Below are positions 1 to 64,000 of a DNA stretch of 64,000 nucleotides, piece by piece (positions within the stretch are counted from its first letter, which is position 1; each line of letters starts with the position of its first letter). The position numbers and the translations under genes are program-made. The notes under the pieces were generated by a model, which had not been told where the DNA came from, did no database searches, and saw only the letters and a list, made by a program, of their open reading frames with translations. Source of the DNA: Arenicola marina (taxonomy: Eukaryota > Annelida > Polychaeta > Arenicolidae); assembly GCA_964019135.1 (NCBI GenBank), contig OZ025252.1:45172959-45236958 (forward strand), written 5' to 3'.

Positions 1-89
1 CTTGTCAGCGTAAGGCGATAGCCCTGGCTGGTTGGCTAGGTTCCTGTTTAGTAGCCAGTGTATGCCTCGCGCAGGGCTAATGACTACAT

Positions 90-401
90 ATGGCCTTGTA
101 CCAGGCTCTATATATGGCCTTGTACCAGGCTCTATATATGGCCTTGTACCAGGCTCTATATATGGCCTTGTACCAGGCTCTATATATGGCCTTGTACCAG
201 GCTCTATATATGGCCTTGTACCAGGCTCTATATATGGCCTTGTACCAGGCTCTATATATGGCCTTGTACCAGGCTCTATATATGGCCTTGTACCAGGCTC
301 TATATATGGCCTTGTACCAGGCTCTATATATGGCCTTGTACCAGGCTCTATATATGGCCTTGTACCAGGCTCTATATATGGCCTTGTACCAGGCTCTATA
401 T
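90..401. repeat. 24-bp minisatellite, 13 identical copies
   Basis: Tandem array of a 24-bp unit containing ATGGCCTTGTACCAGGCTC, 13 copies that look identical to each other. The unit is a multiple of three and is open in all three plus frames, so the apparent reading frames here are repeat artefacts. It lies to the left of the EHD exon on that gene's downstream side, so it is presumably inside an EHD intron. The uniformity suggests recent expansion or strong homogenisation. Confidence 0.95.
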
Positions 402-2037
402 ATGACACCAGGTATGCATCAGTAATGGATTAACCACATAAACATGACCACACCAAGGCTGAGAGTCTAACAGCGAACACACATTGCAGTTGGGACATTT
501 TGTGTGTACTTCTATATACATAATGCAAACAAGTGTTCGTAAACTTTTTGACCATTGCATGTGTGAACACATTTTTTTCATTTGCTCACATGTTTTGAGT
601 CTTATTCTATCATACATTGGAAAAGGGCTATAGCCAATACGTTGACTCTAAACCTCCACTAAGATGACTTATAACAGGTCGTGAAAACAGGGGGAATAGG
701 GTAGAATTCCATGACTTTTTACCTCCCTAGGCCACTTTCCAAGATATTCCACCAGATTTTCTTTTTTCAAGTAGTGCATTTTTTTTTTGGAAGCTTCCAA
801 CGCAAATAAAAACAGGTCTGGTTCTCCGACATCCCTTAGACCCAGGACAATAATCCTAGGTCAATAATCATGTTTCTCAGGACATTTTCTGGCCTGGATA
901 AACCCATGTGTGTACATAAGTAGCTGAAAACACTGATCTGTGAAATGTGCATAGAAATAGGAAAGTAATGTTTGGCAGCTTATTTTTATCTGTACTTTTT
1001 TTATCTGTGTCTATTAATAGGGTTATCTACTTGCTCACAGATAACACAGCTTAACAATAACCATCAGGTCTCTGAGGAAAGCATGTTTGGGAATATTGGG
1101 AGTATTCAGTTCAATTATGACATCCATGTACAGTTGACCAAAGCAACATTCAAATCATTGTCAGTGGTCAAATCACAATAGGGCAATCAACAGTTGCACA
1201 CAGAGAGGACATTTAACTTCCATGGATTGATCATTAGAAATCTATGAGTGCTACAAGCATGCCTGCACTGTCTGAAAATATTGTATCAGCATATAACATT
1301 GTGACAATGTGATATGCACTGGATGTGCTATATAATAGATATCTATCTATGCTGCCAGACAATAAAAGTGCAATATTTAGTCTTGCCCTGAGCTGTTATG
1401 CCTATAGCAGTTTTAAGCTTTTAAGTTTTTTGATCTGCTCTTGAGTATTTTTTTTACTCTACTGCAGAGATTGCTTGTAAACAAGAAGAGAAGTGTATCC
1501 TAGTCTTTATCATTGTGCCTCCACCCCAATTTGCACCCTGATGAGTTGTAGTTATAATATCATATAGGTCCGCACTGCCAAAAAAATTCAGTCCAAATTT
1601 CAACAGTGATGGTATCTTATTTACATATTATCATTGAAGTCCTAACTAAAAGCAGATATAGAACCTTGTTGTTAAATTCTTCACACACAATCACAATAAA
1701 GCTAGCACTGGTCAGAATATCTAAGAGGTTTGATTAGACATCACAATTGGGTTAATTAGTTTGAGAACAATACTGTATATTGATGTCAATGGACAAATTT
1801 AAGGTAGAAAGGATTATTGGGATAAGCACTATGGCTATAATTTAATTGTTGTCCGCTTGTTGTCACTTTCTTATCAGTCTCAGAGATGAGTACTTCTCAT
1901 TTATACCTACCATCAGCTATGATTGTCAATGCCATATTCATGATAATGGAAAAAGGACTCTGCGGCTGGGGCTTACTGTCAGAGTATGGATCACTTTATT
2001 GTCAGATACTAGAGATTGTGGTTAAGTGGGATAGCTG
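402..2037. other. AT-rich non-coding stretch (presumed EHD intron)
   Basis: No reading frame with recognisable protein similarity and no array was seen. The stretch is AT-rich with short homopolymer runs. EHD is transcribed leftwards and its later exons are not in the window, so this is presumably intronic. Confidence 0.6.
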
Positions 2038-2046
2038 TTAATGATT

Positions 2047-2894
2047 TAGCCGCAGACTCCCCTCTGGGTCGTAGATGCAACCATACACATGCCATTAGAA
2101 AGTGCCAAGTTTGGCAGTTCGGGGCAAACCGCTTATTGTTTCACAATGTCTCGCCTTGTTAACTTCATATCTTGATAAAGTTATCTTTAACTAAACGCCT
2201 TATCTAATTTTGGCTTCCATATGTACCGGTTTAGTCTATATTCTTGCCACCAAAACAACACCTTTGACCTACCTGGCTGATTCAAAACAAATGTCAGATG
2301 ACGGAAATGGTTCGATGCACATGATTGGAAAAAAGGTCACCGTAAAACTGCATAGACGCAATGCGGCGCTCCTCATATGCCAGCATGCACTTGAGGTTTT
2401 AATTATGCAACACTCAAGTGAAAATGTACTCAGCACTAAAAAAAGACCAAACAAATAAACTTTTGTACATTAATAAATTTTGTTTCACCAAAATGGCAGT
2501 GTTAAATAATAATAACACAAATTTAAGACATCAAGTGCACAATAATCAACCACACGCTGTTATAGCCCATAAGGAGCGCTGCGTTGCATCTACGCAGTTT
2601 TACGGTGACCTTCTTTCCGGTCATGCGCATCACACCATTTCCGTCATCCGATATTTGTTTTGAATCAGCCAGGCAGGTTGAAGGTGTTGTTTTGGTGGCA
2701 AAAATATAGACTAAATCGGTACATATGCAAGCGAAAAGTAGATTAGTTGTTTAATTAAAGATAACTTTATCAAGATATGAAGTTAAAAAGGCATGGTGAA
2801 ACAAATGAACGCTTTACCCGGAAATGCCAAACTTGGCATTTTCTAATGGCGCATGTAGGGTTGCATCTACGACCCAGAGGGGAGTCTGCGGCTA
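2047..2894. mobile_element. Foldback DNA transposon / long-TIR MITE with 9-bp target duplication
   Basis: The element begins TAGCCGCAGACTCCCC and ends with its exact reverse complement. It is flanked on both sides by the perfect direct repeat TTAATGATT (2038-2046 and 2895-2903). The two arms, about 2047-2382 and 2566-2894, are inverted copies of each other at roughly 85% identity by eye, with a loop of about 180 bp. No transposase is encoded. A 9-bp target duplication with long terminal inverted repeats is typical of Mutator-like foldback elements, but superfamily assignment from these features alone is tentative. The short frames inside it at 2210-2458 and 2777-2974 are repeat artefacts. Confidence 0.85.
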
Positions 2895-3078
2895 TTAATG
2901 ATTGGGACATATATTTTGAAGAATTACAGCTAGCCAATGAATATATCAGTGATAGAAATATTAGTATTATGTGAAGACAAGTTAATTAACAAATATAGTA
3001 GGGTTAGTACTTCAGACTAGCCTAATATAGGCTAATCTGAGCCAAAGAACTGTGTAAAAGAATAATATAAATACAAAC

Positions 3079-3993
3079 CTTGGCTAGTCTTGCTCGCTTA
3101 ATCAAGTCATTCAATTTTCGTAATGCAGCATTTCTTGGAAGGCTCTGGATGTCATTAAATAAATCTTGTTCTTCCAGTTCGAAGAGTCTTCTATTGTGAT
3201 CGAAATGTAGTGGCTGGTCCCAGAATGATCCAATATATACACGAGCCACTTCTGGGGTATTTAATACTTTTCCCAGAGACCACATCAGTGCTCCGTAGAC
3301 TCTCATCAACTGCTGATGATCAATCATATCAGCCTTGTTTAGAACAATTCTAATTTTTTCATCATATCCTCTCATGCTTTCTATAACCCTGCGAAATTCA
3401 TCCGAAATGTCCAACTTATGGGCATCAAACAACAAAATAATTCTATCCACTCGTTCTGCAAGCCACTCAATGACATTACTGAAGTCATAGCCGCGATCAA
3501 CTCTTTGTTTTTCTCCAGACAAGATTCCAGGTGTGTCAATGATCGATATACTGTTCAAGACACTATTCTTCATGTGCGAGCACTGCAGGCGATTCAGGAA
3601 TGCATTACCAAACTTAGATAATGGTCGGAATTGTTTTTTAGGATCAACAACAAGTGCATTTCCCGGTATAACACCATCATTCTCAGCACCCATAACCGCA
3701 ATGAAGCGGTCAGTTGTGGGCTCCGGCCCAATTCTGATGCCAGGGAAGTCTTGCTCCAGCAGGTAGCGAATAAAGGTGGTTTTACCCGTGGAATACTGCC
3801 CCACCAGCAGCACCATTGGCTTGGCGTCGAAATCCGGGTCGTCGAGGGGCGGAGAGTGGAAATCATGAAACTTGTAAGCGTCCTCCAGTGGCAATAATTT
3901 GGTTCTGTACAGCTTTTTTAGCCCCTCCGTGACGCTGGTGAACACCTCGGGCTCTTTGTGCCGCTTGTCATCTTTATTTAACCACTTCTGCAT
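3079..3993 (-). CDS. EHD: EH domain-containing protein (EHD), first coding exon, partial
   Basis: First coding exon of an EHD-family dynamin-like ATPase, which oligomerises on membranes and acts in endocytic recycling and membrane remodelling. The exon encodes 305 residues, over half of a usual protein of about 530. It carries the G domain with P-loop GQYSTGKT (residues 65-72), switch region PTTD (92-95), DTPG (153-156) and NKAD (219-222), and ends in the helical motif LPRNAALRKLNDLIKRARLAK, near-identical to vertebrate EHDs. The frame is left through donor AAG|GTTTGT at 3079/3078, the point where vertebrate EHDs continue with a VHAYI-like sequence. The remaining helical part and C-terminal EH domain should be on exons left of the window; I found none in 1-3078. 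The start at 3993 gives the short family N-terminus (MQKWLNKDDK). Vertebrates have four paralogues (EHD1-4), and this sequence does not clearly favour one. The exon is moderate in GC, unlike the very GC-rich YPEL5 and PLEKHG exons. Confidence 0.95.
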
Positions 3994-4320
3994 CTTGAAT
4001 TCTCTTCCCGGTGATTGTTAAAATCACCAATTTATGCAACAGACTACACCGGGCGGAAATTCACACCGACAACTCGTCACTTAGTCATCCGGAAGTGAGT
4101 TCTTCTGACTGGAAGAGCGCATGAGCAGTGACCTAAAACTAGTCGCATGTCATTTCCGCACGTGCACTGCCGTTTCAGTACAGGTTTCTTTCTCCGCATG
4201 CGCCGTGACCCAGCAAAATGACATCTATAAATAAACACGTGGTAGACGACGTCATCAATGTTTTGATCCTGCTTATGTACATTCCTGGCGAAACCAAAAT
4301 AGAAAGTGGCGTCTCGAGAA
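3994..4320. promoter_or_regulatory. Divergent promoter region between EHD and the presumed YPEL5 leader
   Basis: Short region between the EHD start codon (minus strand) and a probable plus-strand leader exon. Visible motifs: ETS-type CCGGAAGTG at 4089-4097, E-boxes CACGTG at 4159-4164 and 4236-4241, a TATA-like CTATAAATAA at 4225-4234 on the plus strand, and a CRE-like CGACGTCA at 4247-4254. The ETS, E-box and CRE combination is common in housekeeping divergent promoters. Start sites cannot be placed from sequence alone. Confidence 0.6.
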
Positions 4321-4363
4321 ATCGCACGATTCCTTCAAAGTCTCGGGAAGTCCTGCCACACTG
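4255..4363 (+). other. YPEL5: Probable non-coding first exon of YPEL5 (5' UTR)
   Basis: About 25 bp downstream of the plus-strand TATA-like sequence there is a stretch ending in a strong splice donor, CTG|GTAAGT at 4363/4364. The next good plus-strand acceptor that leads to a coding start is at 8355-8356, just before YPEL5. The 5' limit is a guess from the TATA position. Vertebrate YPEL5 also has non-coding leader exons. Confidence 0.5.
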
Positions 4364-5303
4364 GTAAGTTATTTGTCTCGGTATATGCTTCTAAAATCAA
4401 ATAGACGTGAAATAAGGTCCCATATGGTTCATTTTAAGCCACAAATGTTGCAATCCCAGGAGGTCCTGAATTTGAGATTTGTTTGTTGTGAATGCGAGTC
4501 CCTCCATATGAGGGATGACCATTTATCACATTTGGTCCTCCTACCAGCAGATTCGACTTCCAGAACAAAGATCGAAATTGTGTCTTCAACGATTCCTCGT
4601 GCAATGGTTAAAGCCAGAGAGTTAAGATAACATAATGATGAGAATGTTCCGAGAAGAATCTGTGTGGCTCCCATAACAGCATGATAAAAACTTAATGGCC
4701 ATATGTTCTTTTGTTGCATGTGGCCATGTCCATTAATTATTCTTCTGTAACTTTTAACAACAATGGCATAGATATAAGGTCTGAGAGCATAGTCTGTTTA
4801 TCACACAATTTACAATTGAGGATTCACCTTGGTTTGTCTCTTAGTGAGTGTGAATGTATATTTATACCAATTAATAGCCACTTTTGTCTTTTCAGAAATA
4901 TAATTGATATTAATTCTTCCTTCCATATCTGTCCAATACTAGTATAGTCGGCACGGAAACTATTTGCCTGCCTCGTTTTCTAATTTGACATGAAATTTTT
5001 CCTTGACAAGCCTAAAATCAGTTTATATTTGTCAACTTAAACCAAAGACCCAACAGAATTTGACATACTCAGTCCTGTTGTCGAAAGAATTCACATGATG
5101 CCAACATTATAAGTTTCACGCAATCGAAGCAGACAACTTTCCCTATGGTGTTTACCTTATCTCCTGTCATGTCTGTGGGTGATAGTATTGCTGGTATTTT
5201 GGGCAGGGGGCTTAGGTTGTTGTGTCAATATCAAGCCGTAACTTGAATTAAGCTTACATGCGTTTATAGTTCCTCTCATATATATAAACATTGAAGCTAC
5301 AAA
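4364..5303. other. Presumed YPEL5 intron 1, left part, no feature seen
   Basis: AT-rich sequence without a recognisable exon or array. Short open frames here have no protein-like character. Confidence 0.5.
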
Positions 5304-5312
5304 CATTGCTTC

Positions 5313-5610
5313 TACCGTAAACTGCCTATTAGAAGCTGCATACATATTAGAAGCCGCACCCCAACTTTGGCCTAAAAACCGGGTTGGCCGGCACCCAGAA
5401 CCATTTCCAGAAAACTACATATTATAAACTGCACCCCAACTTTGGCCGGTAATTTCCGCATTACTTCCCCCCCCCCCCCCCCCCCCACTTGTCCTGCCAT
5501 GCTCACTTGAAATCGGCAAAAGGCCCTATTTAAAGCCGCACCCTGACTTCCGAAGTTGACTCTCCAACTTCCTAATATAAGCCGCGGCTTCTAATAGGCA
5601 GTTTACGGTA
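5313..5610. mobile_element. 298-bp MITE with 24-bp terminal inverted repeats
   Basis: Starts TACCGTAAACTGCCTATTAG and ends in the reverse complement. The inverted ends match over 24 bp. Flanks are CATTGCTTC (5304-5312) and CATTGCTTT (5611-5619), an 8-9 bp target duplication. Inside there are two related motifs with GCACCCCAACTTTGGCC and a run of about 20 C at 5468. It is non-autonomous with no coding capacity. The superfamily is not determined. Confidence 0.8.
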
Positions 5611-5619
5611 CATTGCTTT

Positions 5620-5968
5620 TGCTTTGAGACGCTAAAATTACTGTTAGTATAGAAACTTTGCATGGGCACATAATGCTCTGTCCCCTTGTCTAGTGCCTGA
5701 TATTAGACTCGATCTTCTGTGGGCTTACTTCTTTTAACTAATAAAACTACAGTAATATGACCTTCACCTTATGGCAGCTGTCAACACACTTTCGTCTGCT
5801 ATACTATATGCTAGAGACTGTCGTGTTGTGCTGTTATTAAACAAGTAAGTTAAAATCACAAGGGTCTTGTGTAATGGAGCAAATAAATACATAAATCATG
5901 GCTGCAAATGGTGCACAGACAAAAATATTTACAAAAACGAGGCGGCACATATTAAACGTGCCGACTAT
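5620..5968. other. Non-coding stretch, no feature seen
   Basis: Presumed intronic sequence between the MITE and the 56-bp array. I see no exon, repeat or RNA gene in it. Confidence 0.5.
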
Positions 5969-6607
5969 AGGATACATACCCTCCACTATTGCATCACCTG
6001 GTGACAGTATATCCATCCAATTCTAGGATACATCCCTTTCACTATTGCATCACCTGGTGACAGTATATCCATCCAATTCTAGGATACATCCCTTTCACTA
6101 TTGCATCACCTGGTGACAGTATATCCATCCAATACTAGGATACATCCTGTCCACTATTGCATCACCTGGTGACAGTATGTCCATCCAATACTAGGATACA
6201 TCCTGTCCGCTATTGCATCACCTGGTGACAGTATATCCATCCAATACTAGGATACATCCTGTCCACTATTGCATCACCTGGTGACAGTATGTCCATCCAA
6301 TACTAGGATACATCCCATCCACTATTGCATCAGCTGGTGACAGTATATCCATCCAATACTAGGATACATCCTGTCCACTATTGCATCACCTGGTGACAGT
6401 ATGTCTGTTCAATAGTAGGATGCATCCCATCCACTATTGCATCACCTGGTGACAGTATATCCATCCAATACTAGGATACATCCCGTCCACTATTGCATCA
6501 CCTGGTGACAGTATATCCGTCCAATACTAGGATACATCCCGTCCACTATTGCATCACCTGGTGACAGTATAATACATACCTTCCACTATTGCATCACCTG
6601 GTGACAG
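5969..6607. repeat. 56-bp minisatellite, about 11 copies
   Basis: Tandem unit of 56 bp containing TTGCATCACCTGGTGACAGT and TCCATCCAATACTAGGATAC, with single-base variants and a shortened last copy. It lies in the presumed YPEL5 intron. Confidence 0.93.
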
Positions 6608-6668
6608 GTGGGAACTGATCCCATAAAATACCCGGTATGTACAGTGCGCACCACTTACCGTCATTTAC

Positions 6669-6723
6669 GTATGTTTTGGAACACCCAAAAAATAATTACA
6701 AACCTGGGTGTTCCAAAACATAC
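6669..6723. repeat. Perfect 19-bp inverted repeat (hairpin)
   Basis: GTATGTTTTGGAACACCCA at 6669-6687 is followed by its exact reverse complement at 6705-6723, with a 17-base AT-rich loop. It could be the remains of a small palindromic transposon or a cruciform-forming hairpin. No target duplication was recognised. Confidence 0.85.
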
Positions 6724-8356
6724 AGTCAAAAAAATTAATTAATTTTGCAGCTGTTCCAAAACTTTGATACTTTTTTTTTTGGATGGGGCGAGGGGGGGGG
6801 GGGGTGGGGGGGTAGGGGGCTTATACGGTCAGTCAGCCCAAAAGCTTCCGTAGCCATAGCCACCACAGGGTGGGTTAAGGTCATCACACAGTATTTGGCT
6901 TCCTTGCTTCCTGTCAAACAAAGGGGACCGGTCGAGAAGGAGGGGGAGGGGTGGGGGGTGTCACAAACTTAGATTAGTGTCAGTCAATCACACTTTGGTT
7001 AATCGCAACTTCCATTTAATCACAATAAATTTCAAATCCAAATGCCAGTTCCTGTGATGTGACACTTAATAACATATGAGATGCTGCTGTTCCCTATAAA
7101 GTCTTCAGGCACCGAACATGGCTTCATTACATGATCATGCAAACTAGCTGACAAGGTTGAAGTCATTAGGCTCAAAGACCAGAGTGTCTCGCAAGTGCAG
7201 ATATCCCAGCAGTTCGGCTGTTCAAAATCCCAGATTTCTCGCATCTTTGCAGATAGGGACTCAATTTTACGCCGCTAAGATAAAGACAAAAACCCTGATT
7301 GCAAGGCAACAAGCTAAGCCCTACAGTAGAGCCCTTTGTTGACATATATATAGAGCATAAACACTTTGTAATTCATCGGTAGTAGAGGATCTCCAGTCAG
7401 GGCAATAGACAGTCACCTTTCCCTTTGGAAGGGTTGGCAATAGGTTAAATGGATATGTACATTGTTTCATTATAAAGATGTATTTATGAACAGCACTAAG
7501 AGTATGAATTATAAATGTGCTAATACTGGTAGCATACTGCAGAAATGGTAAACAGCTGAGTTGCATCAAGTTGCATATGATAAAATGAGATATTTGTGTT
7601 TAGTCAGGTGTATTCCACAGCTTTCTCATCAAAATATAAGATTCAAGCCCAAACTTTAGCAACTTATATGAACTACAATTTCCAATTGTTGGCTGGCATG
7701 TCAAATTTCCATTAAACAAGTACATATATTTGGATGATGCAGTTTTTGTAGATGGATATTGGTTCTATGACAGATTTAAATTCCAGTTCAATTTAAGTGA
7801 CAGTTTGACCGCTGATTGCTGGTGCATATAATCCATAGGACGGTACGCTCTGACCTCATGCTCCGGGGAGTATCACCAGGGTTATATGCTCCCCATAGTA
7901 ATTGTGCTGGTCTTTTAAAGCAAGATTTCAGTATTTTTGTTTCTGCAAGTTTGGCCGGTGGAAATTTACATTATTGATCAGTATGGTGTGGTAATAATAT
8001 CGATCAAAATGTCTTCCTAGGCTCGCAGTCACAGAAGAAAGTATACCTTGCATGTTTATTTATAGTTGTTTTCTTAAGATATAACATAGTGTCTTTCACA
8101 ACCGATTGGTGCTTAATAATGATAAGACGCCTGTTAGTTTAAACATATTTTATTGGCAATTGGAAAACAGGCACACTGCCTATGTTAGTTCATCTTGCTG
8201 AACTTGAAACAAATGCTCTTACATACATGCATACATAACAGTTGCGTACATCACAATGTGATTCCATAATTAATACCTTCAGGCAAAACATTAAATACAT
8301 GATATTTGAGACGCCTGTTATATCGCCCCACAACCTCTTTTTGCTCTTGTTTGTAG
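6724..8356. other. Presumed YPEL5 intron 1, right part
   Basis: Contains a G-rich tract at about 6780-6830 and otherwise ordinary AT-rich sequence. No exon with protein similarity was found. Confidence 0.5.
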
Positions 8357-8410
8357 GTTGGCAGTCGGTGTTGATAGTGTATCTGTGATTGTGGCTGTGT
8401 CGGCGACAAC
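8357..8410 (+). other. YPEL5: 5' UTR part of the YPEL5 coding exon
   Basis: A pyrimidine-rich tract ending TTTGTAG gives a good acceptor at 8355-8356. The following 54 bases lead to the YPEL5 start codon without an earlier in-frame ATG, which fits a leader interrupted by an intron. Confidence 0.6.
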
Positions 8411-8779
8411 ATGGGGCGCATCTTTCTCATGCACCTGGGTGGCTCGAGGATCTTCTCCTGCGCCAGCTGCGACACGCCGCTCACGAACCGCTCCGAACTC
8501 ATCTCGACGCGCTTCACGGGGGCCACGGGGCGCGCCTTCCTCTTCAACAAGGTCGTCAACCTCAACTTCAGCGAGGTGCAGGACCGCGTGATGCTGACGG
8601 GGCGCCACATGGTGCGCGACGTCTTCTGTAAGAACTGCGAGGCCAAGCTGGGCTGGATCTACGAGTTCGCCACCGAGGAGAACCAGCGTTACAAGGAGGG
8701 GCGCGTCATACTAGAGCGCGCCCTGGTGACTGAGAGTGAGAGTTTCGACGACAACGTGGCCGTTGGAAATGACAATTGA
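8411..8779 (+). CDS. YPEL5: Yippee-like protein 5 (YPEL5)
   Basis: Complete single-exon coding region for a 122-residue Yippee-domain protein; human YPEL5 has 121. The zinc-binding signature C-x2-C-x52-C-x2-C is intact: CASC at residues 17-20 and CKNC at 73-76. Long blocks match vertebrate YPEL5, such as [33 protein letters not shown] and [15 protein letters not shown]; differences are concentrated at the C-terminus. In vertebrates YPEL5 is a small zinc protein linked to the GID/CTLH E3 ubiquitin ligase complex and to cell-cycle structures; that role is transferred by family. The start is the only ATG giving the conserved MGRIFL beginning. Codon third positions are almost all G or C, in sharp contrast with the AT-rich surroundings. 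No polyadenylation signal is close behind the stop; AATAAA occurs at 13925-13930, beyond two large arrays. Confidence 0.98.
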
Positions 8780-9104
8780 TTTTTATTTTGTAGGCGCGAT
8801 TTGATTATTGTTTTGTTTCTTGAGAGGGAAACGGATATTTTTGATGGCGCCGGTCGATCGCACCGATGTGGCGAGAACATGGTGCATGGTGACAGTGGTC
8901 GCATACAGCTCTGGGATCGAGGATTGCAGGAAGCGTGACTGGTGCCCTTGAGTGACGTGTGCAGAGGTGGAGGGCCCGGAGCTGGCCTCTAGTGGCGCCC
9001 CTACCGGTAAACACTCACTGGGTTTCAGCCAGGCAGCGGGTGCGGATAGCACGGGGGGAGAGCATCGATGGATATGTAGAGCGTTCGCGCCCGAATGGAG
9101 GTTA
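8780..9104 (+). other. YPEL5 3' UTR start / intergenic
   Basis: Unique sequence following the YPEL5 stop codon. It becomes GC-rich before the first array. No polyadenylation hexamer was found here. Confidence 0.45.
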
Positions 9105-9940
9105 ACCAGGGTACAGAGCCAGTGACCTGGGCCAGACCACAGAGCCAGTGACCTGGGCCAGGGTACAGAGCCAGTGACCTAGGCCAGGGTACAGAGCCAG
9201 TGACCTGGGCCAGACCACAGAGCCAGTGACCTAGGCCAGGGTACAGAGCCAGTGACCTGGGCCAGACCACAGAGCCAGTGACGTGGGCCAGGGTACAGAG
9301 CAAGTGACCTGGGCCAGACCACAGAGCCAGTGACCTGGGCCAGGGTACAGAGCCAGTGACCTGGGCCAGGGTACAGAGCCAGTGACCTAGGCCAGGGTAC
9401 AGAGCCAGTGACCTGGGCCAGGGTACAGAGCCAGTGACCTAGGCCAGGGTACAGAGCCAGTGACCTGGGCCAGGGTACAGAGCCAGTGACCTAGGCCAGG
9501 GTACAGAGCCAGTGACCTGGGCCAGACCACAGAGCCAGTGACCTGGGCCAGGGTACAGAGCCAGTGACCTAGGCCAGACCACAGAGCCAGTGACCTGGGC
9601 CAGGGTACAGAGCCAGTGACCTGGGCCAGGGTACAGAGCCAGTGACCTAGGCCAGGGTACAGAGCCAGTGACCTGGGCCAGGGTACAGAGCCAGTGACCT
9701 AGGCCAGGGTACAGAGCCAGTGACCTGGGCCAGGGTACAGAGCCAGTGACCTGGGCCAGACCACAGAGCCAGTGACCTGGGCCAGGGTACAGAGCCAGTG
9801 ACCTGGGCCAGGGTACAGAGCCAGTGACCTAGGCCAGGGTACAGAGCCAGTGACCTGGGCCAGGGTACAGAGCCAGTGACCTAGGCCAGGGTACAGAGCC
9901 AGTGACCTGGGCCAGGGTAGAGCCAGTGACCTGGAGAGTG
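9105..9940. repeat. 26-bp minisatellite, about 32 copies
   Basis: Unit of about 26 bp containing CAGAGCCAGTGACCTGGGCC. Two variants alternate (GGTA or ACCA before the core, and CTGGGCC versus CTAGGCC). The open frames across it come from the repeat structure. Confidence 0.95.
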
Positions 9941-9954
9941 TCACCGGTGATCGA

Positions 9955-12900
9955 GTTAACTGTCGTCTGCAGTGAAGTGTGTGTCACGTGACTGTCGTCT
10001 GCAGTGCAGTGTGTGCCACCTGACTGTCGTCTGCAGTGTGTGCTACCTGACTGTCGTCTGCAGTGCAGTGTGTGCCACCTGACTGTCGTCTGCAGTGCAG
10101 TGTGTGCCACCTGACTGTCGTCTGCAGTGTGTGCCACCTGACTGTCGTCTGCAGTGCAGTGTGTGCCACCTGACTGTCGTCTGCAGTGTGTACGACCCGA
10201 CTGTCGTCTGCAGTGTGTGCCACCTGACTGTCGTCTGCAGTGTGTGCCACCCGACTGTCGTCTGCAGTGTGTGCCACCCGACTGTCGTCTGCAGTGCAGT
10301 GTTTGCCACCTGACTGTCGTCTGCAGTGCAACGTGTGCCACCTGACTGTCGTCGGCAGTGTGTGCCACCCGACTGTCGTCTGCAGTGCAGTGTGTGCCAC
10401 CTGACTCGTCTGCAGTGCAGTGTGTGCCATCCGACTGTCGTCTGCAGTGCAGTGTGTGCCACCCGACTGTCGTCTGCAGTGCAGTGTGTGCCACCTGACT
10501 GTCGTCTGCAGTGTGTGCCACCCGACTGTCGTCTGCAGTGCAGTGTGTGCCACCTGACTGTCGTCTGCAGTGCAGTGTGTGCCACCGGACTGTCGTCTGC
10601 AGTGCAGTGTGTGCCACCTGACTGTCGTCTGCAGTGTGTGCCACCCGACTGTCGTCTGCAGTGCAGTGTGTGCCACCTGACTCGTCTGCAGTGCAGTGTG
10701 TGCCACCCGACTGTCGTCTGCAGTGCAGTGTGTGCCACCCGACTGTCGTCTGCAGTGCAGTGTGTGCCACCTGACTGTCGTCTGCAGTGTGTGCCACCCG
10801 ACTGTCGTCTGCAGTGCAGTGTGTGCCACCTGACTGTCGTCTGCAGTGCAGTGTGTGCCACCGGACTGTCGTCTGCAGTGCAGTGTGTGCCACCTGACTG
10901 TCGTCTGCAGTGTGTGCCACCCGACTGTCGTCTGCAGTGCAGTGTGTGCCACCTGACTGTCGTCTGCAGTGTGTGCCACCCGACTGTCGTCTGCAGTGCA
11001 GTGTGTGCCACCTGACTGTCGTCTGCAGTGCAGTGTGTGCCACCGGACTGTCGTCTGCAGTGCAGTGTGTGCCACCTGACTGTCGTCTGCAGTGTGTGCC
11101 ACCCGACTGTCGTCTGCAGTGCAGTGTGTGCCACCTGACTCGTCTGCAGTGCAGTGTGTGCCACCCGACTGTCGTCTGCAGTGCAGTGTGTGCCACCCGA
11201 CTGTCGTCTGCAGTGCAGTGTGTGCCACCTGACTGTCGTCTGCAGTGTGTGCCACCCGACTGTCGTCTGCAGTGCAGTGTGTGCCACCTGACTGTCGTCT
11301 GCAGTGCAACGTGTGCCACCTGACTGTCGTCTGCAGTGTGTGCCACCCGACTGTCGTCTGCAGTGCAGTGTGTGCCATCTGACTGTCGTTTGCAGTGTGT
11401 GCCACCTGACTGTCGTCTGCAGTGCAACGTGTGCCACCTGACTGTCGTCTGCAGTGTGTGCCACCCGACTGTCGTCTGCAGTGCAGTGTGTGCCATCTGA
11501 CTGTCGTTTGCAGTGTGTGCCACCTGACTGTCGTCTGCAGTGCAACGTGTGCCACCTGACTGTCGTCTGCAGTGTGTGCCACCCGACTGTCGTCTGCAAT
11601 GCAGTGTGTGCCACCTGACTGTCGTCTGCAGTGCAGTGTGTGCCACTTGACTGTCGTCTGCAGTGTGTGCCACCTGACTGTCATCTGCAGTGCAACGTGT
11701 GCCACCTGACTGTCGTCTGCAGTGTGTGCCACCCGACTGTCGTCTGCAGTGCAGTGTGTGCCACCTGACTGTCGTCTGCAGTGTGTGCCACCTGACTGTC
11801 ATCTGCAGTGCAACGTGTGCCACCTGACTGTCGTCTGCAGTGTGTGCCACCCGACTGTCGTCTGCAGTGCAGTGTGTGCCACCTGACTGTCGTCTGCAGT
11901 GTGTGCCACCCGACTGTCGTCTGCAGTGCAACGTGTGCCACCTGACTGTCGTCTGCAGTGTGTGCCACCCGACTGTCATCTGCAGTGCAGTGTGTGCCAT
12001 CTGACTGTCGTTTGCAGTGTGTGCCACCTGACTGTCGTCTGCAGTGCAACGTGTGCCACCTGACTGTCGTCTGCAGTGCAGTGTGTGCCACCTGACTGTC
12101 GTCTGCAGTGTGTGCCACCCGACTGTCGTCTGCAATGCAGTGTGTGCCACCTGACTGTCGTCTGCAGTGCAGTGTGTGCCACCTGACTGTCGTCTGCAGT
12201 GTGTGCCACCTGACTGTCATCTGCAGTGCAACGTGTGCCACCTGACTGTCGTCTGCAGTGTGTGCCACCCGACTGTCGTCTGCAGTGCAGTGTGTGCCAC
12301 CTGACTGTCGTCTGCAGTGTGTGCCACCTGACTGTCATCTGCAGTGCAACCTGTGCCACCTGACTGTCATCTGCAGTGTGTGCCACCCGACTGTCGTCTG
12401 CAGTGCAGTGTGTGCCACCTGACTGTCGTCTGCAGTGTGTGCCACCTGACTGTCATCTGCAGTGCAACGTGTGCCACCTGACTGTCGTCTGCAGTGTGTG
12501 CCACCCGACTGTCGTCTGCAATGCAGTGTGTGCCACCTGACTGTCGTCTGCAGTGCAGTGTGTGCCACCTGACTGTCGTCTGCAGTGTGTGCCACCTGAC
12601 TCGTCTGCAATGCAGTGTGTGCCACCTGATTGTCATCTGCAGTGCAACGTGTGCCACCTGACTGCCGTCTGCAGTGTGTGCCACCCGACTGTCGTCTGCA
12701 GTGCAGTGTGTGCCACCTGACTGTCGTCTGCAGTGTGTGCCACCTGACTGTCATCTGCAGTGCAACGTGTGCCACCTGACTGTCGTCTGCAGTGTGTGCC
12801 ACCCGACTGTCGTCTGCAGTGCAGTGTGTGCCACCTGACTGCCGTCTGCAGTGTGTGCCACCCGACTGTCGTCTGCAGTGCAGTGTGTGCCACCTGACTG

Positions 12901-13045
12901 TCGTCTGCAGTGTGTGCCACCTGACTGTCATCTGCAGTGCAACGTGTGCCACCTGACTGTCGTCTGCAGTGTGTGCCACCCGACTGTCGTCTGCAGTGCA
13001 GTGCAGTGTGTGCCATCTGGCTGTCGTTTGCAGTGTGCGTCATCT
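9955..13045. repeat. 3.1-kb minisatellite of 27- and 32-bp units
   Basis: Roughly 100 tandem units built on GACTGTCGTCTGCAGTG with GTGTGCCACC. The two length classes differ by an extra TGCAG. Base variants (CTGACT/CCGACT, GCAACG for GCAGTG, TCATCT for TCGTCT) are combined into longer blocks, so there is higher-order structure. Long open frames run through it on both strands (up to 773 codons on the minus strand). They are pure repeat translation with no domain and should not be taken as genes. Confidence 0.95.
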
Positions 13046-14094
13046 CAGAAGACTTTTGCGTACAGTACACGTAAATTAAATGAGTAAACATACTACCCCA
13101 AGAACGGAATTGTCCATTAATATTGGATATTTGACCATCGAAGCTCGGCGGATCCGGACGCTTCTGCCTGCAAAGCCTTCTTGAATTGCATCTAGTTTTG
13201 TTACGTGTGTATCCTTCATGCTTCATTCACGTATAACTCTCCATCAATGTGCTAAAGTGTTGAATACTGAACAGCAATGCACTGTTGTCACGTAGTTATC
13301 ATGTTATGCGAAGTGATCATGGAGATGTGTCGATGGGAGTGTGGCGGAATCTGGGACAGTGACGCGTTTGCAGTTAACGAGTCGAGACTCCTAAGGAATA
13401 CGTTCTCTTAGTGTTTCAAACAAAGATCTACTATACTTATACTGAACTACACTTGGCGTACATAGTATGAAGGCAGAATACGTCCATCTCGTTTAACTTT
13501 AATTGCGTTCAATGGCATATTAAGTTTAAATTAAGAACAGATCCGTAGCCTTTACTGTGTCTAGGCTACCGCCATCACTATACCTTTTACAGTATCTAAA
13601 TTGTAAAAAGCTCCCTTGGGTAAAATCAGAACTTCTGTTTATTTCCATATTCGATCATCATGCTTGTATGTTTGCTTGGCTTTCTGAACGGAGTTTGACG
13701 CGCGCGTTATTGTCTATTTATTTTGTTTGATATGTCTGATTTTGTTTCGCTTGGAAACTTCAGCATCAAAGGTTATCATGTTGATTATGATTAGTTTCAC
13801 ATCTGTTACTTTTTGGTTTAGTCTCGCGATAACACTAGTTCACAATGTATTTTCTGGTTAATCTAATGTGCATGTATTGTATAAACGACACACATGTAGA
13901 CTGTTTGATACAGGTCTTATAATCGAATAAACGTTTTACCTGCAGGTCGGTTTTGTGTCAATGTATTGTATTAAAGTACGACACAAGCGATTTCCTGATC
14001 CGTGTTTTGGAGATCCGGGGGGAGACGACGTGGGATGTCTTCTCATAGCCGGAAGAATCCCCCCATAACCTTCCTCCAGTGTAGAGTAGTTCTA
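13046..14094. other. Unique non-coding stretch right of the large arrays
   Basis: Unique sequence with no recognisable exon. AATAAA occurs on the plus strand at 13925-13930, a possible but distant polyadenylation signal for YPEL5. Confidence 0.45.
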
Positions 14095-14230
14095 CAGACC
14101 TCACTAGGCTAAGCTGCAGATCAACATGGTTGTGGTTTCGAACCCTGAGACTGCCAACTGAGGAAAGTTTCATACAACCCCAGTTCCTTTACCCGGGAGG
14201 TTTCTGGGCCTAATTTAGTCTTCATGTGAA
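14095..14230 (+). mobile_element. Possible tRNA-derived SINE fragment
   Basis: A tRNA-like stretch with an A-box-like segment (AGGCTAAGCTGCAG) followed by a B-box-like GGTTTCGAACCC at 14134-14145. No anticodon arm is clear, so it is not a functional tRNA. The downstream body and boundaries are not certain. Confidence 0.35.
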
Positions 14231-16315
14231 CCAAAATGACCAAAAACACTAACATTCCAATTTTTCTCTAGTCTGGGCACCTAGCGGCGAGGCGCTGAAG
14301 CATTTAGACAGCTGATGGAGAGCCTATGCGAATGAAACCCTTTACGTCACGTGTGCTAGAGTACAAAAGACCTCCAAAGGTTAAGCTTGTTTAGTTGACA
14401 TCAGCTGCGCGGACTCTTTCGCCCTCTGCGATCACCGGTCTCAGCTATCCCGAAAATAGTACAAATGGAGCCTGTCCATGGTATACATCGCTCCATTCTT
14501 GCCTAAACATATAATGATGGCTTGGAAAACCATAAACACAATGAAATTTACACCCAACCAAATGTAATTCTGGCTATTACGGCTATTTTACCTTCTAATT
14601 ATTTTTGCAGATAATTCTCGTTCATGTTAGACGTTCTACACACCATGCTAAAATGAAAGCTTAACAATTTGCTTTATTACTAGGTGGTAGGGCTAAACAT
14701 AGGCATCATAATTAGATTTGAAAGCAGAGTTCTCAAACTTATATTATATATATAATACACAGAATCTTCGGCCGCATGATTTTTTTTTATATCGGTGACA
14801 CTTTTATGTTTTTTATAAGCCGTTCATATATAATTACGTCTTATAATGTGAGGTGCCAAGGCAGGTGTAGGGGTCTGGAAGGAGGGGTCCAATGTCCAGT
14901 ACCGATTTTTCTAAATTCTCAAGTGTCGATAATTCAGGACTTTCCGTGTCGCTTTTTGGCTATGTTCAGTGTCGTTTTTTTTTCAACATCTGTGTCGATG
15001 TCGCTTTTTTAGATCCTCAGTGTCAGAATTTTGGGGTCACTGTCAATTTTTCAAATAAAACTGGTGTTTGAGGCCAGGTTTGTGTACATATCGGCGAAAC
15101 TAGGTCTACGATCCTTGGACTTCCGTAACATCGGGACATAAAGCATGAACGATAATAAAACGGAAGTCAATCTCCCATTCATTGTTCGCATTTGTTATCC
15201 ACTTTGCTTAAGGTATTTTACTCAGTTTACTTTTTACGGGAATTATTTTTGTAAATTATAGAACATTTACCAGATTTCAAACTAGTCTCAAATGTTAGTC
15301 AGTTCTTATGTTCATAAGAGTTAAACGGACCACTTGCAAATCCGCTAATTATTGCAAAATTGTTTCATAACTAGTCTACTCCGCATTAATAGCTACCAAT
15401 GGCTGGCATATCCAATGAAAGCAACCATAAAACGTGTGCGGAGTTACTGATATGGTGAAATGATGAAAACCGCAGACATACTGAATCGCTCATTTGGTGA
15501 CAATAAAACCAAACATAAAAAAACAAAGCAGAATGCATGCCGTATTTATTCCCTTCGTCATAACATTATCAGAATAATGATATAAAAGATTGGATACAAA
15601 CAAAGCTACAGGCAACGAATAATGAAACTCCTTCAAAACATTACAGAAAATCGTAGACTGTGCGCATAACATACATAACCCATAGATATAAATAAAATAC
15701 ACATCCGCCCTAGTATTATCTATTATCCGGTTTTACTGATGTGTGGATATATAACACCAGCTTTCAGCGTCGCGGGACTCGAGGGTTTCGCGGTGAGGAG
15801 TCATCCGTCTGTTTTAAATACAGAAGCTGTACGGTGAGTGAACGCTTGGTCGATATTGGCCCGCAATATTTGTAAACACATTGATTCATGCAAACTTTAT
15901 ACTCAGACCAGAGTAAACTCTCCCGCCGCTACCATACCTCATCCGCAATAAGGCCCCCCTCAAATAAAATTAATTTAATTAGACTTTGGAACATGTATAG
16001 CACCACCAATGATTCGTTCCTACCACACTTTTTATAATATGCACTTGTTCGCATGATTACTAATTAAGTCAGTTTGATACAGTGCCCGTCAATTACTAAG
16101 ATCAATGTAAAGCGTCATTATAATATTTGTACGCATTTACTGAGATCAAAATCAGCACCAGCTTCATTCGCGTTCATTAAATTGCACACCCAACAAAACA
16201 AAAACAAAATTGGAAGTCGCTACAGGTGGTCCGGGGATTTCCTCGATGCTTTGCGTCAGAAATTCACCTCAAAGTTCTTCAAGGAGTGAAGACGGAAGCC
16301 ATTTCCGGTCCACCG
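14231..16315. other. Unique non-coding stretch
   Basis: AT-balanced unique sequence with several short open frames, none protein-like. A T-rich tract with repeated GTGTCG-type motifs lies at about 14930-15040. I see no gene. Confidence 0.45.
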
Positions 16316-16340
16316 TGAGTCACGTGACTCAGTGACGTAA
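16316..16340. promoter_or_regulatory. AP-1/E-box composite palindrome with adjacent CRE-like site
   Basis: TGAGTCACGTGACTCA (16316-16331) is a perfect 16-bp palindrome. It contains TGAGTCA and TGACTCA (AP-1 sites) overlapping the GTCACGTGAC E-box that MiT/TFE factors favour. TGACGTAA, CRE-like, follows at 16333-16340. Upstream at 16292-16309 there are GGAAG and TTCCGG ETS-like motifs. This looks like a regulatory element or promoter, but no transcript can be attached to it. Confidence 0.55.
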
Positions 16341-16946
16341 CCATCTGTAAGAACAATGCGTCACGCGGACGTCTTATTTAACCTCTTAACTAAACCGAAA
16401 AATAATTAATTAAATGAAATTAAATGCAAAACCTGCTCATGTTACCTTTAATCGCAGGCCGAATAGCGCATTATTGAACACTTTAAAACCACTTGTCAAA
16501 TTAATAATACGAAAACAGACTTATCGAAGAATTAATAAATGAATACCATAACTATGGAGATCTCTAATAAAAGAAAATTAGTTAAATATCCTGGGGACTG
16601 GATACAGATATTGTACGCATGCTTCAAACAACAACAGCAAATAAAAAAAACGCGGGTCATCTAATATATTGATGCTTTCGCACACTAAACTTAGAACGAT
16701 TACCATTAATGCATCGGTCCTGGCACACATGAAGCTCAGCCTACCTGGCGTACATCCGGGTTAGTTATCAGCGAACGAGAGACCGGCAAGCGACGAACAC
16801 AGGGTAGCACACTACACTCCACAGCAGCCGTGTTGACATCGCGACAACGAAAGCATTAGTTTTCTACAACTACAGATTACGTCGCATGCAATCAGCATCA
16901 CAGATAGAACTAATAGATTCGGAGAATTAACTCAAGAGGACAGGCC
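16341..16946. other. Unique non-coding stretch between two regulatory palindromes
   Basis: No coding, repeat or RNA feature was recognised here. Confidence 0.4.
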
Positions 16947-16960
16947 GTTGCCATGGCAAC
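16947..16960. promoter_or_regulatory. Perfect RFX X-box
   Basis: GTTGCCATGGCAAC is the full palindromic X-box consensus bound by RFX factors, which drive ciliary genes across animals. It lies in unique sequence about 4 kb beyond the end of PLEKHG. No ciliary gene is visible next to it. Confidence 0.6.
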
Positions 16961-18229
16961 GTTTATGACGACCACCGGTTTCCCACCAGTCAGTGAATCT
17001 AGAGCATGATATACTCAAGTACCACATGAGCAAAGAAAACAGGAAACCCATAGTTTTTTTTCACTATATATGATATAATGTATATTTTCTCAATCACCGA
17101 AATGCAGCAGCGAGCAAGTATTTTTCTGTACATGTTACATAGTTCGCTAAATGACAGGCCATAATAAAAGTACGCATTTTGACCATCATTACATCTATAT
17201 TATTTTATCATATAGAAAACTGTTTGTGACCAACGAGGCAAAAAATACATCAGCAACAGCATCAAAAGAAATAATGAACAAAAATATCTACACATATATA
17301 ATGTCTTCGTTTTGGCGATTTTCTTCGCCCAATCGTAGGACATTAACACGCGGCATCCAAGATTTCCACAGGAGGGAAGACTGTTCTGTGTCACCGAGCC
17401 GAACAGTCAAATACAAACAGTGGAAGATAAATAACAGACGAGTTCCAGGTTCAAAGATTCAATGGCCGAAATGATAAAGGAGATTATACTCGGAAGACAG
17501 ATTAAATAAACTAGCGCTTGATGTATATTTCCGATACTTCTATATCTTAGTGCTAGACACTCTTCCGTTGGCGGAGGTCGCTCATTCGTCAGTCCCTCTA
17601 CCCCCATATGACGACAAATTAGATCTCAGCAAGGCGTGGGGTCTCTATCGGTTTGATGCAACATTTGACAGCGTTATCCATTTACAATTTGAAAAGCCTG
17701 AACGAGTACAAATAAGAGCTGTTCAAAGCGGAGATTTTCTTTTACCTCAGTTATTTGAAAAAAACCCATACCATTTCAATTAAAACTGTCACTGGCACTG
17801 TGATTCGATTCCAGCGGTAAATTTATCTTACGTAGGAATGACTATTTGGATGGTCCAATCTGATGTTTGCGTCTATAGGGCATAGAGACTGGTGCCTCTA
17901 CACTGCCACCACGAGGCAGAACACCGGTTTGTTTCCAGGTATCAGTTTGAGGGGTTCACTGCAACCAACTCCCGACTATCCATTGACAAAACTCACACCA
18001 CAAATCTGCAGTTTGCTTAGCCGTCAACTGAAATGATCTATTAACTTAAACCATTTGGCACACCAGTATGTATAGGACTGCCGTGTAACCAGGACTCAGT
18101 ATCGGTTGCGTGAACTTTACCAGCCTTGGTACTTATGGCAGAGGGATCCATTGATGGAAGGCGGCGCGGCGGGGACACCCTGAGAGAACACGCAGCGAGA
18201 TAAACGCACTAGACAAGCACTAATGACAG
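16961..18229. other. Non-coding stretch; one unassigned open frame
   Basis: The only frame with a protein-like composition is plus-strand 17550-17783 (77 residues). It has no motif I recognise and no splice context, so I do not call it a gene. The right part probably belongs to the PLEKHG 3' UTR or to the intergenic space. Confidence 0.4.
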
Positions 18230-18375
18230 AGAAAGCGACATCATAGCGTCCTCCTAGGAAAGCGACATCATAGCGTCCTCCTAGGAAAGCGACATCATAG
18301 CGTCCTCCTTGAGAAGCGACATCATAGCGTCCTCCTAGGGAAGCGACATCATAGCGTCCTCCTAGGGAAGCGGCT
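18230..18375. repeat. 27-bp minisatellite, 5 copies
   Basis: Unit of 27 bp around GCGACATCATAGCGTCCTCC, five copies with few differences, downstream of the PLEKHG stop codon. Confidence 0.9.
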
Positions 18376-18957
18376 ACCAGAGAAATCACCACAGCACAAC
18401 GACTGATTCTGTCGCCAAGTGAGACGCATGCTGTGAGTAATCGGCGACAAAGTTCGTTGGGTTCAATCTAAAGATTTGATTGGAATGTTCACCCCCTCTC
18501 TCTGGCCGCAAGCTTTGCAATAACCACAGGGAGAGCCACCACAAGTAAGCGTTACTGAACATAAGTGGAACATTTAGCTTTGCTTTGATAACTGGCAAAT
18601 GATTGGAAGAATCTGATTCCATGTAATCATGTATGACTGATGAGTCTCAAGGGGGTTTCCAGTACGTCCTGGGGGCGTGAGCTTGCGATGGTTCGGGCCA
18701 GGCTGCGGAGTAACCAAAGCCCACAGTGGAAAGGACGTTATCGTTATTAAAGCGTTATAACAGCGGCCAGAGGGAGAAAGACTGTCTACGTGACACACCA
18801 CACGTGTCAAAGGCACCACAGCACGCCACAGGTCAACGGGGGAGGAGGCGGTTGTATTTGTTAGCACTGATGACTTCACAGAGGTCAACGGCGAAGGAAT
18901 GAGGTGGGAGGGGTAGGGAATAGGGTTGGGGGGTGGGGGGGGGTGGAGTAGTTGTCG
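18376..18957 (-). other. PLEKHG: PLEKHG 3' UTR region
   Basis: Sequence directly after the PLEKHG stop codon on the minus strand. No AATAAA or ATTAAA was recognised on that strand here, so the 3' end of the transcript is not placed. Confidence 0.4.
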
Positions 18958-21900
18958 TTAGCACTGCGAATCCACCCCCTCCAGAGGCTGGTGCACGGAC
19001 ATGACTCCCTGGATCATCTCGATGATCTCCCGGACGTACCCGCGTCTGGTCGGCGAGATGGCTTCCGGAATGTGCCCCTCCCCGTCGTCGGCGCCGGCGT
19101 CGCCCCGGCCGTCCCGCTCGTCTCCGGACGGCGTCTTGTACTCCGGATCGATGCTGTAGCTGTTCTGCCGGATCCGGGTGAGCGTGGCGCACTCCACCAG
19201 CTCGCGAGTCCGCTCCCGAATGGACTTGAGCGGCACGGGACTCTCCGGAGTGACGGGCGTTAGCGAGCCCGCCGCCACGGGGGTTCCGGAGCCGGACAGC
19301 GGATCCACCCGCTGCTGCTGATCCAGCCGGATCGGACTCCCGGGACACGCCGGGGAGCCGGATTGCGCCTCTAGGGTCTTCAGGATCTCCTGAATCCCGC
19401 GGGCCTTCTCCTTGCGTTTCACCTCCAGTCTGGACACCTGTTTGGCCCGGCATCGCTGCTCGATCAGCCGGACCGTCTCCCTGATGGACATCTTCAGGAA
19501 CGGGGAGGGATCCGTGTCCACCCCCGAGGCGGTGTCCGGATCACCGGCGGCGCTCCCTGAAGGGTTGTCCCGGGGCGAGTCCAGACGGATCCGGAGCGAC
19601 CCCATGCTGCTCCGCTCCAGATCCTTCACCAGGCGATCCTCGTAAAAGAAATCTGCATTCGATTCGTCAGCTGTTTTTACGGCTTTAGGATTCATAAAGT
19701 GATCCAGATACCGTGGGGAGTTCCGCAGTTCTGAACCACTGACGTCACGGCCGCCTCTATGGAGTGCGGGACTCATCCCTCCCGGGTGAGATCCATTGAG
19801 GCGCCGGAGCGCAGAGCTCGCCGCCTCCTCATCGCACTCCATGACGACTGTACCGCCACCTGGCGGCTCAGGCAGAACTTCCGCTTCCACTTCCGCCTGT
19901 TCGCAGTTCATATCCTCTTCCTGGGCGGCCTCGATCACCGCATGTGTGACAGTCTGGATCGGGGAGGATGGTCGGGGATGGGGGTGGCACGACGCCTCAG
20001 GCGGGTCGTGGGTGGGGGTGGGGGGCTGTGGGCGGGCGGGGCGGTGACGGGTCAGCGTGTAGGCCCCCAGGACCACGGGTTTGGTGGTCGCCATCCGGGC
20101 ACCCACCGACTGACCCCCCTGCTGGTTCTCCTTCAGCAGATCCCGAAGCTCCGCCTTCATGGACCCCTGGCGGCGACACTGGGGGGACTCGTCTCGATCC
20201 CGATCCCGATCTCGCTCCCCATCGCGAGACTTGCTGCGTTTGCCGATCCAGGGTCGGTGTTTGCTCCGGACGCGATCCGAGTACACGCGCGCGATCTGCT
20301 TCACCAGCCGCTGCTTCTTGTCCTTCAGCTTGTCCCCCCGGCTGGCGGCCTCAGGGGTGTGGGGGTGGTTGTCAAGGTGACAGACGCGGTACATGTCCTC
20401 GGCGGAGCGGGCGCGGATGGTGGGGCGCGTGGGGCTCGTCTCCAGGGAGCGGGTGGCCGCCGCCGCCCCTCCGCGGGGGGTCCCCGGGCTGCGCAGCCGT
20501 AGCTTGCTGGTCAGGCTGTGGAGGGCGTGCTTCAGGGAGTCCACGATGCTCTCCCCGGGGGCGGGGCTGGTGGAGGGTCGCGGCCGCTGGGTCGAGGCGG
20601 CGCAGCTGGTCGAGTGCACGGTGGTGCCGTGGAAGCTTCCCGGCCGCTGGATGAAGAGGCCGGGGGGGCCCGGGGAGCAGGGCGAGGAGGGGTCCGAGGG
20701 GGACACGGGCTGGGGGAAGCGCGGGGTGGTCCCCCGGCCGCGGCCGGAGCCACCCCCGCCCCCGCCCTCGTCCTCATCCGGGGAGGTGGCCTTCAGGTAG
20801 TCCTCAAGGTCGGACCACACGGCCTCGGCGGCCGCGGGGCTGCCGCAGGGGGGAGGCGCCAGTGGCGGGGGGGAGGAGCAAGAGGCGGACCCCACCCCAG
20901 CCTTACCCCCGTGACACCCGCCCACCACCCCCGAGGAGCCACAGCCACCGGGGCTGCCCCCCGGGAGCCCCCCTCGCCCCGTGTCCAGCAGGTCGCTATG
21001 GAGACTGTTGGCCAGGACGGTGGCCCCGGCCGCCCACCCCTCGGCCTCGGAGGGGGACTCCATGAGGCTGCGGGGCGGGGTGGCGTAGCGGCTGACCACC
21101 TTGCCGCGCTCCCGGCACCGCGCGATCTCCTGCAGCAACATCTCGGGGCCCAGGTCTCGCGGCGGCGTGGCCAGGCGCGCCAGCCGCCGCTGCAGCTCCG
21201 GATCCAGGCGGATCTTCACCGGTGACGTGGCGGAGGCGGCCGACGCCAGGAACGCCGTCCTGTTGCTGAACACCGCCGTCTCGGACACCCTCCGCCTGTG
21301 ACCTTTACCAGACCTATTGCGCCCGCCGTCTGCCGGCGAACCGGACAACTCGTCCAAGAGGTCGTCTTCAGAATTGAACGACTGCGATTTGACCAGTTTG
21401 GAAGAGCGTTTGACCTTGGGTTTGCGGTCGCCGCCGGCGTCCGGCCGCATGATCACCTCCTTGGGGTCGTACAGGTGGCGCGGTAGGCAGCAGGGGGGCT
21501 CGGCGCGGGGCACCCAGGGGTTCTGGTGGTCGCAGGTCGGGATGCTGTCTGAGGGACCCTTCACGCGCTGATGCAGCGGGCGGGCGCCCCCCACGTACGT
21601 GCTGTCCCTCACGGCCGGCGTGGCATCGGTCACGTAGCTCTGGATGGCCGTCAGACTCGACAAGGACGCGCCAAGGTCACCCATGAGTGCCGCCGCGGCC
21701 GATGCTCGGCCAGCGCGCGTGGCCTGCTTAGACGGCGACGACCCAGCGCTGATGTCACCGTCCGCGGCGGCCATCGTGGTGACGTCATCGCATTGTCCCA
21801 CGCGCCAGTTGTCGTACACCCCCGAGCTGGCCTTGGAATTCCTCGACCCGCTGAAGAGCTGACTCCCTCCTAGATCCCACATAGGAGACGGCGACACCCC

Positions 21901-22740
21901 CGCGCCATCTAGCGTGTCCGTGCTCCGCGCATGCTCGTTGGCGATAATCCTGGGCGAGTCGGTCCCCTGGCCGAGAGCCAGTTTTAAATAGTCCCCATAG
22001 CAGTCGTCGTCCTCGGCGCACCTCGCGGCGTGGCCGGAACAGTCCCGCGGCGGGGTCTGCAGCTTCACGTAGTCCCCACACTCCTCACCAGGCGGCGCAT
22101 CCGTCGCCATGGCCTTGCCCTTCCCCAAGACTCGCTGTTTGTGCAGGTAGAGAACGTTTGAGTAGAAGTCTTTCGCCGACATATAGTCGGCATCGCTGCT
22201 GGGGGTCGTCCCCCGTCGCGCCTCCTCGGGGGTCCGCCCGATGGGGTAGGCGGCGCCCGGGGACAGAGGCGCGGCCCGGGAGCCCTGGCCGCTCGGCACG
22301 GACATCTGACCCGGCAGGGACCCGGGGGCCGAGGCCTGCTTCCGGAAGCGCTGCCGCAGCTCCTCCGCCATGCGCACTGAGTCCATCCGGTTGACCTCGG
22401 TTGCGATTCGGAAACTCTCCGGTTTCCTCATTCCGTACGTCGCCAGATTCCGGGGAGACCGCGCCGGAAACACGTGTTCGCTCTTAGGCGTCTCCCTGGA
22501 GAGGAGTCGCTCCAGGGCGGCCGTGTCAAAGGTCAAGGCCGATAGACCGCGCCGCTGCAGCGAGCGACTTAGTTGGCGCGCACGCGCACTGGCGTCGTCG
22601 TGGGCGGCGACCTGTGCGCGCACCCAGGCTGGGCTGGCCAGACAGCCGAGCGAACGGCTGTGGGTACGCGTCCGGCCCAGCCGGCCACCCATGTGCAGTG
22701 CATTCTGGGATAGGGCGGGACTCTCGCTGCTGTCTCGCTC
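18958..22740 (-). CDS. PLEKHG: PLEKHG last coding exon (exon 13), long disordered tail
   Basis: Acceptor TTCACTCAG precedes 22740 in phase 0. The exon encodes 1260 residues to the stop and has no introns. It is rich in Ser, Pro, Gly and Arg, with a polyglycine stretch and basic patches ([20 protein letters not shown], a likely short conserved helix). Near the end are two helical segments of the type PLEKHG1/3 carry in their tails: [20 protein letters not shown] and [20 protein letters not shown]. The protein ends EGVDSQC. GC content is extreme, so many overlapping antisense open frames exist and are ignored. Full tail function is not predictable; in this family tails carry phosphorylation and actin-binding sites. 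Confidence 0.92.
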   Translation of the reverse strand, partial: ERDSSESPALSQNALHMGGRLGRTRTHSRSLGCLASPAWVRAQVAAHDDASARARQLSRSLQRRGLSALTFDTAALERLLSRETPKSEHVFPARSPRNLATYGMRKPESFRIATEVNRMDSVRMAEELRQRFRKQASAPGSLPGQMSVPSGQGSRAAPLSPGAAYPIGRTPEEARRGTTPSSDADYMSAKDFYSNVLYLHKQRVLGKGKAMATDAPPGEECGDYVKLQTPPRDCSGHAARCAEDDDCYGDYLKLALGQGTDSPRIIANEHARSTDTLDGAGVSPSPMWDLGGSQLFSGSRNSKASSGVYDNWRVGQCDDVTTMAAADGDISAGSSPSKQATRAGRASAAAALMGDLGASLSSLTAIQSYVTDATPAVRDSTYVGGARPLHQRVKGPSDSIPTCDHQNPWVPRAEPPCCLPRHLYDPKEVIMRPDAGGDRKPKVKRSSKLVKSQSFNSEDDLLDELSGSPADGGRNRSGKGHRRRVSETAVFSNRTAFLASAASATSPVKIRLDPELQRRLARLATPPRDLGPEMLLQEIARCRERGKVVSRYATPPRSLMESPSEAEGWAAGATVLANSLHSDLLDTGRGGLPGGSPGGCGSSGVVGGCHGGKAGVGSASCSSPPPLAPPPCGSPAAAEAVWSDLEDYLKATSPDEDEGGGGGGSGRGRGTTPRFPQPVSPSDPSSPCSPGPPGLFIQRPGSFHGTTVHSTSCAASTQRPRPSTSPAPGESIVDSLKHALHSLTSKLRLRSPGTPRGGAAAATRSLETSPTRPTIRARSAEDMYRVCHLDNHPHTPEAASRGDKLKDKKQRLVKQIARVYSDRVRSKHRPWIGKRSKSRDGERDRDRDRDESPQCRRQGSMKAELRDLLKENQQGGQSVGARMATTKPVVLGAYTLTRHRPARPQPPTPTHDPPEASCHPHPRPSSPIQTVTHAVIEAAQEEDMNCEQAEVEAEVLPEPPGGGTVVMECDEEAASSALRRLNGSHPGGMSPALHRGGRDVSGSELRNSPRYLDHFMNPKAVKTADESNADFFYEDRLVKDLERSSMGSLRIRLDSPRDNPSGSAAGDPDTASGVDTDPSPFLKMSIRETVRLIEQRCRAKQVSRLEVKRKEKARGIQEILKTLEAQSGSPACPGSPIRLDQQQRVDPLSGSGTPVAAGSLTPVTPESPVPLKSIRERTRELVECATLTRIRQNSYSIDPEYKTPSGDERDGRGDAGADDGEGHIPEAISPTRRGYVREIIEMIQGVMSVHQPLEGVDSQC

Positions 22741-25700
22741 CTGAGTGAAGCAAACACATTTATAAAGTGAAGGTTTGGTACCAGTGCTATCCAAATGTAG
22801 CCAAAAATAAAAACATATTCAAAAGACGGTCATTATCCTATTCCATGTAATAATGCTACATGCGACAGTCACAAGTAATTTGGATTTGATTTTGTTAACG
22901 GCTCATTTATCATCTCGCGTACCGAATACTGCATACATTAAGTTTAACAATACAAAGAACCTTTTTGTAAATTACGGACCTTTTTCTTAGTTGAATGGTT
23001 ACCAACATAGTATCACTCCTACAGTCACTCGATGTCACCCATTATCGCTCATCTTCTTCCCACCCTTCAGGTCCGTCTACTTGACCTTCGTTATCACCGC
23101 TTTATCGTAGCCAGGGAAAAACATGTCACCACCACCCCCGCCCTCCCCAGCCGTAATTCCAATACGAGACACAACCTTCCTTCCACTTCCGGTCGGTTAC
23201 CTGAGAGCTTCTAGAGCTGCTGCCGCGCTCGTCTGTCTCCAGAATGCCGTCCCCGGATTGGCGGGGTGTGTCCGGACAGGGCGTCTGGAAGGCCGTCATG
23301 TCCGACCTGCGTCTCAACCGGGGCGACTGCAGCGAGAGAGGGGACCAGCTTGAGTACGGAAACCAGGCACCAGCCACGGCACGGGAACCAGGCAACAGCC
23401 ATGGGAGTCAGACACCCGCCATGGCACGGAAACCAGGCACCAGCCATGGGGGTTAGGCACCAGCCATGACACGGGAGCCAGGCACCAGCCATGGGAGTCA
23501 GGCACCAGCCATGGCACGGGAACCAGGCACCAGCCAAGGCACGGGAACCAGGCACCAGCCATCAGGCACTAGCCATGGCACGTGAACCAGGCACCAGCCA
23601 TGGGAGTCAGGCACCAGCCAAGGCACGTGAACCAGGCACCAGCCATGGGAGTCAGGCACCAGCCATGGCACGGGAACCAGGCACCAGCCATGGCACGGGA
23701 ACCAGGCACCAGCCATGGGAGTCAGGCACCAGCCACGGCACGGGAACCGGGCACCTGCCATGGGCGTCAGGTATCAGCCAAGGCACGTGAACCAGGCACC
23801 AGCCATGGGCGTCAGGTACCAGCCATGGCAGGGGAACCAGGCACCAGCCATGGCACGTGAACCAGGCACCAGCCATGGCACGTGAACCAGGCACCAGCCA
23901 TGGCACGTGAACCAGGCACCAGCCATGGCACGGGAACCAGGCACCAGCCATGGGAGTCAAGCACAAGCCACGGCACGGGAACCAGGCACCAGCCATGGGA
24001 GTCAGGCACTAGCCATGGCACGGGAACCAGGCACCAGCCATGGGAGTCAGGCACCAGCCATGGGAGTCAGGCACTAGCAATGGCACGTGAACCAGGCACC
24101 AGCCATGGGAGTCAGGCACCAGCCATGGCACGGGAACCAGGCACCAGCCATGGCACGTGAACCAGGCACCAGCCATGGGAGTCAAGCACCAGCCATGGCA
24201 CGGGAACCAGGCACCTGCCATGGGCGTCAGGTACCAGCCATAGCACGGGAACCAGGCACCAGCCATGGCAGTCAGGCACCAGTTACGGCACGGGAACCAG
24301 GCACTAGCCATGGCACGGGAACCAGGCACTAGCCATGGCACGGGAACCAGGCACCAGCCATGGGCGTCAGGTACCAGCCATAGCACGGGAACCAGGCACT
24401 AGCCATGGCACGGGAACCAGGCACCAGCCATGGCACGGGAACCAGGCACTAGCCATGGCACGGGAACCAGGCACCAGCCATGGCACGGGAACCAGGCACC
24501 AGCCATTGGAGTCAGGCACTAGCCATGGCACGGGAACCAGGCACCAGCCATGGGAGTCAAGCACCAGCCACGGCACGGGAACCAGGCACCAGCCATGGGA
24601 GTCAGGCACTAGCCATGGCACGGGAACCAGGCACCAGCCATGGGAGTCAGGCACCAGCCATGGGAGTCAGGCACCAGCCATGGCACGGAAACCAGGCACC
24701 AGCCATGGCACGTGAACCAGGCACCAGCCATGGGAGTCAAGCACCAGCCATGGCACGGGAACCAGGCACCAGCCATGGCACGTGAACCAGGCACCAGCCA
24801 TGGGAGTCAAGCACCAGCCATGGCACGGGAACCAGGCACCTGCCATGGGCGTCAGGTACCAGCCATAGCACGGGAACCAGGCACCAGCCATGGCAGTCAG
24901 GCACCAGTTACGGCACGGGAACCAAGCACTAGCCATGGCACGGGAACCAGGCACTAGCCATGGCACGGGAACCAGGCACCAGCCATGGCACGGGAACCAG
25001 GCACCAGCCATGGCACGGGTAATATGCGTAATAATATGTAATCTGTGACATGATATCGAGGAATATGTCGTATCATGATAAATCAATGTAATACATCAAA
25101 ATAAATGAGACAAAATAAAACAAATACAAAATATTAGATATAAGCTACTGGCACAGTTACATGTTCTGACACAAAAAGGTAACAATTCTATTATAAATCT
25201 ATGTATTGAGTCGTTTATGTACAGCATTCTGGCCTGATTGCATTTGAGATAAACATTTGCACGACCAATGATCCCAAAGATCTCTATACAACTCACCGAC
25301 TTAGGACTGCTATTTACTAGTCCAGCTTCACTCTGTAGGGGAAAGGTACAAGAACAATATAACACAGGCAAAATGGACTCCATAGTTCGAGAGGACATAG
25401 CATATTGCAGTGACATGAAGGACACCGAATCAGGAGGGACATCATTCCTTATACATTTCTAACCAATTAACGTCATCATAATGTGCATTTATAATCAATT
25501 AACATCATCTGATTGTACATTCCTAATCAATCAACATTCGATTTCGTCACAAGAAAGCATTACCTTGCGTTGCGCTCGCTTTGATTTCAAGAGTGCGAAA
25601 TCTGTAATAAAACAAGATGGAAATGCGGTTGAAATATAACGATATATCAATCCAGTTGGGAGACGTATAAATAAAGCATTCATATTTGTATTATTTATCT

Positions 25701-28700
25701 ATTAGCTACATATTGTAATGTTGTAATATATGTTCGTGTTCCTGAGAGGAGCGTGAGAGATGTGAGCACTGACCGGGGATGAGGCTAGCGAGACGTGAGC
25801 ACTGACCGGGGATGAAGCTAGCGAGACGTGAGCACTGACCGGGGATGAAGCTAGCGAGACGTGAGCACTGACCGGGGATGAGGCTAGCGAGACGTGAGCA
25901 CTGACCGGGGATGAAGCTAGCGAGACGTGAGCACTGACCGGGGATGAGGCTAGCGAGACGTGAGCACTGACCGGGGATGAAGCTAGCGAGACGTGAGCAC
26001 TGACCGGGGATGAAGCTAGCGAGACGTGAGCACTGACCGGGGATAAAGCTAGCGAGACGTGAGCACTGACCGGGGATGAAGCTAGCGAGACGTGAGCACT
26101 GACCGGGGATGAAGCTAGCGAGACGTGAGCACTGACCGGGGATGAAGCTAGCGAGACGTGAGCACTGACCGGGGATGAAGCTAGCGAGACGTGAGCACTG
26201 ACCGGGGATGAAGCTAGCGAGACGTGAGCACTGACCGGGGATGAAGCTAGCGAGACGTGAGCACTGACCGGGGATGAAGCTGGCAGACTTGCGGCGGCCT
26301 CTCCGCTTCTCCAGGTATTCCGGGGCGGTGTGCTGCTTCTTGGCCGTGTCACCAGCCGGCTCAGCCTGGTTCTCCTCGTAATCTAGGCCAAGGTGGGCGG
26401 TGTACTTATAGTAAATACCACTGATCACCCTGCTCCATAAGACTTTTGCCTAACTGTTCCCGACTTCTTCCCCCGCTCGGCCCGACAACTCCCCCACTGT
26501 TCCCGACTACCCCCATCCCCGCTCTTCACGACTACTCCACCCGCTTTTCCCAACCACTATTGTCGCTCTTCCAGACCACTCCCCCGCCTTTCCCAACCGC
26601 TACCCTCGCTCTTCCTGAAAGCTCCCCCCCGGATCTCCCGACTACTCCCCTCGCTCCTCCTGATCACTCACCCCGCTCTTCCCGATCACTCCCCCCGCTC
26701 TTCCCGACTACTCCGCCGCTCTTCCAGACTACTCCCCCCGCTATTCCCGACCACTCCCCCCGCTCTTCCCGAATACTCCCTCCGCTCTTCCCGACCACTT
26801 CCACCGCTCCTCCCGACTGCTCCCCCCGCTCTTCCCGATCACTCTCCCCGCTCTTCCCGACCACTCCCCCCGCTCTTCTCGACCACTCCCCCCGCTCTTC
26901 CAGACCACTCCCCCGGCTCTTCCCGACTACTCCCCCCGCTCTTCCCGACTACCCCCCCCCGCTATTTTCGACCACTTCCCCCGCTCTTCCCAAATACTCC
27001 CTCCGCTCTTCCCGACCACTTCCCCCGCTCCTCCCGAATACTCCCTCCGCTCTTCCCGACTGCTCCCCCCGCTCTTCCCGATCACTCCCCCCGCTCTTCC
27101 CGACCACTCCCCCCGCTCTTCTCGACCACTCCCCCCGCTCTTCCAGACCACTCCCCCGGCTCTTCCCGACTACTCCCCCCGCTCTTCTCGACCACTCCCC
27201 CCGCTCTTCACGACTACTCCCCCCGCTCTTCCCGACCACTCCCCCGCTCTTCCCGACCACTAACCCCGCTCTTCACGACTACTCCCCCCGCTCTTCCCGA
27301 CCACTCTCCCGCTCTTCCCGACCACTCCCCCCGCTCTTCCCGACTACTCCCCCCGCTCTTCTCGACCACTCCCCCCGCTCTTCACGACTACTCCCCCCGC
27401 TCTTCCCGACCACTCCCCCGCTCTTTCCGACCACTAACCCCGCTCTTCACGACTACTCCCCCCGCTCTTCCCGACCACTCTCCCGCTCTTCCCGACCACT
27501 CCCCCCGCTCTTCCCGACTACTCCCCCGACCACTCACCCTGCTCCTCCCGACTCTTGCCCAGCATCATGACGAGCTGCTTGGCCTTGGCCGGGATGTTGG
27601 CGCTGTAGTTGTCCAGGATCAGCCGCTTGAGCTCCTGACACCAGCGCCGCTTCTGCTCCAGGGTCCGGGCCTGTCACAGGGAATACAATGGTGTGTGTTA
27701 TAGCGGCTTCTGCTCCAGGGTCCGGGCCTGTCACAGGGAATACAATGGTGTGTGTTATAGCGGCTTCTGTTCCAGGGTCCGGGCCTGTCACAGGGAATAC
27801 AATGGTGTGTGTTATAGTGGCTTCTGCTCCACGGTCCGGGCCTGTCACAGGGAATACAATGGTGTGTGTTATAGTGGCTTCTGCTCCAGGGTCCGGGCCT
27901 GTCACAGGGAATACAATGGTGTGTGTTATAGCGGCTTCTGCTCCAGGGTCCGGGCCTGTCACAGGGAATACAATGGTGTGGTTTAGGCGGTTTCTGCTCC
28001 AGGGTCCGGGCCTGTCACAGGAACATATAATGGTGTGTGTTATAGCGGCTTCTGCTCCAGGGTCCGGGCCTGTCACAGGGAATACAATGGTGTGGTTTAG
28101 GCGGTTTCTGCTCCAGGGTCCGGGCCTGTCACAGGGACATACAATGGTGTGTGTTTTAGCGGCTTCTGCTCCAGGGTCCGGGCCTGTCACAGGGACATAC
28201 AATGGTGTGTGTTATAGCGGCTTCTGCTCCAGGGTCCGGGCCTGTCACAGGGACATACAATGGTGTGTGTTATAGCGGCTTCTGCTCCAGGGTCCGGGCC
28301 TGTCACAGGGAATACAATGGTGTGGTTTAGGCGGTTTCTGCTCCAGGGTCCGGGCCTGTCACAGGGACATACAATGGTGTGTGTTTTAGCGGCTTCTGCT
28401 CCAGGGTCCGGGCCTGTCACAGGGACATACAATGGTGTGTGTTATAGCGGCTTCTGCTCCAGGGTCCGGGCCTGTCACAGGGACATACAATGGTGTGTGT
28501 TATAGCGGCTTCTGCTCCAGGGTCCGGGCCTGTCACAGGGAATACAATGGTGTGGTTTAGGCGGTTTCTGCTCCAGGGTCCGGGCCTGTCACAGGGACAT
28601 ACAATGGTGTGTGTTATAGCGGCTTCTGCTCCAGGGTCCGGGCCTGTCACAGGGACATACAATGGTGTGTGTTATAGCGGCTTCTGCTCAAAACAAGGCT

Positions 28701-31700
28701 AAATTGGGCCCCAAAAACCTCCCGGGACACTAACTAGGGGCTTGGGTGAAACATATATTGCACGAGAAAACAGAGTACAGCATGGACTATGAGCTATACC
28801 GACATGGCCATTCACAGCATTGTACATGCGGTAGGCCCCTCTCACCGTTAACATACAGCCAGTCACCTTTCAATCCGGGCGGGCAATGCTAGGGACGGTG
28901 TATTCATACATACATGGCACTCTCCCTGGCGGAACTACTTTCGCGGACTACACTCACAGCCTGATGACCACGTGGCCGGCCCGCGTCCTACCTGTACAGT
29001 GTACTGCATCCTGGGATTGTTGAAGGGGATCACGTGGAAGCTGAGCGGCTCTTTGGGAATGCTCTCTATCAGCATCAAGTTGGAGCACTGAAAACACACA
29101 AACAACTAACTCAGCTCACCTCTTCAGAAGGGACTTTATCCGCCTTAGGTCCCTACATTACTACGTCAATGCCCACAGTATTAAGTAGGCTCTGCCTATA
29201 ATATGTTATATTACATGCTATGTTATGTTACGTGTCCTCATAAAAAGTGGAAGGTTTAAGTAAAATGTCTCAACCTATGTATGTCATATCGCGACAAAGG
29301 GAAGGGTCAAGGCGGAGGGGGCCGGGGGTAACCCCATACTCTTTGCGGGACATGGAATCTTTATCCTGCCTTAGCACAGGTGGGGCTCGAACCACGCACC
29401 GGCCGCTTGGGCCCACCTAGCAGTTATCACGCATAACCTAATAATGCTTATATTGCGGTATTCGAAAATGTAGAAAATCAGACTATTGTTTCCTTCACAG
29501 AGTTGTTTTGAGTTGGATGGCATTAAGAATCCTGCGAGGGTGCTCCGGACTGACCCTGATGGAGGCCTTGGCCATGAGAGTCCCGTCCTCCTTCTTCTTG
29601 GCGATCAGGATCCCCTTCTCAAACAGCAGCAGCTGCCGCCCGCCCTTGGCGCCGTACATCCGGAAGGTATCCTGGAAAACAATAGCCACGTCTTAGACAG
29701 GGAACCTCGGGCATATCACGGGGCAGTGACCGGGCAAGTGACTCGGCCAGTGACCAGGGCAGTGACTAGGGCAGTGACCAGGCCAGTGACCAGGCCAGTG
29801 ACTAGGGCAGTGACCAGGCCAGTGACCAGGCCAGTGACCGGGCCAGTGACTATGGCAGTGACCAGGCCAGTGACCAGGCCAGTGACTCGGCCAGTGACCA
29901 GGGCAGTGACCAGGCCAGTGACTAGGGCAGTGACCAGGCCAGTGACCAGGCCAGTGACTAGGGCAGTGACCAGGCCAGTGACCAGGCCAGTGACTCGGCC
30001 AGTGACCAGGGCAGTGACTAGGGCAGGGACCAGGGCAGTGACTAGGGCAGTGACCAGGCCAGTGACCAGGCCAGTGACCAGGCCAGTGACTAGGCCAGTG
30101 ACCAGGCCAGTGACCAGGCCAGTGACTAGGCCAGTGACCAGGCCAGTGACTAGGCCAGTGACCAGGCCAGTGACTAGGCCAGTGACCAGGCCAGTGACTA
30201 GGCCAGTGACCAGGCCAGTGACTAGGCCAGTGACCAGGCCAGTGACCAGGCCAGTGACTAGGGCAGGGACCAGGCCAGTGACCAGGCCAGTGACTAGGGC
30301 AGTGACCAGGCCAGTGACCAGGCCAGTGACCAGGGCAGTGACCAGGCCAGTGACCAGGCCAGTGACCAGGCCAGTGACTAGGGCAGTGACCAGGCCAGTG
30401 ACCAGGCCAGTGACCAGGGCAGTGACCAGGCCAGTGACCAGGCCAGTGACTAGGGCAGGGACTAGGGCAGTGACCAGGCCAGTGACCAGGCCAGTGACTA
30501 GGGCAGTGACTAGGGCAGTGACCAGGCCAGTGACCAGGCCAGTGACCAGGCCAGTGACCAGGCCAGTGACCAGGCCAGTGACCAGGCCAGTGACTAGGGC
30601 AGTGACTAGGGCAGTGACCAGGCCAGTGATCGGGCCAGTAAGCGGACCAGTGACTAGGGCAGTGACCAGGCCAGTGACTAGGGCAGTGACTAGGGCAGTG
30701 ACTCGGGCAATGACTAGGGCAGTGACCAGGCCAGTGAGCGGGCCAGTGACTAGGGTAGTGACCAGGCCAGTGACTAGGGCAGTGACTAGGGCAGTGACTC
30801 GGGCAATGACTAGGGCAGTGACCAGGCCAGTGAGCGGGCCAGTGACTAGGGTAGTGACCAGGCCAGTGACTCGGGCAGTGACTAGGCCAGTGACCAGGGC
30901 AGTGACCAGGCCAGTGACCAGGCCAGTGACTAGGGCAGGGACTAGGGCAGTGACCAGGCCAGTGACCAGGCCAGTGACTAGGGCAGTGACTAGGGCAGTG
31001 ACCAGGCCAGTGACCAGGCCAGTGACCAGGCCAGTGACCAGGCCAGTGACCAGGCCAGTGACCAGGCCAGTGACTAGGGCAGTGACTAGGGCAGTGACCA
31101 GGCCAGTGATCGGGCCAGTAAGCGGGCCAGTGACTAGGGCAGTGACCAGGCCAGTGACTAGGGCAGTGACTAGGGCAGTGACTCGGGCAATGACTAGGGC
31201 AGTGACCAGGCCAGTGAGCGGGCCAGTGACTAGGGTAGTGACCAGGCCAGTGACTCGGGCAGTGACTAGGGCAGTGACCAGGCCAGTGACCAGGCCAGTG
31301 ACCAGGCCAGTGACTAGGGCAGGGACCAGGCCAGTGACCAGGCCAGTGACTAGGGTAGTGACCAGGCCAGTGACTCGGGCAGTGACTAGGGCAGTGACCA
31401 GGCCAGTGACCAGGCCAGTGACCAGGCCAGTGACTCGGGCAGTGACTAGGGCAGTGACCAGGCCAGTGACCAGTGCAGTGACTAGGGCAGTGACCAGGCC
31501 AGTGACCAGGGCAGTGACTAGGGCAGTGACCAGGCCAGTGACCAGGGCAGTGACTAGGGCAGTGACCAGGCCAGTGACCCGGCCAGTGACTAGGGCAGTG
31601 ACCAGGCCAGTGACTAGGGCAGTGACCAGGCCAGTGACTAGGGCAGTGACCAGGCCAGTGACTAGGGTAATGACCAGGCCAGTGACTAGGGTAGTGACCC

Positions 31701-34700
31701 AAACAATCTTGTTCCTATAGTGATTATATCCCATAACATCCCCTTAAGCATGACTACCGACCTCACCTTAGAGTCTCACTCTAAAACATCTGAATTTTCT
31801 AATGTGAACGAATTCGCTTTAATGGCCCCAAAAAACTTATATAATAGGTGCAATACAAGAAATAAACATACGGAGACTCCAATTAACACCTGATAGTTCG
31901 CAATCATGGCAACAATGCTTATTGTTAAGCAAATAAACAAATCAGGATTAACCACCCCAGGATTATCTCCCAGGAGTCCTGCTCCGCCCACCTCCAGGAT
32001 CAGGTCGCCATAGGTGGTGAGGTCGTCGCCGTCCCAGCCGTACAGGATGCTCTGGATCTCCTGGATCCGGAAGCGGTGTTCGTGCTTCCGCTTCATCTCG
32101 TTGATGTGGTCCGCCATCTTGGTCATGGAGTCCAGGGCCGTCTGGATCACCTCCAGTCCGGAGCGGGCCTTGTCGTAGTTGTTCATGATGTTCTGGAGAT
32201 AAGTGCAATGATCTGGGGGTTTGAGGCCGCTCGTGTGTACCTAAGGGCTTTAAATCACTCATTGAGCCGGAGTGAACTCCCTGGTGATAAACTGTTAGAA
32301 TGGTTTGACTGTTCGACTGTTCAGCCACGTCTGGTACGTCACCAGCAATCGGGCAACGCAGCGGTTTTTTGCCTCTTTAAATAAAGTAACTTATCTATTT
32401 CGTCAACATTCACACTGTCAGATACTGTGTCCAAGACATTTCTCCGTAAGAATTTGAAGATCATACTGAAAGTGGAATTTTTTTTAAGAAGCAGCTTGCA
32501 ATTAGCAAAGAATTTTCAGGAGACGATGAAGGATAAGAGAACGAAACCTGTCCCGCAAACCCATTTGCTAACTCTCACCAGGTATAGAAAACTTCCGAGT
32601 TTTTATCACCCATGTTGCCACATAACACTGTTTCCATAGCGTTTCCCATTACCGGCGGGAAACGAACTGGAGCTTTTCTCACATATAATGAGCGATATTA
32701 TGGGTTGGGAGGGGGAATTGCCATTACCTGCAGGAGGAGGTGCTACTTATAATGAGCGATATTATGGGTTGGGAGGGGGAGATTGCCATTACCTGCAGGA
32801 GGAGGTGGTACTTGAGGATCCGCTGCACGGGTTTGAGGAGATAGGACCCCAGCGGCAGCCCGTGCTGCAGCGCCATCTGTTGACTCTTCAGCGCATCGGC
32901 CAGAACCGGGTTCCTCATCCACTGAGTTAACACGTCCACAGCCCTGCAACCATGACAACCAGACGCTGGGTGTTACATTCCCACGACAGTGTGTCCCGGG
33001 TGCGCGGTGAGAACAGAATATCACATGGCAGAGGCACGTATTGAAAAAAACAGTCCTTTTCCTTGTTTTGTGGGGGTAAAAAGAGCGCTTCACGTCATAA
33101 GTGTTTTACACCAAAGGGCGGCTCTTTAGAGAAACATGGACGATGTTCATTCCAGGTGTAAGAGTTTTATGCAGGAGAAAAACAATTAGGATGTTTCACT
33201 GGGATAGAGCAGCGGCCACCGCTGTATAACGATTCCAGATATACGTGTCAAATGTTTTACTGTGTACACGGTGGGAAGCCCAGTAGAGCGTCTGGAGTCT
33301 GTCTGGAGGTGGCAGCACCCCATGTTAAAGCAGCCTACTTACATGCGCCATCTTAGATTTTTTACATTTTAGAATCAAGACTAGAAGTATCTCAAAATTG
33401 TGATGCATTTAAATTTTATATCTCGTTGAGTCTGTAAAACAACAATTTCAACATAACACTGCGCGGGCTAGTTTACGCGCGCGGACGTCCTAGCGAGTCG
33501 CGGTCGACATCACACAGAATACCGAACAGCGAAAAGGCGCGCAGGATTATAAAGCCGGCCACCAACGTCTGCTCCGGTGAACAAATTTGCTTCTCTGCGG
33601 ATAGCCCACAGGCTTTCAGGATTTAAATTCAAGACAGAATATACTTATTTGACATGGAGATCGGTAATATAAAAATTACAGAACATACTGATTTAACCCT
33701 TTGACGTTCATCATAATGCACCAATGTAGGAGACAACGGACTCAGCCAAGTGAACATGTGAAACATTCACATACATCTTGCTGCCCATTGAAAGTATCGT
33801 GCATAATTACCAAGTGACAGAACTATTTTCATAATCAGAATAACCAAGCGATCTGGGGACAAAATGTCAAACAATGAATAGCCATGCGTGGGCGACAATC
33901 GGCGAGAATCGGCGAGAACTTACCCCGGATAGTTGGTGCAGTAGTCGGTGTAGATGAGGAAGCCCTGATTCTTGTCGACGAAGCACTGAGCCAGGCGGAC
34001 TGGGTCAGAGTCTGCGCTCTGCAGGAACTCCAGGAAACAGCTGTAAGGAGGGGACATGGGCAATGTTAAACCAGGAAACAGCTGTAAGGAGCGGACATGG
34101 GCACTGTTAAACCAGGAAACAGCTGTAAGGAGGGGACATGGGCACTGTTAAACCAGGGAACAGCTGTAAAGAGGGGGCATGGGCACTGTTAAACCAGGAA
34201 ACAGCTGTAAGGAGGGGACATGGGCACTGTTAAACCAGGGAACAGCTGTAAAGAGGGGGCATGGGCAATGTTAAACCAGGAAACAGCTGTAAGGAGGGGG
34301 CATAGGCACTATTAAACCAGAAAACAGCTGTAAGGAGGGGGCATAGGCACTATTAAACCAGAAAACAGCTGTAAGGAGGGGGCATGGGGGCTGTTCATCT
34401 AGGAAACAGCTGTAAGAATGGAGCATGTGGAACTATTAATTCCGGAATTAGCTGATAGGAAGATTCATTAGCAACTGTTTGCAGGAGGGAAGAGGGTAAC
34501 GTTGGAAAAGGGAGGAGTGCCGTCCAAGAACGGTGGTGCGGGAAGAATGAGGGCGGCATCAGAAAGTGACGCTAGCGTGGGAATAGAAGGAGCGGTGTCT
34601 GAAAGGGGAGGATGGTTCGGAAAAGGCAGGGGGGCGCCGGAAAATGGAGGGTGGGGCCGGGCAAAGTCAGGGTGGCGCAGGGAAGGACGGTGGCGCGGTG

Positions 34701-37700
34701 GGAGAGAGGGTGGTGTTGGGCAAAGTGAGGGTGGCGCAGGGAAGGACGGTGGCGCGGTGGGAGAGAGTGTGGTGGTGGGCAAGGTGAGGGTGGCGCGGTG
34801 GGAGAGAGTGTGGTGCTGGGCAAGGTGAGGGTGGCGCAGGGAAGGACGGTGGCGCGGTGGGAGAGAGTGTGGTGGTGGGCAAGGTGAGGGTGGCGCGGTG
34901 GGAGAGAGTGTGGTGCTGGGCAAGGTGAGGGTGGCGCAGGGAAGGACGGTGGCGCGGTGGGAGAGAGTGTGGTGGTGGGCAAAGTGAGGGTGGCGCAGTG
35001 GGGGAGAGGGTGGTGCTGGGCAAGGTGAGGGTGGCGCAGAGAAGGACGGTGGCGCGGTGGGAGAGAGTGTGGTGCTGGGCAAAGTGAGGGTGGCGCAGTG
35101 GGGGAGAGGGTGGTGCTGGGCAAGGTGAGGGTGGCGCAGAGAAGGACGGTGGCGCGGTGGGAGAGAGTGTGGTGCTGGGCAAAGTGATGATGGCGTGGGG
35201 AAGGACGGTGGCGCGGTGGGAGAGAAGGTGGTGTTGGGCAAAGTGAGGGTGGCGCAGAGAAGGACGGTGGCGCGGTGGGAGAGAGGGTGGTGCTGGGCAA
35301 AGTGAGGGTGGCGCAGAGAAGGACGGTGGCGCGGTGGGAGAGAGTGTGGTGCTTGGCAAAGTGATGATGGCGTGGGGAAGGACGGTGGCGCGGTGGGGGA
35401 GAGGGTGGTGCTGGGCAAAGTGAGGGTGGCGCAGAGAAGGACGGTGGCGCGGTGGGAGAGAGTGTGGTGCTGGGCAAAGTGATGATGGCGTGGGGAAGGA
35501 CGGTGGCGCGGTGGGAGAGAAGGTGGTGTTGGGCAAAGTGAGGGTGGCGTGGGGAAGGACGGTGGCGCGGTGGGGGAGAGGGTGGTGCTGGGCAAAGTGA
35601 GGGTGACGCAGGGAAGGACGGTGGCGCGGTGGGAGCGAGTGTGGTGCTGGGCAAAGTGAGGGTGGCGCAGGGAGGGACGCGGGCGCGGTGGGAGAGAAGG
35701 TGGTGTTGGGCAAAGTGAGGGTGGCGTGGGGAAGGACGGTGGCGCGGTGGGAGAGAGGGTGGTGCTGGACAAAGTCAGGGTGGCGTGGGGACGGGAGGGT
35801 GGCGAGGGGGCGGGAGGGTGGCGCGGTGAGACAGAGAGAGTGGTGTCGGAAGGAGAGGGCCAAGCACGGTCGTTATAGATCCTTAAAACGAGCATGTGTC
35901 TGTGATCCATCTACAGCAGCAGTGTTTGCCAAGCTGGTGACTCATCTGCTGGCAAATCCCAGCCACAATTACGTAATGTTTACTCTCTCTCTCTCTAGTG
36001 TCGTGATCCACGCAAGTCTCGGTGACGGCGAGATCTCGTGCAGTGGTCACAGCTACGTGGTCCATCACTATCACTGACGATTAACAAGGCATAGATCTAC
36101 GTTGCTCAAGCGACAGTTGTGTTCACACTGTAAAGTCCCACCCTGCATGGAGCGAAACGTGTGAACTTTGGATCACAAACACACACACATTGTAACCCTT
36201 CGCAATGAGGGCAGCGCACACGTCGTACTATCTAGGTGTAGTTGGTTGCATCCTCTAACTTTAGAGCACCCAGATTACAGAGAGCACGGCGACATGATCT
36301 TTCCGATCGATACAATTCACACTCAATACTGATGTCTATATTGAGGATCAACGGGAAACAAAAACAGTGATCGGTACTGCTCCATAAAGGTTGTCAATAC
36401 CTGATGATTTTCACAATAGTTTTAAAGGGAAATGCCGGGCCAATATCATTTACATTTCCAGTTAAACTATAGGGAATTAACTAAACATTACATAGAATAT
36501 ATATTATTTTAATCATACATTAGTGAAGTTCCAAGCACTTTTGCCCGACCACCATGGGTACCGCCTCAGTGCACTGATAACGATAATGACTAACTCGCCG
36601 GCGATGAAGCGACCAGTAGGTTTAGACGACTACTACCACCGGAAGCTATAATAATTTCTGGCGAGTCGGACCAAGAAGTTGACTATTTATTTTCCTTAAT
36701 GTGATAAAAAATGTGGCATTAATGTGGCAGAACTAATATATATATTGTAACTAACAGCGCCACCTATGAAGGAGAACATTCCGAACGCCAACCACTCCAG
36801 GTTAACCTGTTATGAGTGACGAGCAGGCAGCTTGATCTACCACCTCCTCCACCCCTCCACCCCCGCCCCCCCCCCCACCCGCGCACCCCCTCCCTCCACC
36901 CCCGGACCCCCTCCCTCCACCCCCGGACCCCTCTCCCACCCCTGTTTGTTATCGTTACACCCTGGCAGCCACAGGACTGTCAAGCGTTACTGTCTCATCC
37001 CTGTCGCTTTAACACGTTTGATAGTCAGTCTCAGCGAAACTCCTTCACTCCTGACCTACAGTGCATAAAGCTTGGCAGTAACCAGAGATTATGTAAGCTA
37101 CGCCATCTCTGATGTAACTAGAACATAATACGCTTGTAAGGTCGACCAGCTTACAACAGCTTCATCAAGTTCGCATCGTCTACTAATGTTACGTACTAAT
37201 GCATTCTGTGCTAGATTCTAGGCTCTCACTCGGCCAGAATTCGGTGCTAGATTCTAGGCTCTCACTCGGCCAGAATTCGGTGCTAGATTCTAGGCTCTTA
37301 ATGGGCCAGTATTCGGTGCTAGATTCTAGGCTCTCACTCGGCCAGAATTCGGTGCTAGATTCTAGGCTCTTAATGGGCCAGTATTCGGTGCTAGATTCTA
37401 GGCTCTCACTCGGCCAGAATTCGGTGCTAGATTCTAGGCTCTCACTCGGCCAGAATTCGGTGCTAGATTCTAGGCTCTTAATGGGCCAGTATTCGGTGCT
37501 AGATTCTAGGCTCTCACTCGGCCAGAATTCGGTGCTAGATTCTAGGCTCTCACTGGGCCAGAAATCGGTGCTAGATTCTAGGCCCTCACTGGGCCAACAT
37601 TCTGTGTTAGATTAAAAGCCTCTAATATGTCGCGAAATGTCCTAGGCACTCATATGGCCAGTATCCTGTGCTAGATGCTAGGCATTTTAACAAGTCACAA

Positions 37701-40700
37701 CTAGTTATGCAATGCTAGGATCTCACACGGTTCTCATCATATCGTAGTTTTACATTTAGTCTCCGTATTCCGTACACACACAGACAGACAGACTGATAAG
37801 GCGTCAGTAATAAGCACAAAAACAGCGGCACAGAGCTTGACGAGGGCCATCATGCAGCCAGACTCCCGCTTTACGAGCGGTCGTTTTGCGCGTTGGCTCC
37901 GTGTGTACGAGGTGTGGCAACGGGGAGCTGAGAGTGCACCGGTTTTATGCCCAGATTCTCAACTTGCTGCATCAAATCCAGACTGAGGGATGAGATGCTA
38001 GGACAGCAACGGGCGACTCGCCCCTAAAACGGCTGGACGTTCAAAGACAGGCGTCACCCCGTCTGCCAGGCCCTCACCGGGCGAGGGCGAGGGCGAGGGT
38101 GGGGTCGGGGGACGGGGGCAGAAGGTTGCGTTATCTTATGGTTAGAGTTTGAAAGTGAAAGACGGAATGTCTTGCCGAATGTTCTCCCAGGCGATTTTTG
38201 CGGAACTCACGGTGGGATCTGCGAGCGTCGTCTGCTTACAGAGCGTCGTCTGCCTTAGCATCGTCTGCTTACAGAGCGTCACCTGCCTTAGCATCGTCTG
38301 CTTACAGAGTGTCACCTGCTTTAGCATCGTCTGCTTACAGAGAGTCACCTGCTTTAGCATCGTCTGCTTACAGAGAGTCACCTGCTTTAGCATCGTCTGC
38401 TTACAGAGTGTCGCCTGATCTAGTGTCGTCTGCTTACAGAGCGTCGTCAGCCTTAGCATCGTCTGCTTACAGAGTGTCACCTGCTTTAGCATCGTCTGCT
38501 TACAGAGTGTCACCTGCTTTAGCATCGTCTGCTTACAGAGAGTCACCTGCTTTAGCATCGTCTGCTTACAGAGTGTCACCTGCTTTAGCATCGTCTGCTT
38601 ACAGAGAGTCACCTGCTTTAGCATCGTCTGCTTACAGAGTGTCGCCTGATCTAGTGTCGTCTGCTTACAGAGCGTCGTCTGCTTAGAGTGCCGTCTGCTT
38701 ACAGAGCGTCGTCTGACCTAGTGTCGTCTGCTTACAGGGTGTCGTCTGACCTAATGTCGTCTGCTTACAGAGTGTCGTCTGCTTAGAGTGCCGTCTGCTT
38801 ACAGAGCGTCGTCTGACCTAGTGTCGTCTGCTTACAGGGTGTCGTCTGGTTACATAGCGTTGTCTGCTTACAGTGCGTCGTCTGCTTACAGAGCGTCGTC
38901 TGACCTAGTGTCGTCTGCTTACAGAGCGTCGTCTGACCTAGTGTCGTCTGCGTACAGGGCGTCGTCTGCTTACAGAGCGTCGTCTGCTTACAGAGCGTCG
39001 TCTGCTTACAGAGCATCGTCTGCTTACACAGCTTCGTCTGACCTAGTGTCGTCTGCTTACAGGGCGTCGTCTGCTTACAGAGCATCGTCTGACCTAGTGT
39101 CGTCTGCTTACAGGTTATCGTCTGCTTACAGAGCATCGTCTGCTTACAGAGCTTCGTTTGACCTAGTGTCGTCTGCAGAGCTTGCAGGGCGTTCGCCGCC
39201 TGCGTAGAGAGTCTGCTCAGGCTTTATCCCACACTAGTGGCAAGCCGTGACTCTTAACAAAGCGGCAGTAAGTGGAGGGATTTACCGCGTCTCCGGCACA
39301 TTTCGGACTGCGTATGGGAAGGTCTTGTGGGTGGGCGGGTTGGAACAAAACACCATGCTGCTGATGTATGTCAGAGATAGCCAGCCTGGTGTTCGCGGGG
39401 AACACAAGGCCTGCTTTGTGGACCACATTACAAGCCGCGTCCTCCCAAACTCTCCCCTCAAGAGAGGCATTGTCTAAGAGTCTTAGGCGCTCGGCTTTGT
39501 CCTGAACGGCATGACGCACGGTGTGCCTCAGTCTTGGTGTCTATCTTCCCTAGAGTCACGCCAGTGTCAGGACTGGCGAATAGAGACTTCTAACTTTGAC
39601 CCTATGCGTCGCCACACTAGTCCTAATGCAGCTTAGTCCGATGAACCTCCAGAATCAAACCTATTCCCATTCTTGTATAAAATTAAATATAATGAGATTG
39701 TGTTTTGCGCACATAATGGCTAAACTGGGCCTCCAGGAACGATGAACGATATGACTGGATGGTCGGTGGGTTGTCTATTCAGGACGCTTTAACCACTTTT
39801 GGTCATATCGCGTCAAAGGGAGAAGGAAGGGAGAGTGGAGCCATGTCACCGGGTTAACCCCCTATTCTTTGCGAAGAAAGACATAGGATCTTTATCCTGC
39901 GACCATGGCCACAGCGGGGCTCGAAACACCGATCCACGTGCCGTTAGGCTCTCAGGTGACCAGCTATGACTGGTTGAAATACGCCCCAGGTTTGGCGCCT
40001 GGGCCTGCATTCGAACCCAGGACCAAGCAGACCGCCATAATTGCTTTTGGTACGCGCGGATATCAAGCTATGTTTACCATTATAGGTCTATGACGGCCAG
40101 ACAACGAGTAGGTGTCAACACCCAAACAGTGACCCATAATCATCGCGTTGCCATGAGAGCATCAACCAGAAAGCGTTACCATTGGAAACCTGAAATAAGC
40201 GTTGCCCCGCTGGCCAAGTGTGTTGCGCGCTAAAGCCGTAACGCATGTTTGCCCATTGGACCACGCACCCCGTGATCAAATAAACATGCTGCCAGGCCTA
40301 ATCCCCTGTCCTATCCGGGGTGCTTTCATAGTGTTAGCAAAGAAAACTAACAACTTGGCCCCGCCAACCTCATTTCACTAATACCCGCTTGACAACTGAT
40401 CTTGAAGCTGTTGACTAAAGAGGGTACACTTTAATTAATCTGTCAGAGTATATCTCGTGTACGGAGGGGATCTAGGAGTCAGGGCCACGTTTACCCGGGG
40501 AATTGACCGATCCAGGCCGCCAATCATTCATTGACGTCACTGTTGCTTTTATCCAATCGTGTGGCGAAAAAAAGGTCTTTCACGTGCGTTATGTCCGACA
40601 AAAAAGTCCGACAAACAAAGCAGCAGGTCACTTTCTGGTCAGTGAGTACGCTTCGCGCGGGGTTTTGGCCTCTTACCTGTTGAAATCGTGGATGTCGACA

Positions 40701-43700
40701 ATGTTGCCGAAGAGAGTGTCTACCTCAGTCTGAACCAGATGCAGCTCCCCCTGGCGACTGCTGATGAAGACAAGGTAGCCCTGAAACACAAACATAAGAC
40801 ACGGTCTTTAGATTGAGTTAAAAAGAATAGCAGGGGTTAATACGGGATCAAGGACATGATTGAACAACTGACGAGGGTCTCACACTACTAACTCAGGCAT
40901 GATTGAATAACTGACGAGGGTCTCACACTACTAACTCAGACACTATGTGTCCTTCGGAATGAATCATGCATTCTACTAACCATATTTTACATCCAGAAAG
41001 TGTCATTATCTTGTACTAACTCAAGACAGGATTTAGCTGTTGGAGTGGATTACGCATTCTACTAAAAGAATATCTGACCTTCAGAAGGGGTCATTATGCT
41101 GAGACATTGTTTAAACTTGTGAACATTCAGAATGGGTCACACTCTACTGAGGCACTTTTTAAGAAAGGGTCAGGCATTCTACCGAACACTCTCGTGTTCT
41201 TTACAACGGATAAAAACGATACTGAAAATTTACATAAATTCTTTTGAAGAGATGTCACGTCTTCCAACTGGAACACTAATCTCTGAGACAGATCCAGACC
41301 CCCGACGGACCCAGTCAACCCAGGGCCACACCCCGTCCCCTTACCTTCTACCCCCACCCCTCCCCTTACCCCAGCCCCCCACCCCTCTCATTACTCCCGC
41401 CCTCACCCCTCCCCTCCCCATACCCCTCAACCCCGGTCCCTCATACATCATTGGGACTTGGGAGAATTAAAACTCCGGAAGCTGCTATCTCGGAACTGCC
41501 ATTCATCACGTCAGTCGAGACATCGTTACCATGGTTACGGGGACAGAGCGCAAATCGCCGCAGCAAATTGTCTGGAACGACATCAGAGGCCAGGAGCCGG
41601 AGGCCAGGAGCCGGAGGCCAGGAGCCGGAGGCCAGGAGCCGGAGGCCAGCATTCCGGTGGGATCCCGACTGAGCAGGACGTCCGGGATCCCGAACAGCAC
41701 GTCCGGGAGACACGCGCTCCGGACAAAACTGCCCTGGATCCCACAGACTGACGGCCAGACACAGCTGGATCCAGATGCCACGAGATTTAATGACGGCGGG
41801 GGGTGTGGGGGCTGGGGTGAAGGGGGGGGGGGAGTAGATATACTTAGTACCACCCACCCACCATCCGGCGACGGAAATAGTTTTTTTTAATTACGTCACA
41901 CTCGTTATAGTTAGCCTCCCCCCCCGAACTCTTTCCTTAATATATAGGGCTGGCACTACCCCCTTCCACCAGCAGTATATTGAGAGGTAAGGAGGGGAGG
42001 GGAGGGGGATAGCTATGGCAGCTGTCATGACGAGGTGCAGTAACCCCCACCCCTCCCCCGGGTAAACAAGACTAACACCGTGGTGAGCGCTCAATAGTTC
42101 AGTGAGCGCGAGGCAATAACCATGAGAGGCGCCTATCAGAGGTCATACACAAGGTCAAATAATTGAGTCGCTGGCGAAGCGTGCCACGAACGCGTTCGCT
42201 ATGGGGAAAGAAGTACCGGTAATTACATTACGAGCCTCATCTGCCAACCGCTGGCGTGTTATTAGGGCGGGTGGAGTGCTGCTTCAGGGGGATCTAAACG
42301 CATCTATGCATAGTATATGTCGGCAAAACGGGACCAGAGAACCGCCGGCTTTTAGGGTGGTAAGTGGGGCCATTCGGATGCCAGAGATTGGGTATCGGTT
42401 ACCCGACTGAAATCATTACTTCAACGCCCGGTAGGGAACCAGACAAGTGTGTTGTACATGATGAGGCACTGACTGATATCGGTCATCAGTTGAAGGGAAA
42501 GCTATATTGTTCAGCGACTCTTTGGAAACAAGGGCGAGCCATATATTTGGGTAACCGTGATGTATGAGTCAAAGCGACCTATAACCACCAGAACACACAC
42601 CTGTACAAATGGGAATCGAACCTCAACCTTAACGAGGCTCATCGCAAAATTCTTTCTGTTACGTAGTTCAGTGGGACATAGCCTTATAAATTTTACTGAA
42701 TATGTAGGTCAGTGGGGCGGTTCCTAATATTATTGAATATGTAGGTCAGTGGGGTGATTCCTAATATTATGGAATATGTAGGTCAGTGGGGTGATTCCTA
42801 ATATTATGGAATATGTAGGTCAGTGGGGCGGTTCCTAATATCATTGAATATGTAGGTCAGTGGGGTGATTCCTAATATTATGGAATATGTAGGTCAGTGG
42901 GGTGATTCCTAATATTATGGAATATGTAGGTCAGTGGGGCGGTTCCTAATATCATTGAATATGTAGGTCAGTGGGGTGATTCCTAATATTATGGAATACG
43001 TAAGTCAGTGGAGTGATTCCTAATATTATTGAATATGTAGGTCAGTGGGGTGACTCCTAATATTATCGAATATGTAGGTCAGTGGGACGATTCCTAATAT
43101 TATGGAATATGTAGGTCAGTGGGACGATTCCTAATATTATGGAATATGTAGGTCAGTGGGACGATTCCTAATATTATGGAATATGTAGGTCAGTGGGACG
43201 ATTCCTAATATTATGGAATATGTAGGTCAGTGGGGCGGTTCTTATGTAGGTGAGTGAGCCGATCATTACATTGAAACCCAGTGGGTAACTGCTCCTGATT
43301 AGAGAAGTCAGTGCCTGGAGACAGTTATTATAAGCAATACCTACATTACATCCGGATCGCTCACCTTGATGATATCCTGAAGGTCGTGCACGTACGTCCG
43401 CTCGGTCTCCAGGATTTCGGCGACCACCCGATCCAGATACGAGGCTCCGGGCATGTCAAACAGGAAGCGGGGCTGGGGCGGCGGGGAGTGGGGGGAGAAG
43501 GCGCAGGCAACCCCCGGAGACGGCATGTCGGTGGGGTCGCCGGCTCGGAGGTCCGCCCGCCTGATGGCCGGGCTGGGGCTGGGACTGGGGCTGTCCCCCC
43601 CCGGGATGTCCACGTGGAGGGCGCCGCGGGGGGTCACACATCCGCCGATCCCCGGGCGCGGTCCGGCCCCAACCACCACCACCCCCACCCTCTCCCTAGT

Positions 43701-44584
43701 CTGTCCCATCCCTGCCCGTTCTTCCTCCCCCTCGTCCCCCTCCTCCAGGGAGGCCGTGTCAAACCCCGCCTCCTCCTCCTCCTCCACAATCAGGTCAGCA
43801 ATGACCGGGTTCGAATCCCCCAGGTGCATATCCACCTCCGTTCCGGGCGCCGCTCGCGATGGCGTATCCGGCATGCGTCGCGCGCACTCTCTCTGCGCAT
43901 GTTGTCTGGCGTAATCCGAAGCCTCCACCGACGTCGGCTCGCGCTCCGTTGCCATGGTGATACCAGTGGTCGTGACGACGGCCGTGGCGACCTTCTTCCG
44001 TTGGTGACGTGGCAGAGATGACGTGGATGACGTGGAGGATGAGGTGGAACTAATGCTCAGCGGCCGCTTCTTGGCGTCCGTCTGCGCGTCCCCGGCGCAG
44101 TCGCCATGGTAACAGTTTGGGGACACGGCGGCGGCGGCGGAGTGGTGGTGGTGGTGGTGAAACCCATTGTGAGGTGAGACGGCGCCATGCACGGACGCCA
44201 CAGGGCCGGTGACGTCACGGACGTGAGGTCTGGGCGGCGGCGGTGACGACGACGGGGCGCCGTCAGCCATCTTGTGGCGAGTCTTGCGACCATTCAGTCG
44301 GCGTGGGTCGCGCGCTGACCCCTCTACATGTTCGTTCTCATTCTCATCGAAGACGGAACAGGAGACGTTGAAGCAACTTTTCGACAGGTGTCCTTGCTGC
44401 TTCCGGTCGAGGCACGAGGAACCGGAAGCTCGGCCGCCATTGGTCGAGGACAGCTGCGGCGAGGCGGAGGCGGCGGCGGCGGCGGCGGCGACGTCACGTG
44501 ACTCCGAGCAGCCGCTGTGATTGGCTGTGGCGGTGAACGTGTCATAGATGGTCATCAAAGTCGGAGTCAGGTCCACGGAAGAAC
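18958..44584 (-). CDS. PLEKHG: PLEKHG-type Rho guanine nucleotide exchange factor (DH-PH), 13 coding exons
   Basis: Gene-level entry. Coding exons in transcription order: 44584-43365, 40780-40677, 34040-33924, 32943-32793, 32192-31992, 29671-29555, 29087-28992, 27670-27538, 26382-26269, 25601-25564, 25332-25297, 23326-23201, 22740-18958. All have AG/GT borders and compatible phases. From the ATG at 44555 they total 6207 nt including the stop, a 2068-residue protein. The DH domain (about residues 372-560) begins [21 protein letters not shown] and includes the CR3 motif [19 protein letters not shown]. The PH domain (about 575-690) ends near [12 protein letters not shown]. Then come a basic serine region ([13 protein letters not shown]) and a long disordered tail. 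Order and local sequence match vertebrate PLEKHG1-3, which activate Rho-family GTPases at the actin cytoskeleton. It is probably the single-copy pro-orthologue, but one paralogue cannot be excluded. Confidence 0.93.
22741..23200 (-). other. PLEKHG intron 12
   Basis: Short intron with donor CAG|GTAACC and acceptor CACTCAG. It contains no tandem repeat, unlike most introns of this gene. Confidence 0.85.
23201..23326 (-). CDS. PLEKHG: PLEKHG exon 12
   Basis: A 126-nt phase 0-0 exon, 42 residues, starting [20 protein letters not shown] and ending SSSRSSQ before GTAACC. The acceptor is CTCTCTCGCTGCAG. The basic RLRRRS motif continues the phosphorylatable basic linker after the PH domain. Confidence 0.88.
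23365..25018. repeat. 25/20-bp minisatellite filling PLEKHG intron 11, about 70 copies
   Basis: Alternating units, 25 bp (GCACCAGCCATGGCACGGGA plus ACCAG) and 20 bp (GCACCAGCCATGGGAGTCAG). The array stops about 38 bp before the acceptor of exon 12 and shares the intronic sequence next to it (GAAACCAGGCACCAGCCA). It appears to have grown from the intron end without including the AG itself. Open frames in it on both strands are artefacts. Confidence 0.95.
25019..25296 (-). other. PLEKHG intron 11, unique part next to the donor
   Basis: AT-rich unique sequence between the array and the donor of exon 11. No further exon is needed by phase. Confidence 0.7.
25297..25332 (-). CDS. PLEKHG: PLEKHG exon 11 (36-nt microexon)
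   Basis: Acceptor CCCCTACAG and donor TCG|GTGAGT bound a 36-nt exon, phase 0-0, encoding [12 protein letters not shown]. It joins the preceding ...AQRK and the following SPRLRRRS in frame. Length and phases allow skipping without a frame shift. Confidence 0.78.
25333..25563 (-). other. PLEKHG intron 10
   Basis: Short intron of 231 bp without repeats, bordered by AAG|GTAATG and CCCCTACAG. Confidence 0.75.
25564..25601 (-). CDS. PLEKHG: PLEKHG exon 10 (38-nt microexon)
   Basis: Acceptor TTTTATTACAG and donor AAG|GTAATG bound 38 nt. It completes the split codon left by exon 9 (G+AT = Asp) and encodes [12 protein letters not shown] in phase 0. Without it the phases of exons 9 and 11 do not match, which is good evidence that it is real. 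Confidence 0.8.
25762..26280 (-). repeat. 33-bp minisatellite: 16 tandem copies of the exon 9 5' splice site
   Basis: The unit is 33 bp. On the minus strand each copy reads AGCTTCATCCCCG|GTCAGT followed by GCTCAC, the same as the end of exon 9 plus its donor. The true exon-proximal donor is at 26268-26267 and the most distal copy is at 25773-25772, exactly 15 units away. The unit is a multiple of three and has no stop in the exon 9 frame, giving repeats of [12 protein letters not shown] few copies read Leu for Phe. Confidence 0.95.
26269..26382 (-). CDS. PLEKHG: PLEKHG exon 9
   Basis: A 114-nt exon. I chose the acceptor TTGGCCTAG at 26384-26383 because it alone gives the phase demanded by exon 8 (G|AT = Asp). 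The protein reads [16 protein letters not shown], then [21 protein letters not shown], and leaves one base before donor CCCCG|GTCAGT. The basic [12 protein letters not shown] motif is typical of the post-PH region in PLEKHG proteins. The donor is the first of 16 tandem copies, so longer in-frame versions are possible. Confidence 0.85.
26421..26460 (-). repeat. Diverged relic copy of the exon 8 donor edge
   Basis: At the far (3') end of intron 8 the sequence ATCACCCTGCTCC...GACTTTTGCC resembles the exon 8 end ACTCACCCTGCTCC...GACTCTTGCC at 27532-27560. The array between them therefore appears to be flanked by the original junction and an old copy of it. Confidence 0.65.
26461..27530. repeat. 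22-bp C-rich minisatellite filling PLEKHG intron 8
   Basis: About 48 copies of a unit like CCCGCTCTTCCCGACCACTC, degenerate. It resembles the exon 8 3' edge and donor (plus-strand CACCCTGCTCCTCCCGACTC), but in the repeats the GT of the donor has become GG. The frame on the plus strand is an artefact. Confidence 0.92.
27538..27670 (-). CDS. PLEKHG: PLEKHG exon 8 (end of PH domain)
   Basis: A 133-nt exon, phase 0 in, phase 1 out. It encodes [20 protein letters not shown], the last PH helix with the conserved tryptophan, and then [20 protein letters not shown]. Acceptor is CCTGTGACAG, donor CAGG|GTGAGT. Both of its borders are the source of tandem arrays. Confidence 0.93.
27671..28690 (-). repeat. 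57-bp minisatellite: 18 tandem copies of the exon 8 3' splice site
   Basis: The unit is 57 bp. On the minus strand each copy contains CCTGTGACAG|GCCCGGACCC and goes on to include the first 22 nt of exon 8, then diverges into CGCTATAACACACACCATTG. The real acceptor is at 27672-27671; 17 further copies extend to about 28643. Read from an extra acceptor in the exon 8 frame, the copy meets TAA right after the exon-like part. Confidence 0.95.
28691..28991 (-). other. PLEKHG intron 7, unique part
   Basis: Unique sequence between the donor of exon 7 and the 57-bp array. No exon is required by phase. Confidence 0.7.
28992..29087 (-). CDS. PLEKHG: PLEKHG exon 7 (PH domain)
   Basis: A 96-nt phase 0-0 exon encoding [20 protein letters not shown] and then [12 protein letters not shown], the middle PH strands, very close to vertebrate PLEKHG (SLMLIES). 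Acceptor GTTTTCAG, donor CAG|GTAGGA. Confidence 0.94.
29275..29440 (-). mobile_element. tRNA-derived SINE copy, antisense, in PLEKHG intron 6
   Basis: On the minus strand there is a B-box GGTTCGAGCCCC (plus 29382-29393), then AAGGCAGGATAAAGATTCC and a GGGGTTACCCC body. A second copy with the same body lies at about 39780-39950. Boundaries are approximate. Confidence 0.5.
29555..29671 (-). CDS. PLEKHG: PLEKHG exon 6 (start of PH domain)
   Basis: A 117-nt phase 0-0 exon encoding [20 protein letters not shown] and then [19 protein letters not shown], the first PH strands. Acceptor TTTTCCAG, donor AGG|GTCAGT. Confidence 0.94.
29720..31700. repeat. 12-bp minisatellite filling PLEKHG intron 5, about 165 copies
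   Basis: Tandem 12-mers CAGTGACCAGGC and variants (ACTAGGG, ACTCGGC). Because the unit is a multiple of three and lacks stops, very long frames run through both strands (672 and 744 codons). They are artefacts. At least one segment of about 480 bp is duplicated within the array (compare 30450-30740 with 30930-31220). Confidence 0.95.
31992..32192 (-). CDS. PLEKHG: PLEKHG exon 5 (end of DH domain, linker to PH)
   Basis: A 201-nt phase 0-0 exon encoding [20 protein letters not shown] through [18 protein letters not shown] to [10 protein letters not shown]. The NDMKR-type helix and TTYGDL are hallmark PLEKHG DH-PH linker sequences. Acceptor ATCTCCAG, donor GAG|GTGGGC. Confidence 0.95.
32687..32815 (-). 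repeat. 65-bp tandem duplication of the exon 4 donor
   Basis: Two copies of a segment with the exon end CACCTCCTCCTGCAG, donor GTAATGGCAAT and part of the intron. The functional copy ends at 32793; the intronic copy has its GT at 32727-32726. The offset of 65 bp is not a multiple of three, so use of the distal donor would shift the frame. Confidence 0.9.
32793..32943 (-). CDS. PLEKHG: PLEKHG exon 4 (DH core, CR3)
   Basis: A 151-nt exon completing the split Gly codon from exon 3 and ending in phase 0. It encodes [20 protein letters not shown] and then [30 protein letters not shown]. The last block is the CR3/alpha8 motif that contacts the GTPase. Acceptor GGTTGCAG, donor CAG|GTAATG. Confidence 0.95.
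32944..33923 (-). other. PLEKHG intron 3
   Basis: An intron of 980 bp without a tandem array. It contains only ordinary sequence and a GC-rich patch at about 33460-33560. Confidence 0.85.
33924..34040 (-). CDS. PLEKHG: PLEKHG exon 3 (DH core)
   Basis: A 117-nt exon. It completes Ser (AG|C) from exon 2, encodes [20 protein letters not shown] and then [18 protein letters not shown], and leaves two bases. The IYTxYCTNYP motif is diagnostic for the PLEKHG family. Acceptor CTCCTTACAG, donor GG|GTAAGT. Confidence 0.95.
34041..34409 (-). repeat. 41-bp minisatellite: 10 tandem copies of the exon 3 3' splice site
   Basis: The unit is exactly 41 bp. Each copy contains the acceptor CCTTACAG followed by the first 11 nt of exon 3 (CTGTTTCCTGG), then TTTAACAGTGCCCATG. 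The real acceptor begins the exon at 34040; nine further junction copies are at 34081 and every 41 bp to 34409. In the coding frame almost every copy gives TAA just after the exon-like part. Confidence 0.95.
34500..35830. repeat. About 60-bp G-rich minisatellite in PLEKHG intron 2
   Basis: Units of about 60 bp, and shorter variants, made of GTGAGGGTGGCGCAGGGAAG, GACGGTGGCGCGGTGGGAGA and GAGTGTGGTGCTGGGCAAA. Roughly 20 copies. Open frames on both strands are repeat artefacts. Confidence 0.93.
35831..37195 (-). other. PLEKHG intron 2, unique part
   Basis: No exon is required between exons 2 and 3. Contains a C-rich run of short CACCCCC units at about 36840-36940 and otherwise unique sequence. 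Confidence 0.6.
37206..37612. repeat. 36-bp minisatellite, about 11 copies
   Basis: Unit of 36 bp containing GGTGCTAGATTCTAGGCTCT and then CACTCGGCCAGAATTC or TAATGGGCCAGTATTC. The two variants alternate in a regular order. Confidence 0.93.
37613..38215. other. PLEKHG intron 2, unique part
   Basis: Decayed repeat copies at the left end, then unique sequence. No exon seen. Confidence 0.5.
38216..39185. repeat. Composite 33-bp and 18-bp minisatellite
   Basis: Left part with 33-bp units (GCTTACAGAGTGTCACCTGC plus TTTAGCATCGTCT). Right part with 18-bp units (GCTTACAGAGCGTCGTCT) mixed with GACCTAGTGTCGTCT. The shared start shows that one came from the other. Confidence 0.93.
39186..40676. other. 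PLEKHG intron 2, unique part with a SINE
   Basis: Holds a tRNA-derived SINE copy on the minus strand at about 39780-39950 (B-box plus 39916-39927) and a further B-box-like TTCGAACCC at 40011-40019. Nothing else was recognised. Confidence 0.5.
39780..39950 (-). mobile_element. tRNA-derived SINE copy, antisense
   Basis: Shares with 29275-29440 the order B-box (TTTCGAGCCCC), CAGGATAAAGATCC, CGCAAAGAATAGGGGGTTAA and a CGCGATATGA end. This suggests one SINE family with two diverged copies in the window. Confidence 0.5.
40677..40780 (-). CDS. PLEKHG: PLEKHG exon 2 (DH domain)
   Basis: A 104-nt exon, phase 0 in and phase 2 out. It encodes [20 protein letters not shown] and [14 protein letters not shown]. 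LFGNIxDIxxFN is the conserved second DH segment. Acceptor GTGTTTCAG, donor ACAG|GTAAGA. Confidence 0.95.
40781..42684. other. PLEKHG intron 1, part next to exon 2
   Basis: Contains a two-copy repeat at 40850-40945 (ACTGACGAGGGTCTCACAC), a 15-bp repeat of five copies at 41584-41650 (GAGCCGGAGGCCAG), C-rich runs at 41340-41450, and a degenerate tRNA-like B-box at 42611-42623. No exon seen. Confidence 0.5.
42685..43245. repeat. 37-bp minisatellite, about 15 copies
   Basis: Unit of 37 bp, GAATATGTAGGTCAGTGGGG with TGATTCCTAATATTATG. Variants GGCGGTT and GACGATT are clustered in blocks. It ends about 120 bp before the exon 1 donor. Confidence 0.94.
43365..44584 (-). CDS. PLEKHG: PLEKHG exon 1 of the visible coding region (N-terminus and start of DH)
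   Basis: Open from a strong acceptor (CTCTTGATTCCAG before 44584) to donor AAG|GTGAGC at 43365/43364, phase 0 out. The first ATG in frame is at 44555-44553 ([15 protein letters not shown]), so 397 residues are coded if translation starts there. Upstream frame to the acceptor is also open, so an earlier coding exon cannot be excluded. The N-terminus is disordered, with an alanine run (GCC/GCG repeats near 44465-44495), histidine runs (near 44145-44165) and a glutamate run. It ends with [20 protein letters not shown] and [16 protein letters not shown], the start of the DH domain. Confidence 0.88.
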
Positions 44585-46085
44585 CTGGAATCAAGAGGAC
44601 AGAGAAATATAATGACAGGTTCCCTTTAACTAAAAGTCACTCAACCACGTGCAAGGATCGGTGTCGGCATCACTACTGGAACATAAATTTTGTGTAAATA
44701 ACTTATTCATCCATAAATCATATTTGGTCTCGGTAATATGTATGTGTGTACAGTGGCCATATTGGAGAGCCTGACAGAACCCGGAGAACGCCGACCAGTG
44801 CCCCCACCCCCCCCCCCCCCCCGCTTCCCATGAGACCGGCACCACACAGAGCGACACCATGGCACCACACAGAGCGACACCATGGCACCACATAGACCGA
44901 CACCATGGCACCACACAGCCAGGCCCCAGCCAGGCCTACATGTCGTAATAGCGAGTCGCCCCCCACCCCCCCGGCCGCCCCAGCGGCATGGAATCAGCTG
45001 TCAGCCTCCCGATGCCAATCGGTCGCCATGTGGACAGCCCCCCCCCCCCACACGGTTCACGGGTTGGGGGATGTATCGGGAGGGGGGGGGGGGGGTGTAG
45101 GGCACGCGTGTCGACAGTCGGCGAGCAGCTGATCACCATCCCCTGTGTGCACCAGGAAGGAAGGGGGAACGCGCGGGTAATTATGCCGCTTGGCATGGAT
45201 ATCGAGCAGGGGGAAGCCCGTGGTGGGGGTGGGGGGGGGGGGTGACGATGAGGGTGTTGTCAAGCTTAAAACAATGGTTCCCCCCAGCACATTACACATC
45301 GCCCAGCGGCAGTCTCCACACATCACATCCCCACCATGACCCCCCCCCCCCCACCCCCAATCCACGTACCCCCGCCTCTCTCCTGCCCCTCCTCCACATC
45401 CACCTACCGCCCGACCCAGCCGGCGGAGTATAACGTTATATTAGAGAGCCATAGAGGGCGAACTCGCCGGGTGTGTGTGTGGGGAGTGGGGGGGGGAGGG
45501 GGTGAGAGAGGGTGTGGAACTGTGAAGGAGGGGAGCAAACCGCTGATGACGAGGACCGGGGGAGTCATAGCGCCGGTGTGAGGGTGCCGAGACCCTCCCC
45601 ACCCCTCCCAGCCTCCATTCCCTGCCACCCTCCTCCCCCCACTACACCCTACACGGAGCTCTCTGTCTGGTCTGGGAGGGAGGCTCACGGCACATAATAG
45701 TGGTGAGTGCTGTGTCTGGGGGGAGGTGGGGGGACTGAGCTGGCGGCGGGCTCGGGTGGGGTGGTGGAGGAGGGAGTGGGACTGGGTGCAGGGGAAGCGA
45801 GACTCATCTCGGGGACTCATCACTGGGCGGCCTGTGACACAGGGACAGCGACGGGCGGGACAACATCGGCGGGTGGGGGGGGGGGGGAGGCAGGGGGGAG
45901 AAACAGAACGAGGACAGCGAAGGGAGTGGGAGGCGAGGGGCTGGGGAGGGGTAGGGGAAAGAGGTGACTGAACGTGGCGGTGGATGGCGAAAATGTGGCA
46001 CCGTCCAGCCATGTATCAGTAAGAATATCGTAACTACCCAGGGTTTATATACAGACTTGTCCCCCGAGGCCTGTGTCGCCGTCCG
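44585..46085. other. GC-rich upstream region of PLEKHG with long poly-C and poly-G tracts
   Basis: The acceptor at 44585 implies at least one upstream leader exon, which I cannot place. The stretch has many C or G runs of 8-18 bases (near 44806, 45041, 45083, 45228, 45343, 45480, 45880). It also has a 20-bp triplicate at 44842-44910 (CACCACACAGAGCGACACCA). Open frames here follow base composition. Confidence 0.5.
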
Positions 46086-46089
46086 TGGG

Positions 46090-46745
46090 CGGTCGTGCAG
46101 GCCAGGGACGCCAGGGAGACGGTGGCGGTGGCAGGGTGACCAGGGAGGCCAGGGAGTCGGTGCCAGGGTGGTCAGTGAGACGGTGGCGGTGGCAGAGTGG
46201 TCAGTGAGACGGTGGCGGTGGCAGGGTGGCCAGGGAGTCGGTGCCAGGGTGGCCAGGGAGTCGGTGCCAGGGTGGCCAGGGAGACGGTGGCGGTGGCAGG
46301 AAGGCCAGGGAGTCGGTATTATAGGGTGGTCAGGGTGGTCAGGCCAGAGAGGCAGTACCAGAATGTCCAAGGGAGCAGTGTCTGGGTGGTCAGGGAGGCC
46401 AGTGAGGCAGTGTCTGGGTGGTCAGGGGGGCGAGTGAGGCAGTGTCTGGGTGGTCAGGGAGGCCAGCGAGGCAGTGTCTGCGTGGTCAGGGAGGCCAGTG
46501 AGACAGTGTCTGGGTGGTTAGGGAGGGCAGTGAGGTAGTGTCTGGGTGGTCAGGGAAGTCAGTGAGGCAGTGGCTGGGTGGTCAGGGAGGCCAGTGAGGT
46601 AGTGTCTGGGTGGTCAGGGAAGTCAGTGAGGCAGTGTCTGGGTGGTGAGGGAGGCCAGTGAGGCAGGGTCTGGGTGGTGAGGGAGGTCAGTGTCTGGGTG
46701 GTGAGGGAGGTCAGTGAGGCAGTGTCTTGGTGGCCGGAGAGGCAG
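46090..46745. repeat. G-rich degenerate minisatellite, about 20-32 bp units
   Basis: Units based on GTGTCTGGGTGGTCAGGGAG and GCCAGTGAGGCA. The left part is a related variant with GACGGTGGCGGTGGCAGGGT. Copies differ in length. Confidence 0.85.
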
Positions 46746-49700
46746 TGTCTATGTGGACTGGGAATAATACCAGTGATACGAACACACAGACAGACAGGCC
46801 GGCAGACAGACAGACAGCGCCCCCCGCGGTGCACACAGTACATGATATCACAGATGAGACTTCAAGATGACCCGGAAAACCCCTATTATACACCCCCGGG
46901 GTGCGGCATGATCCAGGCCTCCCCCTGGCTGATGGCACCCCAAGACACAGGCGTTGAGCCAGACCTGCGCTAGATACGGGACACGGGAATATTGGACCCC
47001 AGCAACAAAAGCCCTGTGGCCACTGGCAGCCCCTGACAGCCCCTGACAGCCCCGCCCCTCCCCGCCCCTCCCCGAACCCGGTGCTGCCACTACGTGGTGG
47101 CATCTGTGGAACCGTTTACGGTCTGCAAGGAATTTATTCTTTTCTCTGCTGACGTAACGTCATTGTGAGCGATATTAGGGCATGTTTAAACCCGGTTCGC
47201 ACGGTAAGATTGTCTTATGGTTTCTTTGATTTTGTCTTGTGGAAATAGGCCACGTTCTTGTAGTCGGCAGGTCATACAGGTCACGCGTCACGTGGTTCGT
47301 TCGTCCCTCAAGGTCACCAACTTCGAAATCGCAAGCTCCCCGCACGGTGGCGCTACGCAAGCCCTAGCGGAGTAAGTCGAAGGCAGAGTGGAGCGATAAT
47401 TGTCGGGATGCCTGGTACCCATGCCAACAATGCTTGGTACCCCTGCTAGCGATACCTGGTACCCCTGCTGGCGACAACACGGGAACACATAAGAGAACCC
47501 ACAGCCGACACGTGGACAGATTAGGGGACCGCCGGGAACGGCCCAGCCAGGGAGGGAGGGAGCCACATTGAGTCAGAGTAAGCTCGTTGGCTGGTATATA
47601 ATAGCCTTGAGCCAAGGTCACTCCGACACTTCTTTTTCGTTTTTTGGAGACATGCGGGCGCCAGTTTTAACTAGCGGGACGGCGGTGTTGGGCGGGCTAC
47701 GTTGGGGTAGGGGTTTGCGGGATGGACGTTAGAAGGGCGGGATATAGAGGTGTGTGTTCGAGGGGGGGGGGGGGGGGTGGGTGGGTAGAGGGGGAAGCGT
47801 GTGATTGGTAATCAATCACGAATTGAAAAAAAAAAACGGAGAGAAAAAGACTTCAAGGTTAGACCCAGAGTAAGTGTTCCTTAACGATGTCGTTCAGAGA
47901 CCAATTCGTCCCTGATATTAGGTTTTCAATGGAGAGCTTCCCGGGACAGGTGGGTGAGGGGTATCCGGTGCAGGGCGTACGGCGGCCACACGCAGTCCAA
48001 TGGACACCACACTACACACTGACTCACCTGGATGGCGTCAGTTACCAACACCAATCCAGGGACACAGTCATCTGGATCGGCGCCAGGCCCCGGGGTGTCC
48101 CCAGCGGGGGTGGCGGGGGGTGGGGGGGGGGGGTCCGTTCAGTCCGGACTGACTGCCCACGCCTGGTATGCATGATTAAAGGCGCCGCATTGTTGACCTG
48201 ATCACCGTGGACACTGCGGTCACGAGCCGAATGCAACCAAGTGAGGCGCCAAACGCCTCGCCTGGACTACACCATGTATGGTATAGGAGACGTCTAGGGG
48301 GGGGGGGGGTGGAGGGGAGTAGAGCGGGGAGGGGGGAGGGGTCAGTTACAGCGATGAAATCCAAGGCAACAATTACAATAAAACCCCACGTGACCTTCTG
48401 AGAACCCGGATGTCCGCCCCTTCCGCTTGTCCCCTCCATTGCGTAACGGTCGCGGCGAGTGTCCCGAGAGTGACAAATCTGTCTGTCTCTCACTCAATTA
48501 GTCCCCTCATTCCCGATGCGGACTCTCCCCTCCCCCCCCCCCACCCCGATAACGTGTACCTCAGGACCCCACCGCCCCCTACACACACACACCCTGGACC
48601 CAAACCCACCCACCAACCACCCCCCCCCCCACCCCATAAAGTACGGCCTTTCTCTATACCCACCCACCCACTCGTCACCCCCCCCCCCTCCATAACGTGC
48701 ACTTCAGGACCCCGCCCCCTCCCCCCACGCACCCCGGGCACACACCCACACACGGAATTATACAACTACACACGAGGTGGATTCTTTCGCTGTTTTGGGC
48801 CATGTTTTTGTAACACATTGACCCCACCGCGCCGCTAGCACGTTTCGGGGTCACGTGATAAATCAGACACAGTCAGTATCAGGTTCTTGGCATGCGAGAC
48901 ACGTCGATGAAGAATGCGGAACTACCGGAACCAGACTTTACAATGGACATAGCGATATATAGTGGGTGTGTTTTCATATAGCAACAGTTGCCACGTGGGG
49001 AGATGTTCGGCGGTTGACTTGGCAGCGAGCGGGGTCACTAAGGACACCCCAGCTCAGCTCGATGGAGAGGCACTGGCGTGAGTCTGAGTCGTTAAGTTGA
49101 ATCCCCAACAGACCAATCCAGGCTCCAACACTAAGCCCCACCCACGCGAGTCCCTTTTCCTTACTCGTCGGTATGAAATTGACAATCATAGTTGGTACTC
49201 ATCTCTGAAACTGACAAGAAACTAACACGCTGCTTTGTTTGTCCGATATAACGCACGTGGAAGACCTCTTTTCGCCACATGATTAGAAAAAAGCAACAGC
49301 GACGTCAGGGAATGATTGACAGCCTGGGTCTGTCTATTAGGACGTCGAGAGTGGCCGAGCGGAACTCTTTCGCAAAGAGGACTCAGGCATATTTACAATG
49401 CACATGGCGCCCATTCACTCGATCTTTGCTTGAAGAGAACATTGCATAGCGGGAATAAATTACCACGCCCCCCCCCCCCCACACTTCCCACAACCACCAC
49501 AGTAACACAGCTCCCCCCCCCCTCCCCCGCTGGCTCGAGAGCACGTGGCTAGTGCGCCATTCAGTGTGACAAAACTACCTTACCTATCACTGCCCATGGG
49601 GTACATACTGACCCACGATAAGTCCACGGCAATCAGAACGCGATACAACCTTATCGTCAACACGTTTTTTTAGGCTTCAAGAAAATGGTCCAAGACGGGC

Positions 49701-49845
49701 AATAAAAAGAAAACGGATCTCTGCTGGCTATTATTAACGCAAAGTCCATTTGTTGGAAACCGCGACAACAGCACGCGGCAGCCGCTAGATTGCGAGGCCC
49801 CGCAAGTTACGCCAAATGACCCGACGGGGGCCGGGGCTGGGGGGT
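46746..49845. other. Unique GC-rich region, no gene seen
   Basis: Contains a short triplicate at 47407-47465 (CTGGTACCCCTGC), homopolymer G and C runs, and otherwise unique sequence. No frame with protein similarity was recognised. The stretch could contain PLEKHG leader exons. Confidence 0.4.
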
Positions 49846-49975
49846 ATATGTAAGAGGGTAGGGGGGTATAGGTAAGAGGGTAGGGGGGTATAGGTAAGGG
49901 GGTGGGGGGGGGTATAGGTAGGTAAGGGGGTAGGGGGGTATAGGTAAGGGGGTTGGGGGGTATAGGTAAGGGGGC
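49846..49975. repeat. G-rich 18-bp short tandem repeat
   Basis: Repeats of AGGGGGGTATAGGTAAG with variable G counts. Confidence 0.85.
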
Positions 49976-50165
49976 TGGATAGTGATGGTTACGTACCTGG
50001 GGCTGCTGAGTCGGTGTGTTCGATACCTTAGCGGCGACCCCGAACAGCCCTTGGATACCGTCAGCAACGTGAGCAAGAAAAATGCCGCAAATACGAAAAG
50101 GATTTTTGGTTTAAATCAGTTACAGACCCAGGGTCGGTAGCTGTTATGTACAGCGGTAACCATGG
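49976..50165. other. Short unique spacer, no feature seen
   Basis: Unique sequence between two arrays. Confidence 0.4.
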
Positions 50166-50450
50166 CAGCGCTACTGTCAGACAGACCTAGGGTTAGCCAC
50201 CCCCAGACAGACCACGGGTCAGTCACTACCAGACAGACTTCCGAGTCGGTCGCCATGGCAGCGCCACTGGCACTGGCATAACGGAACGCCACGGTCAGAC
50301 AGACCCAAGGGGTCGGTCGCCATGGCAGCGCCACGGTCAGACAGACCCAAGTGGTCGGTCGCCATGGCAACGCCACGGTCAGATAGACCCACGCGGTCGG
50401 TCGCCATGGCAGCGCCATGTTCAGACAAGAGGGAACCCAGGGGGTCGGTC
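50166..50450. repeat. 42-bp minisatellite, about 4 clear copies plus decayed ones
   Basis: Unit of about 42 bp containing GGTCGCCATGGCAGCGCCAC and GGTCAGACAGACCCA. Left copies are diverged. Confidence 0.88.
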
Positions 50451-51350
50451 GCTATGGCTACCTGGACCCAACACATGTGGCGAAGCACGCGCTGCCGTCT
50501 GAGTGAATTCCACACACGACCCTGCGTGCACGTACTGCTGTGTCCAGCGGGAGGCAGGCATACCACAGTGACCCCCCCCCCCCCCATCCCATGTACCGGA
50601 ACACAATCATTTGCACACAATATATGCCGCATACGTGCCCGGTATGAACATTACAGGACCCGACCTCCCCTCCCCTATTACACCTTCCATACAACCCTCA
50701 CCGTGTAACCTCGAGCACGCCCTACCGCCCCTCCCACGCCATCCTAACTCCTACAGCCCTCTGTATCTGGAGACCACCTACCCCCTACACTACCCTCTAT
50801 ATGGGGGCCGACCTACCCCCCCCCCCCTACACCGCCCTGTATCTGGAGGCCACCTACCCCCTACAGTACCCTGTATATGGGGGCCGACCTACTCCCCCCC
50901 CCCCCACACCCCCTGTATCTGGGGGCCACCCCCCCCCCACACACTCCTACAGCCTAAAGCCATCTGTACATGGAGGCCTGCCGCTTGATTCCAGATGGCC
51001 CCGGAAGGGGGAGCCACCATCGGGATGCGGATTTTCGCGTCACAGGCAAACAATAAACTGTTTGATCTGACTGCAGCACCGAGGGCAAGGGAGACTGGGG
51101 CAGACTGGGGCAGGCTGGGGCAGGCTGTGGCAGGCAGGCAAACTGGAGCAGACCGGGGCCGACTCGGGGAGACCGGGACAAACTGGGGCAAACAGAGGCA
51201 CCGTCCATGGGGCAGATTTCAGTGGCCCTCAAGGGTGCAAAGTGGGGGTTGGATGGGTGCATGCTGTTGGCCTTGTTGGGGTGAGGGCGCCAAAGTTGAT
51301 CCAGATGGGGGACAGGCAGGGGCGACTATACGAGGCCGAGGTACTGGCCA
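50451..51350. other. C-rich non-coding stretch
   Basis: At 50745-50940 there is a diverged repeat of TGTATCTGGAGGCCACCTAC and TATATGGGGGCCGACCTAC units. A short ACTGGGGCAG repeat is at 51090-51190. No gene seen. Confidence 0.5.
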
Positions 51351-51354
51351 GGGG

Positions 51355-51770
51355 ATGGGGCTGTGGGGTGGAGGGTGGGTGTGGATGGGGTGTGGGGTGG
51401 AGGGTGGGTGTGGATGAGGTTGTGGGGTGGAGGGTGGGTGTGGATGGGGTGTGGGGTGGAGGGTGGGTGTGGATGAGGCTGTGGGTGGAGGGTGGGTGTG
51501 GATGGAGCTGTGGGGTGGAGGGTGGATGTGGATAGGGCTGTGGGGTGGAGGGTGGGTGGGGATGGGGGTGTGGGGTGGAGGGTGAGTGTGGATGAGGCTG
51601 TGGGTGGAGGGTGGGTGTGGGTGGAGCTGTGGGGTGGAGGGTGGGTGTGGATGAGGTTGGGGGGTGGAGGGTGGGTGTGGATGGGGTGTGGGATGGAGGG
51701 TGGGTGTGGATGAGGTTATGGGGTGGAGGGTGGGTGTGGATGGGGGTGTAGTGTCGATGGGGGTGTAGTG
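51355..51770. repeat. 21-bp G-rich minisatellite, about 20 copies
   Basis: Unit of about 21 bp, GGTGGAGGGTGGGTGTGGAT plus G. The G runs could form quadruplexes. Open frames are artefacts. Confidence 0.92.
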
Positions 51771-52860
51771 TAGTGTAGCGCAGAGTGCAGCAGCAGACAT
51801 TTGGAGTCCATCATTGCCGCTGCCTCATCCACTTCCGAAGCACTCAGCATACCACGCCACCTCCAACCCCCAGCCCCTGTCAGCCCGTCCCTCTGTACAC
51901 CCCCAGACCCAGCCACCCGTGTGGCAGGGTGTGTAGCACAGCTGTCAGGCTATCACGGCGATGGCAAGAAAGCCACAGGGAGAGCGAGGCTGGGGGTGGA
52001 TCGCAGGGGTGAGTCGCGGGGGGTGGAGGGTGGGTGGTGGACTGGGTTCTTGGAAAACGGGGTAGGAGGAGGGAGGGGGAAGGCGGTGGCATGCGCATCA
52101 AATGGCTTCCCCTCCACTTTACTCTTTAATTTTTATAAATTAACCCTCATCTTCTTCACCCTCTATCACAGTATCACATATACATCGCAATGAGACCTCC
52201 CCCCACACTACAACCATCGCCACCCTCACTCCGACCTACCGACCCCCGTTTTCCACGTAGTAAGAACTAAACCCTCTTCACTACACCCCTCTAATAAAAC
52301 TCCACCCTCCTTGTCCACCCTTTCCGCCCCGAAACTCACGAACACACATAAACAGAGAGCCACCTCTGCACAGACATAAACAGAGACCCCTCCGGAAACA
52401 CTGCGCCCCGTCCCTCTCCACTCCCCTCCTCCCCCCCCCCCCCCGACCCCCCCGGGCAGGTAGCCCCGAGAGCCACCTCCATCGGCGCCTAACCTGGCAA
52501 CCACCAGGGGCCACGTGACCGGGGCAGGATGTGCCGAGCTGGGTCTGTAAACAGCGGAACGACAGCCATTATGGTCCGTCACAGACACTGGATGGCGTCA
52601 TTACAGGGACACAACCAGGGGGCGGGCGGGAGATTGGGTGGGGGGGGGGGGGGGGGTATACCATGTCCACTGATGTAGGGGGAGAGGGGCCATAGACCCA
52701 TTGCATGTCCGCTGACGTAGGGGGAGGGGTGCGGGGGAGGGGCGATAGACCTCTTCATGGTATAGGGTATAGGGAGGGGGCGGGGCATCCTTCCTGCGGC
52801 CCGCTCCTATATACCACCAGGTAGTAACCGGTACAGACGGTGCACAACGGGGGGAGCACG
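51771..52860. other. Non-coding stretch, no gene seen
   Basis: GC-rich with long C and G homopolymers (near 52430 and 52640) and a short duplicated segment at 52660-52745 (CTGATGTAGGGGGAGGGG-like). Confidence 0.45.
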
Positions 52861-52866
52861 TCAGAT

Positions 52867-53050
52867 AATAAATATACACGACGCCTTCTATAGCCGTCAG
52901 GACACGATACAATAAATATACACGACGCCTTCTATAGCCGTCAGGACACGATACAATAAATATACACGACGCCTTCTATAGCCGTCAGCACACGATACAA
53001 TAAATGTACACGGCTTCCTCCATAGACGTCAGAACACGATACAATAAATA
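52867..53050. repeat. 44-bp minisatellite, 4 copies
   Basis: Unit of 44 bp: AATAAATATACACGACGCCT, then TCTATAGCCGTCAGGACACG and ATAC. The last copy is diverged and shortened. Confidence 0.92.
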
Positions 53051-54625
53051 TATACGACGCCATAGCAGTGCATTCTAATACAACCTCAGGAAACTGGGAA
53101 ATAAATTATACACACGGTTACCATCACAGCTGTACTTTCACGCCAAGTTAATTTTGTGTTCTATGTCAATGTTGTGTCTACAGACAAAGGAGCGTCTGGA
53201 ACAATGAGACACCCGGATGAAACAGATCAAGACAAAGTGTGAACGCGTATGTACAACAGATTACGGTTTCACACTAGGCTAGTTCTAGACCACGGTGGCT
53301 CCCCGTCCACGTCAAAGTATAAAACAATAACTATACACTGCGCCTTCCATAGCTTGCAGGGCGGATCCAGAAAATCTGGATAGGGGGGGGGGCGGTTTCA
53401 GGGTCGGATCCAGATATCAATCCACATCAATACCACATCGATCACCCTCTCGCTCATTACAAGCTACACTAACCCCTTCCTAAGTTACTTCCCTTTACGT
53501 TGCTTTAAACAGTTGATCTTACATATGAAGGATTATGCTCCAAGGTGAATCTCGCCGGAACAATTTCAACTCGGTCAGTTTGTGTCTTTGTCTTGTGTAT
53601 ATACTATGCTGGAGTTAGCATGGTATCTATGTATGATATGTAAATACGTTTTCTATGGTAACGATCCCACTGACATACAAATGGAAAACGCTGGTTACTC
53701 TATCGCAGGGTAAAAAAAAAACACAGATTGAGCTACGTAACAAATAGTCTATTTTTGATTTGATAGCTTAAGTATAACAGACGGAGACACTTATATATAG
53801 GATATAAGAGGCCGACTTAAATGACGTAAGAATAGAATGTGCATGTCCTCTAGCGATGACCTAATAACCAGTACCCCCAGAATTAAAAAACCGTCATCGC
53901 CACAAAGGGGTTATTGTTGTGGCAGAGGGTGTGCTAACGTCTGCTACACGATATGTAACAGGCTTGTATCTGTACTCTCTGTCTGACTTACAATAGACAA
54001 AACAGACCCTCCGACAAACAAACGGATGCTTAGACAAAAAATGGCAAACCTTTTTCTTCAATTGCACATGTATAAGCGTTTAGATATCCCAGGCTTCTCG
54101 AACCTCGACATCATAGGGCCTGCGCCAAACCTTCCTCTCCACCGCCTGCCCACCCCCCCCCCCCCCACTCCCCCGCCCCTCGACTCCACCCCACCCCACA
54201 GCACCTGCCATCTTTGGCGAATGGTTAGCCCTACGTAGCGGCCTCCAGTCTCCAAGGCCATTTAATGGAAACCACTTGCAGTGAAAGCAAGGTGCGCGCA
54301 AGGTGGTAGGCATGTAAGTACCTCCTTCACACCTTCCACACCTAACTACCATCGCGAGCCACCGACGCTCGAGGCTTTCTTCAGCATAGAAATGTAGAGA
54401 ATTTCAATGCCTGTCCCTTGTCCATTGCGGCATTTATTCCTAGACACACAACTGCAGGTAGAGGTTTCCTCGTCAGGTATAGTAAACAGAGGGTTCAGGC
54501 TCTCTGGCTAAGCATGCGAGGTCCGTGTCGTTCGAGTATTTTCAAAATGCCGTTTCAAAGGTCTTGGGTCTGTCTTGGCAGCGTATCAAGCGACGTAAGG
54601 ACCGTCTTCGTGTTCCTTGGCCACA
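53051..54625. other. Unique non-coding stretch left of the 31-bp satellite
   Basis: AT-balanced unique sequence. No recognisable exon, RNA gene or mobile element. Confidence 0.45.
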
Positions 54626-54629
54626 AAGA

Positions 54630-57600
54630 CATGTCTAGTGGGGGATGTCTATCTATCTAGTGGGGGATGCCCTACCACAAAGACATATCTAGAGGGGGAT
54701 GCCCTACCACAAAGACATATCTAGGGGGTGATGCCTACCACAAAGACATATCTAGGGGGTGATGCCTACCACAAAGACATATCTAGTGGGGGATGCCCTA
54801 CCACAAAGACATATCTAGGGGGTGATGCCTACCACAAAGACATATCTAGGGGGTGATGCCTACCACAAAGACATATCTAGCGGGGGATGTCTACCACAAA
54901 GACATATCTAGCGGGGGATGCCTACCACAAAGACATATCTAGCGGGAGATGTCTACCACAAAGACATATCTAGTGGGGGATGCCCTACCACAAAGACATA
55001 TCTAGCGGGGGATGCCCACCACAAAGACATATCTAGTGGGGGATGCCCACCACAAAGACATATCTAGTGGGGGATGCCTACCACAAAGACATATCTAGTG
55101 GGGGATGCCTACCACAAAGACATATCTAGTGGGGGATGCCCACCACAAAGACATATCTAGCGGGGGATGCCTACCACAAAGACATATCTAGTGGGGGATG
55201 CCCACCACCAAGACATATCTAGTGGGGGATGCCCACCACAAAGACATATCTAGTGGGGGATGCCTACCACAAAGACATATCTAGCGGGAGATGCCTACCA
55301 CAAAGACATATCTAGCGGGTGATGCCTACCACAAAGACATATCTAGCGGCGGATGCCCACCACAAAGACATATCTAGCGGGGGATGCCTACCACAAAGAC
55401 ATATCTAGCGGGGGATGCCTACCACAAAGACATATCTAGAGGGGGATGTCTACCACAAAGACATATCTAGCGGGGGATGCCTACCACAAAGACATATCTA
55501 GAGGGGGATGTCTACCACAAAGACATATCTAGAGGGGGATGTCTACCACAAAGACATATCTAGCGGGTGATGCCCACCACAAAGACATATCTAGCGGGGG
55601 ATGTCTACCACAAAGACATATCTAGTGGGGGATGCCCTACCACAAAGACATATCTAGTGGGGGATGCCTACCACAAAGACATATCTAGCGGAGGATGTCT
55701 ACCACAAAGACATATCTAGCGGGGGATGCCAACCACAAAGACATATCTAGCGGGGGATGCCTACCACAAAGACATATCTAATGGGGGATGCCTACCACAA
55801 AGACATATCTAGTGGGGGATGCCCTACCACAAAGACATATCTAGCGGGGGATGTCTACCACAAAGACATATCTAGCGGGGGATGCCTACCGCAAAGACAT
55901 ATCTAGTGGGGGATGCCCACCACAAAGACATATCTAGCGGGGGATGTCTACCACAAAGACATATCTAGCGGGGGATGTCTACCACAAAGACATATCTAGC
56001 GGGGGATGCCTACCACAAAGACATATCTAGCGGGAGATGCCTACCACAAAGACATATCTAGTGGGGGATGCCCACCACAAAGACATATCTAGTGGGGGAT
56101 GCCCACCACAAAGACATATCTAGCGGGGGATGTCTACCACAAAGACATATCTAGCGGGGGATGCCCACCACAAAGACATATCTAGTGGGGGATGCCTACC
56201 ACAAAGACATATCTAGCGGGGGATGTCTACCACAAAGACATATCTAGCGGGGGATGCCCACCACAAAGACATATCTAGTGGGGGATGCCTACCACAAAGA
56301 CATATCTAGCGGGGGATGCCTACCACAAAGACATATCTAGCGGGGGATGTCTACCACAAAGACATATCTAGCGGGGGATGCCCACCACAAAGACATATCT
56401 AGTGGGGGATGCCTACCACAAAGACATATCTAGCGGGGGATGTCTACCACAAAGACATATCTAGCGGGGGATGCCCACCACAAAGACATATCTAGTGGGG
56501 GATGCCTACCACAAAGACATATCTAGCGGGGGATGCCTACCACAAAGACATATCTAGTGGGGGATGCCTACCACAAAGACATATCTAGCGGGGGATGCCT
56601 ACCACAAAGACATATCTAGCGGAGGATGTCTACCACAAAGACATATCTAGCGGGGGATGCCCACCACAAAGACATATCTAGCGGGGGATGCCCACCACAA
56701 AGACATATCTAGTGGGGGATGCCTACCACAAAGACATATCTAGCGGGGGATGCCTACCACAAAGACATATCTAGTGGGGGATGTCTACCACAAAGACATA
56801 TCTAGCGGGGGATGCCCACCACAAAGACATATCTAGTGGGGGATGCCTACCACAAAGACATATCTAGCGGGGGATGCCTACCACAAAGACATATCTAGTG
56901 GGGGATGCCCTACCACAAAGACATATCTAGCGGGGGATGCCCACCACAAAGACATATCTAGCGGGGGATGCCCACCACAAAGACATATCTAGTGGGGGAT
57001 GCCTACCACAAAGACATATCTAGTGGGGGATGTCTACCACAAAGACATATCTAGCGGGGGATGCCCACCACAAAGACATATCTAGTGGGGGATGCCTACC
57101 ACAAAGACATATCTAGTGGGGGATGCCTACCACAAAGACATATCTAGTGGGGGATGCCCTACCACAAAGACATATCTAGCGGGGGATGCCCACCACAAAG
57201 ACATATCTAGTGGGGGATGCCCACCACAAAGACATATCTAGTGGGGGCAGCCCACCACAAAGACATATCTAGCGGGGGATGCCTACCACAAAGACATCTA
57301 GAGGGGGATGTCTACCACAAAGACATATCTAGCGGGGGATGCCTACCACAAAGACATATCTAGAGGGGGATGTCTACCACAGACATATCTAGAGGGGGAT
57401 GTCTACCACAAAGACATATCTAGCGGGTGATGCCCACCACAAAGACATATCTAGCGGGGGATGTCTACCACAAAGACATAACTAGTGGGGGATGCCCTAC
57501 CACAAAGACATATCTAGTGGGGGATGCCTACCACAAAGACATATCTAGCGGAGGATGTCTACCACAAAGACATATCTAGCGGGGGATGCCAACCACAAAG

Positions 57601-58612
57601 ACATATCTAGCGGGGGATGCCTACCACAAAGACATATCTAATGGGGGATGCCTACCACAAAGACATATCTAGTGGGGGATGCCTACCACAAAGACATATC
57701 TAGTGGGGGATGCCCTACCACAAAGACATATCTAGCGGGGGATGTCTACCACAAAGACATATCTAGCGGGGGATGCCTACCGCAAAGGCATATCTAGTGG
57801 GGGATGCCCACCACAAAGACATATCTAGTGGGGGATGCCCACCACAAAGACATATCTAGCGGGGGATGTCTACCACAAAGACATATCTAGCGGGGGATGT
57901 CTACCACAAAGACATATCTAGCGGGGGATGCCTACCACAAAGACATATCTAGCGGGAGATGCCTACCACAAAGACATATCTAGTGGGGGATGCCCACCAC
58001 AAAGACATATCTAGTGGGGGATGCCCACCACAAAGACATATCTAGCGGGGGATGTCTACCACAAAGACATATCTAGCGGGGGATGCCCACCACAAAGACA
58101 TATCTAGTGGGGGATGCCTACCACAAAGACATATCTAGCGGGGGATGTCTACCACAAAGACATATCTAGCGGGGGATGCCCACCACAAAGACATATCTAG
58201 TGGGGGATGCCTACCACAAAGACATATCTAGCGGGGGATGCCTACCACAAAGACATATCTAGCGGGGGATGTCTACCACAAAGACATATCTAGCGGGGGA
58301 TGCCCACCACAAAGACATATCTAGTGGGGGATGCCTACCACAAAGACATATCTAGCGGGGGATGTCTACCACAAAGACATATCTAGCGGGGGATGCCTAC
58401 CACAAAGACATATCTAGCGGGGGATGTCTACCACAAAGACATATCTAGCGGGGGATGCCCACCACAAAGACATATCTAGCGGGGGATGCCCACCACAAAG
58501 ACATATCCAGTGGGGGATGCCTACCACAAAGACATATCTAGCGGGGGATGCCTACCACAAAGACATATCTAGTGGGGGATGTCTACCACAAAGACATATC
58601 TAGCGGGGGATG
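54630..58612. repeat. 31-bp satellite array of about 128 copies, open at its right end
   Basis: Unit of 31 bp: CTACCACAAAGACATATCTA and GCGGGGGATGC, with common variants at four positions. Marker variants (GCCAACCAC, TAATGGGGG, CCGCAAAG, GCGGGAGATG) recur at distances of 1860-1922 bp, showing a duplicated block of about 60-62 units. The array runs into the assembly gap, so its true length is unknown. Confidence 0.97.
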
Positions 58613-58812
58613 NNNNNNNNNNNNNNNNNNNNNNNNNNNNNNNNNNNNNNNNNNNNNNNNNNNNNNNNNNNNNNNNNNNNNNNNNNNNNNNNNNNNNNNN
58701 NNNNNNNNNNNNNNNNNNNNNNNNNNNNNNNNNNNNNNNNNNNNNNNNNNNNNNNNNNNNNNNNNNNNNNNNNNNNNNNNNNNNNNNNNNNNNNNNNNNN
58801 NNNNNNNNNNNN
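58613..58812. other. Assembly gap (200 N)
   Basis: Exactly 200 undetermined bases at the right end of the 31-bp satellite, a usual placeholder for a gap of unknown size where the array could not be assembled. Confidence 0.99.
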
Positions 58813-60060
58813 AAACGACAGCTAAAGATCGGCCGTCGGCGTCTGCAGGTGAGGGGGAGAGGGCAGGTGGCGGGGGTGGAGGCAGTGGCAGACACCTGCA
58901 TGCAAGGCCAACAGGGAGAGGAGTGATTGCGTGGGGGGGGGGGGGGCTGGGGTGATAAGGGGCGGGGAGGGGGAGTGGCTGGGAGGAGGGGGTGTGGTCA
59001 GACGTGGAGGATGCATAGTGGGGGAAGACATGAGAAAGGCAGATCAGATGAGGAAGACTTCACGGAGACAGAACTGCCGGGACAAAAGGGGGAGGGGGCG
59101 GCAGAGAAAATGGTCTAAGCTATATGGAGCCACGAGGTAAAGCAAGGTACAGGAGCATACAGAAACAGAATGTTGGAGAATGGGGCGGGGGGGAGTGGGG
59201 GGCTGAAGATAGAGCGGAAGGGTGAGAGGGCAGTGGTGGAAAGGTGGCAGGGTACGGCCGCCGCACTGTTACATTCCAGCTATAGGGTGGAGCCCACAGG
59301 GCAGGCCGGGGAACAAACAACCAGGCAGGGTGGTATACATGTATGTATCACTGTACAGATCAACTGGGTCACCTGACATGAGACAGACCATTGTGCCGTC
59401 CTGTGGGAGCTGCGCAAACCTAATTATAAAAGATAGAGTTTACACTGGGACCCCATAAGATCAACGAAGAGTTGCGCTTTACATCGAGCCACAGCCTAAC
59501 ATAACACAGCCGCTGCTCACTCAGTCGCCAGGCAAACCTAATTAACCATATCCCGAGTCCCGACCCCGCTGGCCCTCTGATACAGCCACGTGAATAGGCG
59601 GCTGGGTCTGATATAGACCCGGAGAAGTCTTGAAAGGACTGGGGCGGCATACAGGTAGTTGACAGGGTTTTGATACATGGGGGATTTTTTTTCGGGCTGT
59701 CTTACACATATGTATAAATGGCGTATGGCGCAATGTCTTTTCACGGTTTTCACGACAATAATGCCGCCCTTCATAAGTAATATGTGTAAAAGACAAACTT
59801 GCTGTTTGTATGTCCCGTCAGAGATTGCACCGACATAAAGCGCGCTTTTACCACTGGTTTCAGTTTTATCATAAGGTAAGGTGCTCCGCGCTGTTTTATA
59901 GGGCAATGGCAGGATATATATAAGCATATATAGGTGTATATACAGCGGGACATCCAGGGACCTCGCAAGTCTTGGTGACGGGTGGGGGGGGGGGGGGTGG
60001 GAGGAGCAATTCTGGGTTATCGGACCACCCTGATACCGCCCCGTGAACTGAGAAACCTGG
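58813..60060. other. Non-coding stretch right of the gap
   Basis: G-rich left part, then unique sequence. No frame looks like a protein and no mobile element was recognised. Confidence 0.45.
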
Positions 60061-60150
60061 GACAGAGGGGTTCTCGGACCGCAGGGTTCCCTGACCACAG
60101 GGTTCTCGGACCACAGGGTTCTCGGCCCACAAGGTTCTCGGACCACCGTG
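60061..60150. repeat. 19-bp short tandem repeat, about 5 copies
   Basis: Copies of GGTTCTCGGACCACAGGG-like sequence with substitutions. Confidence 0.8.
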
Positions 60151-60781
60151 ACTCGCCTAGAGACTCTAAGTAGCCGGCCCACCCACTGTCATCGTTACAT
60201 ATAACTTCCTGTCACCGTATCCCCGGTAGACGAGGGACCCCCCACGTGGTTTATCAGCCCCAGGCGGGGTGGGGGCGGGGTGGCTGGGCCAGAGGTCAGT
60301 GGCACGCGAGACAGCAGCCGGGGTCAGCTGGGGTCCAGCACCCACTGACACAAGTATACAATGTATACGAGACCTATGTACGCAGAACTCACCCTGGACA
60401 CTCCCTCAATCTTCTTAGAACCACAACACATATTGACAGAGCGCGTCTTTGGAAAAAGACCGCTGGTTAAACAAATATCCGCCAGTTTGGCAGCAATCAA
60501 GCAAAGATGGAGAGGTTATTGACCGTGGATAGATGGCGATAGACTAAGATATATATCTGACCGTTACCCACGGTCAGTGTGTTAGTCGCGCACCGTCCTG
60601 TGCGTCCCGTGCGCATGATGCGTGATGCGACCGTGACCCCCCACCTCCCCCCCCCCACCACTCCCATATAAATGGACTTTAATTGCGGCATGGTTTACCC
60701 ATCACCTGCAGTCAACGTTACTAAACTCAAAGCTCAAGTCAATTTTCTCGTCCATGCAAAAAGGGGACCTCATGTTTTATT

Positions 60782-60785
<4 letters not shown>
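60151..60785. other. Non-coding stretch, no feature seen
   Basis: Unique sequence without recognisable genes. Confidence 0.4.
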
Positions 60786-60835
<50 letters not shown>

Positions 60836-60839
60836 TATA
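60786..60839. repeat. TA dinucleotide microsatellite
   Basis: About 25 TA repeats with one interruption. Confidence 0.97.
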
Positions 60840-61860
60840 CATTGCAGTAGAACAGTCTCAACGGGAACGCGGTTATCCAAACCCCAGTTAATATACATGG
60901 GTAATTAATGATCCCAGAAAGAAAACCACCAATGAATTAACTCCGCATTGCAGAACTGGCAGTTAAATATTTAATGGCTCCGTTGCAATTAAACGCCTCC
61001 AACCCCCTGGTGTGACTGCCAAGGTGGAGTCTGTGGGATGCAAGGGGCCACTAAAGGAGGGAGGCGACAAGCAATCACTGTGGGAGCCCCCATCCCCCCC
61101 CCCCCCCCCCAACACACACACACACCATATCCAATGGTTTATTGCAGTCTGGTGGTAAATCATGCACACTTCTCCCTTGGGGTCTAATGCATTCTGCAGA
61201 CCTCAATTAAAGTCATTCATCAAGGAATGGCTGCTACACCCTTAATAAAACGGACTAATGGAGGGGGTGATTTCTAGTACTGTCTTCTCTCCCCTAATGG
61301 ATTTATTGTCCTTTGCAGGATATATTGCAGGATGTGTGCTTGAGTGCACTCCTCCCACACAAAGGACGATGAGTCACAACCACACAGATGACCTCAAGTG
61401 AGCTAAGCCCTTTTCAGAGAACAGAGATGATAGGCCGAGTACAGCAAATACTTGGTCAAATTAGATTGAAGGTCAAAGACTCCCAAAAGAAAGCCCTATC
61501 TAAACATTGCTAAAGAGCTTCAGTGGAGTTGTGAGACCAGGACTTATCAGTATAGTGACCTTGTATAAGATAGGCACAGTCTGAACTTTGACAATGGGGC
61601 ACAGTACTGTATAGTACAGAACAGTACAGTGAAACCCTTTATACGCAGAATGTGTGTGTGTGGAGGAGGGGGGTTGTAGAATGGATGGATTGGTGTTTTT
61701 CGCCACAGTTGTGCACACATGGGTCATACAGCAATGAGAAACCGGTGGCATAAAAAGCAAAGGGCCCCAAATACAGGTCCGCTTGGAACCGCAGTGGGCA
61801 GGGTATCTAGCATTTGAGAACGGCAGCTCCCTGGTGGTAAATAGACAATGTTAGGTGTTC
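60840..61860. other. Non-coding stretch, no gene seen
   Basis: Unique sequence with one C run (near 61096) and a short CA run. No exon was recognised. Confidence 0.45.
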
Positions 61861-61864
61861 AACA

Positions 61865-63345
61865 TGTTCTCACATTGAGTTACAGCTGGTGACCTATCTC
61901 ACATTGAGTTACAGCTGGTGACCCATCTCACATTGAGTTACAGCTGGTGACTCTCACATTGAGTTACAGCTGGTGACCCATCTCACATTGAGTTACAGCT
62001 GGTGACCCATCTCACATTGAGTTACAGCTGGTGACCAACTCACATTGAGTTACAGCTGGTGACCCATCTCACATTGAGTTACAGCTGGTGACCAACTCAC
62101 ATTGAGTTACAGCTGGTGACCCATCTCACATTGAGTTACAGCTGGTGACCCAACTCACATTGAGTTACAGCTGGTGACCTATCTCACATTGAGTTACAGC
62201 TGGTGACCCAACTCACATTGAGTTACAGCTGGTGACCCAACTCACATTGAGTTACAGCAGGTGACCCAACTCACATTGAGTTACAGCTGGTGACCCATCT
62301 CACATTGAGTTACAGCTGGTGACCTATCTCACATTGAGTTACAGCTCGTGACCCATCTCACATTGAGTTACAGCTGGTGACCCATCTCACATTGAGTTAC
62401 AGCTGGTGACCTATCTTACATTGAGTTACAGCTGGTGACCCATCTCACATTGAGTTACAGCTGGTGACCCAACTCACATTGAGTTACAGCTGGTGACCCA
62501 TCTCACATTGAGTTACAGCTGGTGACCTATCTCACATTGAGTTACAGGTGGTGACCCAACTCACATTGAGTTGCAGCTGGTGACCCAACTCACATTGAGT
62601 TGCAGCTGGTGACCCAACTCACATTGAGTTGCCGCTGGTGACCCAACTCACATTGAGTTACAGCTGGTGACCCAACTCACATTGAGTTACAGCTGGTGAC
62701 CTATCTCAGTGAGTTACAGCTGGTGACCCAACTCACATTGAGTTACAGCTGGTGACCCAACTCACATTGAGTTGCAGCTGGTGACCCAACTCACATTGAG
62801 TTGCAGCTGGTGACCCAACTCACATTGAGTTACAGCTGGTGACCCAACTCACATTGAGTTACAGCTGGTGACCTATCTCAGTGAGTTACAGCTGGTGACC
62901 CAACTCACATTGAGTTACAGCTGGTGACCCAACTCACATTGAGTTGCAGCTGGTGACCCAACTCACATTGAGTTGCAGCTGGTGACTCAACTCACATTGA
63001 GTTACAGCTGGTGACCCATCTCACCTTGAGGTACAGCGGGTGACCTATCTCAGTGAGTTGCAGCTGGTGACCCAACTCACATTGAGTTACAGCTGGTGAC
63101 CCAACTCACAGTGAGTTGCAGCTGGTGACCCATCTCACATTGAGTTACAGCTGGTGACCCAACTCACATTGAGTTACAGCTGGTGACCCATCTCACATTG
63201 AGTTACAGCTGGTGACCTATCTCTGTGAGTTGCAGCTGGTGACCCAACTCACATCGAGTTACAGCTGGTGACCCATCTCAGTGAGTTGCAGCTGGTGACC
63301 CAACTCACATTGAGGTACAGATGGTGACCCAACTCACCTTGATTT
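61865..63345. repeat. 29-bp minisatellite, about 50 copies
   Basis: Unit of about 29 bp: CTCACATTGAGTTACAGCTG and GTGACCCAA. Variants (GTTGCAG, shortened CTCAGTGAG copies) recur as blocks of about 175 bp in the right half, so there is higher-order structure. Confidence 0.95.
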
Positions 63346-64000
63346 ACAGCTGGTCCAACTTATATTGAGTGATGTACTGATGTATGGTAAAGTATCAGTT
63401 GATGAGTAAAGTAAAGCCCACATTTTAGTACCAGAATAAAGCTTCAAGCCGTATTTATGAGGTTGGAGTTATCCTTAACTCAGAAGGGATGGTCAGGCTT
63501 AATTAACTGACCTGCTGTCAAGCGAATGCCCTGCGGCAGTTGGTAGAATTAGCAATGTATCTATGAAATTATGTGTGTGAATACTTTTTTGCAATATTTC
63601 TCTGTTTATTATTCGTTACATGGCAACACAAATGTGTCTACAGGTCGTGGACCAAATAAAGAATTTAATTGACTTGTACATAGTATCCACCAATGCTTCA
63701 GTGTAATCTATATTGCTAACATGAAATTAATCCATTTCCACCCACCTGTGATATTCCAACTCCTGTAAGATGCCCTGGGACAAACAATGCTGGCGCAAAA
63801 ACTCTTTAATAACAAACAATACTGTACTTTACAACTGTAACAGCTTGTTTCAGCCAATGTATAGTACACTGGGCCCTAAGCTTCAAAGCTTTCCCATACT
63901 GCATAGATCTAGATACTTCCCCCGGGTGAGTATTTGGTAAATATGTGGTGCTAGAAGTGAGCAGAGAGAGTTGGTGACAAATATAAATTTGTCAATCTTA
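63346..64000. other. Unique AT-rich stretch at the right edge
   Basis: No gene, repeat or RNA feature was recognised up to the window edge. Confidence 0.5.

What the first reader, a model, noticed from the sequence alone, without database searches (positions are those of the whole stretch)
22741..43364. Introns of one gene each carry a private tandem array, five built on their own splice site
Of 12 PLEKHG introns, 1, 2, 5, 7, 8, 9 and 11 contain large arrays and 4 a two-copy duplication. Units differ between introns (12, 22, 25/20, 33, 33/18, 36, 37, 41, 57, 60 bp). Introns 2, 4, 7, 8 and 9 use sequence crossing an exon border. Repeated independent birth at splice junctions points to a mechanism, such as replication slippage or repair at paused or R-looped exon edges. 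From memory, junction-containing intronic minisatellites named 'mirages' were reported in amphioxus; I cannot check that here.
Basis: partly seen in the sequence, partly recalled or inferred. Interest (0 to 1): 0.85.

Follow-up and report, generated by a model that had tools for sequence, protein, structure and literature searches.

The report
Minisatellites copying their own splice sites
In one gene of a segmented worm, five blocks of repeated DNA are built from copies of the gene's own exon edges, a pattern first described in the chordate amphioxus; it also occurs in other genes of the same genome and looks more like a by-product of a genome full of repeats than of a process aimed at splice sites.

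Summary
Confirmed. The gene is a PLEKHG-like RhoGEF on the minus strand with 13 exons and consistent phases. Five of its 24 exon borders lie inside a tandem array or duplication: acceptors of exons 3 and 8, donors of exons 4, 8 and 9. Arrays cover 52% of its introns. The known counterpart is the amphioxus 'mirage' (PMC3087553, PMC3902484), but mitochondrial gene order places this genome in annelids. In 31 other stretches of the genome, 10 of 70 donors and 2 of 66 acceptors are spanned too, so the pattern is widespread. A birth hotspot at splice sites is not well supported: acceptors show no excess; donors show about a twofold excess (P 0.007 without the window gene) that fades for young copies (6 of 70, 4.3 expected, P 0.25). 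Best reading: local tandem duplication strikes anywhere in a repeat-saturated genome (28% of 20 sampled stretches), and copies crossing a junction survive because the exon-adjacent site still works. New member of a known kind; no report outside cephalochordates and recent human paralogs turned up in the library searched.

The parts
34030..34439 (-). 41-bp array (10 copies) spanning the exon 3 acceptor (exon starts at 34040); exon part about 11-12 bp
   Evidence: TRF; junction window 27/30 copied; 9 of 9 inner copies keep AG
32686..32815 (-). two-copy 65-bp duplication spanning the exon 4 donor (exon ends at 32793); exon part about 23 bp; outer limits approximate
   Evidence: 28/30 copied at shift 65; copy keeps GT; not reported by TRF
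27649..28689 (-). 57/58-bp array (about 18 copies) spanning the exon 8 acceptor (exon starts at 27670); exon part 22-29 bp
   Evidence: TRF; 30/30 copied; 17 of 17 inner copies keep AG
26457..27560 (-). 22-bp array (about 49 copies by TRF, 26457-27527) continuing into the tail of exon 8 across its donor (exon ends at 27538)
   Evidence: TRF; 25/30 copied; 3 of 30 inner copies keep GT
26417..26450 (-). degenerate copy of the exon 8 tail at the far end of intron 8, holding about ten more exon bases than the 22-bp unit
   Evidence: alignment score 17; 0 of 2000 shuffles reached it (highest 14); 11 other intron tails score 4-8
25757..26288 (-). 33-bp array (16 copies) spanning the exon 9 donor (exon ends at 26269); exon part 17-20 bp; stop-free in the frame of exon 9
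   Evidence: TRF; 29/30 copied; 15 of 15 inner copies keep GT; frame seen
42698..43241 (-). intron 1 array, 37 bp, 14.7 copies, not at a junction
38223..39176 (-). intron 2 array, 33/18 bp
37203..37613 (-). intron 2 array, 36 bp, 11.4 copies
34647..35821 (-). intron 2 array, 59 bp with inner 20/23-bp periodicity
29724..31699 (-). intron 5 array, 12-bp motif read by TRF as 36/48 bp; ends 52 bp from the exon 6 acceptor
23356..25019 (-). intron 11 array, 25/20 (45) bp; ends 29 bp from the exon 12 acceptor
18958..44636 (-). host gene, PLEKHG-like RhoGEF; exon ends E1 43365 (5' end undetermined), E2 40780-40677, E3 34040-33924, E4 32943-32793, E5 32192-31992, E6 29671-29555, E7 29087-28992, E8 27670-27538, E9 26382-26269, E10 25601-25564, E11 25332-25297, E12 23326-23201, E13 22740-18958
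   Evidence: phases consistent, GT/AG at all 12 introns; Pfam RhoGEF and PH; DH-PH structures

Best explanation
These are mirage-type minisatellites in an annelid. Short tandem duplications arise anywhere in this repeat-saturated genome and expand, each private to its place. When a founder duplication happens to straddle an exon edge, the gene survives because the copy next to the exon keeps working: the 5'-most donor or the 3'-most acceptor defines the shortest exon, and the inner copies leave with the intron. Coding selection then holds the exonic half of that copy still, so such duplications stay recognisable longer than purely intronic ones, which gives an apparent excess at donors. Acceptor cases are rarer because an upstream copy of an acceptor can be met first after the branch point unless the unit is long enough to carry its own branch region. 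Shown: the anatomy, private units (five tested), occurrence in other genes, repeat saturation, no rule that unit length be a multiple of three. Inferred: tolerance by exon definition, the persistence effect and the branch-point argument.
For: Arrays cover 28% of twenty 10-kb stretches, three of them 82-100%, and 52% of this gene's introns. In 136 junctions outside this gene 12 are spanned (10 of 70 donors, 2 of 66 acceptors). Acceptors are at expectation: 4 of 78 against 4.2, 2 of 66 against 3.5 without the window gene. The donor excess fades with younger copies. Windows 50-60 bp inside exons are duplicated in 0 of 236 cases, so exonic births are purged, while introns 90 bp and further in show 18-29%. 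Donors exceed acceptors, 13/82 against 4/78, Fisher P 0.039; 10/70 against 2/66, P 0.031 without the window gene. Acceptor units are 41, 42, 57 and 124 bp; four of 13 donor units are under 40 bp. 5 of 17 units are multiples of three, near the third expected by chance. A far-end copy in intron 8 keeps extra exon sequence, as birth from exon DNA predicts.
Against: At the loosest identity threshold donors are spanned more than uniform seeding predicts even without the window gene (10 of 70 against 4.4, P 0.007; P 0.005-0.038 over six settings). A plausible persistence factor of 1.33 leaves P 0.034, and only a factor of 2 removes it (P 0.19). An earlier event count gave no significant excess (12 against 8.5, P 0.11), so the result depends on how fragments are merged. 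No transcript data, so use of the outermost site is inferred from reading frame alone.
Confidence: 0.68

Rival explanations
1. Exon edges, donors above all, are true birth hotspots of tandem duplication, through paused replication, R-loops or repair at the exon border.
For: Donor excess 13 of 82 against 5.2 expected, P 0.0007; 10 of 70 against 4.75, P 0.012 without the window gene. Exon-proximal array edges peak in the last 25 bp of the exon at donors: 9 in that bin against 4 per bin in the first 100 bp of intron. Within the window gene 5 against 1.08, P 0.002.
Against: No excess at acceptors. The excess is smallest for the youngest copies (6 of 70 against 4.3, P 0.25; with the window gene 8 of 82 against 4.8, P 0.09). 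The first event count gave P 0.11.
Confidence: 0.18
2. The arrays are functional: inner splice-site copies are used to make repeat-bearing protein isoforms or to regulate splicing.
For: Most inner copies keep AG or GT; the 33-bp array at exon 9 and the 42-bp array at an OSBP-like exon (L029) are multiples of three and open in frame.
Against: Unit lengths ignore the reading frame (5 of 17 multiples of three); 27 of 30 inner copies at the exon 8 donor have lost GT.
Confidence: 0.07
3. The arrays are copies of a mobile or dispersed repeat family, or an assembly artefact.
For: Arrays are common in this genome.
Against: Five tested units have no close relatives elsewhere; the exonic part of each junction unit is that gene's own coding sequence; copies within arrays differ from one another; the pattern recurs in unrelated genes. 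Raw reads were not available.
Confidence: 0.04

Closest known systems
Amphioxus 'mirages' (Adh3, TnC, globins BflGb6 and BflGb9, PGBD5); PMC3087553 and PMC3902484, passages read
   Same: Tandem duplications whose unit crosses an exon-intron border, at donors and acceptors, splice signals kept in many copies; reported not to disturb splicing; mechanism described as unclear; other loci suspected.
   Different: Annelid instead of cephalochordate; units here 22-141 bp at junctions (the papers give 10-72 bp for Adh3, 60 and 108 bp for PGBD5, 150-160 bp for globins); up to 24 inner copies; measured here over 160 junctions. Copy-number polymorphism, somatic instability and RT-PCR known there, untested here.
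Internal tandem repeats at exon-intron boundaries of recent human paralogs; PMC2812944, passages read
   Same: Minisatellites (mean unit 30 bp) crossing exon-intron boundaries.
   Different: Recent paralogs in segmental duplications, often with repeats kept in transcripts and new introns formed; here the gene model reads through outermost sites only.
Intron gain by tandem genomic duplication; seen as search listing and abstract starts only (e.g. PMC4974935, PMC2891723)
   Same: Tandem duplication of sequence holding splice signals.
   Different: Here the junction exists already; the joined exon 8 copies read an in-frame stop (sequence), so intron 8 is not shown to be a gain.
Earthworm metallothionein intron minisatellites; PMC12783039, passages read
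   Same: Large minisatellite arrays in an annelid intron; duplications of exon 4 absent from the transcript.
   Different: No junction-spanning unit in the passages read; mean monomer about 180 bp.

Membership tests
Mirage (amphioxus-type splice-junction minisatellite) | Tandem unit includes an exon-intron border | tested here: met
   5 of 24 borders in this gene; 12 of 136 elsewhere
Mirage (amphioxus-type splice-junction minisatellite) | Authentic outermost copy keeps an intact gene structure | tested here: met
   13 exons, consistent phases, GT/AG throughout
Mirage (amphioxus-type splice-junction minisatellite) | Normal mRNA despite the copies | not testable with these tools
   no transcripts held
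Mirage (amphioxus-type splice-junction minisatellite) | Copy number differs between haplotypes or somatic cells | not testable with these tools
   one assembly only
Mirage (amphioxus-type splice-junction minisatellite) | Found in cephalochordates (where described so far; not a structural criterion) | tested here: not met
   mitochondrial gene order is that of annelids (against PMC2639372 and PMC4866719); gene names and order read by me from translations; GFP search empty but without positive control
Dispersed or mobile repeat family | Same unit at many unrelated loci | tested here: not met
   five units searched: 32 of 35 matches at their own array; remaining units not searched
Intron gain by tandem duplication | Removing the intron restores a continuous ancestral exon | tested here: not met
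   intron 8 only: joined copies read into an in-frame stop (by eye on the sequence); other introns not examined

The most novel reading that the evidence does not exclude
5' splice sites in this annelid are genuine mutational hotspots for tandem duplication (donors two- to three-fold over intron background, acceptors not), so a transcription- or splicing-coupled process seeds minisatellites at the exon-to-intron transition.
Probability: 0.18. Interest if true: 0.75.

Novelty: new member of a known kind. Interest (0 to 1): 0.48.

Why it matters
It carries the mirage phenomenon from chordates to annelids and gives it a rate: 17 of 160 sampled splice junctions are tandemly copied, up to 24 times with intact splice sites. 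Two questions become testable in one genome: how the spliceosome picks one of ten to twenty-five near-identical sites, and whether donor-spanning duplications are born more often or only last longer. It also warns annotators: introns made of stop-free arrays read as long open frames, and multiplied splice sites can mislead gene predictors.

Tried and rejected
Amphioxus as source: rejected on mitochondrial gene order (against PMC2639372). Naming the species by paper search: nothing useful. Intron 8 as a newly gained intron: not supported, the joined copies read an in-frame stop (sequence). Microhomology at founder duplications: 38 two-copy duplications found, 24 clean; most did not form a full-length tandem pair, so nothing could be concluded. 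Coverage at the junction as a test: dropped as the main measure because array length biases it. First event count: fragments of one duplication counted separately and multiples of the period used; replaced, and its result is reported.

Selection of junctions. RhoGEF search: 27 matches; 8 were cut out as loci and one more fetched later (L050); L003 gave no usable edge, leaving 8 stretches. Myosin-head search: 77 matches; 18 stretches fetched, covering 45 of them. Sampled 10-kb stretches: 20 fetched, 8 run through a home-made gene finder, 4 used (L013, L017, L021, L029); L010, L012, L014, L022 and doubtful exons in L017 and L021 were dropped because I could not recognise the protein or the edge. 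Uncertain single edges were dropped in L002, L003, L029, L033, L039 and L050. Edges were chosen by simple splice-site scores, by eye and by phase; none has transcript support. One donor (L049) is GC and was kept. The spanning copy in L004 is weak (24/30, GT not kept) and was counted. Names PLEKHG, OSBP, INTS11, peroxiredoxin and golgin are my recognition of translations (recalled), as are the mitochondrial gene names other than COX1 and tRNA-Val; RhoGEF, PH, EHD, myosin head and COX1 come from calls.
Full report
WHAT IS THERE. The window lies on a 49.9-Mb contig (C5) of an 867-Mb genome in 762 contigs. The gene on the minus strand is a PLEKHG-like RhoGEF (the family name is my recognition; the domains are from calls): 13 exons, 12 introns, phases consistent, GT/AG at all 12 introns, Pfam RhoGEF 7.7e-41 and SOS1/NGEF-like PH 7.2e-12, DH-PH structures as best PDB matches. 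The 5' end of exon 1 is not determined. TRF arrays cover 10,164 of 19,391 intron bases; inside exons they cover 11 bp of exon 3, 22 bp of exon 8, 20 bp of exon 9 and 77 bp of the long last exon.

THE JUNCTION ARRAYS. A 30-base window centred on each border was compared with its surroundings. Five of the 24 borders have a local copy of at least 24 of 30 bases: exon 3 acceptor 27, exon 4 donor 28, exon 8 acceptor 30, exon 8 donor 25, exon 9 donor 29. Of their inner copies 9 of 9, 1 of 1, 17 of 17, 3 of 30 and 15 of 15 keep AG or GT. Intron 8 ends, near the exon 9 acceptor, in a degenerate copy of the exon 8 tail that holds about ten more exon bases than the 22-bp unit (score 17; none of 2000 shuffles reached it; 11 other intron tails score 4-8). 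This supports birth from exon sequence. Five units used as a genome-wide query matched 35 places, 32 at their own array; the others were not searched.

WHICH ORGANISM. The mitochondrial contig (15,942 bp) has its protein genes on one strand in the order cox1-cox2-atp8-cox3-nad6-cob-atp6-noncoding-nad5-nad4L-nad4-(rRNA)-trnV-(rRNA)-nad1-nad3-nad2 (COX1, tRNA-Val from ARAGORN, the rest named by me from translations and position). PMC2639372 (passages) gives as annelid traits nad6/cob after cox3, atp6 between cob and nad5, nad5 and nad4L/nad4 interchanged, and nad3 between nad1 and nad2; all four hold. It also puts the main non-coding region between atp6 and nad5 in Clitellata, Maldanidae and Terebellidae, as here. 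PMC4866719 (passages) gives one protein-gene order for most Pleistoannelida. The species was not identified. A GFP search found nothing, but nothing rang in its controls either, so it proves little.

HOW COMMON IS IT. Twenty 10-kb stretches at round coordinates have 28% of their bases in arrays of period 7 or more; three of them are 82-100% array. I curated splice junctions in other genes from RhoGEF and myosin-head exon matches, from four sampled stretches with recognisable proteins and from an EHD gene in the window: 136 junctions in 31 stretches. With this gene that makes 160, 82 donors and 78 acceptors. Spanned: 13 of 82 donors and 4 of 78 acceptors; without the window gene 10 of 70 and 2 of 66. 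A second RhoGEF (L005) has 24 inner copies of a 61-bp unit; one myosin gene (L032) has two donor arrays with 9 and 11 inner copies; an OSBP-like gene (L029) has a 42-bp acceptor array with 11 inner copies. The window gene is not significantly richer than the rest (5/24 against 12/136, P 0.14).

IS THE JUNCTION A HOTSPOT. Plain coverage says no: at the border 12 of 64 donor and 3 of 62 acceptor windows are duplicated, from 90 bp into the intron 18-29%, and 50-60 bp inside exons 0 of 236 (first list of 126 junctions). Coverage is biased by array length, so I collapsed each array to one unit and asked whether founders straddle junctions more than intronic points. The first count, which took fragments separately, gave donors 12 against 8.5 expected (P 0.11) and acceptors 3 against 6.1. 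After merging fragments of one event and using the smallest period: 12 against 4.2 (P 0.0002) and 3 against 3.4. With 160 junctions: donors 13 against 5.2 (P 0.0007), acceptors 4 against 4.2; without the window gene 10 against 4.75 (P 0.012) and 2 against 3.5. Over six settings donor P ran from 0.0003 to 0.0034 with the window gene and from 0.005 to 0.038 without it. Exon-proximal array edges at donors show 9 in the last 25 exon bases, 4 in the 25 before, and 4 per 25-bp bin over the first 100 intron bases.

AGE OF THE EXCESS. Requiring 24, 26 or 28 identical bases of 30: without the window gene 10, 8 and 6 of 70 donors (P 0.007, 0.037, 0.25); with it 13, 11 and 8 of 82 (P 0.0004, 0.008, 0.09). 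Acceptors never exceed expectation (4, 4 and 2 of 78). Intronic pseudo-junctions are spanned at 3-5% (all). The excess therefore sits mainly in older duplications. That is what persistence predicts: selection holds the exonic half of one copy still, while an intronic pair drifts on both sides. A persistence factor of 1.33 leaves P 0.034 and a factor of 2 gives 0.19 (without the window gene), so persistence alone may or may not suffice, and with 6-8 young cases a modest hotspot stays possible. The P values treat arrays as independent and the thresholds were chosen by me.

WHY THE GENE SURVIVES. The copy next to the exon keeps the frame: the first donor, the last acceptor. Choosing the shortest exon, as exon definition does, gives the right mRNA in both cases (inference). 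Acceptors are spanned less often than donors (4/78 against 13/82, P 0.039; 2/66 against 10/70, P 0.031), and their units are 41, 42, 57 and 124 bp, while four of 13 donor units are under 40 bp. A short acceptor unit would put an extra AG between branch point and true acceptor (general splicing knowledge, not tested). 5 of 17 unit lengths are multiples of three, which suggests that inner copies are not used much.

COMPARISON. Tandem copies of exon-intron boundaries called mirages are described in amphioxus Adh3, TnC, globin and PGBD5 genes, with the mechanism called unclear and a proposed role in intron gain (PMC3087553, PMC3902484, passages). Boundary-crossing minisatellites also occur in recent human paralogs (PMC2812944, passages). 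An earthworm gene has intronic minisatellites (PMC12783039, passages). My searches for the pattern elsewhere listed no further report; these were word searches of an open-licence library in which most subscription papers are missing, so this does not show that none is in print.

VERDICT. It is a new member of a known kind, in another phylum and widespread in its genome. A junction-targeted mechanism is at most weakly supported.

Noticed in passing
window 9106-13037: Two adjoining arrays, a 26-bp one (32 copies) and a 32/59/91-bp nested one of about 3 kb with long stop-free frames on the minus strand.
   Followed up: no
window 54654-58612: A 31-bp array of about 127 copies at 93% match, the largest in the window.
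   Followed up: no
L037 (G000:C4:380000-384900): A myosin gene with four similar neighbouring exons covering the same part of the motor domain (model about 110-154), which look like mutually exclusive alternatives.
   Followed up: no
L032 (G000:C7:32806700-32814500): Several myosin exons are reported inside one open frame of 1401 codons that runs through introns: stop-free introns could be taken for coding sequence.
   Followed up: no
L023, L028 and L015: Sampled 10-kb stretches that are 100%, 100% and 82% tandem array (54-bp, 31-bp and 16-bp/9-bp units).
   Followed up: no
G000:C1:7037733-7037892: Weak relatives (82-84%) of the intron 1 37-bp unit, themselves in tandem, the only non-local match of the five units tested.
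   Followed up: no
L029:1919-2581: A 42-bp array at the acceptor of an OSBP-like exon that is in frame and stop-free, so upstream acceptors would add 14-residue repeats.
   Followed up: partly
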